Positions 1-64,000 of a DNA stretch of 64,000 nucleotides are shown piece after piece; the stretch's first letter is position 1, and the number at the start of each line of letters is the position of its first letter. Both the position numbers and the translations under genes were made by a program. Origin of the DNA: Cristatella mucedo (taxonomy: Eukaryota; Bryozoa; Phylactolaemata; Cristatellidae); NCBI GenBank assembly GCA_009760855.2, contig WPIO01000248.1:107001-171000 (forward strand). The letters run 5' to 3'. A model generated the notes under the pieces. The model did no database searches. It worked only from the letters and a program-made list of their open reading frames with translations, and was not told where the DNA came from.

Positions 1-554
1 CTACCCAGAATTGTCATAGCCTATCCCTTACAAGGTCTTTTTGAAACCCTCGATGCCTATCTCAATTAAAAACGTCCTCGTTAATTGGTATCGGTCGCAG
101 GCTGTTCGCAAGACGGCGGTCCTAGTGGTAGGCTATCGTTTGGTACTATTGATCCCAGGGCAATAATCAAGAAACTTCTATCGAGTGTATGCGTCGCGGG
201 AACTGCACTGAGATGGTTAACAAGTAATCTCAGTTGGGAAGGGTGAGTTGGAGCTCAGAACAGATGTCAACGAGCGACAAAAACACTACGACTCATCAAT
301 CTACTGGGTATAAGCCGTATCTATGTTTTATTCACACATTTCACAGTGTCTGCTATCGTTAAGCGAAATATAGTTGTTCTTTTCTATGGAAAAGACAACC
401 AATCGCTTTCCAGATTGCATTATAATAAATAAGCTATCTCTCTAGTTCTGTCTATCTCTCCTTTTTTACTGAAGGTTCAGGAGACATTAGCACATGACCT
501 CACGGACAATAATAGGCTCTCTGGGTCAAACACTCGAGAAAATTCTCTGCAGCG
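1..554. other. No gene recognised
   Basis: Short frames only, with stops in all frames and no resemblance I recognise. Nothing repeats elsewhere in the window as far as I can see by eye. Confidence 0.4.
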
Positions 555-716
555 AATTAAATTAAAATTAAATACCAGCTGATTTAACAGCCTGATTTTG
601 TATAGCGACAGAAGAGCCTTGACGGCTGTCACTGCCGCTTGCAGTGGAAATAAAGAATCACCCACCACAAGATTTGAACCCCAACCGCCTTACCCAGTGA
701 GCCATTACGGCTTAGC
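555..716 (-). repeat. tRNA-derived SINE, family 1 (old, internally deleted copy)
   Basis: Read on the minus strand, it starts with a degraded A-box region (gagccattacggc on the plus strand is its end), then a B-box-like gatttgaacc, a body containing cttgcagtgg and tatagcgacag, and an A+T tail of aatt/aaat repeats at 555-576. The body matches the intact copies at 31,202-31,380 and 47,932-48,110. About 20-25 bases between the A and B boxes are missing compared with those copies. It is therefore a dead copy of a Pol III-type SINE, not a tRNA gene. Confidence 0.75.
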
Positions 717-1079
717 AATGTATGCTACCATCCATTGGTATTACTAAAGTTTTGCTCATCTCATGCATGCAGATCTCATTAGGCCTAACTTGTCTGCCGT
801 CGTCCTTAGCATCTAAAACCATCTTCAATTCTCAGTACCTCTAGATCTTGGACAACACTTCGGTCCAACCGAAAATTCTCTTCGCGCCAGCTGCTCAATT
901 CCCTTTCAAGCTGTCGTCTTTAGTAGAATCCCACAAAATGACTGAGCTGACATGCGCAATAGGGCTGCACCTTAAACTATATGCAATGTGGGCCCTGGCC
1001 AGACAGCCTGTGGTTTACCACACACATTAAGAATGATGTAACGCCGAAGGCTCGGCGGAGTAAGCTTGACCTGCCGCTT

Positions 1080-2170
1080 ACCTAGCGGCGTAGCCTATCG
1101 CCTAATGCCGTTCGGTGCGCGCCTACGCGCAATAAGCTGGCCGCCACGAAACGAGTGTTTCTGGCGCTGACCTGCTTACCGTTACTAAAGGGGGTCGTGA
1201 GTCCGCGGCGTGAATTGGAAAGCGAGACACACAAATTGGGGATTTTACCGAGCTTTATTCGCCAGCGCACAAAGTCGCTGCGCGTCTAGCTCAGTTTTAT
1301 CTCCACACTCCTCGCACGCTCTCAACAGCACCAACACTCTTGCGGAGGGAACACTTCTCCACACTGAGCCCAAACCAGAGCCTAAACCCCTAACCGGAGA
1401 ACTAGAACTCGGTTCCCACCAGTGCGGCAGGAATACTCCACACACGCCAACTACGTCTAGCTCGCGCCGGCAAATCCCTATGCCGAGACCACGTGCTAGC
1501 GCGCACACACAAAACACAAAAGAAACACAAAATGCCAGCTCGGGCGCGATACGACCGTATTCGGTGGAGTCCACCGAATCCTCCTAGCGCTGTCTCGTCC
1601 TGTTCCGTCAATCGCCGGCGAACAGCCCGCCCTCCTCCCTCGCTTTCAGAGAAACGAGTCCAACGGTGGAGCCGGACTAAAGACAGAAGACCACAGACAA
1701 AAGACACGAGGCCCAGAGCGAGCGTCGCTCGACTCTTAAATACTTAGCTGAGACAATGGGGCAAGAGCTTAGTGGTATTGAGCCCGACACCAGGGCCCAT
1801 TACGGTAAGGAATTAATACCGGCACTAGGCGGAATGTCCCCTCTGTCCGGCTTGAATGGCGAATGGGTTCCAGACGATTCTTCCTTGGAAACAGGGAAGG
1901 CGGGGGTTGACAGGCCAGCCAACATCTATCAGCAGCTTCTGCGGGTATTGGACCAATTCTAAAGGCCGAATCGCCGCCGCTCGTGTCAGAGCTTCCTGGC
2001 TTGCTCTTAAGCGCTTCCTCTCTAACCGCACTGACGCTCCTCTCCGGCTCACTGCTCCAGGACAAAGGGGCTCTAGCCCGCCGCCGAACAGCTCTTGTTC
2101 GTGCTAAAATTCAGCCAAGGCCAGCAGGGCGCTACAATGCTATTACTTTAAAGCCCAAGTCTTAGAAAAA
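1080..2170. other. GC/CpG-rich block, function unknown
   Basis: This stretch is visibly richer in G+C and CpG than its surroundings, so stops are sparse and several frames of 60-125 codons open by chance on both strands. A TATA-like cttaaatactta lies at about 1,734. A 68-codon plus frame starts at 1,756 and matches no family I know. A promoter island or a decayed mobile element are both possible; neither is supported well enough to call. Confidence 0.3.
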
Positions 2171-4960
2171 AGTTGTATATTAGGACTGACTGTTCATCCT
2201 CAGGCATAGGGAATAATATTAGACAGTCCTGTCTTTATAATTAAATATTTTTTCAACGACCCTGTATCAGATTATCCAGTCAAAATGCCGATTCAGTTCA
2301 TATTATATTCTTAACTTTGCCAGTTCCTCTGTGGTTAGGCCACGCTAACGAACGTTCGTTCAACTGCTTCGTCAGTATGGTCGAACTTGCTCCGTAGCTC
2401 AGCTGTTATTCCAGTTTAAGTGCACGGATAACCACGTTGACTTTTACGGTGCGTTCACCACGTGACGATCATGGGCATCTCTTTCTCAGAAAAAGCATCG
2501 ACCGCCGTTGAGATGAGCACAACAATGTAGTGATTGTATCCCAATAAAAATGATCAGGTATAGATAAATACGTGCTCAAGGTTAAGGTATCTGCCTCTGG
2601 GCATATAGTAAATGTTGCTCTTTGGTATGCTCACTCGGGTGTATGTGTGCCTGTGTATTGGGGGAAGCATGTAATGCGCTTTGATGAGTGACAATGTGAG
2701 TGCACGTGTGCACTCATACACTGTCGGAAGTGTGCAATGCACTCGCATGAGTGCGCACATGTATGAAACGTGTTGGCGCACTACGTGCACGTGTGAGCAT
2801 CTCGAGTTGTTCACATTGGTGTATCTGCTTCTATATTTGCCGGTCGGCCTCACGACTACAAGTTCGTTTCCGATGTTTTTCGTTTTGGTATGCTTTGAAA
2901 ATTACAGGTGTGTGCATGTGTAAGTGCATCATGGAAATGCGTTCGAGTTGAGTTTAAAGGCTCCTAGACATGCATTCCATTTGAGGTGAACTTTTTATGT
3001 AACAATGTGACAGAACTTGACCAACGACCCTGAGCTTAGGACAGTGGCCCTACAAGGGACCAGATTGTCTAAGCAGCCGCCGTCTCTCGTGCGGTTAAAA
3101 GGAGGACTAGGCACTGGGTGACAGAACAGTCGGGTAAAAATCTGTACATTGGCATCGTCTAAAAGGGCAGCGATTGACCGCTGACTTCCGCCTGATGTCG
3201 AAAGGCATTGAGATAAAATATTGCTCGATGGTGCCAAAGGTCAATTTATTCACAGAATATAAGGGGCTGCCAGAGAAGGTCTAAGAGTAACATAAGGATT
3301 GGGCAGGCTAGATCTCTCTATGATCTGTGGGAAGCCGTCTAGAAAGCCTCTACGTAAGCTAATACGGCTAGGCTGGTGTTATTTCTGCCTATAAAGTGGC
3401 TGGAGCTGGAGCAAGTGCACCTTTTACTAGGTCACGCAGGCTAGAATCTAGGGCGGTTTCTCCACCTGGATCTGTGCCTAAAGTGGATGCAAAATTTCAA
3501 TGCACTCTGATCTCGGGTTTAAAGTTCAGGGAAATGACACTTACAAATGAGACTGAAGATGCATCGACAGGGACCCTCGATCTAGCGGTTTGGCTAGGCT
3601 TCTCCCAGTGAACGCAATGAGAGGCCGGTTGCTAAATGCTGGGAGGATTGATGACAGGAGGCAGAAGAACGAAACAAATGAGAGGAACTATTCATATGGA
3701 TTTTAAAGTGCTCTCGTAAGTATTACTTCCAACTATGGTTCAAATAGCAAAGTTTCAATAACATGAGCAGCTAAAGCCACAATTTGCTGCATGCAAAATA
3801 AAAATATTAATAGTAATCCAAGAAGACCAAATTTCTGTGTTTGCAACTTTCATTATCCACAGACGTAACTGAAAGCCGGATTATGACTTTTCAGTTTTCC
3901 TGCCATAACGTAAGAGTTAAATTTGTGTTTATAATAAGAAAGCAGTACTGAGCAACTGAAATTCTTGATCTGTCAAGCATTGTAGGCAAAGAAGTTCACC
4001 CTAAGTCAGGATGAAGAAATTAAAACTAATAGCATGAATATATTACTGCGTGTCGATTCAAGTAAGCCAGCATACGATCAAAGGATCTACGATTAAAACG
4101 AAATACCAAACTCACGCCAAACTGTTTTCGAAACCCGACCTCTTCGACTGCCAATAAGCAAAACACAATGGCAAAACCTTCTATTTATTCAACCTCTTAA
4201 TCAAGCATCGTCTGTGCTCTACGGATTTCTGCAGATATAATAATACATTTAAAGGGATGTGCACATTCAAAAACTAGCTGTATGCCAGCCTAGTTTGTTG
4301 TTGTTGAGCTGCATAAATTGGGAAGAAACATGTAATGCTTAGATTATCAAACGGTTCACATGTGCTCTAAAAAGCAGGCAGTGTACCAGCTGAGACTATC
4401 GCTTTGCACTTTACGAAAGTAAAAAGGTCAATCAGCTTTAAGGATTTCACCGTATCAATTATCGGAAGCTCCAAATTTCTTAACATAAACGTGCTAAAAC
4501 ACGTCACTGGCCAAAATACTCCAAATATTACCGTCAAAATGACAGCCTTAACGCTGCATTCAAACGCCTCAAGCTCACCAACTCAGGGGCCGTTGCCAAA
4601 CATCCTATAGAAGTCATTTCAGGCCCAGCACACAGATCGTGCCATATCAACATCAGCAAAGGTCACTCTTGCAGTAGACACCGTTTTATTCATGAACAGT
4701 TGTTGAGATGCATTGGTAGCACAGCAGATGACATACCTTAAAACGGGTATAAGTGACTTGAAAAAAACATTATGTCATTTTTACGTGGGCTTCGCTCAGT
4801 CAATACGGTCGAAGAAGCTTACAGGTTCGAAATAACTTACAAGGCCCATAAGAGGCTCTTTTTCTTGGATTCACTTGAGTTTAAATGAATGCCTCATTCC
4901 AATGATTAGGTAGCTTGCCCTAGAATGCAAAATCTGCGCTCGGACAACTCTTCGAACATT
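2171..4960. other. No gene recognised; TG/CA-rich quasi-repeat inside
   Basis: About 2.8 kb without a coding signal. From about 2,630 to 2,930 it is rich in gtgtgc/gcacac words, including the short palindrome gagtgcac-gt-gtgcactc near 2,697. The rest is A+T-rich unique-looking sequence. Confidence 0.35.
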
Positions 4961-4964
4961 GTAG

Positions 4965-6310
4965 GCATTTCAAAACTATTATACGAATTGGCTCTCCTTA
5001 CAATGACAGAAAGTATAAGCGTGACTACGCCCACGTCATTCCACCACAGCCGGACTCACACAGTTACACCTGGCCTACGGGCGTGCAAACCGGCTTATTC
5101 GGCACTGCAATTGGAATGTATCGGCTCACTAAGCTGGATTTAATTGCAACGGGTCAGCTCTGGGCACCTGACCCACTAGTCATGGAGCACGGACTTTCTG
5201 CCCATGCGTCGGCCGGTACGTGGGCTATCCACTTTCTCTCCCTCTCTCTCTCTCTCTCTCTCCTCTTCTCTCTGCCCGTTCCGGAGCTGCTTCTACGATG
5301 GCTACTACATCCGTATGTACGCTCGTATGCTTTCGTCGCCTTCGTATAATGCAATACAGCCGTCGCCCACGAACCCCTACAAAAGAAGCAATCAAACACG
5401 AACTACAGACATGGAATCCCTGTAAAGCAAGACTCTGTAGATATGCATCGTTTCATAAAAGACATGCATGCCATGCACTCGTAGCAATAATGAGCGAACG
5501 CTCAGCAGGTCTCGTTCACGTAGCCTGCATGATAATCTAGTGATTGGAACGCCAGCAATACAGTGCTCACCAGAAAGTACTACTGACAAAGTCACGGCTT
5601 TTATCCCTGGAAAGTAGTGCAGCTGTCAAAGCTGCAGTCAAGTACAACACATTTTTCCAACAACGTGCCACGTGCAGGCATTGTGTTAGATACAATAATC
5701 GTCGTTCTGTTGTGCAGCATTCGGATACTATACATACGATATGAGCTTAGTAGAGCACATCGTATGCATAGGTTCACAATTCTGCACATATGGCCATTCG
5801 CGTTCTATTGCTCAATAACCAATTGCTGTTGCCGGTGCTTACTCCATACCCTATATAGGATAAGCTGAAGCTGGTTGGTACCACCCACATACTAGGGAAG
5901 AGCTGCATACAAGCTCTCTGTTGTCGTAATTGCCTGTGCGACGACTGTGAGCTAGAACTACGTGAGATGATCCAACGCCAATCTAGCGCATTTCTAGCTC
6001 ACACTCGTAGCACAGCAAGGTTTCTAGAGCTGGCAGCACTCAACGTTGATCACATCGTCTGAAAAATTTAAACACTGTTTAAGCGTCCATATGCATGGAT
6101 GATGGGCATGCTGCAGCAAATTGTTGGAGCACAAGGACGGAACCAATAGCAACCATCCTTCAAGAATCAACAATACGAAAAGAAAGTCTTGTATGGCTTT
6201 GTGGAGTTACAGACGGAGATAATTCTATGGCATTGATCTGCACAGCATGTAAAAACATATTTTCATTAGAAACAAATGAGCATGATAGATTGGAATTCAA
6301 GTAGTTGCAC
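4965..6310. repeat. Dispersed repeat family X, copy 1
   Basis: The left part (taggcatttcaaaa, then tacgaattggctctcc) and the part from about 5,395 (cctgtaaagcaagactctg) onward match 22,063-22,745 in order. In that copy the two parts are contiguous, so about 375 bp (5,020-5,395, containing a CT microsatellite) looks inserted here. From 5,870 on it is nearly identical to 7,655-7,975, and 6,186-6,310 matches 8,517-8,640. No coding capacity is evident; the class is unknown. Confidence 0.7.
5230..5272. repeat. (CT)n microsatellite, imperfect
   Basis: Runs of tctc with a few ccc and ctt interruptions. It lies inside the segment that appears to be inserted into repeat X copy 1. Confidence 0.9.
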
Positions 6311-6318
6311 ACTAGTCG

Positions 6319-6520
6319 GCAGACATGCCCAATCACTTGCTTACTTTTGGTGCAAAACTGTGCAGCAGTACTTGTCTTCTGTGAGCGTCACAGTTTGCCT
6401 CTGGACGCCTTTTTTTACTGACATGCTCTATATCCCAGACAAGCACCTCATCGACTTCAAAGTTCACTCAATTACTTTGAGGCTCTTTAATTCTCTAGTT
6501 TCAGCATACCTATGAGCAAT
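6319..6520 (+). pseudogene. LINE reverse transcriptase C-terminal fragment, decayed
   Basis: Corresponds to the conserved LINE stretch that in better copies reads LQLVQNSAARL...LADLHWLPV (for example on the minus strand at 42,190-42,751). Here it is badly diverged, but cactcaattactttgaggctctttaattct still follows the LINE's order. It is a non-functional fragment. Confidence 0.55.
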
Positions 6521-7090
6521 GTTACCAACTTGGTGTACAATTATTCAACCCACTGCTGTAACTCGAATCATTTATGGAGACCGCATACACAGCTTAGCTT
6601 AGTCTAAATCCAATAGTATTCTAGCAGGTGCCAAACTTAGGACCGAGAAAGGATAAACAACCTACTCGACGTATATACGACCGGCATAAACTATGGCAGT
6701 GGCCATCGCGAGTGGCTCTACATTTGGTGACGAAAAGAAGCACATTATCAAGAGTGTTGTAGTTATGCATTTATGACTACTGGTTATGTGAAAGAAGGCT
6801 ACAAATTGCAACCAAAACTGACGACAGCGTTCGTTTTTGTGAAGCTCAGATGTTTTAATTGAGATGTCAATTCTTGCAGCACATCTCAGGTAGTTATGCA
6901 AGTCGTTCCTGCTAGGTTAGATAACGGCATGCAACTTTGCAGATAGTGTGAGACCAGATGATGTCAAGCAATCCCACAAATCTACGTACATAGTTGATTC
7001 CAGACATATCACATATCCGAGGGCGACGGTTAGCAATTCACATGGTCAAGATATGGCTCTGGCCTAGTCACGATGTACGCACAGGTATAA

Positions 7091-7300
7091 CAATAATGCA
7101 CTCAATAAAACACATTCAGAGAACTCAATCTCTTTCGAGGCGTTCTACATTTGTGGCAAATGGAAAAGCGATTGAATAGTGAGTCATATCATGTTTGATA
7201 AGCAACATGAACAACATGGTTAGGGGTGACATGCACAGGGTCAGCGCGCAAGTGCTGTTAGCGGCAGCTTGCACAGTGTCAGCACCCATAAGGTTTCGAG
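7091..7300 (-). mobile_element. 5'-truncated LINE 3' end (CR1/L2-type)
   Basis: The plus strand shows the reverse complement of the LINE tail: caataatgcactcaataaa, gagaactcaatctctttcgagg, then ggttaggggtgacatgcaca, then tgcacagtgtcagcac. These words occur in the same order in every LINE copy in the window. Only 3' untranslated sequence is present. Confidence 0.8.
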
Positions 7301-7609
7301 GACGCTCTAAACGAGACATCAGAAATTAAACCTAGCTGTCTCAAAAAAGCTTGGCGGTGATGTGAAACAGCATTGTTAGTGGCTTGTCAAGCCACATTAC
7401 AGCACGCGATGCCAAAAACTGCGGAAAACAGCTGGAAAAAGAGATTGGTTACTGCACCTGAACAGTTCCATGCGTAGATGACAAGGTCGGAGTCAAATAC
7501 ACCTACACTCGCATTGGCTAGATCACGCAATCACGATGACTAGTTTTAGCTCAAAAGCAGTGATTTAAGAATATCCGTGGCTGCAAAGCAATCCCCTACA
7601 TAGGTTATT

Positions 7610-7651
7610 TAATAATAATAATACACTTTATCAAGTGTATTACTATTATTA
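7610..7651. repeat. Inverted repeat formed by two opposed LINE tails
   Basis: Nineteen-base arms with one mismatch flank the 4-base loop tatc at 7,629-7,632. The right arm (tttatcaagtgtatta...) is the extreme 3' end of a LINE in plus orientation. The palindrome joins composite copy 1 to repeat X copy 2. Confidence 0.7.
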
Positions 7652-7654
7652 ATT

Positions 7655-8640
7655 TGGAGCTGGTTGGTACCACCCACATACTAGGGAAGAGCTGCATACA
7701 AGCTCTCTGTTGTCGTAATTGCCTGTGCGACGACTGTGAGCTAGAACTACGTGAGATGATCCAACGCCAATCTAGCGCATTTCTAGCTCACACTCGTAGC
7801 ACAGCGAGGCTTCTAGAGCTGGCAGCACTCGACGTTGATCACATCGTCTGAAAAATTTAAACATTGTTTAAGCATCCATATGCACGGATGATGGGCATGC
7901 TGCAGCAAACTGTTGGAGCACAAGGACGGAACCAATAGCAACCTTGCTTCAAGAATCAACAATACGAAAAGAAACAAAAAAGTCTTTTTGCAGATCAACA
8001 TAATTTAGGCTTGCACCGACTAACCAATATAACATTATACAGGAGAACAAACATCGTTAGGCCTATATTCTCAATCGAAAAATGCTGAATGCCAGTAACC
8101 CGTGGCCAGAAAGAAGTCGTGAGTAGCTCACCGTTAAGGCCGATAACCACTGCCTTTGATGTCGCAAATGATGGGCTTTGTAAGTCATCGTGTCTTCCCA
8201 AAGTCACACATCCTGGCCTGAGCACAGCATCAAATAAGCAGAAAATATACTAATCGTATATCAGCACCCGTGTTAAGCAAGTTGCAACAGCAGCAAGCTG
8301 CATCAGTGAGTGAAAATTCGGCATAGGCTTAAAGAAGATCAGTGGCATATTTACCTGCAGGTCAAATAGTGATGAATCTAGTGCCACAACCAGTCTTTCT
8401 GGATTTTCAGTACTTAAAAGGATCGAATAATCCAGTCTGTTGGGTACCTAATGCGTTTAGAAAGCTTGCTTTGCTGTGAGTGCTCTATGCAGAACTCACC
8501 TTCATAACACCCATTGAGTCTTGTATGGCTTTGTGGACTTACAGGCAGAGATACATTGTTTTGCATCACCTTGCATGGCATGTAAAAACATGATTAGACT
8601 CAAATGAGCATGATAGCTAGGAGTTCAAGTAGTTGCAGGC
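7655..8640. repeat. Dispersed repeat family X, copy 2
   Basis: 7,655-7,975 is almost identical to 5,872-6,185, and 8,517-8,640 continues the match to 6,183-6,310. The two halves are separated by about 530 bp that copy 1 lacks. Confidence 0.8.
7987..8516. other. About 530-bp segment present only in X copy 2, flanked by agtctt
   Basis: Copy 1 reads aaaagaaagtcttgtatgg straight through. Copy 2 has agtctt at 7,981-7,986 and again at 8,517-8,522, with this segment between. The termini show no inverted repeats I can see. On the minus strand it contains a 93-base stretch (8,355-8,447) open for 31 codons (VPNRLDYSILLSTENP...), preceded by cattag and followed by gtaaat, so it resembles an exon. I recognise no protein. 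It could be an insertion or a deletion in copy 1. Confidence 0.45.
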
Positions 8641-8889
8641 AAGTATATCTCCAGGCATGCAGGCAGTAGCTCACTGTGGAAATTCACCATTCCCTGGAGC
8701 TAAGATTTAGGTCAAAACAGGATGAGTTTGGTGAAATAGCAGGTAACCATGGATTTTTCTAATTCGACAGTGATTACGTATTTTCACAAGAAAACTCCAC
8801 ATGAGGACTACACGTATATGTGAACAGGGCTTACCTCAGCAGCTGCTATCTGCAGTGAGGCACAAATCAAAGGAGGTGATAGTTTTGAT

Positions 8890-8938
8890 AGCTCCAGTGA
8901 TAGTTATTCCCTTGGACGGAATAACTATCACTGGAGCT
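8890..8938. repeat. Perfect 21-bp inverted repeat with 7-base loop
   Basis: Arm 1 is 8,890-8,910 (agctccagtgatag...), the loop is cttggac (8,911-8,917), and arm 2 is 8,918-8,938 (ggaataactatcac...). Every base pairs. The flanks do not extend the pairing. It is not part of any repeat seen twice in the window. Confidence 0.9.
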
Positions 8939-9059
8939 TCAGAATACACGTTGACGAGTGTCAAAACCTTACAAAGACTGTGTCCTCAGATAATCAGAAA
9001 CAATGCTAGGCATAATTATGTACCAGAACCAAGCACGTGGCACCATCAGCAATTTTAAG

Positions 9060-9720
9060 CAGTTTCGGTGAGCAACAGCCATCGACTAGATAGAGAATGC
9101 TGCAGGCACACTTTCGATCGCTATCTAGTGCCTTCGTTTGAAAGAAAAAGGGCGGCTGTTTCATATAGGAGGCACAGCAGCTGCTTCAATTTGGAATTCA
9201 GCTGGCTGTTCCTAAAAGCTCTCGTCCTATGCACATACCTTTGCAATCGCATTTCCAGGCACTTCTGATCTGCAACCAAAATGAAGCAATTCTAAAGATC
9301 TGCTAAGCACATACTGTTCTGCTTGAGGGTGCGATAGCCACTCTGATGTTGTTACACGGTGCACTAGCATGCTTAATTGCGGCTCCTGGCTCTGGTTGAT
9401 CTAAAACTTCTCACGTAACATTGACGGCCGATCATCAGCCGATGTGAGTTAACTGAGGCAGCAGAAGGAAATAATGCCCCAACCAGGTGGACAGTTTGGC
9501 AGGAAGAGAGATTGGCGGCCAAAAAGAAAGCTTATAGCAGAAACAGCAAGTACTGTGCAGAAAGAGTCAGCCGGCGTCAGCGAAGTGGAGCCTGTGGCAG
9601 CAAGGGAGAAATTGCATGGAGTCAAACACACAGAGGTGAGGGGAGGCAGCTGCAGTCTAAGAAAGTACAGCACACACAGATGGAGCATACTTCACAATGT
9701 GGGAGCTGGCCGCTGATTTG
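9060..9720. repeat. Dispersed repeat family Y, copy 1
   Basis: Ordered similarity to 17,230-17,720: ggtgagcaacagccatc / ggtgagccacagccatc, then ggctctggttgatctaaaa / ggctctggctggtctacaa, then aacattgacggccgatcatc / agtattaacggccgagcatt. A shorter relative is at 24,060-24,270. It is diverged, with no coding signal. Confidence 0.55.
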
Positions 9721-10496
9721 AAAATCATGCGGCAGTGATTGAGTGGAAGCAGCAGCAGTGGTGATCATGCTGCATTAAATGGGAGCACGCGGATGCTAGG
9801 CAAGCAGGCGGTAGCAAGGGCAACAAGGCCTGCCGATAGGTCACAGCAGCCAACCGGGGACCATGGCAGTCAGCATTCAGGACGAGCCGGCCGGCAACAT
9901 AAATCACAAGGAGGTACTACACGACGCCTCAAGACTCAGTGCTGTATTGCATTCACGGGGACTGCTGTCATGCGATTGCTTGTGCTGGAACACGAGCTAA
10001 TGCTAGTGCAAATGCTGGCTGGGAAAGCTGCCCTTGCTGCTGCCAGCTAGGCATTGTAGAATCTCTCCAGGCTCCCATTCTGGTTTACATATCTCATCTA
10101 CCCTCCGTCAGAGTCTTCTGAATATGGGTATAGATTCGAGCAGTGGCATCGGACTGCATAAATTTTAAATTGAATGCTGCACATGTAAGCCCTATGATAA
10201 TTGGATTAATAAGTCAGGCAAAGTTTCTTCAAGAAGATGGCCTTATTCAGTCTCTGCAATAATTTTTCGGATGTTGGAAAAGCCACTTTCCTGACCTCGT
10301 TCCAGATATTCTCTCGTCGAGAATACTGTGAAGGAAAGGCACTCAAATCTGGAAAAAACGCGATACGTCTATAGAAATGGTTATGGTATTCATTTGGCTC
10401 CGCCAGTAAATCTGCAATTAAATAAGCAATAAATCCAGGAGTCCTGTTAAAGAACAGCCTTTGAGTAGACGATGACATCAGCTTAACAGTTACGTC
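9721..10496. other. No gene recognised
   Basis: GCA-rich at first (9,740-9,900), then A+T-rich. A 90-codon minus-strand frame at 10,206-10,478 has a fairly protein-like composition (for example RRENIWNEVRKVAFPTSEK) but matches nothing I recognise and has no second copy for comparison. I would not call it a gene without transcript evidence. Confidence 0.3.
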
Positions 10497-10820
10497 TGCT
10501 TACTTTCAGCTACAAAAATTGCTAAAGTTCGGGGTTTGGTGGACCGGTGTATAACGCCTAAAGAGGTGTATCCATTTGTGACATCCCGTGGCGACTTTTG
10601 TAACTCAGTTCTTGCTAATGTGCAGACATGCCCAATCACTTGCTTACTTTTGGTGCAAAACTATGCAGCTGTGCTTGTCTTCTGTGAGCGTCGCAGTTTG
10701 TCACAGGACGCCTTTTTTTACTGACCTGCTCTATATCCCAACAAGCACCTCATCGACTTCAATGTCCACTCAATTACTTTGAGGTTCTTTAATTCTCTAG
10801 TTTCAGCATACCTATGAGCA
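10497..10820 (+). pseudogene. LINE reverse transcriptase C-terminal fragment, decayed
   Basis: Begins tactttcagctacaaaaatt, matching the LINE's tattttcagcttcataaca, then gtgacatcccgtggcgactt (encodes the usual SRLDFCNS region in intact copies), then ttggtgcaaaact. It is the longer counterpart of 6,319-6,520. Stops and frameshifts make it inactive. Confidence 0.65.
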
Positions 10821-11888
10821 ATGTTACCAACTAGGTGTACAGTTATTCAACCACTGTGTGACTCGAATCATGTATGCAGACCACATAGACACCTCAGCTT
10901 AGTCTAAATCCAATAGCATTGCCAAATTTAGGATCGAGAAAGAATAAACAACCTACTCGACGTATATACGACCGGCATAAACTACGGCAGTGGCCGTACG
11001 GAGTGGCTCTAAATCGGGTGACAAAAGGAAGCACATTATCAAGGATGTTGTTATGACTACTGGTAATATGAAAGAAGGCTTCAAATTGCAACCAAAACCG
11101 ACGACAGCGTTTGTTTTTTTGAAGCTCAGATGTTTTAATTAAGATATCAATTCTTGCAGCACATCTCAGGTAGTTATGCAAGTCGTTCCTACTAGGTTAG
11201 ATAACGGCATGCAACTTTGCAGATAGTGTGAGACCAGATGATGTCAAGCAATCCCACAAATCTACGTGCGAAGTTTATTCGAGACATATCACATATCCGA
11301 GGGCGACGGTTAGCAATTCACATGGTCAAGATATGGCTCCGGCCTAGTCACCATGTACACACAGGTATAAAAATAATGATAATAATAATGCACTTGATAA
11401 AACACCCTCAGAGAACTTAATCTCTTTCGAGGTGTTCTACATTTGCCGCAAAGCGGAACGTGATTGAATAATGAGTCGTATCATGCTTGACAAGCAACAT
11501 GAATAGCATGGTTAGGGGTGACATGCACAGGGTCAGCATGCAAGTGCAGTTAGTGGCAGCTTGCACAGTGTCAGCACGCATATGGTTTTGAGGACGCTCT
11601 AAACGTGACATCAGAAATTAAACCTAGCTGTCTCTAAAAAGCTTCAGAGTGATGTGAAACAGCTATGTTAGTGGCTTGTCAAGCCGCATTACAGCTAGCA
11701 ACGCCAAAAGCTATGGAAAGCAGCTGCAAAAAATAGATCGGTCACCCCACCTGAGCAGTTCCATGCCTAGATGACAAGGTCGGAGTCAAATAGACCTACA
11801 CTCGCATTGGCTAGATTATTCAATCAAGATGGCTAGTTTTAGCGCAAAAGCAGTGATTTAAGAATACCTGTGGCTGCAAAGCAATCGT
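10622..11888. repeat. Composite LINE repeat, copy 2
   Basis: Pairs with 6,319-7,592 over its full length. It extends further left into the LINE fragment (to about 10,497), so this copy keeps more of the parent structure. Confidence 0.8.
11371..11595 (-). mobile_element. 5'-truncated LINE 3' end
   Basis: Starts with an ATT-type tail (aataatgataataataatg on the plus strand), followed by cacttgataaaacaccctca, gagaacttaatctctttcga and ggttaggggtgacatgcaca. It is the counterpart of 7,091-7,300. Confidence 0.85.
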
Positions 11889-11889
11889 C

Positions 11890-12930
11890 AGAGGCGGATC
11901 GGAAAAAATTAGTAGTCAGCCTAACAAAACAGCTCCAAAGGCAGAGCCGGCACAAAACGCAATACAGCCTTCGAAGTTATGAAGTCAGTTTCAATGGGGT
12001 GATATCTGAGTCCATCAGCTTGTTAGACAAATATTTTGAGTGAGATTAGCAAGCGATCGGGTGGAGAAACCTATTTCGGTGACTTGGCGATCGCAAACAG
12101 TACGCAGCTTCATGGGGACCAGACCTCTTGGGTATAAAGCACACTACGGATCGTAAACACCTTCCTGGATGAAGAAGGTGCAGGTAGGGACTTACACGGG
12201 GCCACAAGTTTTTGTGTATTGGCTTACCTTTGCCGCTGTGCATATGCAACATCGCCATTTTAGCCGGCCCAGCAGGAGAAGGGCGATCATGGCCGGAATA
12301 TCTACGAATGACTGATTTCCGGCCGATCGTCTGCCGGCAGCCTACAAGTGTCGTTCCGTGACAGAATGATAAGTCTATTATGAATACACGAGACATTTTC
12401 TTGCTTCAGCCTCACAAGTTGGCGAATTTGCGTACAATAAAATCCAAGTAGCATAAGTTGAAAATACGTGATACGGAGCTACCACATCGTTCGTCAGCAT
12501 CTAGCTTGCAGCCTTTGCATTGTGTCCACCGGTTAGGATTGGCAGTCGATTACATGATTTGTGGTCACCTGCTCACAGAGCTGCCTTTTTCAGGCCCGAA
12601 TTCTAATTGCTATCTACCAAACCGCTCACGTTGCTGCCTTCTGATAGCATGATATTTTATGTAAACAGCAGTTAAAAGTGTTTACTGCTTCAAATGCCTT
12701 ACGAATTCGGAAAACCCGGCTTCCAATTACTGATGAATATAGAAGATAAATCCAGACCTCACTTTAAAGCAAAGTACAGCACCGTACAATTCCGAGCTGA
12801 GCGGCTTGGGAATGGGAGCCTCATAACTGTGCTAGTTCTAACTTAAGTGTGACCAACAGAGGTGAAGCCAGTGAATCGAAACACTGCTAGCGACCTTTAG
12901 GTGGAGTACCAAGGTATATATAAATATAAA
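11890..12930. other. No confirmed gene; promoter-like patch near 12.3 kb
   Basis: Apart from the candidate at 12,228-12,323, nothing here resembles a known coding or repeat feature. A 116-codon minus frame spans 12,046-12,396, but its open stretch is not supported by a recognisable domain. Confidence 0.3.
12228..12323 (-). promoter_or_regulatory. Candidate housekeeping-type promoter and first exon
   Basis: On the minus strand two ETS-like cores (ggccggaaatc about 12,314-12,323, and attccggcc about 12,291-12,299) precede a pyrimidine tract cccttctcct (12,274-12,283). An ATG follows at 12,258 (MAMLHMHSGKG) and a good splice donor, AAAG/GTAAGC, ends the exon at 12,228. ETS sites, a 5' oligopyrimidine tract and a short first exon are typical of animal ribosomal-protein genes. 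I could not find a second exon, so the gene, if any, is unidentified. Confidence 0.25.
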
Positions 12931-13057
12931 ATATAATTCATTTGTATAGCGCCCCAAGATAACTTGACGTCTTTTTAGGTGATTCCCATATGTCTCGGGG
13001 CTCTAGCCAACGACCTCAGCCAGACCTTGGTCGGAATTAGCACCAAACCAGCTCTGC
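12931..13057 (-). repeat. tRNA-derived SINE, family 2, with LINE-like tail
   Basis: The plus strand reads ataattcatttgtatagcgc, gccccaagataacttgac, catatgtctcggggc, ccagaccttggtcgg and accaaaccagctctgc. This is the reverse complement, in order, of the SINE at 31,485-31,630. The B-box region is mutated. It establishes family 2 as dispersed and shows that the LINE-like tail belongs to the SINE. Confidence 0.75.
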
Positions 13058-13941
13058 ATAATGCTTTGAGGCAAACGGTTTCAGAATGTTGAAGGTTTCA
13101 AAATGCTGCAAAAAAGCACCTACTAGGTGAGATATAGGCTCTACTCAGATAGAAAAGATATGTCTAATTGGCACACACAAGACTTTAGACATTGCTCCAT
13201 ATAGTGCCTTAACTCACATCCAGCTAAAAGAGCACCACATAAAGTCAGAACTGCTTTAATTTCGCGAAAACATTGCAGCTTTCTACTTATAAGAGAACAG
13301 CAGTACTACAAGTACATTTATATAGCACCTTCTAAATACCAAACATGTTCTAAGCACTTCTTTACCAGTTAAGGGAAGGTTTTTTGAATTCGGTATCAGT
13401 GGTCACGAATTCAATCGATAGCATGTTCCCACTGACAGGATCGGCTCTCTGCCTGCTTGGAGAAGGTATAGGTTTTATAGCAAGAGGTTTTTGAAATTAA
13501 AAGCACGCGAGTTCGTATCAGTTGACACAGTGGATATGGGTTATCAAATAAAAGTAAACACTTGTAAAATTTCAAGCGAAGAAAAATGTTCAGAGATCGT
13601 GGTATCGATTTTCTTTTTAGGGGCAATCTAAGCCTCAGAGATCAAGTTTGCATACCACATACCGATTAAGCAGTTGCTCTCCTAAATTATTCTGACACGT
13701 CAAAAAAAATTCTTATGCGGGCAAAACACCTCCATCAATTTAGATCGTTGATCCTTTCCGTTGATCCGTTCGATCGTAGACCTAAAAACTCATTTACCTG
13801 CAAGTCATACATTCATGATGTTGGGCGACTTCTCTCACTTTACCTCTTTAGTTGTTTTGGCTCTAAACAAAATTCTAGGCTCGGTTATTCAATTGTCCCC
13901 ATTGATAACAAAAATAAATGAATGATACAATAAGATCTAAT
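13058..13941. other. No gene recognised
   Basis: A+T-rich sequence. At 13,315-13,365 tttatatagcaccttctaaa is reminiscent of a SINE tail but is too short to assign. Confidence 0.35.
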
Positions 13942-14139
13942 CCACTAACCACATTTGCATGCTGACCCTGTGCATGTCACCCCTAATCATATTATTCATT
14001 CTTTTGTTTTTCAAGCATGATTTTAAATACCATTCAATTGCATTTCCTTTTGCAGCAAATGTAAAGCGCCTAGAAAGAGATTAAGTTCTCTGAGGGCGCT
14101 TTATCAAGTGCATTATTATTAATATTATTATCATTATCA
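13942..14139 (+). mobile_element. 5'-truncated LINE 3' end with intact tail hairpin
   Basis: Starts ccactaaccacatttgcatg and ends in an ATT-type tail (14,110-14,139). The terminal hairpin at 14,065-14,100 is intact: outer stem agcgcc/ggcgct, inner stem agaga/tctct, loop ttaagt. Only about 200 bp of 3' untranslated region was copied. Confidence 0.9.
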
Positions 14140-16600
14140 ATGGAAAAATTGGCTCCCAAACTCTGTGCTGCCACACGCCTTGCTACCTATGCACTTTCCA
14201 GAATGCCTCCAGCAGGCTGTTTCGACTCCTGTTTTAGTAACGCTCGTTGCCCAGAAACCACGACCTACGGGCTTCAAAGACAAACGGCAGTACCGAAAAA
14301 GTACGCCTATGTGTTCATTTTATGCAAGACTTGTGTACAGCGCGGTCTTAAGATCCGGAGCCTTTGTCAGGCCAACCTCTTCTCTATTGAACAAGAGATC
14401 TGCTTATAGAATAATCGCTGTTGCTGCATCATATATAATGAGGTCCGTACCGAGCGAGGTGTCAGTATATACACCTCATGCTAATCTACCATTATTCACT
14501 GCCGAACGTGTTTTGGCAGAGCGTTGTAATGAGAGTTCAAGAAAAGGTTGCGATTGGCTCAGATGGAAGGCATCACGGGGCTAATTCTGAAAGCCATTAG
14601 CCAGAGTCTAGTTTTCCGTAGAGCAGCAATTGCATGCGGATGACTCCAAAATCAAAGCGGTAAGTCGAAGAGGTGGCCCATTGCACGGAATGAGTGCAGA
14701 TTCAAACGTATGCAGTTAACTAGGCGCCAGGCATTGAGCGATATCCCAGGGCCTGTAGCAAGGTTGCGTGTATGCATGCTAAAGTGGTCGGTGCAGAAAC
14801 CCAGCAAAATCTTTCCCTTGTCGAGCTACATAGCCCGCTTCTTACTAGCAGCCAACCTCTGAAGCAAATGCATTCGTGAAGGCATGTTATAAGGCTTAAA
14901 GACGACTTAGCCTATGTGTGATCGCAGAGCGTGATGTCGAGCTCGGCTCAAAACAGGACCATCTTTAAAGCAGAGGTCGTGCAACCGTCAACGCGTTACG
15001 GATAGGGCAGCAGAGCATCTGAAAAATTTTATAACCCCAGACAATCCTTTTGTTGAGCCGTAGTAGGATTGCATCCTTTCGCCCACAGCTGATGGCAAAA
15101 ACGCCAGTAGACTGAAGTTCTTAGGGGAAGGCATCAGACATCTCTGCACAAGGGAATGGCGCTGGCCTAAGTATACTAGGTAGCAAAACAATCGCACAGC
15201 ATGAGTAGTCAAACGCACACAGAAGCATCGTCTACACTGCATCAATCTTAAGCCAGAGGCTAAAATCAGAAGCATGCAATGCATTGATGTTCATGGCGTG
15301 GGATGAGCTCCTTTGCAATGTCTGCTCCTGAGTAGCTTGTCATGTGGTGCACTTGAGCCAACGATGGCATCATTTTCAGTGAAACTGCCATTATCAGGGC
15401 AATGCATAATACAGTTACCGTCAGGCATTTGTTAAGGAGCTGACCGAAGGAAAAGCAATTGTCTTGACAAAGGCGTGAGCTGAGAGTGTTAGCGGTCTCC
15501 TCTGCTATTCAAGCTAGCTCCCGCACACCGTGCTGCGAAAGCAAACATTGCCGAGGGTGCTATATAAATTTTCTTCTGTTGTAAATTTTTCAAGTCTTGG
15601 ATAAAATTGCAGAAGGCGCAAAAGGATTCGTCAAGACGCCTGAAGCCTACCCTGCCTGTACAGATCCTACATTCGATTACATGACCATCGTCAAGCAAAA
15701 TGGTTGGCAGTGGATCAGACTAGCGATGCGATTGAGTAAATAAGGCACGCAAACTCGGTTAGGCATGTGCTGCATCAGTGACGCCTCGCTTAGCCGCTCC
15801 ACGAAACTGCGGAAATACTTGCCGCCCCGATGCTGCAACAACCAACAAGGGAGTCAGGTGCATAATGATTCCTAAACCAACTTTTTTATGTCCAAAAAGT
15901 CAGCATTCAACGATTGAATAATGGTCAAGTTTTTGTCTTTCGTGCTAAAGGAAACTTTTAATAGGCTGGACTGCTCGAATCACATCTCGACGCCTGACAG
16001 AAAGCCCTGAAGGAAGCCGGCAATCTGCATGAGGTTGGCCAAGAAGCTTAGCAGCAAGGGCACCACACATAAGCTTGTACAAGTCGGCAGGATCATAATT
16101 GGCCGGAAATTACGAGGTTATATAGGAGGCTATATATAATCTCTCTACACTTGTGCAACAAGAGCAGGCAGCCAACTTTACAAGTAGGAGGTAGTGGTAA
16201 ACAGTAGGCAGGCATTAATACTGGCGAAGAACAGAACGATCAGACGATCAGCTGCAGTGGGTGCATACGCTAGCAGTACTTGACCTTAGAATGGTACGTG
16301 AAGATCGTCATCTGCACTGTGAGTCACAAGATTATAACGGGGCACTGTAAGAATTTGTTTAAACCCGGGGAGTCGCAAGCAGTCAGTGAGCTTATTACAC
16401 GTCAAAGAGTTACACCATGTTTTGGACCACCAGTTGAGAGACCCGCAAACTAACAGTTCACTTAGCCCACATACCATAATCTCCCGACCTCTGTATTAGC
16501 ACCATTTTCACCAACTCATTATGATGCCAGCTTGAACGCAAGCATGGCCTCAGCATCGCTCGCATCGCCGGTAGTGGCCAGAGTGCCGCTTGCCGGTGGG
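14140..16600. other. No gene recognised
   Basis: About 2.5 kb without a supported feature. A 139-codon plus frame at 14,165-14,584 overlaps other open frames and has no recognisable motif. No repeat pairs with this stretch that I could see. Confidence 0.3.
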
Positions 16601-16899
16601 CAGGAAGAAGTACTTTTGGCACTATGAGCTTCAAGTGTGAGTAAGCTAGAGTGTCAATTCTGCTTTAGCTGGCTACTCCCTCACTCTCGTCGTTCAGCTG
16701 CAGCTGCCTGCATATGCTCATCATGATTTGCAAGCATGCAAAGCTGACTAGGGAGGCAGGCATAAGTGCTAGCTGGGCCAGGCAGGCCGGATGTCGGTTG
16801 GGCCAGAAAGCAGGTGGACCAAGGCAGGTAGTACGAGGCAGGCTAAAAAGCAAAGCCGGTTGGTATATAACAGTGGCTTTAAGCAAACAACTGTAAAGT

Positions 16900-17010
16900 A
16901 GCAGCACGGCTGGAAACGACTGCAGCAGCATAGTAGGCAACAGGCACCCTAAGTTTGCTAGCAAGTTGACATGTGGGTTAGTTGATCTCACCTTGCATCA
17001 CCAGCTAAAT
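16900..17010. repeat. Dispersed repeat family Z, copy 1
   Basis: tagtaggcaacaggcaccct, then tttgctagcaagttgacatg, then tgatctcaccttgcatc matches 23,568-23,642 in order. It precedes repeat Y copy 2 by about 220 bp. The relative at 24.06 kb follows the other Z copy by about 420 bp, so Y and Z may be parts of one larger element. Low-complexity GCAGG-rich sequence lies just upstream (16,740-16,850). Confidence 0.5.
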
Positions 17011-17229
17011 AGGAGGGATGCGCATGCAAATCTATGACGCACTTATTGCATATCATCTATAAAGCACGCTGAACTGTTATGAATTGGCCTAGCACTGTCC
17101 GACTGTTCAGTGCTTCACGTGCTCTCGGCGTGACGGCAAAATTTCTTAGATTCTTCCTCCGAACCCAGAAACATGTCGCGTGATAGCACAACGTCAATCC
17201 TCTGCTTATCTAATTGTGCACACGACATG

Positions 17230-17720
17230 CCGTTAGTTGTGGCTGTTGCGGTGAGCCACAGCCATCAACGCAATACAGAATGCAACACAGGCAAAATCGT
17301 GTGCCATCTAGTGGCTTCATCCGGAAAAATAAAGTACCGATGTCTCATACAACTAGCACACCAGCTGCTCCAACTCGGTATTCGTCAGCCGCACCTACAG
17401 GCTCGTGCGATGAACTTAGCTTTTCGATCCTTTTTTCCGACACTTCTGGTCGGAAAAAACCAAATGAATATATGCTAAATATTCGCTCAGTGGAGACAGC
17501 TCTGCTTGAGGTTGCGATCGCCATCTATGTTGTCGGTCTGCGCTCTGACTTGCTTTATAGCGGCTTCAGGCTCTGGCTGGTCTACAATTTTCTACCTAGT
17601 ATTAACGGCCGAGCATTAGCCAGAGCAAGTTACACAGCGGAAGCACATGGGACGAATGGCCAAACAAGGCGGATAGCTCGGCAGCAAGATGGTGGGCGAC
17701 CACAAAGAAATCTTTAAGCG
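17230..17720. repeat. Dispersed repeat family Y, copy 2
   Basis: Diverged match to 9,060-9,720. A 167-codon frame (17,214-17,717, plus) is open across it, but the homologous DNA in copy 1 does not keep that frame. I do not regard it as coding. Confidence 0.5.
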
Positions 17721-17779
17721 AAACAAGCCAGCGCAGAGTGGAAAGAGGAAGCACCACTGGGTCGTCCTTGCATGTAAGA

Positions 17780-20224
17780 CCAAGAGTGAGTGCCAATTAA
17801 TACTCAGAGAGCGGCAGGAGAAGCTGTCCATCATCCTCAGCAGCTCTCTGGAAGAAGCGATCTAGCAAAAAGTCCTTATCAGCATCGTTGAAGTGCCGGC
17901 CTCGTGCTCTTTGAACGTACGGCAGTCGTCAGTGTCATCCTAGCAGACCATCAATGCCATGCCGGCTGGAGGAAATCGGGCATGTATCTGACTCACAAAT
18001 ATAGGTTTAGCTGTGAAGCAAAGCAGGTTTAGATATGAAGCAAAGCTACAGCACGTGACTAACGTGGCTATTCATAGAGCGGCACATTCCTGCAGCAGAG
18101 ATCTTCGGTACTTCACAGCATGTATTTATTCGTTGATGCAGCCTCGCGGCCTCAGTCTCTGAATTTTAATATGCTACTGAACAACAAAGCCGACTGCCGG
18201 TCGTCAATGACGAGGGTGAAATAAGTGATGTGCCTATGGAAACGTACACAATAAACTAGGCAGTGACCTCTCGATGACCAGGCTCCTAGTGGTCTGATTC
18301 GACACTTGCTACCGGGCCTAATCAGCAGTGGTTTATATGGCATTCATTTTTGACACCACCTGGCTTGGTTTCCGTGTACTCTGAGATGACAGGGAATGAG
18401 CAGTGGCAGTAAGACTCCTAGAACCGAGTCTTGCAGGGCGTCAATACATTGCTGTAAAGTCTTGGTGGTTAAGGCAAAGAGGAAACCGACACCAGTGCAA
18501 ACATTTCTTTTATCTTGAATGGCTCAAGCACGTTAGTGTCGGCATCTCTTATATGTTCAGTCACCTCAGATTTATACTGAAAGTGTTCTGAACAGGCGGA
18601 ACACTTAAAGGGTGGTTTATAGGTCGTTCAAGCGACCTTTCATCACACTTGCGACCAAATTCTGTGACAACGCCATAACTTCAACGGTAACGACGGCCTG
18701 ATTACTTGGTGGGGGCAGACTGGGGCATGGCTATATAAATCTGCCAGTGGAATTGCTTGTTTAGGATGGCTAGCCTTGTCGATTACGGGTCAACGCATTT
18801 ACCTTATTAAAGGCATTATCCTTTATTTACTCCTGCAACCACATGCGGGTATCCTGCAACAGGTACAGAAGCTGCTCGGCGGCTTTGATGCTAGAGAGCG
18901 ATAACAAACCAAGCATGACTGTTGGGTCCTAGATGTAAGCATACATGAACGTAAAGCACGTTTCATATACCAAGCAGAAAATATGGTCGAACTAACGTCC
19001 ACATAGCAAAGAAGTATGCCGACATTGAGGAGCATCCAAGATGGAGTCCATCGACGAAAAGTCGCTGTCAGTGAGCATAACAACTCTTGACTTAGCAGCT
19101 TGAGCATCTTGCGATGCTGTAACTGTTTAAAGCGAAGGCAGCTGATTTGCAGTGAAACTGTCAAAAGCAGAGGTACTGCACTGCTTTGCTGAACTTTACT
19201 CACCTCCGGGAAGGAATCCGATGCAACCGAGTCTAGATAGGTGCTATGAGCAAGCCGATCTGGGGCGGCACTTTCAGGCTATGCCAAGCTAATTCCCATC
19301 TGGCTGCAATGCAAGGAGCACCACGGTTAGGCAAAACGGCATACTCGCTTTCCCCAGTGGCGCTTGGCCGGCCGGGTAGGGTTTTAGGCTGAATCACGAA
19401 ATAAATGCTCTACAATTAACATTCAGCAAAAACTGTTTCCAGGTACAAGGCAAAAATTCCTGCTGACATATATTGCAGATTGCAATGGTGTGCAAAGGTA
19501 TGCTATTAGGCACCGGACCTACTAGAATTACTTGAAAAGAATGTGGTTGTCTCTTAGGTAAACACTTTCAGTCATACTTCTTCCAACTGAGTGCCTCTGG
19601 GAAGTCGGCGATCAAGTATTACATCAACGAGGCAATGCTGGCCATGCCCTTAATCTTTTGGAGAACTAAATGTGTTACTACCCGTGTTTTGAAATCTATT
19701 CGTATACCGAGAATTCTTAAGACCCCCAAATCTTTCGGAAAACATGCCGTTCGTTCACATGGTCCGAAAGCATTAACTTAAATCCGCCTTTGCGTTGAAA
19801 CATCAATTGACTTTAACAATTCAACAAAAAACCACCACACAAATCTACGATCATCTTCACATTGTCGATATCCTTGTCAAGCGGAACTAGCTGACTGGTT
19901 CAACTTGTGGCAGTGGGCCCGACGTTACCATGACTTCCTGGACGGCGTATCCATAGACAATGCCGGCCAAGGCCTGTCACAGCACTGTTTTGTGCAGAAC
20001 ACTGCACACGCAGCGTTCTGGTGACCGAGATTGCGTGTGCTGTCACAGCTCTGCTCATACCATTAAGGAGAGGCTAAAAATGAAGTTTTAATGCACAGAG
20101 AATGCGTGTATACATTTATCTTGCTAAACCTGCAAGAAAAATTGCACGGGAGAGAGACAGGACAAGAACAATGAGGTTAGAGAGATAGAGAGAGCAGGGA
20201 GGAGAAGGAGTAGGATGAGAAGAA

Positions 20225-20227
<3 letters not shown>
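17780..20227. other. No gene recognised
   Basis: About 2.4 kb of unassigned sequence. A 126-codon minus frame at 18,823-19,203 lacks recognisable domains. Confidence 0.3.

Positions 20228-20287
<60 letters not shown>
20228..20287. repeat. (GA)n microsatellite, about 29 pure units
   Basis: Uninterrupted gagaga run; its purity suggests recent slippage. The flanks are GA-rich but imperfect. Confidence 0.97.
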
Positions 20288-20289
<2 letters not shown>

Positions 20290-20468
20290 GGTTAGTTGGA
20301 GTGACATGCTGGCAGAGTCAGTGTGCAAGAGAGTCGGAATGCCAAGATGAACCAAACTATTATATTTTTATTATTGTATCAACAATCACTGCATTTAGTT
20401 GGTCTATTTGATTAGTTATGTGTGTAATGATGTGTGGTGATGCCGTGCATGCTTTCAATAACCATATT

Positions 20469-20790
20469 TAATAATAATATAATAATGCACTTGATAAAGC
20501 GCCCTCAGAGAGTTCAATCTCTCTCTAGGTGTGCTCTTGCATTTGATGCAAAGGGAAATGCAATTGAATCAGGAGTAATATCATTCTTGATACACAAACA
20601 GCATGAATAACAAGGTTAGGGGTGACATGCACAGGGTCAACATGCAAATGTTGTTAGTGGCAGTATGCACAGTATGAGCACGCATAAGCACGTGAAGGAC
20701 GAATCACAGGGACCCACTAAATGCTGTCCTAAATAGGTGTGTTTTTAAGTTCTTTTTAATCAGGTCGAGTCAGGGGACGTTCTGACGCAA
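20469..20790 (-). mobile_element. 5'-truncated LINE 3' end
   Basis: The plus strand shows ataataatataataatgcac, cacttgataaagcgccctca, ggttaggggtgacatgcaca, cacgtgaaggacgaatcaca and the start of the LINE coding end near caggggacgttctgacgca. It stops at about 20,790. Confidence 0.9.
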
Positions 20791-21310
20791 TGTTAGCATG
20801 TTGAACCGATTCAAGACGCCCAAAACAATTTTATGGTTGCTTACATCGCTTGCAGATATGGCATAGCAGTTTGTGGTGAAGGTTGTAACTGGGGTAGAAC
20901 ATTAGGTGGTGAAGAAGGCAGCAGAATAGGCAGTAGACGTTGTGGTTGTGGTAAGCAACGAAGGTAGCGACAGAGGCTTCGAAGGGATTGGCGATAACGA
21001 TGTGGCTAAAGCTGACTGAGGCGACTGACGGTGACTTTAACGGCTGGGAAGGCAGCAGAGTTGACCAAGACATAAGAGGCAGGCGATGTAGAGATACAGG
21101 ACAGGGCAGGGAGGGCAGGGAGGTCAGGCAGGACAGACGGCTATGATAACCCCAGGTGGCTAGAAAGACGGCAAGCTGCCGAAGCAGTAGCTGCAGTAGC
21201 AGCAGTGGCAGCAGCAGCAACAAGAGAGAGCAGTAAGGGATATAATGCAGTTACAAATAAGAGTGTGCATCAGCAATGGGGCATGCGGCAGCCACAGCGA
21301 GCAGGGGGCT
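20791..21310. other. No gene; GCAG-rich sequence leading into the minisatellite
   Basis: Trinucleotide-like gcagtagcagcagtggcagc (about 21,190-21,220) and GGCAGG-rich runs. A 130-codon minus frame at 20,831-21,223 is a low-complexity artefact. Confidence 0.45.
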
Positions 21311-21715
21311 GCAATGAGTAGAATGTGGCATCAAGGTAGAAGGCGTGGCAGCAAGTGGGAGCATGCAGCAGGAAGGAAGAGCATGGAACGGCAAGGAAGG
21401 GGTTGTGGCAGCAAGGAAAAACATGCAGCGTCAAGGCAGACCATGCAGTATCAAGGCAGAGCATGCAGAAGCAAGGGAAGCACGCAGGAACAAGGGAAAC
21501 ATGTGGCAGCAAGGAAGAGCATTTGCCAGCACGGGAGATCTTGCACTAGTAGAGCTTATGGCAGAGTGGGAATTATGCAGCAGCAAGGAAAAGCACGTTG
21601 CAGCAAGGGAGAGAATGCACCATCAACGCAGAGCATGCGGCAGCAAGGGGAGGACTTGGTAGCAAGGAGAACATGCTGCCACAATGGGGAATATGCAATT
21701 GCAAGAGAGACTAAG
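21311..21715. repeat. 20-bp minisatellite, about 20 diverged units
   Basis: Consensus near caaggaagagcatgcagcag. Clear consecutive units start caaggaaaaacatgcagcgt, caaggcagaccatgcagtat, caaggcagagcatgcagaag. Because 20 is not a multiple of 3, all three plus frames cycle through the same words and stay open. That explains the overlapping frames of 197, 105 and 64 codons here; none need be coding. Confidence 0.85.
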
Positions 21716-22062
21716 CTTAGAAAAAGAGCATGCGAAAGCATTCGGGGGAGCATTCTTCAGGAAAGGAGACCATGCTACAGAAAGAGAGACCACGTGCCAG
21801 CGATTTCGGTCAGTAAGTTACAGCTTTCATGTGGGTGAGTGGTATAATTGGCTGACGAGAAGCTTAGCGGCAACATAAATTACCCAAGTTCTGCCCAAAG
21901 ACTAAGCTAGAAGATTCTAAATGTACAAATTGGAAGGAATTGACAAGTTTAAAAAAGTTTCTATTTCATTGGCTTCAAACAAGCTTTTAGAATCATGTCA
22001 TTCCACTGGTGGGAATGCACTCACTGGAATTCGATAGCTACCAAGGGTCCACCGTACTAACA

Positions 22063-22745
22063 TGCTAGGCATTTAAAAATATACGAATAGACTCTCCTTG
22101 CTATTACCGAAAGAAGAAATAAATCTCGATCCCTAGACATAGATTCATTGTAAAGCAAGACCCTGCGGATCTGCAAGGTTTCAGCAAAGACGTTCGTACC
22201 TTGCACTTGTTGCAATAGTGGGCCAATGCTCAGCCACTCTAGTTCGTGCTGATGGCACGTTGCTCGGGTGATCGTAATTGCAGCGATGCGAAAAGCGGCA
22301 GAGACACTGCTTAGATCCCTGAAAGTGTGTGCAGCTTCAAAAGTCACAATTAAGTGCCAAACTATGTCAGAAACACATCCGGCACTGGCTTTGTGCTCGA
22401 TCCATTAATCGCCGCTCTGTTGTGCAGCATTCGGAGACTATACCCACGATATGAGCTTGATGAAGCACATCGTATGCATAGGCTCACAATTCTGCACACA
22501 TGGTCATTTGCATTTAATTGCTCAAGTACCGATTGCTGTTGCAGCAGCTGACTCCATCCCATATATAGCAAAAGCTGAAGATGGTTGGTACCAGCCACAC
22601 ACTAGGAAGACCTGCAGGCAAGCTCTCCGTTGTTGTAAACGCTTGTGTGACGACTGTGAGCTAGAAGTACGTGAGATGATCCAACGTCACTCTAGCACAT
22701 TTCTAGCTTACACTCGTATCACAGCAATGCTTTTAGTTCTTCAAG
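22063..22745. repeat. Dispersed repeat family X, copy 3 (uninterrupted)
   Basis: Matches copy 1 in order: ttgtaaagcaagaccctgcg, gttgtgcagcattcggagac, catcgtatgcataggctcac, ggttggtaccagccacac, cgtgagatgatccaacgtca. It lacks the 375-bp CT-containing segment of copy 1, so it probably shows the older arrangement. Confidence 0.75.
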
Positions 22746-23567
22746 CACTTAACTCACGAGAGTCACTGGTGATTCAGTTCACAATTCGCGATAGCAGTAA
22801 CCGAGTATGCATTACTTAGTTGTGTAATTTCGCAAATCAACAGGGTCGGGCGATAAAACGCAAGAGGTGTGAGAATGTCAGAACAGCAGCAGATGATTGC
22901 AGTGACAGAATAAGTTGCACGTGGGACCTTAAGATGGCGTGGAGAGATCGGTAATCACCGGCGCTGAATCAAACTATACGACGAATGCCGACGGTGCCGT
23001 TTTCAAAGCAAAAAGGCTAAAGCAAGGCAAGGCAAGCTGAGGTAATCTGAGGTTTAAGCTTAAAAAATATCAAACATTCATGAAAGGCCAGTCGCTAAAG
23101 AAGCTATCATCGCTAGCTCAGAAAACATATGTGTGAGGCTTACCCAGCGTTTTCATGCTGCTATATACTGACAAGTCAATACAATTCAATCAGGAATGCC
23201 CAGGTTACCTGGAAAAGCCATGACTCCATTACTCGGTTGGCACTTAGCAATAATGCTGGAGCTATGAGTGCGAAATAGGAGTACTCTAGCTGGTCAGTGT
23301 GCACTAGCGTCCCTCTATCTCACACTCATTGCTCCGCTTCCTCTTCCATGTAAGTGCATCAGCGAAAAAAAAGGATATTAATGCGAGTAATTAAGGCAAG
23401 CAGGCTGATGCGACTAAGGTGATGCACACCTGCGAGTCGGTTACCAGAAAATCAGGCAAGCTAAGGCTGAACGACCCATGCATGCTTTAAGCAAAAACAT
23501 TCTGGCATCAAACGATGGCATAAAGCAATCCATTGTAAAGAAGCTATGGCAGCTGCAAGCAGCTGAA
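22746..23567. other. No gene recognised
   Basis: Mixed-composition sequence without open frames of note or paired repeats. Confidence 0.35.
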
Positions 23568-23645
23568 GTGTAGTGGGCAACCGGCGCGTTGAGCTTGCAA
23601 GCAAGGTGACATGCGAATCGGTCAAGCGCATCTCACATCGCACGC
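23568..23645. repeat. Dispersed repeat family Z, copy 2
   Basis: tagtgggcaaccggcgcgtt, then cttgcaagcaaggtgacatg matches 16,935-17,005. A 10-unit CT run (23,740-23,760) follows about 95 bp downstream. Confidence 0.45.
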
Positions 23646-24059
23646 AAATTCAGAGCGAGGTACTGCCGGAGCCCGATATACTTGCACTGCTTAACGATCG
23701 TGCATTGGCCTCTTGCTTTTATGCTACTCGGCGAGCTGTTCTCTCTCTCTCTCTCTCTCTTGATCAATCCATTAGATTCATCAGAAGAACACTAAAACGC
23801 AGAGCTTCATGTGTGAGCGGGCCATTAATCCTCTACAAAGCTTTCTCTCGTTATACTTACGACTAGCAAAGGCTGTTTAGGTAAGCCGACCTCGAACTTT
23901 GCATTAATTTTCTACACACTGCAGCAGAGGCATTACAGGCCGCTATCCACTGGCTGCACCAGCAATAAACAAAAAACTGCTGCTTGTGACAAGCAGCACA
24001 GCGAATGCTAAAAATTCCGCCTTCGGCCACCGCTCCTGCTCGCTCGCGTCGTGCACTGA

Positions 24060-24270
24060 CCTTTCCAGGGGCGTTTCCAGGCACTTCCATTCTACAAAAA
24101 AGTGTTAAAATTCAATCGATAGGCTGCACACAAAATGCCGTATCTGGTGCTGCAACTGCAGATCCTAGTCAGGTTGTTACACTGTGCACTGACCTGAATC
24201 TATGCAGCTCCTGGCACTCACCAGGATTTCACAGATTCACGGGAAAAGCGAAGCAGTTAGCCGGTTCAAG
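24060..24270. repeat. Dispersed repeat family Y, partial copy 3
   Basis: gtttccaggcacttccattc and ggttgttacactgtgcactg correspond to atttccaggcacttctgatc and tgttgttacacggtgcacta near 9,250-9,370. It is short and diverged. Confidence 0.4.
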
Positions 24271-25460
24271 TAGTTACAGCAAATAGCTATGCAGGGCTAT
24301 TGTGCGACAGCCCCCCATTTAATATTGGATACCTACATCTTCGTAGAAGGGCAAATACTGTCATTTTTGAGCTCAAACAGATGAGATGCTTTACCTCTGG
24401 AAAAGATGTAAGATATAATTTCGGCGCTGGATGAATCTTCATGCTTGATATCACAACGGCCCTTCCGGCAGTACCCGGCACGTCGCCATAGTTCACAATC
24501 AACAAGCTTTTAACATCTGTTCACTGGACGTGCATGCGCGGTGAAGGGAAGACGAAAAAGAGGTACACTAGAATTCGGTAAGTCGGTGCTCTGCATGACA
24601 CCTACCGCGGCTCGGTTTGCTCCGTTGGGTTTTGCTGGAGACCTGTTTCGCTGGTGAGGTAACGGTAGTTTACATTCACGTACGAAAAGGCGAGCCGACG
24701 TTGTTCGCTTCAAATGCACCGACCAACAAGCTCCGTCGGATATGCAAGAAGAAAAGCAGCAGGCAAGTGATCTCACTGGCAGCTGTTTCAATTTTCTCAT
24801 AAGTCAGAAACTGTCGGGCGGCGCGTTTGGGCGGTACTATTAAGGGAACCACGGGAGATCACTGCTTTACGAACGATTTTCTAAAATATGGCGGCGGTTA
24901 CGCCCGAATGGAGCATTTTGGCTGACCGGCGATCAGCGGTGGAGGGTGATCGTGTAAAACCAAGGCTGCTATGCACGCGGCTAGTTAGGCAACTCGAATA
25001 AATTTTCACAAACCTGCCACGACCGTCAATTTTTCATCTGGCCATCAACTTTCATTCTTTCCACGGAAACAGAGCCGGATCTGCAAGTCCTTGCATGGCT
25101 TGGAGGCGCGGATGCTTAAACTATCTCAAGAACTCTTCGCAAGATAGCGGCTCATACAAAAACTCACGGCGCCATGACTCGTTATCCAGCCTTGATCGGT
25201 TAGGGTGCCGCCAAAAGCCAGAAGCGGACTGGAAAATGTCGTCAATCAAGTGCCGCCAACCTGTAATTACCTACTTTGGTCGTTCAGCCTCGACTTTTCC
25301 TTCACTTATTCTTCGATGAGTGTCTGCAACCGCCGTATAACGACAAATATTTCCCACAGCCACAGCAGCCCCGACGCACGGCTCCTTACCACAAGCACGA
25401 CAGGCGGGGAGCGTGGCCTCCTCGCACAGCCGACACAATGGCGACCTAGACGGGCCGTTG

Positions 25461-25680
25461 GCTTTATTTAGGGGGCGGACGGCACTCGGGGACCAGTCAG
25501 AGATCGCCTTATGATGACCTGATCGTAAAGTCAGCCAATCACAAGATCGGCTCAGCCGGTGGGTTCTAGAAGCTTCGGATGCGGTCACGCGACCTGATCC
25601 TGATCGTGACGTCAGCCAATCACAAGGTCGGCTCAGCCGGTGGGTTCTAGAAGCTTCTGATGCGGTCATGCGACCTGATC
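25461..25680 (-). promoter_or_regulatory. Promoter-like module with duplicated heat-shock and CCAAT elements
   Basis: Two copies of ttctagaagcttc (25,564-25,576 and 25,645-25,657) each form a perfect TTC-nn-GAA-nn-TTC heat-shock element. Each repeat also has gccaatcac (CCAAT at 25,535-25,539 and 25,616-25,620); the second has a palindromic CRE, tgacgtca (25,607-25,614), abutting it. In minus orientation these lie upstream of a GC box (ggggcgg at 25,472-25,478) and a TATA-like ctaaataaagc (25,461-25,471). A donor-like gtaagg follows at 25,384-25,389. HSE plus CCAAT plus TATA is the layout of stress-gene promoters; the downstream product is not identifiable. Confidence 0.35.
25516..25680. repeat. 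81-bp tandem duplication (two units plus a partial third)
   Basis: Units start at gacctgatc 25,516 and at about 25,597; matching words are spaced exactly 81 bp (gtcagccaat at 25,530 and 25,611). A third gacctgatc begins at 25,671. The two units differ at a few positions only. Confidence 0.9.
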
Positions 25681-27700
25681 CAGATTTAGCTTCCTGCACC
25701 AAATTTAGCCCAAGCTGCCTCCTGCCGAAGGCCCGCCGGCGGCACCACCTCCACACAGCCGGACAAAGGCCCGATCAACACCAGTCGACCCCTGGCGGGC
25801 TAAGTGGAGCAGTGGCGACATCCGGCTGACCGTCGGCCGACCTTGTCCTCGTGCCGACCTCTTCAAAGCCGTCGAATGCACGCTCCCCCACCCCGCATTG
25901 CCCAGCCGAATGAGCTCTTGTCTCGCCAGAGAATCGTCAGTCGCACTCGCAGCCCAACGGCACCAAAACTAGGTCTGGCCGCATGCCGTCTATCGCCGAA
26001 CAGTGACCTGACTCGTGCCCTGGGCGATGCCAGCGAGATTCACTTACCAAAAGAATTGGCTGCGCACCCGTAACTCAGTGCCGGCGTGCGGGTAGCAAGC
26101 CAGTCTCAGTCTTGCGGTTGGTAGCAGAAGTCTCGGTAGGCAACCATCATAGTCGACCGACTGTTGACCTGACCCCGTGGTAAAGCGCCGTGACGGCCGA
26201 ATACGAGTGGCTGGCACATTCAGCAAGTGCTGAGCTAACGAACGAGAGTAAGCAACACTCTACCACCTGCCTGACATCTGGGGCGTATGACGCCGTCGCC
26301 ATCACCGGCCATGGCAAGCACCGCTTTCAATTCGGTGTGCCACGACTTCACCGCCTGTCCGTCCGACTGCTCGGACCCCGTTTTCATGACATACAGGTGT
26401 CACTGCGAAGCCATTCCTGGCGGGCAGCCCAACGCCCTACCCTGTGTGTGCGGAGGGGGTGGCGGCTCGCTGCTGCTTCGGCTTGATGTGAGACGCCAAG
26501 CAATTGTGATTGCGGATTAAGAGATTTGCAGCATTCGCAAGCTGCCACCATGGGTCCTTGAAGCAGCACAGCATCAACATGGCTATCTGTCTGCAGCAGT
26601 CAACGGCCAACTCGGCGGCGATCGGCGATCTCTCTTTGCGACTGGCGTCAATATGCCTAGCCTCATGTCACGTCTGCCTCCATAAATCTGCCGATTGTTC
26701 GAGGTGACACAAAAAATCGAAACATGGTTCTGGCGCCTACGCAGTCGAAGTGAGCGGCTCAGCAGCTAGCGACGCTTGCTTTCCCCACCTCTTGAGGTGC
26801 AAAGATACCGTGGCCTATCCTCCCGGCTTACCAGATACTGCATTTTGATACTCTGGAGGCACGTCGAAGCATTTCACGTCTGGCGGCCCCTGGAGCGGTG
26901 GCGACACATGGCTGCTGCTGCTGCTCGAGCGAGGCTAGCTTCGGGACGCCAAGCGACGATGCGAATGCTGATTTGTGATGTGCTTTGACATAGGCATCCT
27001 TTGAAAGCTACCGGCACGGATTATCGAAGCCACGCAGAAGCAACAGCTCGCCCTGCAAGCGGCTGCCGAGACGAGCGATGGGATATTGGTTTGCCAGCAA
27101 TGCCCGAAAAAGTCACCCGCCTATGCACACAGCTGCTGAAGCAGTTTCTCTTAGTTTGCAGCCGCTGCATCGGCGAAAACGTCGGTTCTCACTGCCTCGC
27201 TGCCCCGAGCGCCCGGGAACTTCATTCTAAGCTTCCTAACTGGTTCTGGTGCTTGCACAGAAGGAGGCTAGGCCGTGTCGCAATCAATACCTTATCAGCA
27301 GAGGAATAATGTTTATGAGGTCCTGAGGCCACTAAAAGTGTTTATCCTCTCTCTTTGTTCTCGGAGATGGCTTAGTCACACTGGGGGCCCTCGGTCGCTC
27401 CAAGTCAATTCACAGCAGGACCAGGGCTGATCCAAATGCAACTCCAATTACGCCCGACTCAGCCGCCGCTCTTACCGCTTGCTGCGGCTTCATTGAAGCG
27501 ACGCTGGTATGCCGAATACCGGGGGCCACCTCGAACGAAAAAGCGCCGTTACCGCTAGAGCTATGCATGGGCAGGGGTGAGCTGACCAATCACTGGGGTT
27601 AACCGGAATGCGGGCCCAGTAGTACAAGAAAATTTTGCTTACTTTTTCAGCGGCAATCTGTCGAATGGATAAGCGAGTGGAGTATGAACTTTTTCCAACA

Positions 27701-28130
27701 ATCGGGAGTCGGTACGTGTCTAAGACCTCTAATTAATTAGAAGCCTGGGAATAAAATATTTTCCACTGTCTAACTGAAGAGTGACTGTTCCAATTAAAAA
27801 ACGTGACAACCGATGTGCATCGCTAAGGTGATAAAAAGATCTTGAAGTAGTGCGAACACTGAATTGATGAAAACATGAAATGTGAATTGAATTGAAAACA
27901 TTGAAAATTGAAAACATTGAAAACATTGAAAACATGTAGTTAATACGGAAAGAAGCAAACCAAACGTAGGAGCTGCCCAGTAGTTTTTTCTGGATCTAGC
28001 AGAAAATACTATTCTAGATGCTCTTGATTCACCGTCAAATTCCACCTAGCATTGTGTCTCCCTGACTGATGCCCGTCCATGCTGACTTACCATCCCTCGT
28101 TTCTCACTTCCCCCTATTACTCTCTCACGC
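27701..28130. repeat. Mostly unassigned; 9-bp minisatellite at 27,889-27,937
   Basis: attgaaaac is repeated about five times with one short unit, in otherwise A+T-rich sequence. Nothing else is recognised. Confidence 0.8.
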
Positions 28131-28319
28131 CACTAACCACATTTGTATGCCGACCCTGTGCATGTCACCCCTAACCATGTTATTCATCTTGTTTTTTTTC
28201 AAGCATGATTTTACTTATCATTCAATTTCATTTCCTGTCAGCAGCAAATGTAAAGCGCCTAGAAAGAGATTAAGTTCCCTGAGGGCGCTTTATCAAGTAC
28301 ATTATTATTATTATTATTA
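28131..28319 (+). mobile_element. 5'-truncated LINE 3' end with ATT tail
   Basis: cactaaccacatttgtatgc ... gtaaagcgcctagaaagaga ... tatcaagtacattattatta. Its start lies within a few bases of the copy at 13,942, suggesting a preferred stop point for reverse transcription. Confidence 0.9.
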
Positions 28320-28470
28320 CCCACTCTCGTACTCAACATATTTCCAACTTAATCGCCCTCCCTGAATCTCCCCCTCTTTATACCTCTTTCTTTCCGGTTT
28401 TGTACTCCAAATATTAGCCTTATTGTTATCGCGGGTTGCGACACCGTTTTAATATCTTTCTTTCATTGGC

Positions 28471-28546
<76 letters not shown>

Positions 28547-28585
28547 TCTCTGTCTCTCTCTCTCTCTTTCTCTCTCTCTCCCTTT
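28471..28585. repeat. (CT)n microsatellite with two G interruptions
   Basis: Over 100 bp of ctctct broken by gtctct twice and one ttt. It creates artefactual Ser/Leu (plus) and Arg/Glu (minus) open frames. Confidence 0.97.
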
Positions 28586-28722
28586 TCTATCTTCCTTTTA
28601 CTCTTTCTCCTGCCCCATTGTGTATGTATCCCTCCGGTACTCACTCTAGGTAATATATTCTTTGTTACCAACGGTTGGGATAATACAGATTTTTTCAACT
28701 CGGCAGGCGCTCCGCCTTACTC

Positions 28723-28728
<6 letters not shown>

Positions 28729-28815
<87 letters not shown>
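28729..28815. repeat. (CA)n microsatellite, about 43 units
   Basis: Pure acacac run following ctctttc and followed by tctcgctctc. It accounts for the Thr-His open frames here. Confidence 0.98.
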
Positions 28816-28819
<4 letters not shown>

Positions 28820-30833
28820 CGCTCTCTTTTCTTCTCTTCTCACTTCGTGCACAACTTGACGTTTTTACCTTCCATTACCTTTTCTAAATACTTTCACACA
28901 GCTCAATCCTCAATGCCTAACATAGAACGCTTCGATTTCAACGTCAACTCCCTCATTTCATGCACTCAACGTTTCCTTTACTCCTTGTCTCTCACAGTCC
29001 AGCCGTCCATGTCTTCCCGCTTTAGTGTCGTGCGACTTATTGTCTACGCATTTCCCGCCTCTCCTAGTTGAAGAGGCGACATGTAATTGCCACTAACAAG
29101 GGTCGCTTGCACCTTTACTTTTCGCGTCGCTCTGTTTGATTCCTTCTCAAGTGTTGGGCTCATTTCAACTTCAGTGATTCAATTAATGGACCAGCAGCCT
29201 GATGACATGAAAATCACTTCATTGTTGACAGATGGATAAGAAAGATACATAATGAATAGCAGCTATAACCATCAAGTTTTGGTATACTTTCTCTTAACTG
29301 CCCAGATCATACGTTTAAGTCCTGCAGGGGGCGGTTTCTTTCGCTAGTCAGACTACTCATCGTATGCTACCCACACGACATTTGTCGTTTTATTGCACTT
29401 CTAGCAGTCGTTCTCTAGAAAATCGTGCCTTCACTTACCTTGCTTTCAAAAAATTACGGTTGCTTCCAACTGAAATAAAAAAAATTTCACTTGCAATATT
29501 TAAAGATGAAAAGGTACCCTTCTTTAAGAATTGAGAAGTCATCTGTGTGCCTACAATTGTTGAAAATGTCAGCGCACTTACTACTAATCTGCTTATTTCT
29601 ATTGTTCCTACCACACGTAAGCTGCTTCGTTAGACTTTTACTTGTGATTGAAATGAGTTCCAAGCGTGTTCTTAACCGCGATCAATCATTAATCTATGTC
29701 TTGCCAAGGTAAATACCAACGGCAAGCTTTGCTTTTATTCGGATAAGCAACTGGTTGCAGCTGCTTATTTAACCTTCGAGCTCCTCCTACTCACATCACG
29801 ACCTCTGCTACCCATTACGCCTTCCTGATGCTCTCGTTCGGATGACCAAAAATTGTCATACGTCACTTGACGTAAGAACCATCATCTTAATGATGGGAAA
29901 CATGCCACCTCTAAACTGCACAATTACATTCTTTAAGTAGTCTTGGCGAACAAGTTGTCAATAGCCTCTTCATGGAGTGCAAGTATCTTTTTCCAATATG
30001 AAATTTCACTGCAGCATCTCATTTCACTCATCAGCTCACAGTCAAGTGTGACTACTTTCAGCTTCAGAACTCTGCAAGAATTCGGTTCTGCCTGAACAGT
30101 GTTACTGTAAGCTTCTAGCCCCTGCAACCAGCTGGCGCTTGCAATTAGACTTATTATCTAGAACATGGTGACTGAATAATAAAACATCTTCCGGCCTATG
30201 AATTAAGATGCTTTCAATCTTTTGCGAATTTTACCCTCAGTCACTTTATTAGTGAACATCGTAACTGCTATATTACCCAAAGTCTCGTCCACATGCACTG
30301 CACTAGCTTCTTAAGAAAGCACGTGTGTCATTTTAAGTCATGCTATTTTCTCGCTCTGGTTTACCTGTCACAAAAGCCCCTAGTCAGTCTCAATAACTGC
30401 ACTTCGCCTTACTTGGTTTTCTGTGGCATAGCTGAAGGGAATTCCACTTTCTGCTAAAGCAATGACTAGTACCAGTCAATCCAAAGTGTCTTTCTGACAA
30501 ACTGTTTCTGCGATCTTAAGTATAAATCTGATTTCCTCTCTTAGATTAAAATATTATTTGTTATTACTATATTTAAATTATAAAATTGTACCATTTGGTA
30601 AGTAACAGCCTAGTCTGCGTTTTAAGAGAGGGCTTAGCTTGACGATTAACTGTTTAACCAATGCATGTCGCAAGATGACATGCAATCCAAGAGTAATCAC
30701 TTCGATGGTGATAAGAACAGCGTAGGATATTGATGCTATCTAAATTGCATAGCAGAATTTGAGAACTTAAGTGCGGTCATAAAACTGCATTGCCGGGAGA
30801 TGTCATCACAAGCAATACAACTCTATAATCTGT
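28816..30833. other. No gene recognised
   Basis: Two kilobases of A+T-rich sequence. A 73-codon plus frame (29,491-29,712) has a hydrophobic Leu-rich middle that could mimic a membrane segment, but nothing supports expression. Confidence 0.3.
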
Positions 30834-31201
30834 TCTACGTGTTTAAAGTCTTGTCACTCAGTTTTAGGTTACTTCGTTCTTTGACTACAGCCTACCTATC
30901 AGATCAGCTCCCCACCGGGCAAAGCATCATAAAACCAACTTTTTGGAACATAAATGTTTACCCATACCTCATACCAACCTTAAATCACTTGCAGACCGTT
31001 CATTGTGTTCGAATGCTCGCAAAGCCTGGAACTTACTTTTGACTTGCGTCACGACATTCTTGACGTGACTACATTTAAAAGAAATTTAAAACGCACGTAA
31101 GTATGACAGCCTTTAATAGATTTCTGTGATTGACCCTTTATTTGCTTATGCGTGCTGAACCTGTTGCATCCTGCCACCAACTACACTTGCATGCTACCCA
31201 T

Positions 31202-31380
31202 AAATAAATAAATGCAAGCTGATTAAACAGCCTCTGTTAGTATAGCGACAGAACAACCTTTATGGCCGTCACCACTGCTTGCAGTGGCGATAAAGAATCG
31301 CCCGCCGACGGAATCGAACCCATGACCTAGGGACCAAGGTCGTGAAAGCAACCACCTTGCCTAGTGTGCCATCACGGCCC
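31202..31380 (-). repeat. tRNA-derived SINE, family 1, 179 bp with target-site duplication
   Basis: On the minus strand: A-box-like tggcacactagg, B-box-like gggttcgattcc, a body with ccactgcaagcagtgg (itself a short hairpin) and an ATTT-type tail. The direct repeat acccat flanks it at 31,196-31,201 and 31,381-31,386. The LINE sequence around it is restored if the SINE and one acccat are removed. Confidence 0.9.
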
Positions 31381-31484
31381 ACCCATGTGCGTGTTAATCA
31401 TACTCTTGATCATTCAGGTGTTCATGGAAAATTGTACCACTCACCATTCGTTCGTGTTTCTTTTGCAGCACATGTAAACTGCCT

Positions 31485-31630
31485 GCCGAGCTGGTTTGGT
31501 CTAGCGGTTAAGGTGCTCGCCCCGACCGAGGTCTGACTGAGGTCGTGGGATCGAACCCCGAGGCATATGTGAAGCGCCTGAATAGAGATTAAGTTCTCTT
31601 GGGGCGCTATATAAATGAATTATATATTAC
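31485..31630 (+). repeat. tRNA-derived SINE, family 2, ending in a LINE-type hairpin
   Basis: Head: gccgagctggtttggtctag with A-box tggtctagcgg (31,497-31,507) and B-box ggatcgaaccc (31,548-31,558). The 3' part (31,564-31,608) resembles the last 60 bp of the LINE, including the 36-nt hairpin at 31,573-31,608 (agcgcc/ggcgct, agaga/tctct, loop ttaagt). It ends in an atataaatgaattatat tail. The host LINE's own tail is present on both sides, so the SINE carries its own copy. Confidence 0.85.
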
Positions 31631-32127
31631 AAAGAGATTGAGTTCCATGAGGGCGCTCTATCAAGTGTGTTATTGCTATTGTTATTAACGTTAAAAAGGC
31701 TCATATATGTAGCTTTTGTAGCTTTTCCTGCATTAATAAATACGAACTCATGATGCACCAGTCGTTCTGTTCTGGAATTCCGGATGCTTTTTATTGATCT
31801 CCATCTTATTGAAGAATTTGTTCATACTGAGATATTAATAAGGGTAAAAATATAAGGAAAATAATGAATAAGAGTAAATTCAAACGCACATGACAAGTTT
31901 TAGCTGTCACAACTATTATTTCTCTCTTTAGTCTAATAGCACACAGCTGTCTAATCTTATTACACAACGATTTAATCGAATTAATTGCACACTCAATCGT
32001 AAAGCTGCTTTGAATGCTGTTTGAAATCAGACGGTATCTGTGCTTTCATGTGAAACTAAATATTCACTCTAACCTGTGGTGAGACATCCTAACGCCTTAT
32101 CTGCGTGACTGCTTCCTTGCTTGACGA

Positions 32128-32250
32128 CCAGTCTTTATTTGTAAAGTGCCGTAAGAGAACTGGATATCTAGAAGCTGTGTAGGCGCTTTACAGGTGCCCT
32201 CAGGGCTAGAGCCCACGAAACTTGTCGTCAAAGGTAAAAGCGTGGTCCTC
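32128..32250 (-). repeat. tRNA-derived SINE, family 2, old copy
   Basis: tttatttgtaaagtgccgta, agagaactggatatc, aggcgctttacaggtg, then ctcagggctagagccc follows the order of the reverse complement of 31,485-31,630. The match is weak in the tRNA head. Confidence 0.5.
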
Positions 32251-32356
32251 CAAAGAAGCGAGGGAGGCGGCGACTAAGTTTCCTTGAAACATCTAAATAA
32301 TCAGATCTTTAGTTTTATTTAAAGCTAGCACGGCGATAAACTTTTTCTGCACAGGT

Positions 32357-32860
32357 TTGGCAGAATTCCGACTATTGCTTGCTGGTGATGCAAGAGACGA
32401 CACGGCTTTGCTCAGTAAAACCTACTTGAACTGCCCGCACCAGTTTCAGCCTCGTTCTGCCTTCAGGTTTTTAAGGAAAATAAATGAACTTTTCAATTTC
32501 TACACTTTAAGACCGCTGATAAATGAAGGTCATTCTCTGTATGTCCTAGACTTTGAAACTCCTTATCATTACCCGATGACACCTCTCCGGCTTTTACTCT
32601 CTTTGCTGCTTAAAATGAAGTTTTTTTTATCAACCTTGAGCATGCCAAAACCACTTCGGCTCTGGAAGACTTTACAAATGCCGTGGATGATTGAAAATTT
32701 TTCTAAGGGGGTCCTATTCTTCGGAAAACCCTTCTCCGATTGTTTCACAATTTTAAATATTCTGCTGCCGACTATGGGTTATCCTTTCAAGCCATTCTGA
32801 ATTTATATTTCGGCTCTCTTAACGGCCCAAGTGACTCAGCTGTTCTCATTAATGCTCTTT
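32357..32860 (+). pseudogene. Decayed coding-like sequence, family unknown
   Basis: A 147-codon frame (32,357-32,800) is open. Near its end a second frame (from about 32,600) reads protein-like words, such as HAKTTSALEDFTNAVDD and SAADYGLSFQAILNL, broken by stops. Such frame switching is what an old frameshifted gene or transposon looks like. I do not recognise the protein. Confidence 0.3.
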
Positions 32861-32875
32861 GATATGCAAGAAAGA

Positions 32876-33043
32876 AATATTAGCTGATTTGACAGAATCT
32901 TTTGAAAAGCGACATTAAAGCCTTTGCTGCTATCAATACCACTTGCAGTGTCGATAAGGAGTCACCCATTATAGGGTTCAAACTGCGACCTGTGTACCGA
33001 GGTTCGCGAAAAGCAACCGCCCAACCTAGTCTGGCGTCACGCT
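32876..33043 (-). repeat. tRNA-derived SINE, family 1, diverged copy
   Basis: agctgatttgacag, then tgaaaagcgacattaaagcc, then ccacttgcagtgtcgataag, then gggttcaaactgcgacctgt and ccaacctagtctggcgtcac parallels the family 1 copies in order. The tail is degraded to aagaaatatt. Confidence 0.75.
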
Positions 33044-33659
33044 GATATATGCTGGCTACCGAAGGCACGCTAAAGGTTACATGCGTTTCAGTTGAGCCAA
33101 AGGAAACTCCTCTTTGTAATCTTGGACAATGCTAGGAGATTTACATCCGTAGAAGAACTGAAACCGGTGCAGTTTGAGGAATGCAATACACATTATTGAA
33201 TTGGAATTTTCTAAACCGAAACTTGCAAGTCTAATCTGAAAATTGAAGAGCACCAGGCGAGAAGTGAGTCGGGCTATGCGAAGAGCAATGGATTCCACCA
33301 ACAAATGTATGCTGATGGAAACGAGAAGGCGCTTTTATTTGGAAGCAGACAGCGAAGGACCCAACAAGGCGGATAATCAAAGCTGTAAGTCGATACAACG
33401 TTAGCAGAGCCGTCGCTGGCCAGAGACATCCCACAGAGTGCAGAGAACGACGTCACAAGAAGGTGCAATACAGCTACGAAGCATCAAATTGCAACTAGCC
33501 AATTGCCCACGTGCACTCTACCGCCTCGATGCCAGAAGCGTTGGTAATCACAACAGGCAGAGAGCTTCAGCACATGGGAAAACGACAACGGACATCGCAC
33601 CAGGTGCCACAAGCAGAATAGCTAGAGAGTGGCCTCAATTCTCAGGCTGACGAACGACG
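33044..33659. other. No gene recognised
   Basis: Unassigned sequence between the SINE and the first 4-5 kb repeat unit. Confidence 0.35.
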
Positions 33660-33662
33660 GCA

Positions 33663-34610
33663 AAAGCTCAGCTAGTTCAGCTGCAGGTCAGAAGCCTTCC
33701 GTCTGGCCCCTCTATCGGATGTGCTCGGCAAGCTCTCCCACAGCGCCCATCTTTCTGTCTCCTACGCTTTACCGGTGCATCGCGCAGCATACACCCACTG
33801 CTTGCTAGCCGACACAGAGAGCCGGGCAGATGCCCTGGGACGATTGGATGGCTAGAGGCTTGAGGAAGCAGCCCCAGCAACCAAGCGGCTGCCACCGACC
33901 TTAGCACAAAGGCCAGCAGTCGCTTCGGATAGACAAGCTGATCGTCCAAGGAGATACTCGCAAGTCTCAAAGGAAACCAGACGCTGCTAGCAGCATGCCT
34001 TCTGCCAGTTGTCACTTCCTTCCCAGCTTCCTTTGCTGACATAACTGCCAAGTGCAGGGTTGATGCCGGTGGCTCTTCTTCTAGCCAGCCTTAATGCTAC
34101 CAGTCCGGTTCTCCAAAGAGCCGATGGCTCTGGTTCTGAGAACCTGTTGTAAATTAAAGCTCAGCTAGTTCAGCTGCAGGTCAGAAGCCTTCCGTCTGGC
34201 ACCTCTCTCAGGTGTGCGCCACACGCTCTCCCACAGCGCCCAGCTTTCTTCCGCCCAAGCTTTTCCGGTGCATCGGGCAGCCTACGCCCAGCGCCTGCCA
34301 GCTGACACAGAGAGCCGGGCAGATGCCCAGGGAGGAGTGAACGAAGCGGCCTCCTAGTCAGGTTAGAGTGAGGAAGCAGCCTCAGCAACCAAGCGGCCGC
34401 CTTCGACCCCCAGCGTGAAGGCCAGCAGTCGCTTCGGATAGAGAAGCTACTCGTGCAAGCAGATGCTCTCAAGTCTCAAAGGAAACGAGACGTAGCTAGT
34501 GGCATGCCATCGGTGCCGGCGGCTTTTCTTCGAGCCCACCTTATTGCTACCCGTCCGGTTCTCCAAAGAGCCGATGGCTGCGCTTCTGAGTAACTGTTGT
34601 AAATTAAAGC
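33663..34610. repeat. Tandem duplication inside unit A (about 493 and 450 bp)
   Basis: aaagctcagctagttcagct occurs at 33,663 and 34,156; aaattaaagc closes the units at 34,151 and 34,601. Unit D has a single counterpart at about 47,240-47,700. The duplication therefore occurred within copy A's lineage. Confidence 0.85.
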
Positions 34611-34961
34611 AGATACGTTTAAGCCAACCTCAGTATGGCGGCCCGGTCAGGCTACGGCTTGTCGCGAGATCTAAGCTGCAGGTGTGCCTGAGAAACTAGG
34701 CTCCGCCCCCCCCCCGACAACATGGCTGTCGACACATCGACAGGAGGACAAAGGGGCAGGCATAAAAAATCTGCTCGACTATAGCTATTATGAATGCCAG
34801 CGACGTGGAGGTACCGATTTCTTGCTCAGGCAGCACTATCTTTAGGATGACTCGACAGGCTGTAAGGATCGCCTGAGGTTAGTTGTGTATGGCGGGTAGG
34901 GGTGAAATGGATTTAAGCCAGTCAGATAGAATTGCCTTTGGCACAGGGATAAATGATGTAA

Positions 34962-35049
34962 TATAATTATAATATTAATAATAATGTACTTGATAAAGCG
35001 CCCTTAGAGAACTTAATCTCTTTCTAGGTGATTTACATTTGCTGCAAAG
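34962..35049 (-). mobile_element. 88-bp LINE tail inserted in unit A
   Basis: taataataatgtacttgata, then agcgcccttagagaactta, ending ttgctgcaaag. It is flanked by gtaa (34,958-34,961 and 35,050-35,053). Units B and D read directly through this point (gtaaccttca). Only the terminal hairpin region was copied, an extreme 5' truncation. Confidence 0.8.
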
Positions 35050-35879
35050 GTAACCTTCACAACCAGCCCAACTCCCCAGTCAGCCGAGGCCTAGGACAGT
35101 CAGACGAAGCAGTCAGCCTTCGTGCAGCTGATTCACTTTATATGGACAAAGCCGTTAAAGTGGCTAAGTGATCGAAGTGGTTTTGTGCAGTGCCATCTAA
35201 AACGTGTACCGTCCGCTGCACTTGCACTCCCTCATTCAGGCACATGGATGCCTTGACTCACAGGCAGTCAAGCAAGCACGGTTGCACACTCATGCACACC
35301 CAAATGCCGCAATGTCAGCCACACCCAAGCACTGCTAGGCAGGATTATGTAGCCTGCAATGAAGCACACCTCGTTTTCCATGCAGTCGCACGCCTTGGCT
35401 TACATCAAGAATTGCAGGCAGCCTCAGATCCGCAACGTCTGTAAATGGCAGCTCAATGCTGCTAGCCAGCGACGCTTGCACTTTATGAGGAATAGAGCCG
35501 TTACCTGCACATCCACAAGTCGCTGCTTGACATTTGCGAGCAACCACATCAGGTATGCCACAACTAGCAAGTAATTTAGCAACGTCAAAGGCAGCTAATT
35601 TTTGATATTTAAAAAATATATTTCTTTCGATTGACTTTTTGAGCCAAGACTTTAACTTCTTAGGTTCCCACGATGACTGTTCATCTTTTGCTGACAGTTC
35701 TACCTAAGTCACTATGAAACCAGACTTTAATCACTGTCGATTATGAAAATGTGCACATTGGAAAATCCCAGTCTATTACATTCAGGTACCTTCGCTTTCT
35801 TAGTGCTGCTGATCACACGAATATTTTGCTATGCAATTAAGTTGGAGCGAGTAGTTCTACCACCAGCAGCTGTTCTGAG

Positions 35880-36090
35880 ACGGATGAACAAACGGAGAGA
35901 GGGAGATGCTGAGACAGGAGACAGGGAGATACAGAGACAGAGAGAGAGACAGAGATGGAGATGAAAACAGAGTCAGAGACAGAGACGGACACAGAGAAGA
36001 AGACAAAGACAGAGAGAGAGACGGAGATATAGACGGAGAAAGATTCAGAGATAGAGACGGAAACGGAGACGGAGAGAAAGGAGAGAGCAA
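35880..36090. repeat. GA-rich tract (gacaga/gagaga), imperfect
   Basis: Purine-rich low-complexity DNA of unit A; homologous tracts occur in B and C. It produces a 203-codon Ser-rich minus frame that is an artefact. Confidence 0.9.
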
Positions 36091-36920
36091 GGGAAAAAAA
36101 TACAAAGGCAGATGCAATGGGAGATAAGAAGACCAGAAGAAGAATGCAAGTTCGATGATAGAGGTAGAATGGAAGGTGATTTGGTGAGAAGGTGAGCAAG
36201 AAAGAGGAAGGTAAATACTGAGAGACAAATGGAAACAACGAAAATGAAAGAATGAAATATAAGCAAGAAAGTGAGAGCCTATGATAGGTAGAAACATAGA
36301 GAGACGGAGATAGAGAGGCATAGACCGAACGAAGCTAGGGGAAAGACTGACAATTGGAGAGTTAGAGACAGAGACAGAGCATGCAAGGAAGAGGCAGACA
36401 GATGAGATGAGAGAACAATGAAAGAGAGCCGGAAATAGATAGGCACGATCCTTACCAGCCAATGACACTCTTATTGTGAGGCGGTAGTGATTCGGTCATT
36501 TCTGATGAAGTCGAGGTCACCATGAGCACATGCTAGCTGGCTGCAGGGCACAGTATAAACATGTTAAGTTTCCCATGCCTTAGTCGTCGGTAAACGATAC
36601 CCACACGTCACAGGAGCAGGTTATTCTCATGTAGGTAACAGACGCCTACTGGAAGTAAGCATAAGGGACTATCTATCTACGAGATCCAACCTAGAGATGG
36701 TGAGAGACCGAGGCCCTGGTGAGGAGATGGCCAAAGGGAGGCAGACTGGGGGAAAACCTAAACTATGGAGGCAGTAACTACAAACGGCAGCGATGAAAGG
36801 AACTTTGCAAAAAAAGATAAAATTGCCAGTGTAGTCATACATTGCTGGCCACTAGTGTTAAAGGGCATACATATCCCAGCAGGTCCTCGACTGCTAAAGT
36901 CACATCGATCATTCTTATGC

Positions 36921-36924
<4 letters not shown>

Positions 36925-36960
<36 letters not shown>

Positions 36961-36990
36961 ACACACTCTCTCTCTCTCTCTCTCTCTCTC
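36925..36990. repeat. (CA)n then (CT)n microsatellite
   Basis: About 20 CA units followed by about 12 CT units. Copies B and C carry CT tracts at the same place in the unit. Confidence 0.95.
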
Positions 36991-38324
36991 AACTGTTACC
37001 GACTTAAGCATATCTATTCCAGCCGACCTGAGCTCCTACTTTCATACTACTAATTACTATCGACAGTCTTCCTAATTCAACCAATCGTGTCATGATTGCG
37101 TACTGCATAGCAACAAATCTGCCTGCTACCCATGAACAACCAAAATCGCTTAAGCAAACTTGCTCGCATGAAAATGCAAATGCATGATTCTGAGTGTAAA
37201 AGATATGCATTCACAAATGCTTGCGTGGCAGTGGGTGAGGGTGAGACAGGGGTAGAAGATTGATGAAAAACTGTGGACTGTTGATGGAAGTGGTTGGTTG
37301 CGGGTGTGGCTGTGGAACATGACCGACGACTGCCGTTAATTCTGATTCAAAAAATTACTGGACACACAATGCGAGGTATAACATGTGCATTCAATAGCTG
37401 ATGCTATACACCAAACAAGCAAGGCTTCTGCCTCGGCAAAGACAACTGCTAAGCTTTAGCAACGACTGGAATATATTAGCAGTGAGTTTATAAAACCTTT
37501 GCCAAGTAGGAAAGTACAGTTATCATACCAATCACAACAATCATGCTACCTTGAGGCAGATGGACGGAGACGGACCTTGTTCTTAAGAAACACGCAAGCT
37601 TTCAATTCAATATAGTGTAAGTATCGAAAGACAAGCCTAAATGGGGTGAAGCAATTGCCGGGGGCCGAGATGTTTGTGCCTGGCTGCAGGATGCTACCGG
37701 CACCACAACCCCCTGCCCCGGCGGTTGCCATCAGGAGATAACGATCCCAATTTATCTGCACTTATTTATCATTAAAATAATATTTCTCGAACATTAATTT
37801 AATAAGGAAAGATCAGCAGATCAGTGAAAAGTTAGATACCACGTAGACGGCGGAATGAACAACATGGTCCAGGCGAGGCCTTAGATAATAGGAGCTGAGC
37901 TGTAGGGCGATGTGGGAGTGAGCCTAGTATTCACAGTTTAAATTTACATTTACAGCAATCGGACAGGACAGCCTGCCTGATAAACAGTACCTTTTTTTAG
38001 CAGGGCTACTGCAAGGGGGTGTCGGACGAAGGAGCAATGGCTCCACAAACGTTCTCAGTGCATGACAAACTTAACTTGCGACTGCCCGTGATCGCATTCG
38101 AAATCTAGGATAGCACTTAACGCATGCACGAGCGGCTACCGACTAGACCACTCATTATTTTTTTAGACACGGAAACGATTCATATAGCCCCATCCTTCGA
38201 CATTTAACTTGTCTAATTGAACCAAGGTACCATTATTTCTGATCGGGAGGGTTGGGAGCCGGCCAAAGCTCAGTGAAGCCTCATGGGCTTCGATAGCCTT
38301 CCAAAATCACGAGTGGTGTCGCAC

Positions 38325-38712
38325 ATAATAATAATATTAATACTAATAATAGAAATGCACTTTATATATCACCCTCAGAGAACTCGAGCTCTTTCTAGGC
38401 AGTTTACATTTGCTGCAAAGGAAAATGCAAGCAAATGGTGAGTAATATCATGCTTGATAAACAAGATTACTGAAATGATTAGGGGTGACAAGCACATGGG
38501 CAGCATGCAAATTTGGTTAGTGGCAGCATGCACAGTGTCAGCACGCATAAGCACACGAAGGACGAATCACAGGCACCCACTCAATGCTGTCCTCAATAGG
38601 TGTGTTTAAGTTCTTTTTAAATGTGGTCAAGTCAGGGGATGTTCTGACGCAAGTCGGGAGGGAGTTCCATGCTTTGGGAGCATACGGAGTAAATGCACGA
38701 TCTCCAAAGGAT
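38325..38712 (-). mobile_element. LINE, 3' half of a copy split by unit B
   Basis: Contains the tail, the 3' untranslated region and coding sequence. Reading on the minus strand, the open frame is FGDRAFTPYAPKAWNSLP with no stop. It stops at aggat (38,708-38,712), exactly where the segment at 42,190 takes over in the same codon. Together they form one 5'-truncated LINE of about 1 kb. Confidence 0.9.
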
Positions 38713-39756
38713 CATTGGCAGCCAACCCATTGACAGGAGCACGTGGGGGCAGGCATAAAAACGCTGCTTGGCTATTCCTATTCTGAATAGTAGAGACATG
38801 GAGGTACCTATTTTTTGCTCAGCATGCACTATCTTTACAACGACTCGGCAGGCGGTAAGGGTTGGCCGAGGTTAGCTGTGTGAGGCCGGTTGTGGTGCAA
38901 TGGACTTAAGCCAGCCAGATAGCAGTGCCTGCTGCACAGGGATCAGTGTTGTAACCTTCATAACCAGCCCCACTTCACAGTCAGCTTAGGCTGAGGACAG
39001 TCAGATAAAGAAGGTAGCCTTCGTACAGCTCTGGATAGGGACATAACAATTAAAGTCAGTAAGCCCCGGAAGTAGCTTAGTGCAAGGCACATCCACACCG
39101 TGCACAGTCAGGCACATGTATGCCCTCACCCACAGGCGAGCACAGTTACATACAAGAACACACGCAGATATGCGCCACAATTTCCGGCCTTACAAAAGCG
39201 CCACTAGGCAGGATGCTGTTACCTGCAACGACGCAGCTCCTCGTTTTCCATGCAGTCAAGCACATCGGCTTACATCAAGCAAGCCGGCCGCCTCGGCTCT
39301 GCCACGACTGTAAATAGCAGCTTGTTGCTGCTAGCCAGCGACGATCACACTTTGTAAGCTGTACAGCCGTGGCCTGCAACTTCAGTGGTTGCCGCTTGAC
39401 AGTCGCCAACTGCCACATCAGGCATGCTAAAACTAGCAAGCAATTTAGCAACGTCTAAGGACACTGATTTTGAATTACAAATTATTTCTTCAGATTGACG
39501 ACTTGAGACATGACTTCAAATTCTTAATTTCCGACGATGAGAGATCATTTTCTGCAGAAAGTTTCTCATAAACCACTAGAAAACTATACTTCACTCTACG
39601 TTAATCATGAAAATGTGCATAGTTGGAGATCCCACTGCCGCACCGTTGGCTACCTTGGTTTTCTTAGTGCTGCTGATCCATCGAGTGCAATGTAATGCAA
39701 ACTAATGAACAGAAAATAGTGCTACCGCCCTCTGCTGGTCGGAGAGAGAGGAAGAA

Positions 39757-39759
39757 ACA

Positions 39760-39793
<34 letters not shown>

Positions 39794-40110
39794 GAGACAG
39801 AGATTTGGAGAGTGAGAGAGAGACAGGGAGACAGAGAGACAAAGAGACAGAGAGACACAGAAAGAAAGACAGATAGAAAGAGAGACAAAGAGACAGAGAG
39901 ACAGAGAGACAGAGAGACAGAGAGGCCGAGTGACCGAGAGACAGAGAAACAAAGAGACAGAGAGACAGAGAGACAGAGAGACAGAGAGACAGAGAGACAG
40001 AGAGGCCGAGTGACCGAGAGACAAAGAGACAGAGAGACAAAGAGACAAAGAGAGACAAAGAGAGACAGAGAGACAGAAACCGACAGACACACTGACCGAG
40101 AGAGCGAGGA
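39757..40110. repeat. (CA)n and long gacagaga-type tract
   Basis: About 18 CA units followed by some 300 bp of agagacagagagacagag repeats, with agaggccgagtgaccgagag occurring twice about 80 bp apart. The repeat opens frames of 120-160 codons on both strands (Cys-Leu-Ser-Val on minus, Arg-Asp-Glu-Thr on plus). These are artefacts. Confidence 0.95.
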
Positions 40111-40980
40111 AAAAAGACAGACACAGGCAGATTTAATTAGAGATACGGAGTCCAGAGAGGTACAAGTAGATAGCTGAAAGCTTAATGAGGAAGGTAGAAA
40201 GGAGGGCGAGCAAGTGAGAAAGAAGAAGTTTAAATACTGAGTGGTGAAGGGAGACGACGACAGATAGAGGGAAATAGAGGTGAGAAAGTGAGAGAATGTG
40301 TTGGGCAGAAATATAGAGGGATAGACAGTATGAAGTAGTGGGACAGACTGACAATGGGAGAGTTAGAGATAGAGACAAAGCATGCAAGGACGAGGCAGAC
40401 AGATGAGATTAGAGAGCAGTAGAAGCAAGCCGGCAGTAGGTATGCATGATCCTCACCAGCCAATGATGCATGATGCTCCCTCTTCTTGTGAGGGGAGGCG
40501 GTGGAGATGGTTCAGACGAAGTCGACATCGCCATGAGCAGCTACTGGCTTGCTGCAAGGCACAGTGTAAACATGGTCAGTTTCATAAGCCTGACTCGTCG
40601 GCAAACCACATTCATACCTCACGGACGATGGCTTTTCTCATGCTTGCAACAGACGACTGCTTGCATAAGGAGCTAGGTAGCTTTTAGCTTCAAACAAGAG
40701 ATGATGGGAGACCGAGACCCTGGAGAGAAGATGGCCAAAGGGAGACAGACTGGGGGCAAATCCGAACAGAGGCCGCATCTGCTACAAAACACAGCAATGA
40801 TGATCAACGTTGAAAAAGAAGATACATGTGTCAACAAAGTCCTACACTGCTTGCCACAACCGTCGGAGGGCATACACATCCCTTTGGGGATCCTAGACTG
40901 TCCTAGACTATGACCTAGACCTATGTCCTAGACTGCTATAGTCACATCGAAAATTCTTGTGCAATACCATACTCTCTCTC

Positions 40981-41021
<41 letters not shown>

Positions 41022-41361
41022 CACCTGATAAAGTGCCCTCAGAGAACTTAATCTCTTTCTAGGCGCTTTACATTTGCTCCCAAGGGAAATGCAATTGAAT
41101 GGTATCTAAAACATGATTGAAAAACAAACAAAATGAATAATATGGTTAGGGGTGACATGCACAGGGTCAGCATGCAAATGTGGTTAGTTGCAGCATGCAC
41201 AGTGTCAGCACGCATAAGCACGTGAAGGACGAATCACAGGGAACCAATAGATGCTGTCCTAAATAGGTGTTTTTGAATTCCTTTTAAATGTGGTCAGGTC
41301 ACGGGATGTTTTGACACAGGTCGGGAGGGAGTTCCAGGCTTTGGGAGCATACAAACTAAAT

Positions 41362-41363
<2 letters not shown>
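40981..41363 (-). mobile_element. LINE 3' end inserted into a CT microsatellite of unit B
   Basis: Begins with a pure (TAA)13 run on the plus strand (40,981-41,019), the youngest-looking tail in the window, and extends to acaaactaaatg in the coding end. CT repeats lie directly on both sides (40,972-40,980 and 41,364-41,403). Confidence 0.9.

Positions 41364-41403
<40 letters not shown>
41364..41403. repeat. (CT)n microsatellite
   Basis: About 20 units; the right half of the CT tract that was split by the LINE insertion. Confidence 0.97.
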
Positions 41404-41406
<3 letters not shown>

Positions 41407-42189
41407 CTACTATGCCGACACGGGCATACCTATTCCAGCTGACCTGAGCTGCTGCTTTAATGCTACTCACTACTATCGACAGCCTTCCTGATTCAACCAT
41501 CCGTGCAGCAATCGTGATTTGCATAACAACAAATCTGCAGACAACCCATGAAGACCAAAATCGCCTTAGCAAATTTGCTGGAATGAAAACGCAAACCCAT
41601 GCCTGTGAATGCTGAAAGACATGCATTCACAAAGCCTTGTATGAGAGTGGCTTGTGTGAGGTGGGGTATAGAACAGTTTGGGTGGGTGATGGTAGAGGTT
41701 AGGTACGGGTCTGGCTGTGGAACACGCCCGACGACTGCCACTAATCCTGTTTGAAACAAATTACTTTGCGAAAATTGCGAAATTAACAGCTGCATTGAAA
41801 AGCTGATGGCACACACCGGACACGCAAGCCATATACCTCGAAAAACAAAACTGCTAAGCTAGAGCAACGACAGTAAAGTATTAGCAGTGAGCTGAGCAGG
41901 TGCAAAAAATCATGGCAATATTAAAAATCTGAATGCAAAGCACTCTCAGAAAACTTGGTTGCTACTAGGAAGCTTTACCGCTCGCTGCGTGGGAAGTAAA
42001 GACCTTATAGTTTGCAAAAACTTTCGCCCAGTGAGGTAAAGTACACTCAGTATGCCATACACATCAATCATGCTACCTGGAGGTGGACGGACGGTACCTG
42101 GACATCAGCTCTGTGAGCTAGAACTGAATATCGTGGTGCTGTACCACAGAGCAGCAAGTATAAGACGTAACGTAACGTAATCAATCCAT

Positions 42190-42790
42190 AGGATTTAAGG
42201 TTTATACGAGGTATTTCTAGACTGCTGGATTCCGAAAAGCGAGTAGTACGATGCTTGGGCTGATGGGGGAGTATGTCGGAGAGATAGGCTGGAGTCATAG
42301 AATGTAGGGACCTACAAGTGAGCGAAAAAACCTTTAAGTCAATCCGTTGCTTGACCGGTAGCCAGTGCAGGTCGGCTAGAAGTGGAGTAATGTGGCAACT
42401 GGGACGCTCACGACAGACAAGCCTAGCTGCCGAGTTTTGCACCAGCTGCAATCGCCTGATCGCGCCTGCTGGTAGGCCAGTAAGCAGTGAGTTGCAGAAG
42501 TCGAGATGAGATGTCACGAATTCATGGACCAACTTAGACGTGGTATCCTTATCTAAACAAGCCCGAGTTTTAGCAATGTCATGAAGCTGAAAATAGGCAG
42601 ATTTGACTGTGGAGCTGATATGGTCATCTAACGAGAGGTCACTTTGGAATATGACACCTAGATTTCGAGCTGATTCTACGGGAGATATGCTGACAGAGCC
42701 AATTTTGAGAGACAGCCTTTCCAATCTCTGAATCACACTGGGTTTGCCCATGACTAGTACGTTTTGTCAAGTTAGTTTTGTCATCGTTTA
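42190..42790 (-). pseudogene. LINE reverse transcriptase C-terminal region (5' half of the split copy)
   Basis: Minus-strand frame, open from 42,751 to the break with no frameshift: NLGVIFQSDLSLDDH, SHLDFCNSLLTGL, LQLVQNSAARLVCR, LADLHWLPVKQRIDLKV, SLHSMTPAYLSDILP, ending NLKS. These are the post-catalytic sequences of CR1/L2-type reverse transcriptases. The catalytic YADD lies upstream and is absent (5' truncation at about 42,790). Beyond the break the open frame runs into unit B and is meaningless. Confidence 0.9.
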
Positions 42791-42848
42791 TTCATGCAGC
42801 TGATCCACACGATGTGGACACACCTGCTAAAGTAGCTAAGCCATACCA

Positions 42849-42895
42849 GTGGTTTTGTGCAGTGAACGTCCACATCGTGCACTGCACAAAACCAC
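42849..42895. repeat. 16-bp perfect inverted repeat in unit C
   Basis: gtggttttgtgcagtg (42,849-42,864) and cactgcacaaaaccac (42,880-42,895) with a 15-base spacer. In A and D the left arm is recognisable but the right arm is not a perfect complement, so the hairpin is particular to copy C. Confidence 0.85.
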
Positions 42896-43569
42896 AATGC
42901 ACTTTGCTTTCACACCCTCATTCTGGCACGTGGCTGCTCTGACTCACAAGCTCGAAGGCGAGTACCGCCAGGCACTCATTCACATGCCAATGCCACAATG
43001 TTGGCCACCCTTGAGCGCTGCTAGGCAGGACGGTGTCGCCTGAAGCAATGCAGTTCCTCGTTTTCCATGCAGTCACGCACCTCGGCTTACATCACGCAAG
43101 CTGGGCATCCTCGGCTCTGCCATGGCTGTAAATATCAGCTCATCGCTGTTAGTCTACGACGATCACACTTTGTAAGCTGTTTAGCCGTGGCCTTCAACTT
43201 TACTGATCGCTGCTTGACAGTCGCCAGCAGCCGCATTAGGCATAGCAAAACCAGCAAGCAATCCAGGAACGTAAAAGGCAGCGAATTATTAAATGAAAAA
43301 ATATCTCCTCTGCTCGACATCTTGAGACAAGACTTAAACTTCTTTAAGTAGCCACGACTGCTTACATTTGCTGCCGACCGCTCCTCTAAACTCACTAGAA
43401 AAACCAGGCTTTCGTCTCTGTCAATTATTGAAATGTCCATATTTGAAAATCCTAGTTTAGCACATTCGGCTACCTTTGTTCCCTTAGTGTCACTTATCAG
43501 TCGAGTGCGGTGTTATGCAAACCAAGCTGGAGCAATTAGTGCTACTGCCGGCAGCTTTTTGGAGATGGA

Positions 43570-43578
43570 GAAAGAAAC

Positions 43579-43635
<57 letters not shown>

Positions 43636-43645
43636 GAGAGAGAGC
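43570..43645. repeat. (GA)n microsatellite of unit C
   Basis: Nearly pure gagaga with agg and caa interruptions, at the place where A and B have longer GA-rich tracts. Confidence 0.95.
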
Positions 43646-44499
43646 AAGGGAAAATGACATGCAAAGGCAGAGGCAAAGAAAAATAGGAAGACCTGAGAGG
43701 TAAAAGTAGAGAGCTGAAAGCTTGATGGGTCAGGTAGAATGGAAAGTGATCTAGTGAGAAAGAGGAAGCTCAATACTTTGAGACAAAGACTAGCAATGAC
43801 AGAAAGAGGGGAAAAGAAGCAAGAAAGTAAGAGACTGTGATAGGCAGAAATATAGAGAGACAGGGATATAAAGAGATAGGCAGGAGAAAGCTAGGGGACA
43901 GACCGACAATAGAAGAGTTAGAGACAGAGACAAGGCAAACAATCAAGAGGCAGACAGATGAGATTAGAAAGCAATGGAAGCCAGTCGCCAGAGATAAGCA
44001 CGGTCAGTATCAGCCAATGACGGGTGATACTTCTGTTTTTGTGTAGGGGAGGTGATGTAGACGGTCCAGATGAAGTCGACGTCGTCATGAGCCGCGGCTG
44101 GCTGGTTGCAGGGCACAGTATAAACATGGTCAGTCTCGCAAGCCTGACTTCTCGGCGAACAACACCACACCTCACAGACGTTGGCTTTTCTCTTGCTTGC
44201 AACTAATGTATACTGGAAGCAAGCACTTGGGGCTATCTAGCTACGATCTCTAAGCAAAAGATGGGCAGAGACCAATGCTCTGGAGCGGAGATTGCTTACG
44301 GGAAGTAGACAGGAGAGAGCAAACTCAAACAGAGGAGGCAGCAGCTACCAACAACGTCGATGAGGATCAACATTGCAAAAGAAGATACAAGTGCCAACTT
44401 AGTCCCACACAGCTGGCCACCACCTCCACAGGGCATACATACCCCAGCAGGTTCTAGACCACTAAAGTTACATCGACAGTTCTTATGCAACAACGTAAT

Positions 44500-44562
44500 C
44501 TCTCTCGCTCTCTCTTTCCTTCTCTCTCTTTCTCTCTCTCTCGCTCTCTCTCTCTCTCTCCT
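44500..44562. repeat. (CT)n microsatellite of unit C, imperfect
   Basis: ctctct with cgctct and ccttct interruptions. It lies inside a 167-codon minus-strand frame, where it encodes an Arg-Glu run. Confidence 0.95.
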
Positions 44563-47500
44563 TCTACTGCTGCCAACTCGGGCATATCTATTCCTGCCAA
44601 GCTGAGCTCCTACGTTCATGCTACTCACTACTACCGACAGCCTTCCTGATTCAACTATCGGTGTCGCAATCACGATTTGCATAACAGCGAATCTGCCGGC
44701 TACCATGAATACCAAAATCGCCTTGGAAAACTTCCAATCCCGAAAGTTCGAACGCACGCCTGTGAGTGCTAAAGGACACACATTCACAAAAGCTTGCACG
44801 GCAGTGGCTGGGGGAGAGTTGTAGGTAGAATGGGTATGGAAAAGTGTGGGTGAGTGACAGAAGACGTTGGGTATGGGTTTGGCTGTGGAACATGCCCGAT
44901 GACCGCCGCTAATTCTGATTGGAAAAAATTGCGTTCCTCAAACTGCGAAATTTTACAATTGCATTCAATAGGTGATGGCTTACACCGAACACACAAGCTG
45001 TAGGCCTCAACAAATGCAACTGCTAAGCTAGAGCCCGACTGGTAAATATTAGCCATGAGCTGAGCAGATGCAAACAATCATGACAATAATAACAATCTGA
45101 ATGCACAGCTTGTTAAGAGAACTTAGTGTCTACTAGGAAGCTTTACAGCTTACTGCAAGGGAAGTAATATCCGCATAGTTTTCAAAAACCTTTGTCAGGT
45201 GAGGAAAAGTACACTAATTATGCCAATCACATCAATCAAGCTACATGGAGGTGGAGGAACGGTACGTGAGCATTAGCTTTGTGAGCTAGAAATGAATACC
45301 GCGGTGCTGTACCACAGAGCAGCAAGTATAAGACGTAACCCGTGGATTCGTTGCACAATCTCTGTTACTCTTCACAGTAGCCAAGCAAGCCTATTTGTAA
45401 GGTATGAGCTGCTGCAGTCTCAACGACACTAGCGAGTATAAGCGATCCTCAAGTGGGCAACCGCCTCAACCATGCCGAGCAAACGGGGCTCCCGAGATGC
45501 AGCTTCGTCGTGAGAGCCCTGTACCGTCTGCACTGTCACAGCGAAAAGCAGCAGTACCCGCAGCACAGCCGAGGTCTTCGATTAAAAAGGAAGTAAATGA
45601 GCGCTGACTACGGTTGCAGCATTCGATACAGCTTAGCCTATAGGAAAAGCTTCTAGCACACATCGCAGTCGCTCAGCGATTTCACTTAGTCAAGCACATG
45701 CAAGAGGGAAGGGCATTTGCGGCATCCAAACAGCTTCAAGTGCATCGAGGAAACTGGCAGCCAATCAGTTCCGGCCAATCTAACGGCTGCTGCAGAATGG
45801 CACAGGTGCTCACAGCAGAGCTATACAGACCGGAGGACCAAGCTATCCCTACCGTGGCGACAGACCTAGTGCTGCGTAATACAAGCTAAGATACTCAGCA
45901 AGGCATGCTGCTGAGGTGAGAACCACGAATATTGAGTGTGCTCACCGGGCCCTGCAGCCAGAGCACCATGCAGCACCGCAAGTCCTTCAAATTATGCTCT
46001 CGGCAGGCATCCCAGGGGTGCAGCCTCCAGCTGCTCACGGCCCAGCGTTGTTCTCAAGAAAAAACGCTCAAGCTCTCATGTCGGGACAGAAAAAGTAACG
46101 AAAGACAGGCCTAGACGGGATGAAGACATTGCCTGGGGCCACGATCCCTGTGTCCTGCTGTGGGATGCTACTGCACCACAATCTCTGCCGCTGGCCCCGG
46201 CGGTAGGCATATGGAGGGAGGAAAGTACCCCAATTTGTCTGTACCTATTTATCACGACTATCATTATTTTAGAACATTAATATTACAAAAAAAGGTCGGT
46301 AGATCACGTTAAGTGTGTGCCACCACCTAAGCAGTGGCATGTACAATGTGGCCCAAGCAAGCCGTCAACCAGTGGGAGCTGAGATGTAGGAGGAGAAGGG
46401 AGTAAGCCTAGCATCTACACTTTACATTTTACATTTACAGCAGTCGGAAACGACAGCCTGTCAGATGAGCTGTACCTTCTAGCACTAGAGCCATTGCAAG
46501 AGGACGTCTGACGAAGGAGCAAAGGCTGCAGGGGCTGCACAAGCGCATTCAGTGCACGACACTGAATTAGTGACTGCCGTTAATTGTCCTCTCAATCTCT
46601 GGTAGCATTCCACGAATGCACGAATGGCTACCAGCTCATTGTCTTTTTCAAACGCAAACGATTCGTATGGTCTCTCCCTTTGACAGTTAGCTTGCCTTAA
46701 CAAGATGCAGGTATAATTTAAGCTAATCGGCTGTCAGGATTGAGAGCTGGCCTAAGAGAAGTGCATCCATCCTCGTGGCCTCTGATAGCCTTCCAAATTC
46801 ATAAGCTGTGCCTACATGCCATTGCAACTATGCAATATAGAAAAAATGGGTCCACCATCATCCTAGCGTTCCCCCTGCGGTCAGAGCAAGCAGAGGCATC
46901 AGATAAAGAACACATCATCTGCCGGCTTCATTTTACATGGCAGCAGAATAGCTTGAATAGCTATTATCTCTACTTGCAGTGAAAAATAAAAGGGATTTCT
47001 GAGGCTAGCCTCGAACCCATAACATTAGTCGTGAAGCTGGAGCACATCACTGCTGGGCTCTGAACCTATTCTTATGCTTGGTCTAAATTTGTGCTGCACA
47101 GAAAAAGTCAAACTTTGAGTTATTGCATTGCCCCTGGTATCCACTGCATTCGGTTGCACCTCGATGCTGTGGCTGTCTACCTGCCGATCACCCATGCAGG
47201 CAAATGTGAGCGCAACACAAGAGTTGGCTCGCTCACCTGCTGCTCAGAAGCCTTCCATCTGGCCGCTCTCTCTGGTGTGCACCTGCGAACTGTCCTGCAG
47301 TGCCCAGCTTGCTGACGCCCAGCAGACGCCAAGCATTGGCAAGCTGCCTCACAGAGCTGCGCAAAAGGCCAGGAAGAAGTCGTCGGCTGGTGGTGCGAGA
47401 AAGGAGAGATTCACCAAACAAGCAGCCGAGGCCGAATCCCAGCGCATCGGCCAGCAGTCACTTTGGATGAGGAAGCAGTTCACGTTAGCAGATACTGTCA

Positions 47501-47931
47501 GGTCTCAAAAGGGAACGAGAGGCTGCTAGCAGCATGCCTGCTGCCAGTTGCCAATTTCTTCCAAGCTTTCTGGCCGGCCGGACCGGCCGAGGCCACGGAA
47601 GGCACAAGTGGCTCTTCTCCTGGCTAGCCCTATTTCTACCAGTCATGTTCTTCAATGAGCCGCTAGCTGCAGTTCTGGGATACTGTTGTAACTGAAATCA
47701 GACGAGTTTATGGCAAACGGCCGTACGGCGACCAGGTAAGGCTACACTAAGAGACGAGATCTAAGCTGCATTTGCACCTGAAAAAGCAGACTCCGGCCTC
47801 AACAGCACCATCGGCAGCCGAACCATCGACAGGAGGACACGGGCAGGCATAAAAAAGCTGTTCGCCTGTTGCTATTATGAATACCAGCGACAGGGAGGTA
47901 GCAATTTCCTGCTCAGCAAGCACTATCTTTA

Positions 47932-48110
47932 AATAAATAAATCCTAGCTAATTAAACAGCCTCTTTTTCTATAGCGACAAAAGAGCCTTAATGGCAATCA
48001 CCACCGCTTGCAGTGGCGATAGAGGATCGCCATCGCAGGAATCAAACCCGCGACCTCGGGACCGTGGTCGTGAATGCAACCGCCTTACCTAGTGTGCCAT
48101 CGCGGCTCAC
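47932..48110 (-). repeat. tRNA-derived SINE, family 1, 179 bp, 17-bp target-site duplication
   Basis: Flanked by agcaagcactatcttta (47,915-47,931) and agcaagcactatattta (48,111-48,127), 16 of 17 identical. Minus-strand order: A-box-like tggcacactagg, B-box-like gggtttgattcc, body with ccactgcaagcggtgg, tail atttatttat. The length equals the copy at 31,202-31,380. Units A and B have the empty site (gcactatcttta). Confidence 0.95.
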
Positions 48111-51030
48111 AGCAAGCACTATATTTAGCACTACTTGGCAGGCTGTAAGGGTCAGCTGGGTTTAGCTGTGGGGGGTTGGAGAGAAATTGATTGCAGCAGA
48201 CCAGAAAGCCCGACCGGTGGAACAGGGATCAGTGCTGTAACCTTCATAGCAACCCCCCATCAGCTGAGGCTGAGGACCGTCAGATGAAGCAGGCAGCTTT
48301 CACGAAGCTGACTCACTGAATAGAGGCAGACCCATCAAAGTGGCTACAACACGGCAGTGGCTTAGTGCAGTGCACATGCACACTGTGCATTGGGCTTGCA
48401 CAGGCTCATGCAGTTACATGGGTGCCCTGACTCACAGGCTCACAAGCAAGCACAGTTACTCACTCAAGCACTGGTGCAGACGCACGCGAGGCCAAGCACC
48501 GCTAGACAGGATGCTGTAGCCTGCAAAGAGGCAGCTCTTCATTTTCCTGTCAGTCGTTCACAGCGAATAACATCACGCTAGAAGTGCATCCTCGGCTCTG
48601 CTGTGTCTGCAAAGGTCAGCTGGTCACTGCTAGACTGTGAGGCATGGGTTTTACGAGCCGTAGAGCCAAGGCCTGCACATCCAATGGTCGCTGCTCGCCA
48701 GTCGCTAACTACTGCAACAGGCATGCCAAAACTAGCAAGCAATTTAGCACTATGTAAGAAAGCTAATTTTGAATTACAATTTTTTTTCTGCTTGACGTTT
48801 TACGACGACACTTGAAACTCTTACAGACTCCATGACGACTGACAATCTGTTGCTGACAGCTGGACAGTGGGAAAAAGAGACACATAATGCGACGGAGAAG
48901 CAGACAGGTGAGATGAGATAGAAATGAAGGATAGCCAGCAATGGAGATGCTCGATCCCTAATAATCGAGGAAGCGTGATGCTGCCTCATGTTCTTCCACT
49001 TCTTCTTCTGCTACAAGAACAAAAGAGCCGACTTTAGCTGAAGAGGAAAGCTAGTGACCCGTTAACACTATGGCAACCAAGTGAAAACGTCAGCCCCACA
49101 CATTCAAGCCTCGGAGGAGGTGCCACAAGGCTAGAGCACCATTCGGTCCGACTGGCAGCGGCATGCGCATAAAGTGAGCCGCCTGGTGCATGCCATGCAT
49201 CGCCAATCGCACTTGCCTGAACGTAAGCGCCATGCATAGGGAGCGCTAGCAGACATGCATTCACGAATTCGTGCATGACCGTGGCTGGGTGGGGATGAGA
49301 CAGAATGGCAGAAGGGTGATGGAAAAGCATGGGTGAGGCTGGAAGAGGTTGGATTGGGGTCGGCCCATTAGACAACGCCCGGGGACGGCTACTGATTAAG
49401 CTACAAAAAATCACTGCGCAAAAACTGCAAGATTTAATTGTTGCATTCAATAAATAATATCAAACAACAAAAACGCAAGGCCTCTGCCTCGGCAACGACA
49501 ACTACTAAGCTGGCACAACGAGTGGTAAATATCAGCAGTGAGTTTAACAGGTGCAGCTAACCATGGCACTACGAACGACTTTAGTGTCCTGCATTGTAAG
49601 AGAACTTGGTGTCTACTCATGAGCTTTACAACTCGATCGCTGCATAAAAAGTAAAGGCTTACAGAACCTTTATTTATAAGTAGTCAAAAGTACACTCGTC
49701 ATGCTATTCAGATCAACCATGCTGCCCTGCCGTGTGGCTGACAGACGGTGCACGAACCACAGCTCTGCTCGGGGAAGACATCGATACCACAGCTTAGCAC
49801 CACAGGCCCACCAGTATTAGACGCGATCCGGGTGTCTGTACACACTCTCTTCATAGTTGTGGAACTGGTGTTTTTTTAGGATATGGCCTGCTGTGGTCTC
49901 AAAGGCACTAGCAAGTGTCGGTGTGTATTCTCAAGTGGTCACCGGCTGCTGTAACACTGGGCTCCCTTGCGGCAACTAAGTCACTTGAACTCGATGCCGT
50001 CTGCACTGTCTCAGCAAAAAGCAGCAGTGCCAATAATTCGATCGAGGTTCATCCTTCGATTTAAAAGAAAGTAAAAGAACAAAGAGTGCGGCTGCAGCTT
50101 TCGACATACCTTAGCTCACAGAAATTACTTACGGCTGACATGTCACTTAACCAGTGAATCGACTTGGTCAAGCACAGATGAGAGTTAATGGCACTTCCGA
50201 TGTACCAGAAGATTCTGGCGTTCAGTGTGAACTGGCCGGCAATTTGTTCACACCATGCCAACAGCTGCGGCAGAACGGTTTGGATGTGCACCGTGGAACC
50301 ACTAAGCCAGGTGAACTAAGCTATCAGTGGTCCGATGATGGACGTTGTGTTACGAAGACAGGCTAAAATATTTAAGAAGGCGTACTGCTGAGGTTCTTAC
50401 CATGAATATCGAGTCTTCTTGTCGTATCCTGGCCCCAGAAGAGAAGCACAGCCGCACGATCGCACCCTAAGGTGGTAATTTGTGGCCTCAAGGTGTACGA
50501 GGCAGCATGTCAGGGGGCATCCTTTAGCTGCTCACTGTCTAGCATTGTTCTCAAGAAACACGCAAGTTCTCAAGTCATGATAGCAAAGTGTCGATAGACA
50601 AGCTTAGACGGAATGAAGCAATTGTCTAGGGCCGCAATACCTGGGCCTGGCCTTACGAGGCTACCTGCACCACCACGCCCTCTGTTCGCCTCACAGGTCA
50701 CTTTGCAAGTAAGCCGCCCCAGTTTGCTAGTATTTATCTATGCATATCAGAATAATTTTTAAACATTGCGATTAGATTACTAACGAAGATCAGCATTTTC
50801 TTTGGAGTGTGGGGAGTGGCTTAAATAGTGGAAAGCAAATTGTGGCCCAGCCGACCAGTCAGCAAATGGAAGCTGTTGTAGGACAATGGAGGGAGCCCAG
50901 CAATTACATGACATGCTGTCGGACACGAAAACTTTCAGATATTCAGTACCTTGGCCACAGAGCTGCTGCAAGAGGGCATCGGACGAACGAACAGAGGCTG
51001 CAGTGGCTTCGCAAACATTTTATATATAAA

Positions 51031-51831
51031 AAAGTCTACTGTCCAAACTGCCTACTTTCAGCTGCATAACATTGCTAAAATTCGGGCTTGTTAGTTAAGG
51101 ATACCACATTTAAGTTGGTCCGTGCAGTCGTGACATCCCGTCTCGACTTCTGCAACTCACTGCTTACTTGCCTACTGGCATGTGCAACCAGGCGATTGCA
51201 GCTAGTGCAAAACTCCCCAGCTAGGCTTGTTTGTCGTGAGCTACGCAGCTGCCATATCAACTTCTCGCCGTACTGCACTGTCTACCAGTCAAGAAGCGGA
51301 TTGACTTCAAGGTTTTTTCGCTCACTTTTAGGTCACTTCATTCTTGGGCTCTTGCATATCTCTCATATCTACTACCCCACCAGGCCAAGCATCGTAACAA
51401 ATGATTTTTAGAATCCAACAGTCTACCAATACCTCGTACAAAACCTCAAATCATTTGGAGCCCATATATTTAGTTCGTATGCTCCCAAAGCCTGGAACGC
51501 CCTCCCGACTTGCGTCAGAACATCCCCTGACTTGACCACATTTAAGAAGAACCCTAAAACACACCTATTTAGGACAGCCTTTGTTAGGTCCCTGTGATCT
51601 GTCTTTCGTGTGCTTATGCGTGCTGACACTGTGCATGCTGCCACTAACCACATTTGCATGCTGACCCTGTGCATGTCACCCCTAACCATGTCATTCATGT
51701 TGTTTTTTTATCAAGCATGATGTTACTCACGATTCAATTGCATTTTCCTTTGCAGCAAATGTAAAGCACCTAGAAAGAGATTGAGTTCTCTGAGGATGCT
51801 TTATCAAGTGCATTGTCATTATTATTATTAA
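51031..51831 (+). mobile_element. LINE 3' portion inserted in unit D
   Basis: Runs from the post-catalytic coding region (tctcgacttctgcaactcac, encoding LDFCNSLL; gcagctagtgcaaaactccc) through the 3' untranslated region to aaagagattgagttctctga and tatcaagtgcattgtcatta. It is frameshifted after SCHI, so not functional. About 800 bp of a 5'-truncated copy. Confidence 0.9.
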
Positions 51832-52103
51832 AAATTCTCTCAGTACGAGACACATATACTAGTGACTGGCAGTAGTGTCCCTTGCAATCTCTTAAAGCAT
51901 TCCGCACATGCTTAAGGGCTTACCTATTGAAATCATGATTTTGTTTTTAACACGGATCCATTTAATAAGATTGCAATCCTTCGACTGTGAACTTGCCTAA
52001 ACAAGATGCTAGAAGCAAATTTGGCAGATCAGTTAGGTTTAATTTTAAAGTTAATTTTGGCCGATCAGTTTGGCCAATCAGTTAGGCTCATGAGCAGTTG
52101 GTT

Positions 52104-52258
52104 GTGACGGCGCACTTGGTTGGGCGGCTGTTTTTCATGTCCTCGGGCAAGAGTTCGTGGTTTTGATCCCGGCTGTGGATGAACCTGTATCGCTGCTACA
52201 AGAGATAAACAGCTCTTTTGTGGCTATACAGAAAGAGAATATTAAATCAGCTTGCAGG
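52104..52258 (+). repeat. tRNA-derived SINE, family 1, old copy in plus orientation
   Basis: gtgacggcgcacttggttgg (A-box region), gtggttttgatccc (B-box region), then gctcttttgtggctatacag and ttaaatcagcttgcagg reproduces the family 1 order in the opposite orientation to the other four copies. It lies just 270 bp downstream of the LINE in unit D. Confidence 0.7.
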
Positions 52259-52370
52259 CGAAAGCGAGGTGCTGCATTGTGGTTTCCATTACTCTCACAA
52301 ATTCACAAGCCTGCCGGTATACCTAGGCAGTATCAAAACCCTGCCGCATTTTTTTCTTAGCATTCCCCTT

Positions 52371-52700
52371 TAGGTCGGAACCAATGGAGGCACCAGGCGA
52401 CGACCAACTAATCCTACAGCTTCATTTACTTTAGCATCTGAACAGCTCGAATAGCAATCACCTATAGTTTCCGGGGGCAATAAGTGATTTCCTGCGGCTA
52501 GACTATAACCCTTGACCTGGACAGTTAAGTAGGAGCCCCTCACCATTGGGAAGAAGAAACTATTCGTTTGCATGATCTGCGTTCGTGCTGCTCTGAGCTA
52601 TTACAGCTAGGAGATGCTGCATCGCCCCTGGTATCCACTGCGTTTGGGTGTTCCTTGCGGCTACTGCTGCTGCCTACTCACCATCCATGCATGCAGGGTG
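52371..52700. repeat. Start of a fifth repeat unit (E), truncated
   Basis: catcgcccctggtatccact (52,620) and tactcaccatccatgcatgc correspond to the start of unit D (47,127-47,200); upstream, aacagctcgaatagcaatca matches aatagcttgaatagctatta at 46,949. The match ends at about 52,700. Confidence 0.65.
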
Positions 52701-54739
52701 GAGTAAGGAGAAATTGTCGAAAAATGAATGAAGGCTTACGTCTGTCAGACGTGGATACCTGTCGGCTAGCACATCCAGAACAGCTCAGGTCCAGATCTGA
52801 TAGTTCGATGATTGAATAATCGTTCTTAAAATACGTAAGCAGATTATTTGTAAGTAGGAGTAGGTGCATATGATGGCAATGTGCGAAGCTAGTTACCTGA
52901 CAGCAGGGCAGCTAAAATATTAAAGTTAACAGTCAAATGTAGTTTGCTGCTCTAATATGCCCAAGAATAATTGGTAGTAGAGTACCACATTGGCATTTCT
53001 GTCTACTGCATTGTCGTGCAAATAAGATTCAGTAATTATTTAAAATGTACATAGCATCTATGAAGAAGCCTTTCTCTCTGAGCACTTTACATGTGCTGCA
53101 GGGAATGTGGGTCAACAAGGATAGTGCTAACGTGCATAGAGTCAGCATGAAAACCACGAATCACACCTCACACGAAGCTTCTAAAATACTAAGAAAGAGC
53201 ATCTTCTTTCTAAATGATGTATGTAATGTCAGAAAGTTTCGCGATGTCAAGTCTCGTAAACCGGCCGTCTTAAAGGCTGCCGACCAGAATAGCAGCTCCA
53301 GAAGCTAGGATTAGCTAGCCTCCCTTGGTAGCAATAACGTCACAAGCATGGTAGCATACAAAAACGGATTAATGGATTCCCACGAACCGAGTTAGCCTTG
53401 CAAAAAATAGAGGCTAGCCGGTGCTGCTAATTCAGGTGGCCGGCTGACGGCCAAATCAAAGAATAACTTCGGCTTCCCAAAAGGCTAGTATAGCCACTCC
53501 CTAATAAGAGGCATGCAATTTAAGGACAGGTCCATCGTTCAGCTGATTCGAGCAGACTTAGTGACGCACAGAGGAGTTCAGTGCCAGGCATCTCCTGCCA
53601 ACCACCGGTCAACTAAAACCGGTGGTAACGAGCAGGGTCAACCCCGATTTCGGGGGGAGAATAGGTTAGCTCCTATCAAACTGCTGACTCCCAACGGTGG
53701 TGGGCCTTATGCATCTGGGGGGGTGCCCTATTTGTCCGCCTAGTGCACCCATGCGTCAACCTAAGCCCAGCTCATGCTTCGCTCGTATGCAGGAACTCAT
53801 GCGAAAATAATTGACCCGAGCCAGCCTAGCCTGGGCTAACTGTGCACAAAAAACTCACATCTAAGAGTAATTTTAATTCAGATGTCCTGTAACCCGAGTC
53901 GCTAGTGGCAATCTCGTTGGTTCAGCTGGCGACAACCAAGTCGTTGACTGAGCAATGTCCATGTTTTAGGCGGCCTCCGTTGCTGTGGGCTGCTCCGAAT
54001 TGCTTGTGGCTGCCTCATTGTCGTACGACTGCTGCTTACCCTAATACTCGCGTTGCCTGACCCGACATGACCCTTTCCTGTCCAGGAGCTTCATGACTGC
54101 AAGAACAGATTGCCTTTTGACGAAGCCAAAGATTTTCAAAAGCACGAGGGCATGTAGGCTACGATTAGGATGCAGCAAAGCAACAGGCATTGAACTAACT
54201 GCTACTGCAATAGCATGGCAACTAAGCAGAGAGCTGAGGCAATAGCAGCACCTGGACTCTGCCGTACTGGTCAATTTAATAATAGATTATTAAGGGAAAG
54301 TCTGGCTCCTTAAAACAACCACGGTTTGATATATAATAGCTTGACGCCAGAAAGAAATGTTAACGTGCGACTATGAGTAGAGCTCCGATCACATCTGTAT
54401 TCACTAGATTGCCGCCATAACGTCGGCACGGTGATCACACTGGCTGCAATGAATGTGTGTGTGCCACATTAGCGTGAGCACAGTCCACAACTATTACCAG
54501 TGTCGTCAAGGAAAAAAAGGCAGTCACCGTTTGCACCTTCCAACAACCTATGGCCTTTCTTCTTCAAATTTATCAAACGGGCAGGCTCGTGTTCTGTGTT
54601 TGATTTGAAGAGGTTGGCTGAGTACAGGTAGACTGCTTCTTTGAGGTGATGCGATTGCTGGAGCAATGCATGCTAACTGACCTATCAGCATGTTTCCTGT
54701 TCAGAATTTTTTTTAAAAGCCTAGAAAAAGATTTCATTC
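52701..54739. other. No gene; two short GC-rich hairpins at 53,601-53,655
   Basis: accaccggt/accggtggt (loop caactaaa, 53,601-53,626) is followed 15 bases later by ccccga/tcgggg (53,642-53,655). The surrounding 2 kb shows no coding or repeat signal I can identify. Confidence 0.4.
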
Positions 54740-55330
54740 TTTTGTTTGCTATGCCCATGTCTCAGTGGATGTTTTACCGTCACTCGATCTGAAAGCGTTT
54801 TTAGGCATCCGTGAGCTAATGGCAGCAAGGCATTTGAGAGCCTGATATTCCGGATCGAAGGCAAAGAGCAAAGCACAGGTGCGAGTGTGTATACTATGCA
54901 TCAAAATTACGGCCTAGACTGTGCTTGGTGGATACATCGCCAAGAGATCAAGTAAAAATTCTGTAACAAAGTAGAATAGGTGAAGATCCCAAGGGATTCC
55001 CTACTTTTAATCGGATGATCGCTGACTGTTGACTTCATTGCACTGATGCCACCCATGGGAATAGGGCACCATTGCACAGCAGTGCGATTGATGTCCAGGC
55101 AAGGTAGGTGGCGTTCAGGAATGAATGGGTAGGTCGAAAAGATGACACTTTGATCTATGAAAGAAAACACTTAGGGTCTAAATAAGTCTGAATTGCTGGA
55201 GACTATTCATAAACATGCATAAATGCTGACCCTGTCGAGTGTTTAGCTCTGAAGCCTGACTGGATCCTTTAAGGTTGGAATTTCGATATGAGAGTTTGGC
55301 TCGCCTGCCACAACTCATTCTGGAGTCGTA
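54740..55330 (-). pseudogene. LINE reverse transcriptase fragment, inverted relative to the next feature
   Basis: The plus strand parallels the master LINE's 59,870-60,470 in order: atggcagcaaggcatttga, gcctagactgtgcttgg, cactgatgccacccatggga, aatgctgaccctgtcgagtg, gcctgccacaactcattctg. It is heavily diverged, with no catalytic motif left readable. Confidence 0.6.
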
Positions 55331-55384
55331 TTAACGGTAGGAGGGAAGTTTTGCGAAATTTTCACAAGGTATTTGTTTCTAGTT

Positions 55385-55900
55385 TAATTTGGGCTTGTTT
55401 AGAAAGGGATAGCACATCTAAGTTAGTTCAGAGATTCGTGTCATCTTTAATTACTAAAACTTGGGCTTGTTTAAACAGGGATACCACATCTAAGTTAGTT
55501 CATATATTCGTGGCATCCCGTCTTGACTTCTGTAACTCACTGGTTGCTGGCCAATCATTATGTGCAGTCAAGCACTTAAAAATGGTAAAAAACTCAGCAG
55601 ATAAGCTTGGCTGTCACGAAAATTGCAGTTGCCACATCACACCACTTCTCGCCGACCTGCAATTTCTACCAGTCAAGCAGCTGATTGACCTCCAGGTTTT
55701 GTCGATCACAGTCAGCTCCCTTCATTCTTCGGCTCCTTCCTACCTGTCAGATAAGCTCCCTCACTATGCTAAGCATCGTACCATCTGCCTTTAGGAATCT
55801 AAATGTTTAATAATATCTCGTGAAAACCTCAAATCATTTGGAGAACGTGCATATGCTCCCGAAGCCTAAAAATCACTCCCGATTTCCATCACGACTTCTC
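55385..55900 (+). pseudogene. LINE reverse transcriptase C-terminal fragment
   Basis: Encodes SRLDFCNSLVAG, CHITPLLADLQFLPVKQ and APSYLSDKLPH in plus frame. A 72-bp piece at its start (gggcttgtttagaaaggga at 55,391; gggcttgtttaaacaggga at 55,463) is tandemly duplicated. It ends at ctcctgacttg and is followed directly by tttattattgttatta, a tail-like run, so most of the 3' untranslated region is missing. Confidence 0.85.
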
Positions 55901-58160
55901 CTGACTTGTTTATTATTGTTATTACTTGACATTGTTGTCATTAGTAGTAGTATTATGGAACTCATTACGGTTATTTACAAGCCTTTAATCGATGTTAGTA
56001 AAGTCCAGTAATGACAATTTTTTCCACCGCACTGGGGCGGCGAAGCTAAAGAAAGGTCAAGCAAAGGAAGCACAATGGCCACACTTGGGTGGAGGCAATG
56101 TAGGATGAGAAGCTTTCACCGCCAGCATCGCCTACTCAGCTGCTGCATATCTCACTCGAACTCGAGATGCTGATATACGTGGTTTTGCCGGAATCTTTTG
56201 CACGGCACAATCACAAGAGGCACCCCATCCAGAGTTATCACATAGTGTGACGCTCGAGACCTGCATGCAATGGCAACGGTTAAGTCACAGTCGCAGGTTG
56301 CCCCGACCGTATCGGCACGATGAGGATTTCATGCTTTACAATAGCAGCAGCACCCCTTCCCCTGAAAACTTCGGCAGCACAGAGATTGGACTCGGTGTGA
56401 GCAGCTACAATGCAAAAAGCACATATAACTCATGCAAACCACAAGAATGAACAGAGCGAAGAGTTGCAAGGGTAGCCAACCGGTTAGGCCATGCCTGAGA
56501 CTATAGTTCACCAGCAATATTAACTAAGTAGATATGTTCCTCGGTTCTACCTAATCTCCCCCAAGTTGCAAGATACGTTTTATTTTTATTTTAACTCGGC
56601 CCTGTCTGCATTAAGCTGCATTTGAATGTCCCTTTTTTGCATGACCGGAAAACCCAACAATCTCTGAAGCTCGCTAGGCTATTTCAAGACCAAGGCTACA
56701 TTCATTAAGTGATCCTACACATTTGAGAAAAGGCAGCACAAAAGCTTGATCATAACCGTGCACCTACTGATTTAAATGAGAAAACACGGCACACTCCAAT
56801 GAGTTGCCTTCAAAGTAGGAGACGTCAAACACCAAATTTCATGCTATCCCTCATTGCGATATGCTGGCTAATTTTTTATTGTACTGCCACGCCAGAGTCT
56901 TAAATGTAACAAGTTTGTGACTGCACTAAATGCTGCTAGGTGCAATGCAAAACCATTTTTTTACACTGGTCAGTCAGACGGTTACATCTGATCCCGTCTC
57001 CAAAACATCTGAGAACGTCTCCAAGCTTCAATGTCATCGGCTGGAGTTTTTGTGATCACCCCAAACAGGCATCACTGTCTATGCACTTTATATACGCGGC
57101 AAAGAAGTTTGGCAATGCTTTTAGTGAAGCCACACAGGCAAACGTGAGAGAGGCAGGCAACCTAAGGGAAGTGCAAAAGTGCCGAGCAACTACATAGCAG
57201 ATAGCAAAGTGGAGTCAGGTGCTGAAGCCATTGACAACATCCGATCACCGATCTTGTTATGGTCAAACAGTGTTGCTGATAGCCAAGAACACTGGAAACA
57301 AACTTCCAACTTACATCCCCATCTGAATTTACTTTGTATCATCTAAATCACAACTTAAGTTATTCAACTTTTGTTTTGCCACCGAGAATATGTCTTTTGT
57401 CGTTGAGATAAGCTTTGTGTTCTTAACAATTGTGGATGATTCGGTGCATCTTACAACCAGGGGTCCAATAAAGTGGCTATCCTAAGTAACTTTATTTGCG
57501 CTTAAGAAATGTCAAACCACAATATATTGTTAGTCACTAACTCTTGTTAAGCGCTTCAATTGAAGAGTTACATTTACAATTATGATAATTTTGTCATTGT
57601 CCAAGAAAATAGTCTGACATACGAAAATTCTTCTTATATAATGAAAAACATTACCTCACCGGGAAACAGCAGCCTCGCCATGCCCTTTTTTGCGTTATAT
57701 CCTTTCGGGGATCCGTCTAAGAGAGATGAAGCAGGAAACTTTTGCTGTGACCCTCATCTGGAGCAAAAACATCGGCTCGTGCATCAGCTTAGTACAGCGC
57801 CGAGAAAACAAGTAGAACGTGAACGATTTTGCACAATACCTGCAACAGCCCAAGTAAGCGAGTCACAATAGCCTAAAGCTAGCAAATTTAAAGACTTTCA
57901 ACCCGACCGAACAAGCTACTTCGGCCAGCCTCAATGTCAAAACTGCCTCGGGCGAACTCATGGCATTAGAGGTAGATGGAGGCGATCAAGGATGGCTTTA
58001 CGAATCCTTCTGAGCAGTCTACTATTGCGAGTTTAACATATGCAGAATCATGGGAAAGATTGTGTGAATCCGAACAGAGAGTCAATGCCAAAGTAACTAG
58101 TTCATGCATATTACAACGTCACGTTTACTTTGCTGCAATTATCTTTAATTAGAACTGTCG
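55901..58160. other. No gene recognised
   Basis: About 2.2 kb of unassigned sequence. A 103-codon plus frame at 57,560-57,871 has no recognisable motif. Confidence 0.3.
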
Positions 58161-58164
58161 GCCA

Positions 58165-58300
58165 GCACCAACGATCGTTTGCAACTAGTCCAAAAACCAC
58201 TCAAGTCATTGATCTGCAATAGACTGGATACGTTCAACATCACACTACTTTTGTCTAAGCTTTACTGGCTGACTATATTTCATGTGCACCATCAGAATTA
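58165..58300 (+). pseudogene. Very old LINE reverse transcriptase fragment
   Basis: The plus frame reads RLQLVQKPLKSLICNR then ITLLLSKLYWLTIFH, which aligns without gaps to the LINE's LQLVQNSAARLVCR...HITPLLADLHWLPV. The frame survives although most codons changed. It is unrelated in age to the neighbouring copies. Confidence 0.55.
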
Positions 58301-58364
58301 ACCGACCTCCACTAAACTCTATAAATATCTCGAAGTACCTACCCATCAGCATCTTGTCTTCTTA

Positions 58365-58712
58365 AGGGAAATGCAATTGAATGGTGGGTACAATCATGCT
58401 TGATACAAACAAATGAATAACATGCTTAGGGGTGACATGCACAGGGTCAGCATTGCAAATGAGGTTAGTGGCACCATGCCCAGTGTCAGCATGCATAAGC
58501 ACATCAAGGACAAATCACAGGGACCCACTAAATGCTGTCCTAATAGGCGTGTTTTAAAATTCTTTTTAAATTTGGTCAAGTCAGGGGATGTTCTGACGCA
58601 GGTCGGGAGGGAGTTCCAGGCTTTGGGAGCATACGAGATAAATGCACGGTCTCCAAAGGATTTGAGATTTGTACGGGGTATTTGTGGGCTGTTGGATGTT
58701 AAATTATACTGA
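58365..58712 (-). mobile_element. LINE fragment lacking its terminal tail
   Basis: Begins at cttaagggaaatgcaattga and runs to ggatttgagatttgtacggg. It carries most of the 3' untranslated region and the frame PKAWNSLPTCVRTSPDLTKF, but not the hairpin or ATT tail that every other tail copy has. A later deletion of the end is likely. Confidence 0.85.
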
Positions 58713-58997
58713 GGTTTCGGCTTTGACTTGGCCACTGCAAGAATGAGAAATGATGAAAAACCGGTCGAAAAGCTGTAGCACAATGTTTGCAGTATCTTTC
58801 AGATCAGTATCCTGGTGACTATTAGAACTAGCTAAAATTGTATGAAAACTGGTTCCTTATAGTGGCAATATTTCAGTGCAGAGACGTCATCCGGGATTCG
58901 CAGGAAGCCATCTAAATTCATTTTACCCTAATAAGAATATAAATAATAATGCACTTGATAAAGCGCCCTCAGAGAACTTAATCTCTCTCTAGGCGCT

Positions 58998-59923
58998 TTA
59001 CATTTGCTGCAAAGGGAAATGCAATTGAATAGTGAGTAAAATCATGCTTGATAGACAAACGAAATGAATAACATGCTTAGTAGTGACATGCACAGGGTCA
59101 GCATTGCAAAAGTGGTTAGTGGCAGCATGTGCAGTGTCAGCACGCATAAGCACATCAAGGACGAATAACAGGGACCTACTAAATGCTGTCCTAACTAGGT
59201 GTGTTTTAAAATTCTTTTTTAATGTGGTCAGGTCATAGGATGTTCTGACGCAGGTCGGGAGGGAGTTCCAGGTATTGGGAGCATACGAACTAAATGCACG
59301 GTAACCAAGGGATTTGAGGTTTGTACGAGGTGTTTGTAGACTGTTGGATTCAGAAAAGCTGGTGGTATGATGCTTGGCATGATGGAGGAGTATATCTGAG
59401 AGATATGCTGGAGCCAAAGAATGAAGTGACCTAAAAGTGAGCTGCAAAACCTTGAAGTCAATCGCATGCTTGACTGGTAGCCAGCGCAGGTCGGCGAGAA
59501 GTGGAGTATTGTGGCAACTGCGAAGCTCACGACAGCCAAGCCTAGCTGCGGAGTTTTGCACCAGTTGCAGTTGCCTGATCGCACATGCTCGTAGGCCAGC
59601 GAGCAGTGAGTTGCAGAAGTCGAGACGGGATTTCACGAATGCATGGACCAACTTGGACGTAGTATCCTAATCTAAACAAACCCGAATTTAACAATGTTAT
59701 GAAGCTGAAAATAGGTAGATTTGACTGCAGAGCTGATACGGTCGTCTAACGAGATGTCACTTTGGAATATGACAGCTAGATTTTGAACTGATTCAACTGG
59801 AGATATTCTGGCAGAGCCAATTTTGAGCGTCAGTCTTTGCAATTTGTTAATCACACTGGTTTTGCCCATAACTAGTACGTTAGTTTTATCGTCATTTAGT
59901 TTTAGAAAACTTGCTGCCATCAT
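58998..59923 (-). pseudogene. LINE reverse transcriptase C-terminal region
   Basis: Two open segments: 59,672-59,923 (FLKLNDDKTNVLVMGK, NLAVIFQSDISLDDR) and 58,998-59,651 (SRLDFCNSLLAGL, LQLVQNSAARLGCREL, SLHSLAPAYLSDIL, NTWNSLPTCVRT). A short frameshift separates them. The last third of the second frame reads through the 3' untranslated region and is not protein. Confidence 0.85.
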
Positions 59924-60009
59924 GCGCTGATGTCATCAATACATGCAGCAAGGGAGTTGAGAGAATTTGAACCCCTCGAAGGCTGTGAGGGATCAAAGCT
60001 AAGGTACAA

Positions 60010-60423
60010 CTAAGTGTCATCCGCATAGAAATGAAAGCCTAGATTGTGCATGGCAATCACATCAGCAAGAGGGATAGTACAAACCGTGAAAAGAACCAGA
60101 GCAAGCACGGAGCCCTGAGGTACGCCATATTTCAGACGTACCTCAGATGACCTTCGTCCATTTACGTCACTACTCTGGAGTCTCCCAGTGAGATAGGACC
60201 TGAACCACTGCAGAGCAGTGCCAGTGATGCCGAGGTGAGATGAGACGCACTGTTCCAGATGAACTTTGTGATCGATGGTATCAAAAGCTGCCCAAATAAT
60301 CGTGCAAAACAAGCAGAGACACTCTACCCATGTCTGCATTCCAAAGTAGGTCGTTGTATACCCTAAGCAATGCTGACTCTGTGGAGTGATTAGCTTTAAA
60401 GACAGACTGTAACTTACTAGCAA
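60010..60423 (-). pseudogene. LINE reverse transcriptase catalytic core
   Basis: Motif A region AAFDTIDH, then GITGTALQWFRSYLTGR, GVPQGSVLALVLF (motif B) and FHFYADDT with the YADD box at 60,016-60,027. The codon after YADDT is TAG where the pattern leads one to expect CAG (DDTQLY), a single C-to-T change. Upstream, HSTESALLRVYNDLL is readable in a neighbouring frame. The family role is copying LINE RNA at the nicked target. Confidence 0.9.
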
Positions 60424-60564
60424 GGTTTGAGGTTTAAATATGTTAGTTTAGCTGGTACGCCACGACTGGTTCCATTGTCTTTTATAGGAATGGTAGAAGA
60501 AAGACTGAGCGGTAGTTGATTACGTTCTCTCGGGCTAGTGTCAATTTCTTGAGAAGTGGCCTGA

Positions 60565-61431
60565 TTACAGCTTGCTTAAAGGTGCTGGGACATGACCTGA
60601 GTCTAATGATATATTAATGATGTTATTTATGCATGGCAGCAGAAAATCAGTGCATCGAACGAGCAGGACAGTGGGAACAGGGTCCACAGGACTTGTTGTC
60701 TTCTTTGATTGAGATACGAACTTCAGGACTAGATCACTAGTGACCTGCTTAAATGTAGACATTGAGGTGCTGCCAGGAATCGGGGAACAGCATTCTAGTG
60801 GAGATGTTGTCATCGCAGGGATGGATTCCCTGATCTTGTCTGTCTTCGGCACAAAGAATCGAGAGAAACGATCGGCTAGATCATCACAAGGATCATCAGG
60901 TAAGGAGCTATCCTGGGAGCGGTTGAGGAGATGGTTTATCGTCGACATCAGCATTTTTGGATTGTGCATCTGTGATTCAGCCATATTTCTATAGAAGCTA
61001 GACTTGGCCTTTCCTAGGATTGATTGGTAAAACCTACAGATGTCTTTATACGCCTGTCGATGGACAGTCAGTCTAGATCTTTTGTAGGGTTTTACAAGCT
61101 TTCGCTTAGTAGACCTGGCTAGTTGATGGTCTGCGGTAAACCATAGGCGGTCTGGGCGGAGGCACAGAGAGCGCTTTGCCATAGGTGCAAACTGGTCGAG
61201 CGTGTCAGCTAGTGTCGGGTTGTAGCTATCTACCAATGATGACCGATCGGAGGGAGGACTGAGCAGCCGAGGTGAAGCAGATATTCTCGCACTGACAGCA
61301 TCGATGTCAAGGGTCTTGAGGTTTCGCGATTCACAGGTTATTTTAAAGGAGGAGGTGCGCACACACTGTAGATTGAATGAGATCTGCATGTGGTCAGATA
61401 AGCAGGATTTGGGGATAATTGGTGATGACAA
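60565..61431 (-). pseudogene. LINE endonuclease end, linker and start of reverse transcriptase
   Basis: An open run of 288 codons. It starts with the SDH motif, then a basic linker (RLWFTADHQLARSTKRK, YKDICRFYQSILGKAKSSFY), then the pre-catalytic SPVDPVPTVLL and LPCINNIINISLDSGHVP typical of CR1/L2-type ORF2. It ends by frameshift after APLSKL, just before the region reading IRPLLKKLTLARENVINYRS in another frame. Confidence 0.85.
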
Positions 61432-61440
61432 AGAGCAGTT

Positions 61441-62020
61441 TTATTTGAAATTCTGGTCCAGTGTGTTACCCTTGATGTGGGTAGGGCCATGCACACGAGC
61501 CACATTAGACAATAAGTCAGTCAATGCACGAAAGTCGTTGCTGAAAGCGTCGGAAAAGTTATCAAAGTGAAGGTTGAGATCCCCCATAATGAGGAAGGAT
61601 CGATTTCCTGCACACAGAATCAAAATTAGATCGGAGAGATCGGAGATAAAAGAGGATTTGGTACCATTTGGGCGATAGACTACGGCCATTATCGGTAGCT
61701 TGTTTTCGGATGAGACCAAGACATTTGATTCAAACGACTGCATCGAGGGTACTGCAAATGGCTTGAAGTTGAATTGCGAGCGAACGATAATAGCAATTTT
61801 ACCCCCCAGTTTTGATCGATCTAGGAGTGTGAAAGAATGAGAAATGAGAAACCAGATGGGTAGGGTCTGTTATTGTCGGGTAGTTTATCGATTTTAGCCA
61901 AGTTTCAGTTAGGGCGAGCAGGTCGATACCATTTTCAAAAATAAGGTTGCTTATTACCAGAGGCTTATTTCACATTGGTCGAGGATTCCAAAGGCAAGCG
62001 TTACGTCTGGCCGATGGAGT
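61441..62020 (-). pseudogene. LINE apurinic-type endonuclease domain
   Basis: In CR1/L2-type elements this N-terminal domain of ORF2 nicks the target DNA for target-primed reverse transcription. Visible motifs in order: LWNPRPM (Asn motif), then a stop, then IDLLALTETWL (catalytic Glu), AVVYRPNGT, IMGDLNLHFDN (Asp/Asn motif) and THIKGNTLDQ. The SDH motif follows a second stop, in the same frame at the start of the next segment (CLSDHMQISF). All key residues are present, so only the two stops break it. Confidence 0.85.
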
Positions 62021-62030
62021 TACTTATTGG

Positions 62031-64000
62031 GGTCAAGGGCCTCTAGACCGCCTGCTTCGAAGTCTCCCAGCACCGGCACCGATCCGGCTTATTTTTCAGG
62101 CAGACGGCCAGAGGTCTGCCCGCCACGGCCAAGGTCTCTGGGTGTCTGCCAAACTTCCCCTTAGTGTTAGCACAATGAGACTATACAGCGCCTACTATTA
62201 GACTCATACAGTCTGCAAATGCCACACGAATGTTTCGGCCATATTTAAAGGTACAGCCACAAAATAGATTGTTTTTAAAAGCAGATTTTTTTTTATCGTC
62301 CTCGTAGTGTATCATATCTGTAGGTGAACGGAGTAATACCTCCCACCAAGCCACCGAAATCCGTACCACAACCAGCCATCGCTATTGCAGTCATGCAGTC
62401 GCAAAGGAGCGCTTTAGCAGCAAAGTCGACTTCTCAGTTTCCTTGGTTTAGCATTCAGGAGTCCTCCTAAAAAAATTGCTGCGGGTCAACGGCAAAACTG
62501 TATGGCCACTAGTTGGCATATATATATGCATATATATTTGTATTAGGATAGCTGAGCAGCTAGCATTACAAAGCACAATGCTGCAGAGAGCACCAGCTAC
62601 GCATTCTCGAGGTGGGCATGGAAAACCAACAGCAGCAATGCCGTGTGCTCCACCAGGTGGACACACTTGAACAGGGAAGAGGCCTTAATCGGAGAGCGAT
62701 GAGTGGTAATGCTACCAAACAGACTGAGCCCTGTGGCAATGCAGCCTACACCGAACAAGTGGGAGGCAAATTGCAGCAGCACAGGCTCAGCTAGAATGGT
62801 CACGGGCTCGTTGGATACTACTTCACAGGGGCCAGTGACGGGCACAGCTATCAAATCCGGCAATCTTCGATAGCGTGGTTGCACCCACACCCGTCGAGAA
62901 GATTGCTGCTAATCCAGTCGGAGCTAGTCCTTGACCCTGCCATCACTTATCGCTTGCCCTACTCGTCCTATGTGAAGCAGACAAACTAAAACTGATATAG
63001 AAAGTCGTCCATCGCACCCACATAAACGACGGCCTTTGCTGCAACCCACGCTGTCTATGTGCCTCGCTCAAAATCATACAGAGCGTGCTCAAGTTCTGAG
63101 CACTATTTAACAATCACTCTGCTGGGTCGCAAAAACAAGGCAACGTCTCTTGGCATATGGGCCGAACCAGCCGGTGATTAGATGGTGCTATTTTGCATAT
63201 CTCTCAGACAGCAAATCAGATTCGCAGCCTATATCTTACGCTTCAACACCTTTAAAACAAATTTGAGTACACTTGAAGACTAGGCAAGCACCAGGACACC
63301 GACTGGTTGAAGCAGCTCTCAGTGCAGTGATCCAAAGCCACACGAACCCATGACCGAGCCGAATTTGCCACCACGAGCGGTCGTCACTATGTTTCTCAAA
63401 AGATTGAGCTGACACTTTCATTCAGTGGGTTGAACCAGAAAATGCAGTTGCACCGTAACTGCTGCTGCTGCTACTGCTGCTGCCACCACTGATGTTGCTT
63501 TGGCCATTGCTACAGCCACTGCAACTGCATTGACTGTCACCACCGCCACTCTTCAGGCAAATTTCATTTAGCTAAGGGAGACTGCAAAGTCTCACACACC
63601 ATATACAACATATAAACTGAGCTAAGACGAGTGGCACTTATCCGCAGTCGATTTAAGTCAAGGCAGAACAAAACCAAAGCTACTTGAGGCTCGGCCTGTT
63701 CGGCCAAAATCTTCGCCAGTAAAACGAAAACTCTATAGTTAGCATCTGCTTACTTGAAAACTTACACCAGCAACGACATTCTCCCTGCTCTGTAGTCCAG
63801 CCTATTGTACTCCTGCCTATGGGACAAAGAGATAGACCAGGAGAGGGGCTACCGATATCAACCAGAAAAATTGAAAACATGCTGTATGTGTTGTGCCAAC
63901 GGCATCCACGAAGGAACCGACGTCTACAAAGCACGCGGCGCGAGGGAAATGACTCCGGAGGTCCAAAAAAAGAACAAGCTTAACACAGCCGGCAGTTCTC
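62031..64000. other. No gene recognised; possible LINE upstream sequence and a CTG-rich tract
   Basis: If the LINE were longer than it appears, ORF1 would lie here on the minus strand, but no zinc-finger, coiled-coil or esterase-like frame is visible. ctgctgctgctactgctgct with related triplets runs from 63,458 to about 63,550, and a short atatatatgcatatatat palindrome is at about 62,519. Confidence 0.35.

What the first reader, a model, noticed from the sequence alone, without database searches (positions are those of the whole stretch)
38713..42189. A 3.5-kb repeat unit has landed inside a LINE, with a 5-bp direct repeat
The LINE pieces at 38,325-38,712 and 42,190-42,790 join within one codon (NLKS to SFGD) if unit B and one copy of aggat are removed. 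Related copies A, C and D are not inside LINEs. B therefore moved as a discrete piece, yet has no LTRs, terminal inverted repeats or coding capacity I can see. Its right end carries a short gtaac repeat.
Basis: seen in the sequence. Interest (0 to 1): 0.72.

Follow-up and report, generated by a model that had tools for sequence, protein, structure and literature searches.

The report
Broken tandem-repeat fragment patched into LINE
A 3.5-kb piece of an old, locally repeated stretch of DNA sits inside a dead retrotransposon, most likely because a chromosome break was patched with nearby DNA, so it looks like ordinary repair scarring and not a new mobile element.

Summary
One LINE copy (minus strand, 38,325-38,712 plus 42,190-42,795) is split by segment B, with a 5-bp direct repeat (aggat) at the split. 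Three other copies run unbroken through that point, and both pieces have similar age. The interpretation changes once B's relatives are placed. A, B, C and D are same-strand units of one tandem array (33.66-52.70 kb, period ~5.4 kb, 63-75% identical over the 6 pairs). B's ends are not ends of the repeat: A and D stay alike left of B's start, C and D right of B's end. B shows no terminal repeats and no Pfam domain above cut-off. Its right joint carries about 18 bp of filler, and its last 37 bases match unit C exactly, the longest identical run in the B-C comparison. Filler and an internal fragment of a local repeat are signatures of double-strand-break repair; a published survey of interrupted TEs shows such joints, sometimes with 4-21-nt target duplications. 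No unit in the window is similar enough to be the main donor after the LINE landed, so the donor is another allele, a lost neighbour, or resident B itself. The host genome could not be searched: 13 requests did not complete. Low interest.

The parts
38325..38712 (-). 3' piece of the split LINE copy (A/T-rich short-repeat tail at the low-coordinate end)
   Evidence: aligns to L51, L59, L41, L58; terminal branch 0.088
42190..42795 (-). 5' piece of the same LINE copy (5'-truncated)
   Evidence: aligns to L51 and L59; terminal branch 0.080; outer limit set by where homology to unit A begins, 42,791-42,796
38708..38712 (.). left copy of the 5-bp direct repeat aggat
42190..42194 (.). right copy of aggat
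   Evidence: unit C has ggatt 4 bp beyond the matching point, so microhomology is possible
38713..42171 (+). segment B: internal fragment of a tandem-array unit, equivalent to D 47,809 through C 45,339
42107..42171 (+). last 65 bp of B, 61 of 65 identical to C and the best of 2,377 windows; its final 37 bp are identical to C
42172..42189 (.). 18-bp filler at B's right joint, gtaacgtaatcaatccat: a copy of flanking gtaac, and aatcc which is the reverse complement of flanking ggatt; its last bases can also be aligned loosely to unit D
34156..38324 (+). array unit A, cut at its right end by the LINE
42791..47215 (+). array unit C, cut at its left end by the LINE
47216..52695 (+). array unit D, containing a LINE on the other strand (51,035-51,830) and a short interspersed repeat
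33663..34160 (+). extra copy of the unit's first ~500 bp at the array's left edge
   Evidence: 73% identical to 34,156-34,610
40981..41371 (-). second, separate 5'-truncated LINE copy (L41) inside B, next to a (CT)n run

Best explanation
An old local tandem array of ~5.4-kb units received a LINE insertion. Later a double-strand break opened inside that LINE, and the break was closed by joining in a 3.5-kb fragment of an array unit, copied or cut from the same array. The donor was probably the other allele or a neighbour that has since been lost. The left joint has no filler. The right joint was finished with about 40-65 bp matching unit C and about 18 bp of locally templated filler. The 5-bp repeat comes from filling in staggered ends, or from microhomology. 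Shown: the single split LINE, the tandem array, B's ends lying inside the unit, the filler, the C-like end and the lack of terminal repeats. Inferred: the break, the repair pathway and the donor.
For: One LINE split. B's ends are internal to the repeat: A-D homology continues left of B's start (62 vs shuffle maximum 17) and C-D homology right of B's end (47 vs 19), 0 of 500 shuffles reaching either. The units are in tandem on one strand, and the array starts and ends at nearly the same unit position (C 47,227 and C 47,202), as expected from duplication of a single segment. The filler copies the left flank (0.6% of shuffled fillers do as well); this plus a reverse-complement match to the right flank occurs in 2% (features chosen after seeing the sequence). 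The last 65 bp match C at 94% against 75% overall; 1 of 2,000 shuffles and 1 of 2,000 block-shuffles reach this. Repair-mediated duplications found as interrupted TEs in human DNA show microhomology, filler of 1-68 nt and TSDs of 4-21 nt, with a TSD in 6 of 39 proximal cases examined (PMC2671141 sections 6 and 7).
Against: No unit in the window fits as the main donor: B-A, B-C and B-D distances are 0.326, 0.307 and 0.461, but a copy made after the LINE landed (terminal branches 0.08-0.09; 0.10 from a consensus) should be within about 0.2. B (3.48 kb) is longer than the proximal repair duplications in the cited survey (max 619 bp) and about as long as its longest distant one (3,424 bp). [quoted passage not shown] A 5-bp duplication is also what several transposon classes leave (general knowledge). 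The reverse-complement feature of the filler alone is weak (20% of shuffles). Part of the filler may be diverged unit sequence: the alignment pairs its end with unit D.
Confidence: 0.62

Rival explanations
1. Local shuffle: B is the resident unit between A and C. The LINE landed at the A|B boundary. Several breaks then rejoined pieces in a new order, leaving the LINE's 5' piece on the far side of B and losing the missing unit ends.
For: B is about as far from A and C as they are from each other (0.326, 0.307 vs 0.348), as expected of an original unit. No separate donor is needed. Unit ends are missing on both sides.
Against: Needs three breaks and relocation of a 600-bp piece in one or more events; nothing seen here demands it.
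Confidence: 0.16
2. B is a transposable element of an unrecognised kind that makes 5-bp target duplications.
For: Continuous empty site in three other LINE copies and a 5-bp direct repeat; a given 5-bp repeat has a chance of about 1 in 1,000.
Against: Both ends are internal to a longer repeat. No TIR or LTR. No Pfam family above cut-off in 11 of 11 B ORFs. No second copy of either terminus in the window with 2 or fewer mismatches; of 5 places with 3 mismatches to the left terminus one is D 47,809, the homologous position, which lies in continuous unit sequence.
Confidence: 0.06
3. The two LINE pieces are from two different insertions, one at each side of resident B, and only look complementary.
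For: LINE 5' ends fall near this point in other copies: L41 within about 15 bp and L58 within about 50 bp. The 3' piece is nearest L58 and L51, the 5' piece nearest L59.
Against: Coincidence within 5 bp is about 1% if breaks are uniform. The 42,190 piece lacks a 3' end, so it would need an extra deletion. The two pieces have similar terminal branches.
Confidence: 0.06
4. Assembly error or a collapsed mosaic of two haplotypes at a repeat array.
For: Tandem repeats and LINEs are prone to mis-assembly (general knowledge); no reads could be checked.
Against: No N in the window. Filler and a sharp split with a short repeat are not typical of mis-joins (general knowledge). The units differ by 25-37%, enough to be told apart.
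Confidence: 0.06

Closest known systems
Repair-mediated duplications found as interrupted transposable elements (Pace et al. 2009, PMC2671141; abstract and sections 6 and 7 read)
   Same: DNA inserted in a TE that otherwise continues; filler; a short target duplication in some; chimeric donors in some; no poly(A) in the proximal class
Class 2 templated sequence insertions (PMC5110952; abstract and passages seen)
   Same: A patch of other genomic DNA at a break, with microhomology or added bases and no poly(A)
   Different: Class 2 lacks target duplications; here 5 bp are repeated. Class 1 has duplications of at least 5 bp but also poly(A), absent here
Alternative end joining with templated insertions in Drosophila (PMC2895639; passages seen)
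   Same: Inserted bases copied from the flanks of the joint
   Different: No insert near this size in the passages seen; the pathway is not testable here

Membership tests
DNA transposon or LTR-type mobile element | Defined terminal repeats (TIR or LTR) | tested here: not met
   first and last 250 bp; direct score reached by 151 of 200 shuffles, inverted by 16 of 200
DNA transposon or LTR-type mobile element | Copies share the same ends | tested here: not met
   left end point crossed by A and D, right end point by C and D, the units that hold each region; rest of the genome not searched
DNA transposon or LTR-type mobile element | Target-site duplication at an intact empty site | tested here: met
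   aggat on both sides, LINE continuous in L51, L59 and L58; microhomology not excluded
DNA transposon or LTR-type mobile element | Transposase, integrase or reverse transcriptase (not required of non-autonomous copies) | tested here: not met
   11 ORFs of 80 aa or more in B, 0 above a Pfam cut-off; best sub-threshold match ZPR1 zinc finger, E 0.0059, 16.4 bits against 23
LINE-mobilised retrocopy (class 1 type) | Poly(A) or LINE-like tail at one end | tested here: not met
   read in the sequence: no A or T tract at either end of B, only the gtaac-type filler
Repair-mediated duplication | Insert interrupts an otherwise continuous TE | tested here: met
Repair-mediated duplication | Filler, microhomology or deletion at the joints | tested here: met
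   about 18 bp of filler with flank copies at the right joint; no filler seen at the left joint
Repair-mediated duplication | Identifiable donor sequence | tested here: inconclusive
   same repeat family next door, but no unit close enough for all of B; C fits the last 65 bp

The most novel reading that the evidence does not exclude
B is one insertion of a mobile element type without terminal repeats that moves fixed internal pieces of a tandem repeat and makes 5-bp target duplications.
Probability: 0.04. Interest if true: 0.65.

Novelty: new member of a known kind. Interest (0 to 1): 0.15.

Why it matters
It is a clear example of how a short direct repeat around an insert, taken alone, can pass for transposition. 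The test that separates the two is whether the insert's ends are ends of the repeat family. It also records breakage and rejoining inside an old tandem array. No new biology is needed to explain it.

Tried and rejected
Considered and dropped: a circular copy of a unit reinserted in the LINE, because B does not cross the unit-to-unit boundary (near C 47,215) and so shows no circular permutation. A LINE-mobilised transcript: no tail. A gene-bearing unit: Rfam 0 matches at gathering score in the window, ARAGORN 0 tRNAs (bacterial settings), no Pfam family above cut-off in 11 ORFs of B and 1 of C; other ORFs of A, C and D were not scanned. Copying of the whole of B from A, C or D after the LINE landed: too diverged.

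Controls and rows left out: one search printed only BLAST rows of 60 bits or more, self rows removed. In one search the distances of the 5' LINE piece to L58, L41, L20, L28, L14, L11 and L7 (41-47% identity) were not used, since those copies hardly reach or do not reach that part; its match to L30 is short (146 columns, 69%) and to L55 distant (74%). I used L51 and L59. In one search, 522 of 4,902 columns were masked as microsatellite, and LINE and SINE inserts were left out of the units. The B-A comparison also has a 65-bp window of 94% elsewhere (from B 40,345), so high-identity windows are not unique to B's right end; what is unusual is its position exactly at the joint. Ending the B-C alignment at the last matching base favours a run ending there by a few bases. 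The LINE beside B's right end scores 14 against unit C's continuation, reached by only 6 of 500 shuffles, so some similarity at that joint remains possible.

Full report
WHAT IS THERE. The window (64,000 bases, 46% GC, no Ns) reads like an animal genome with many LINE copies (impression, not tested). The name CR1/L2-like for the LINE is recalled, not tested. A longer copy at 58.9-61.9 kb has a reverse transcriptase match (RVT_1, E 3.4e-07) and a below-cut-off endonuclease match. One copy is split: 38,325-38,712 (3' piece) and 42,190-42,795 (5' piece), both on the minus strand. With one aggat removed the pieces join and align with no gap at the joint to L51, L59 and L58. Their terminal branches relative to L51 and L59 are 0.088 and 0.080, which fits one insertion of one age. 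Against that, the 3' piece is nearest L58 and L51 while the 5' piece is nearest L59. Two independent uniform breaks would agree within 5 bp in 1.2% of trials.

THE REPEAT IS A TANDEM ARRAY. BLAST of the region against the window shows that A (34.16-38.32 kb), B (38.71-42.17), C (42.79-47.2) and D (47.2-52.7) follow one another on the same strand, with an extra piece of the unit's head at 33.66-34.16 kb. A complete unit is about 5.4 kb, estimated by adding A's head to C (coordinates); no unit is whole in the window, D having inserts and gaps. The array begins at the unit position of C 47,227 and ends at that of C 47,202, as a tandem duplication of one segment should. Pairwise distances with microsatellites masked are AB 0.326, AC 0.348, BC 0.307, AD 0.443, BD 0.461 and CD 0.515. 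The units are therefore older than the LINE.

B'S ENDS ARE NOT THE REPEAT'S ENDS. In the 150 bp left of B's start point, A and D still align (score 62, best of 500 shuffles 17). In the 200 bp right of B's end point, C and D still align (47 vs 19). A has lost the region of B's right end and C that of B's left end, so each point rests on two units. The LINE DNA beside B's left end does not resemble the unit (498 of 500 shuffles do as well). On the right it gives a weak score of 14, which 6 of 500 shuffles reach, so a short stretch of similarity at that joint cannot be excluded. B lacks LTRs and TIRs and Pfam domains above cut-off (11 ORFs). A real insertion in the same array gives a yardstick: a short interspersed repeat in D (47,923-48,110) has an 18-bp target duplication with one mismatch (cagcaagcactatcttta / cagcaagcactatattta) and clean empty sites in A and B.

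THE RIGHT JOINT. B matches C up to gacgtaac (42,171). Then come 18 bp, gtaacgtaatcaatccat, and then aggat and the LINE. The filler repeats the flanking gtaac and holds aatcc, the reverse complement of flanking ggatt. The first feature is rare in shuffles (0.6%), the second is not (20%), and both together occur in 2% (chosen after seeing the sequence). The alignment also pairs the filler's end with unit D, so part of it may be diverged unit sequence. B's last 65 bp are 61 of 65 identical to C, the highest of 2,377 windows, and the final 37 bp are identical, the longest run in the comparison. Only 1 of 2,000 shuffles and 1 of 2,000 block-shuffles gave such an end; 38 of 2,000 shuffles gave a run as long anywhere. 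This fits a short repair tract or gene conversion from C at the joint. Unit C has ggatt 4 bp beyond the matching point, so the 5-bp repeat may be microhomology and not a filled-in stagger.

MECHANISM. The best reading is a double-strand break in the LINE, closed with a fragment of an array unit. Pace et al. (PMC2671141, abstract and sections 6 and 7 read) used interrupted TEs to find such events. In their table 6 of 39 proximal cases carry a target duplication (4-21 nt), filler runs 1-68 nt, and in 20 instances the insert was a chimera of two donors. Passages of PMC5110952 and PMC2895639 describe related insertions and flank-templated filler. What does not fit well is B's length and the lack of a close main donor: a copy made after the LINE landed should differ by at most about 0.2, and no unit in the window does. 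The donor would be another allele, a lost neighbour, or B itself moved by a local shuffle. That B sits in order between A and C says little, since any same-strand fragment would fit with some gap.

LIMITS. By its description the held set is prokaryotic, so this genome may not be in it. The other collections hold prokaryotes, phages, plasmids, E. coli or viral contigs, and metagenome scans were capped at 0, so I scanned none. Organism unknown. Paper searches answered; I make no claim that this case is unpublished.

VERDICT. Observation confirmed; insertion into a LINE supported, a discrete mobile element not supported. An ordinary, well-preserved repair scar in an old tandem array.

Noticed in passing
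47923-48110: A dispersed repeat with tRNA-like SINE look (recalled, not tested) inside unit D, with an 18-bp target duplication (one mismatch) and empty sites in A and B; relatives at 557-681, 31,194-31,382, 32,868-33,041 and 52,106-52,252 (inverted).
   Followed up: partly
42107-42171 and 45275-45339: B and C are 61 of 65 identical, the last 37 all identical, right up to B's joint, against 75% elsewhere: a possible conversion or repair tract.
   Followed up: yes
40981-41371: A separate LINE copy inside B stops within about 15 bp of where the split LINE is cut; L58's 5' end is within about 50 bp, so 5' ends may cluster in this part of the LINE.
   Followed up: partly
37567-37577 and 48853-49199: Unit A lacks about 0.8 kb present in C (45,262-46,048), and unit D lacks most of what A has at 35,697-37,145, in two stretches: other internal deletions in the array.
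   Followed up: no
5861-7949 and 6771-11350: Two other high-identity repeats (96% and 95%, spacing 1.8 and 4.3 kb), by identity younger than the array.
   Followed up: no
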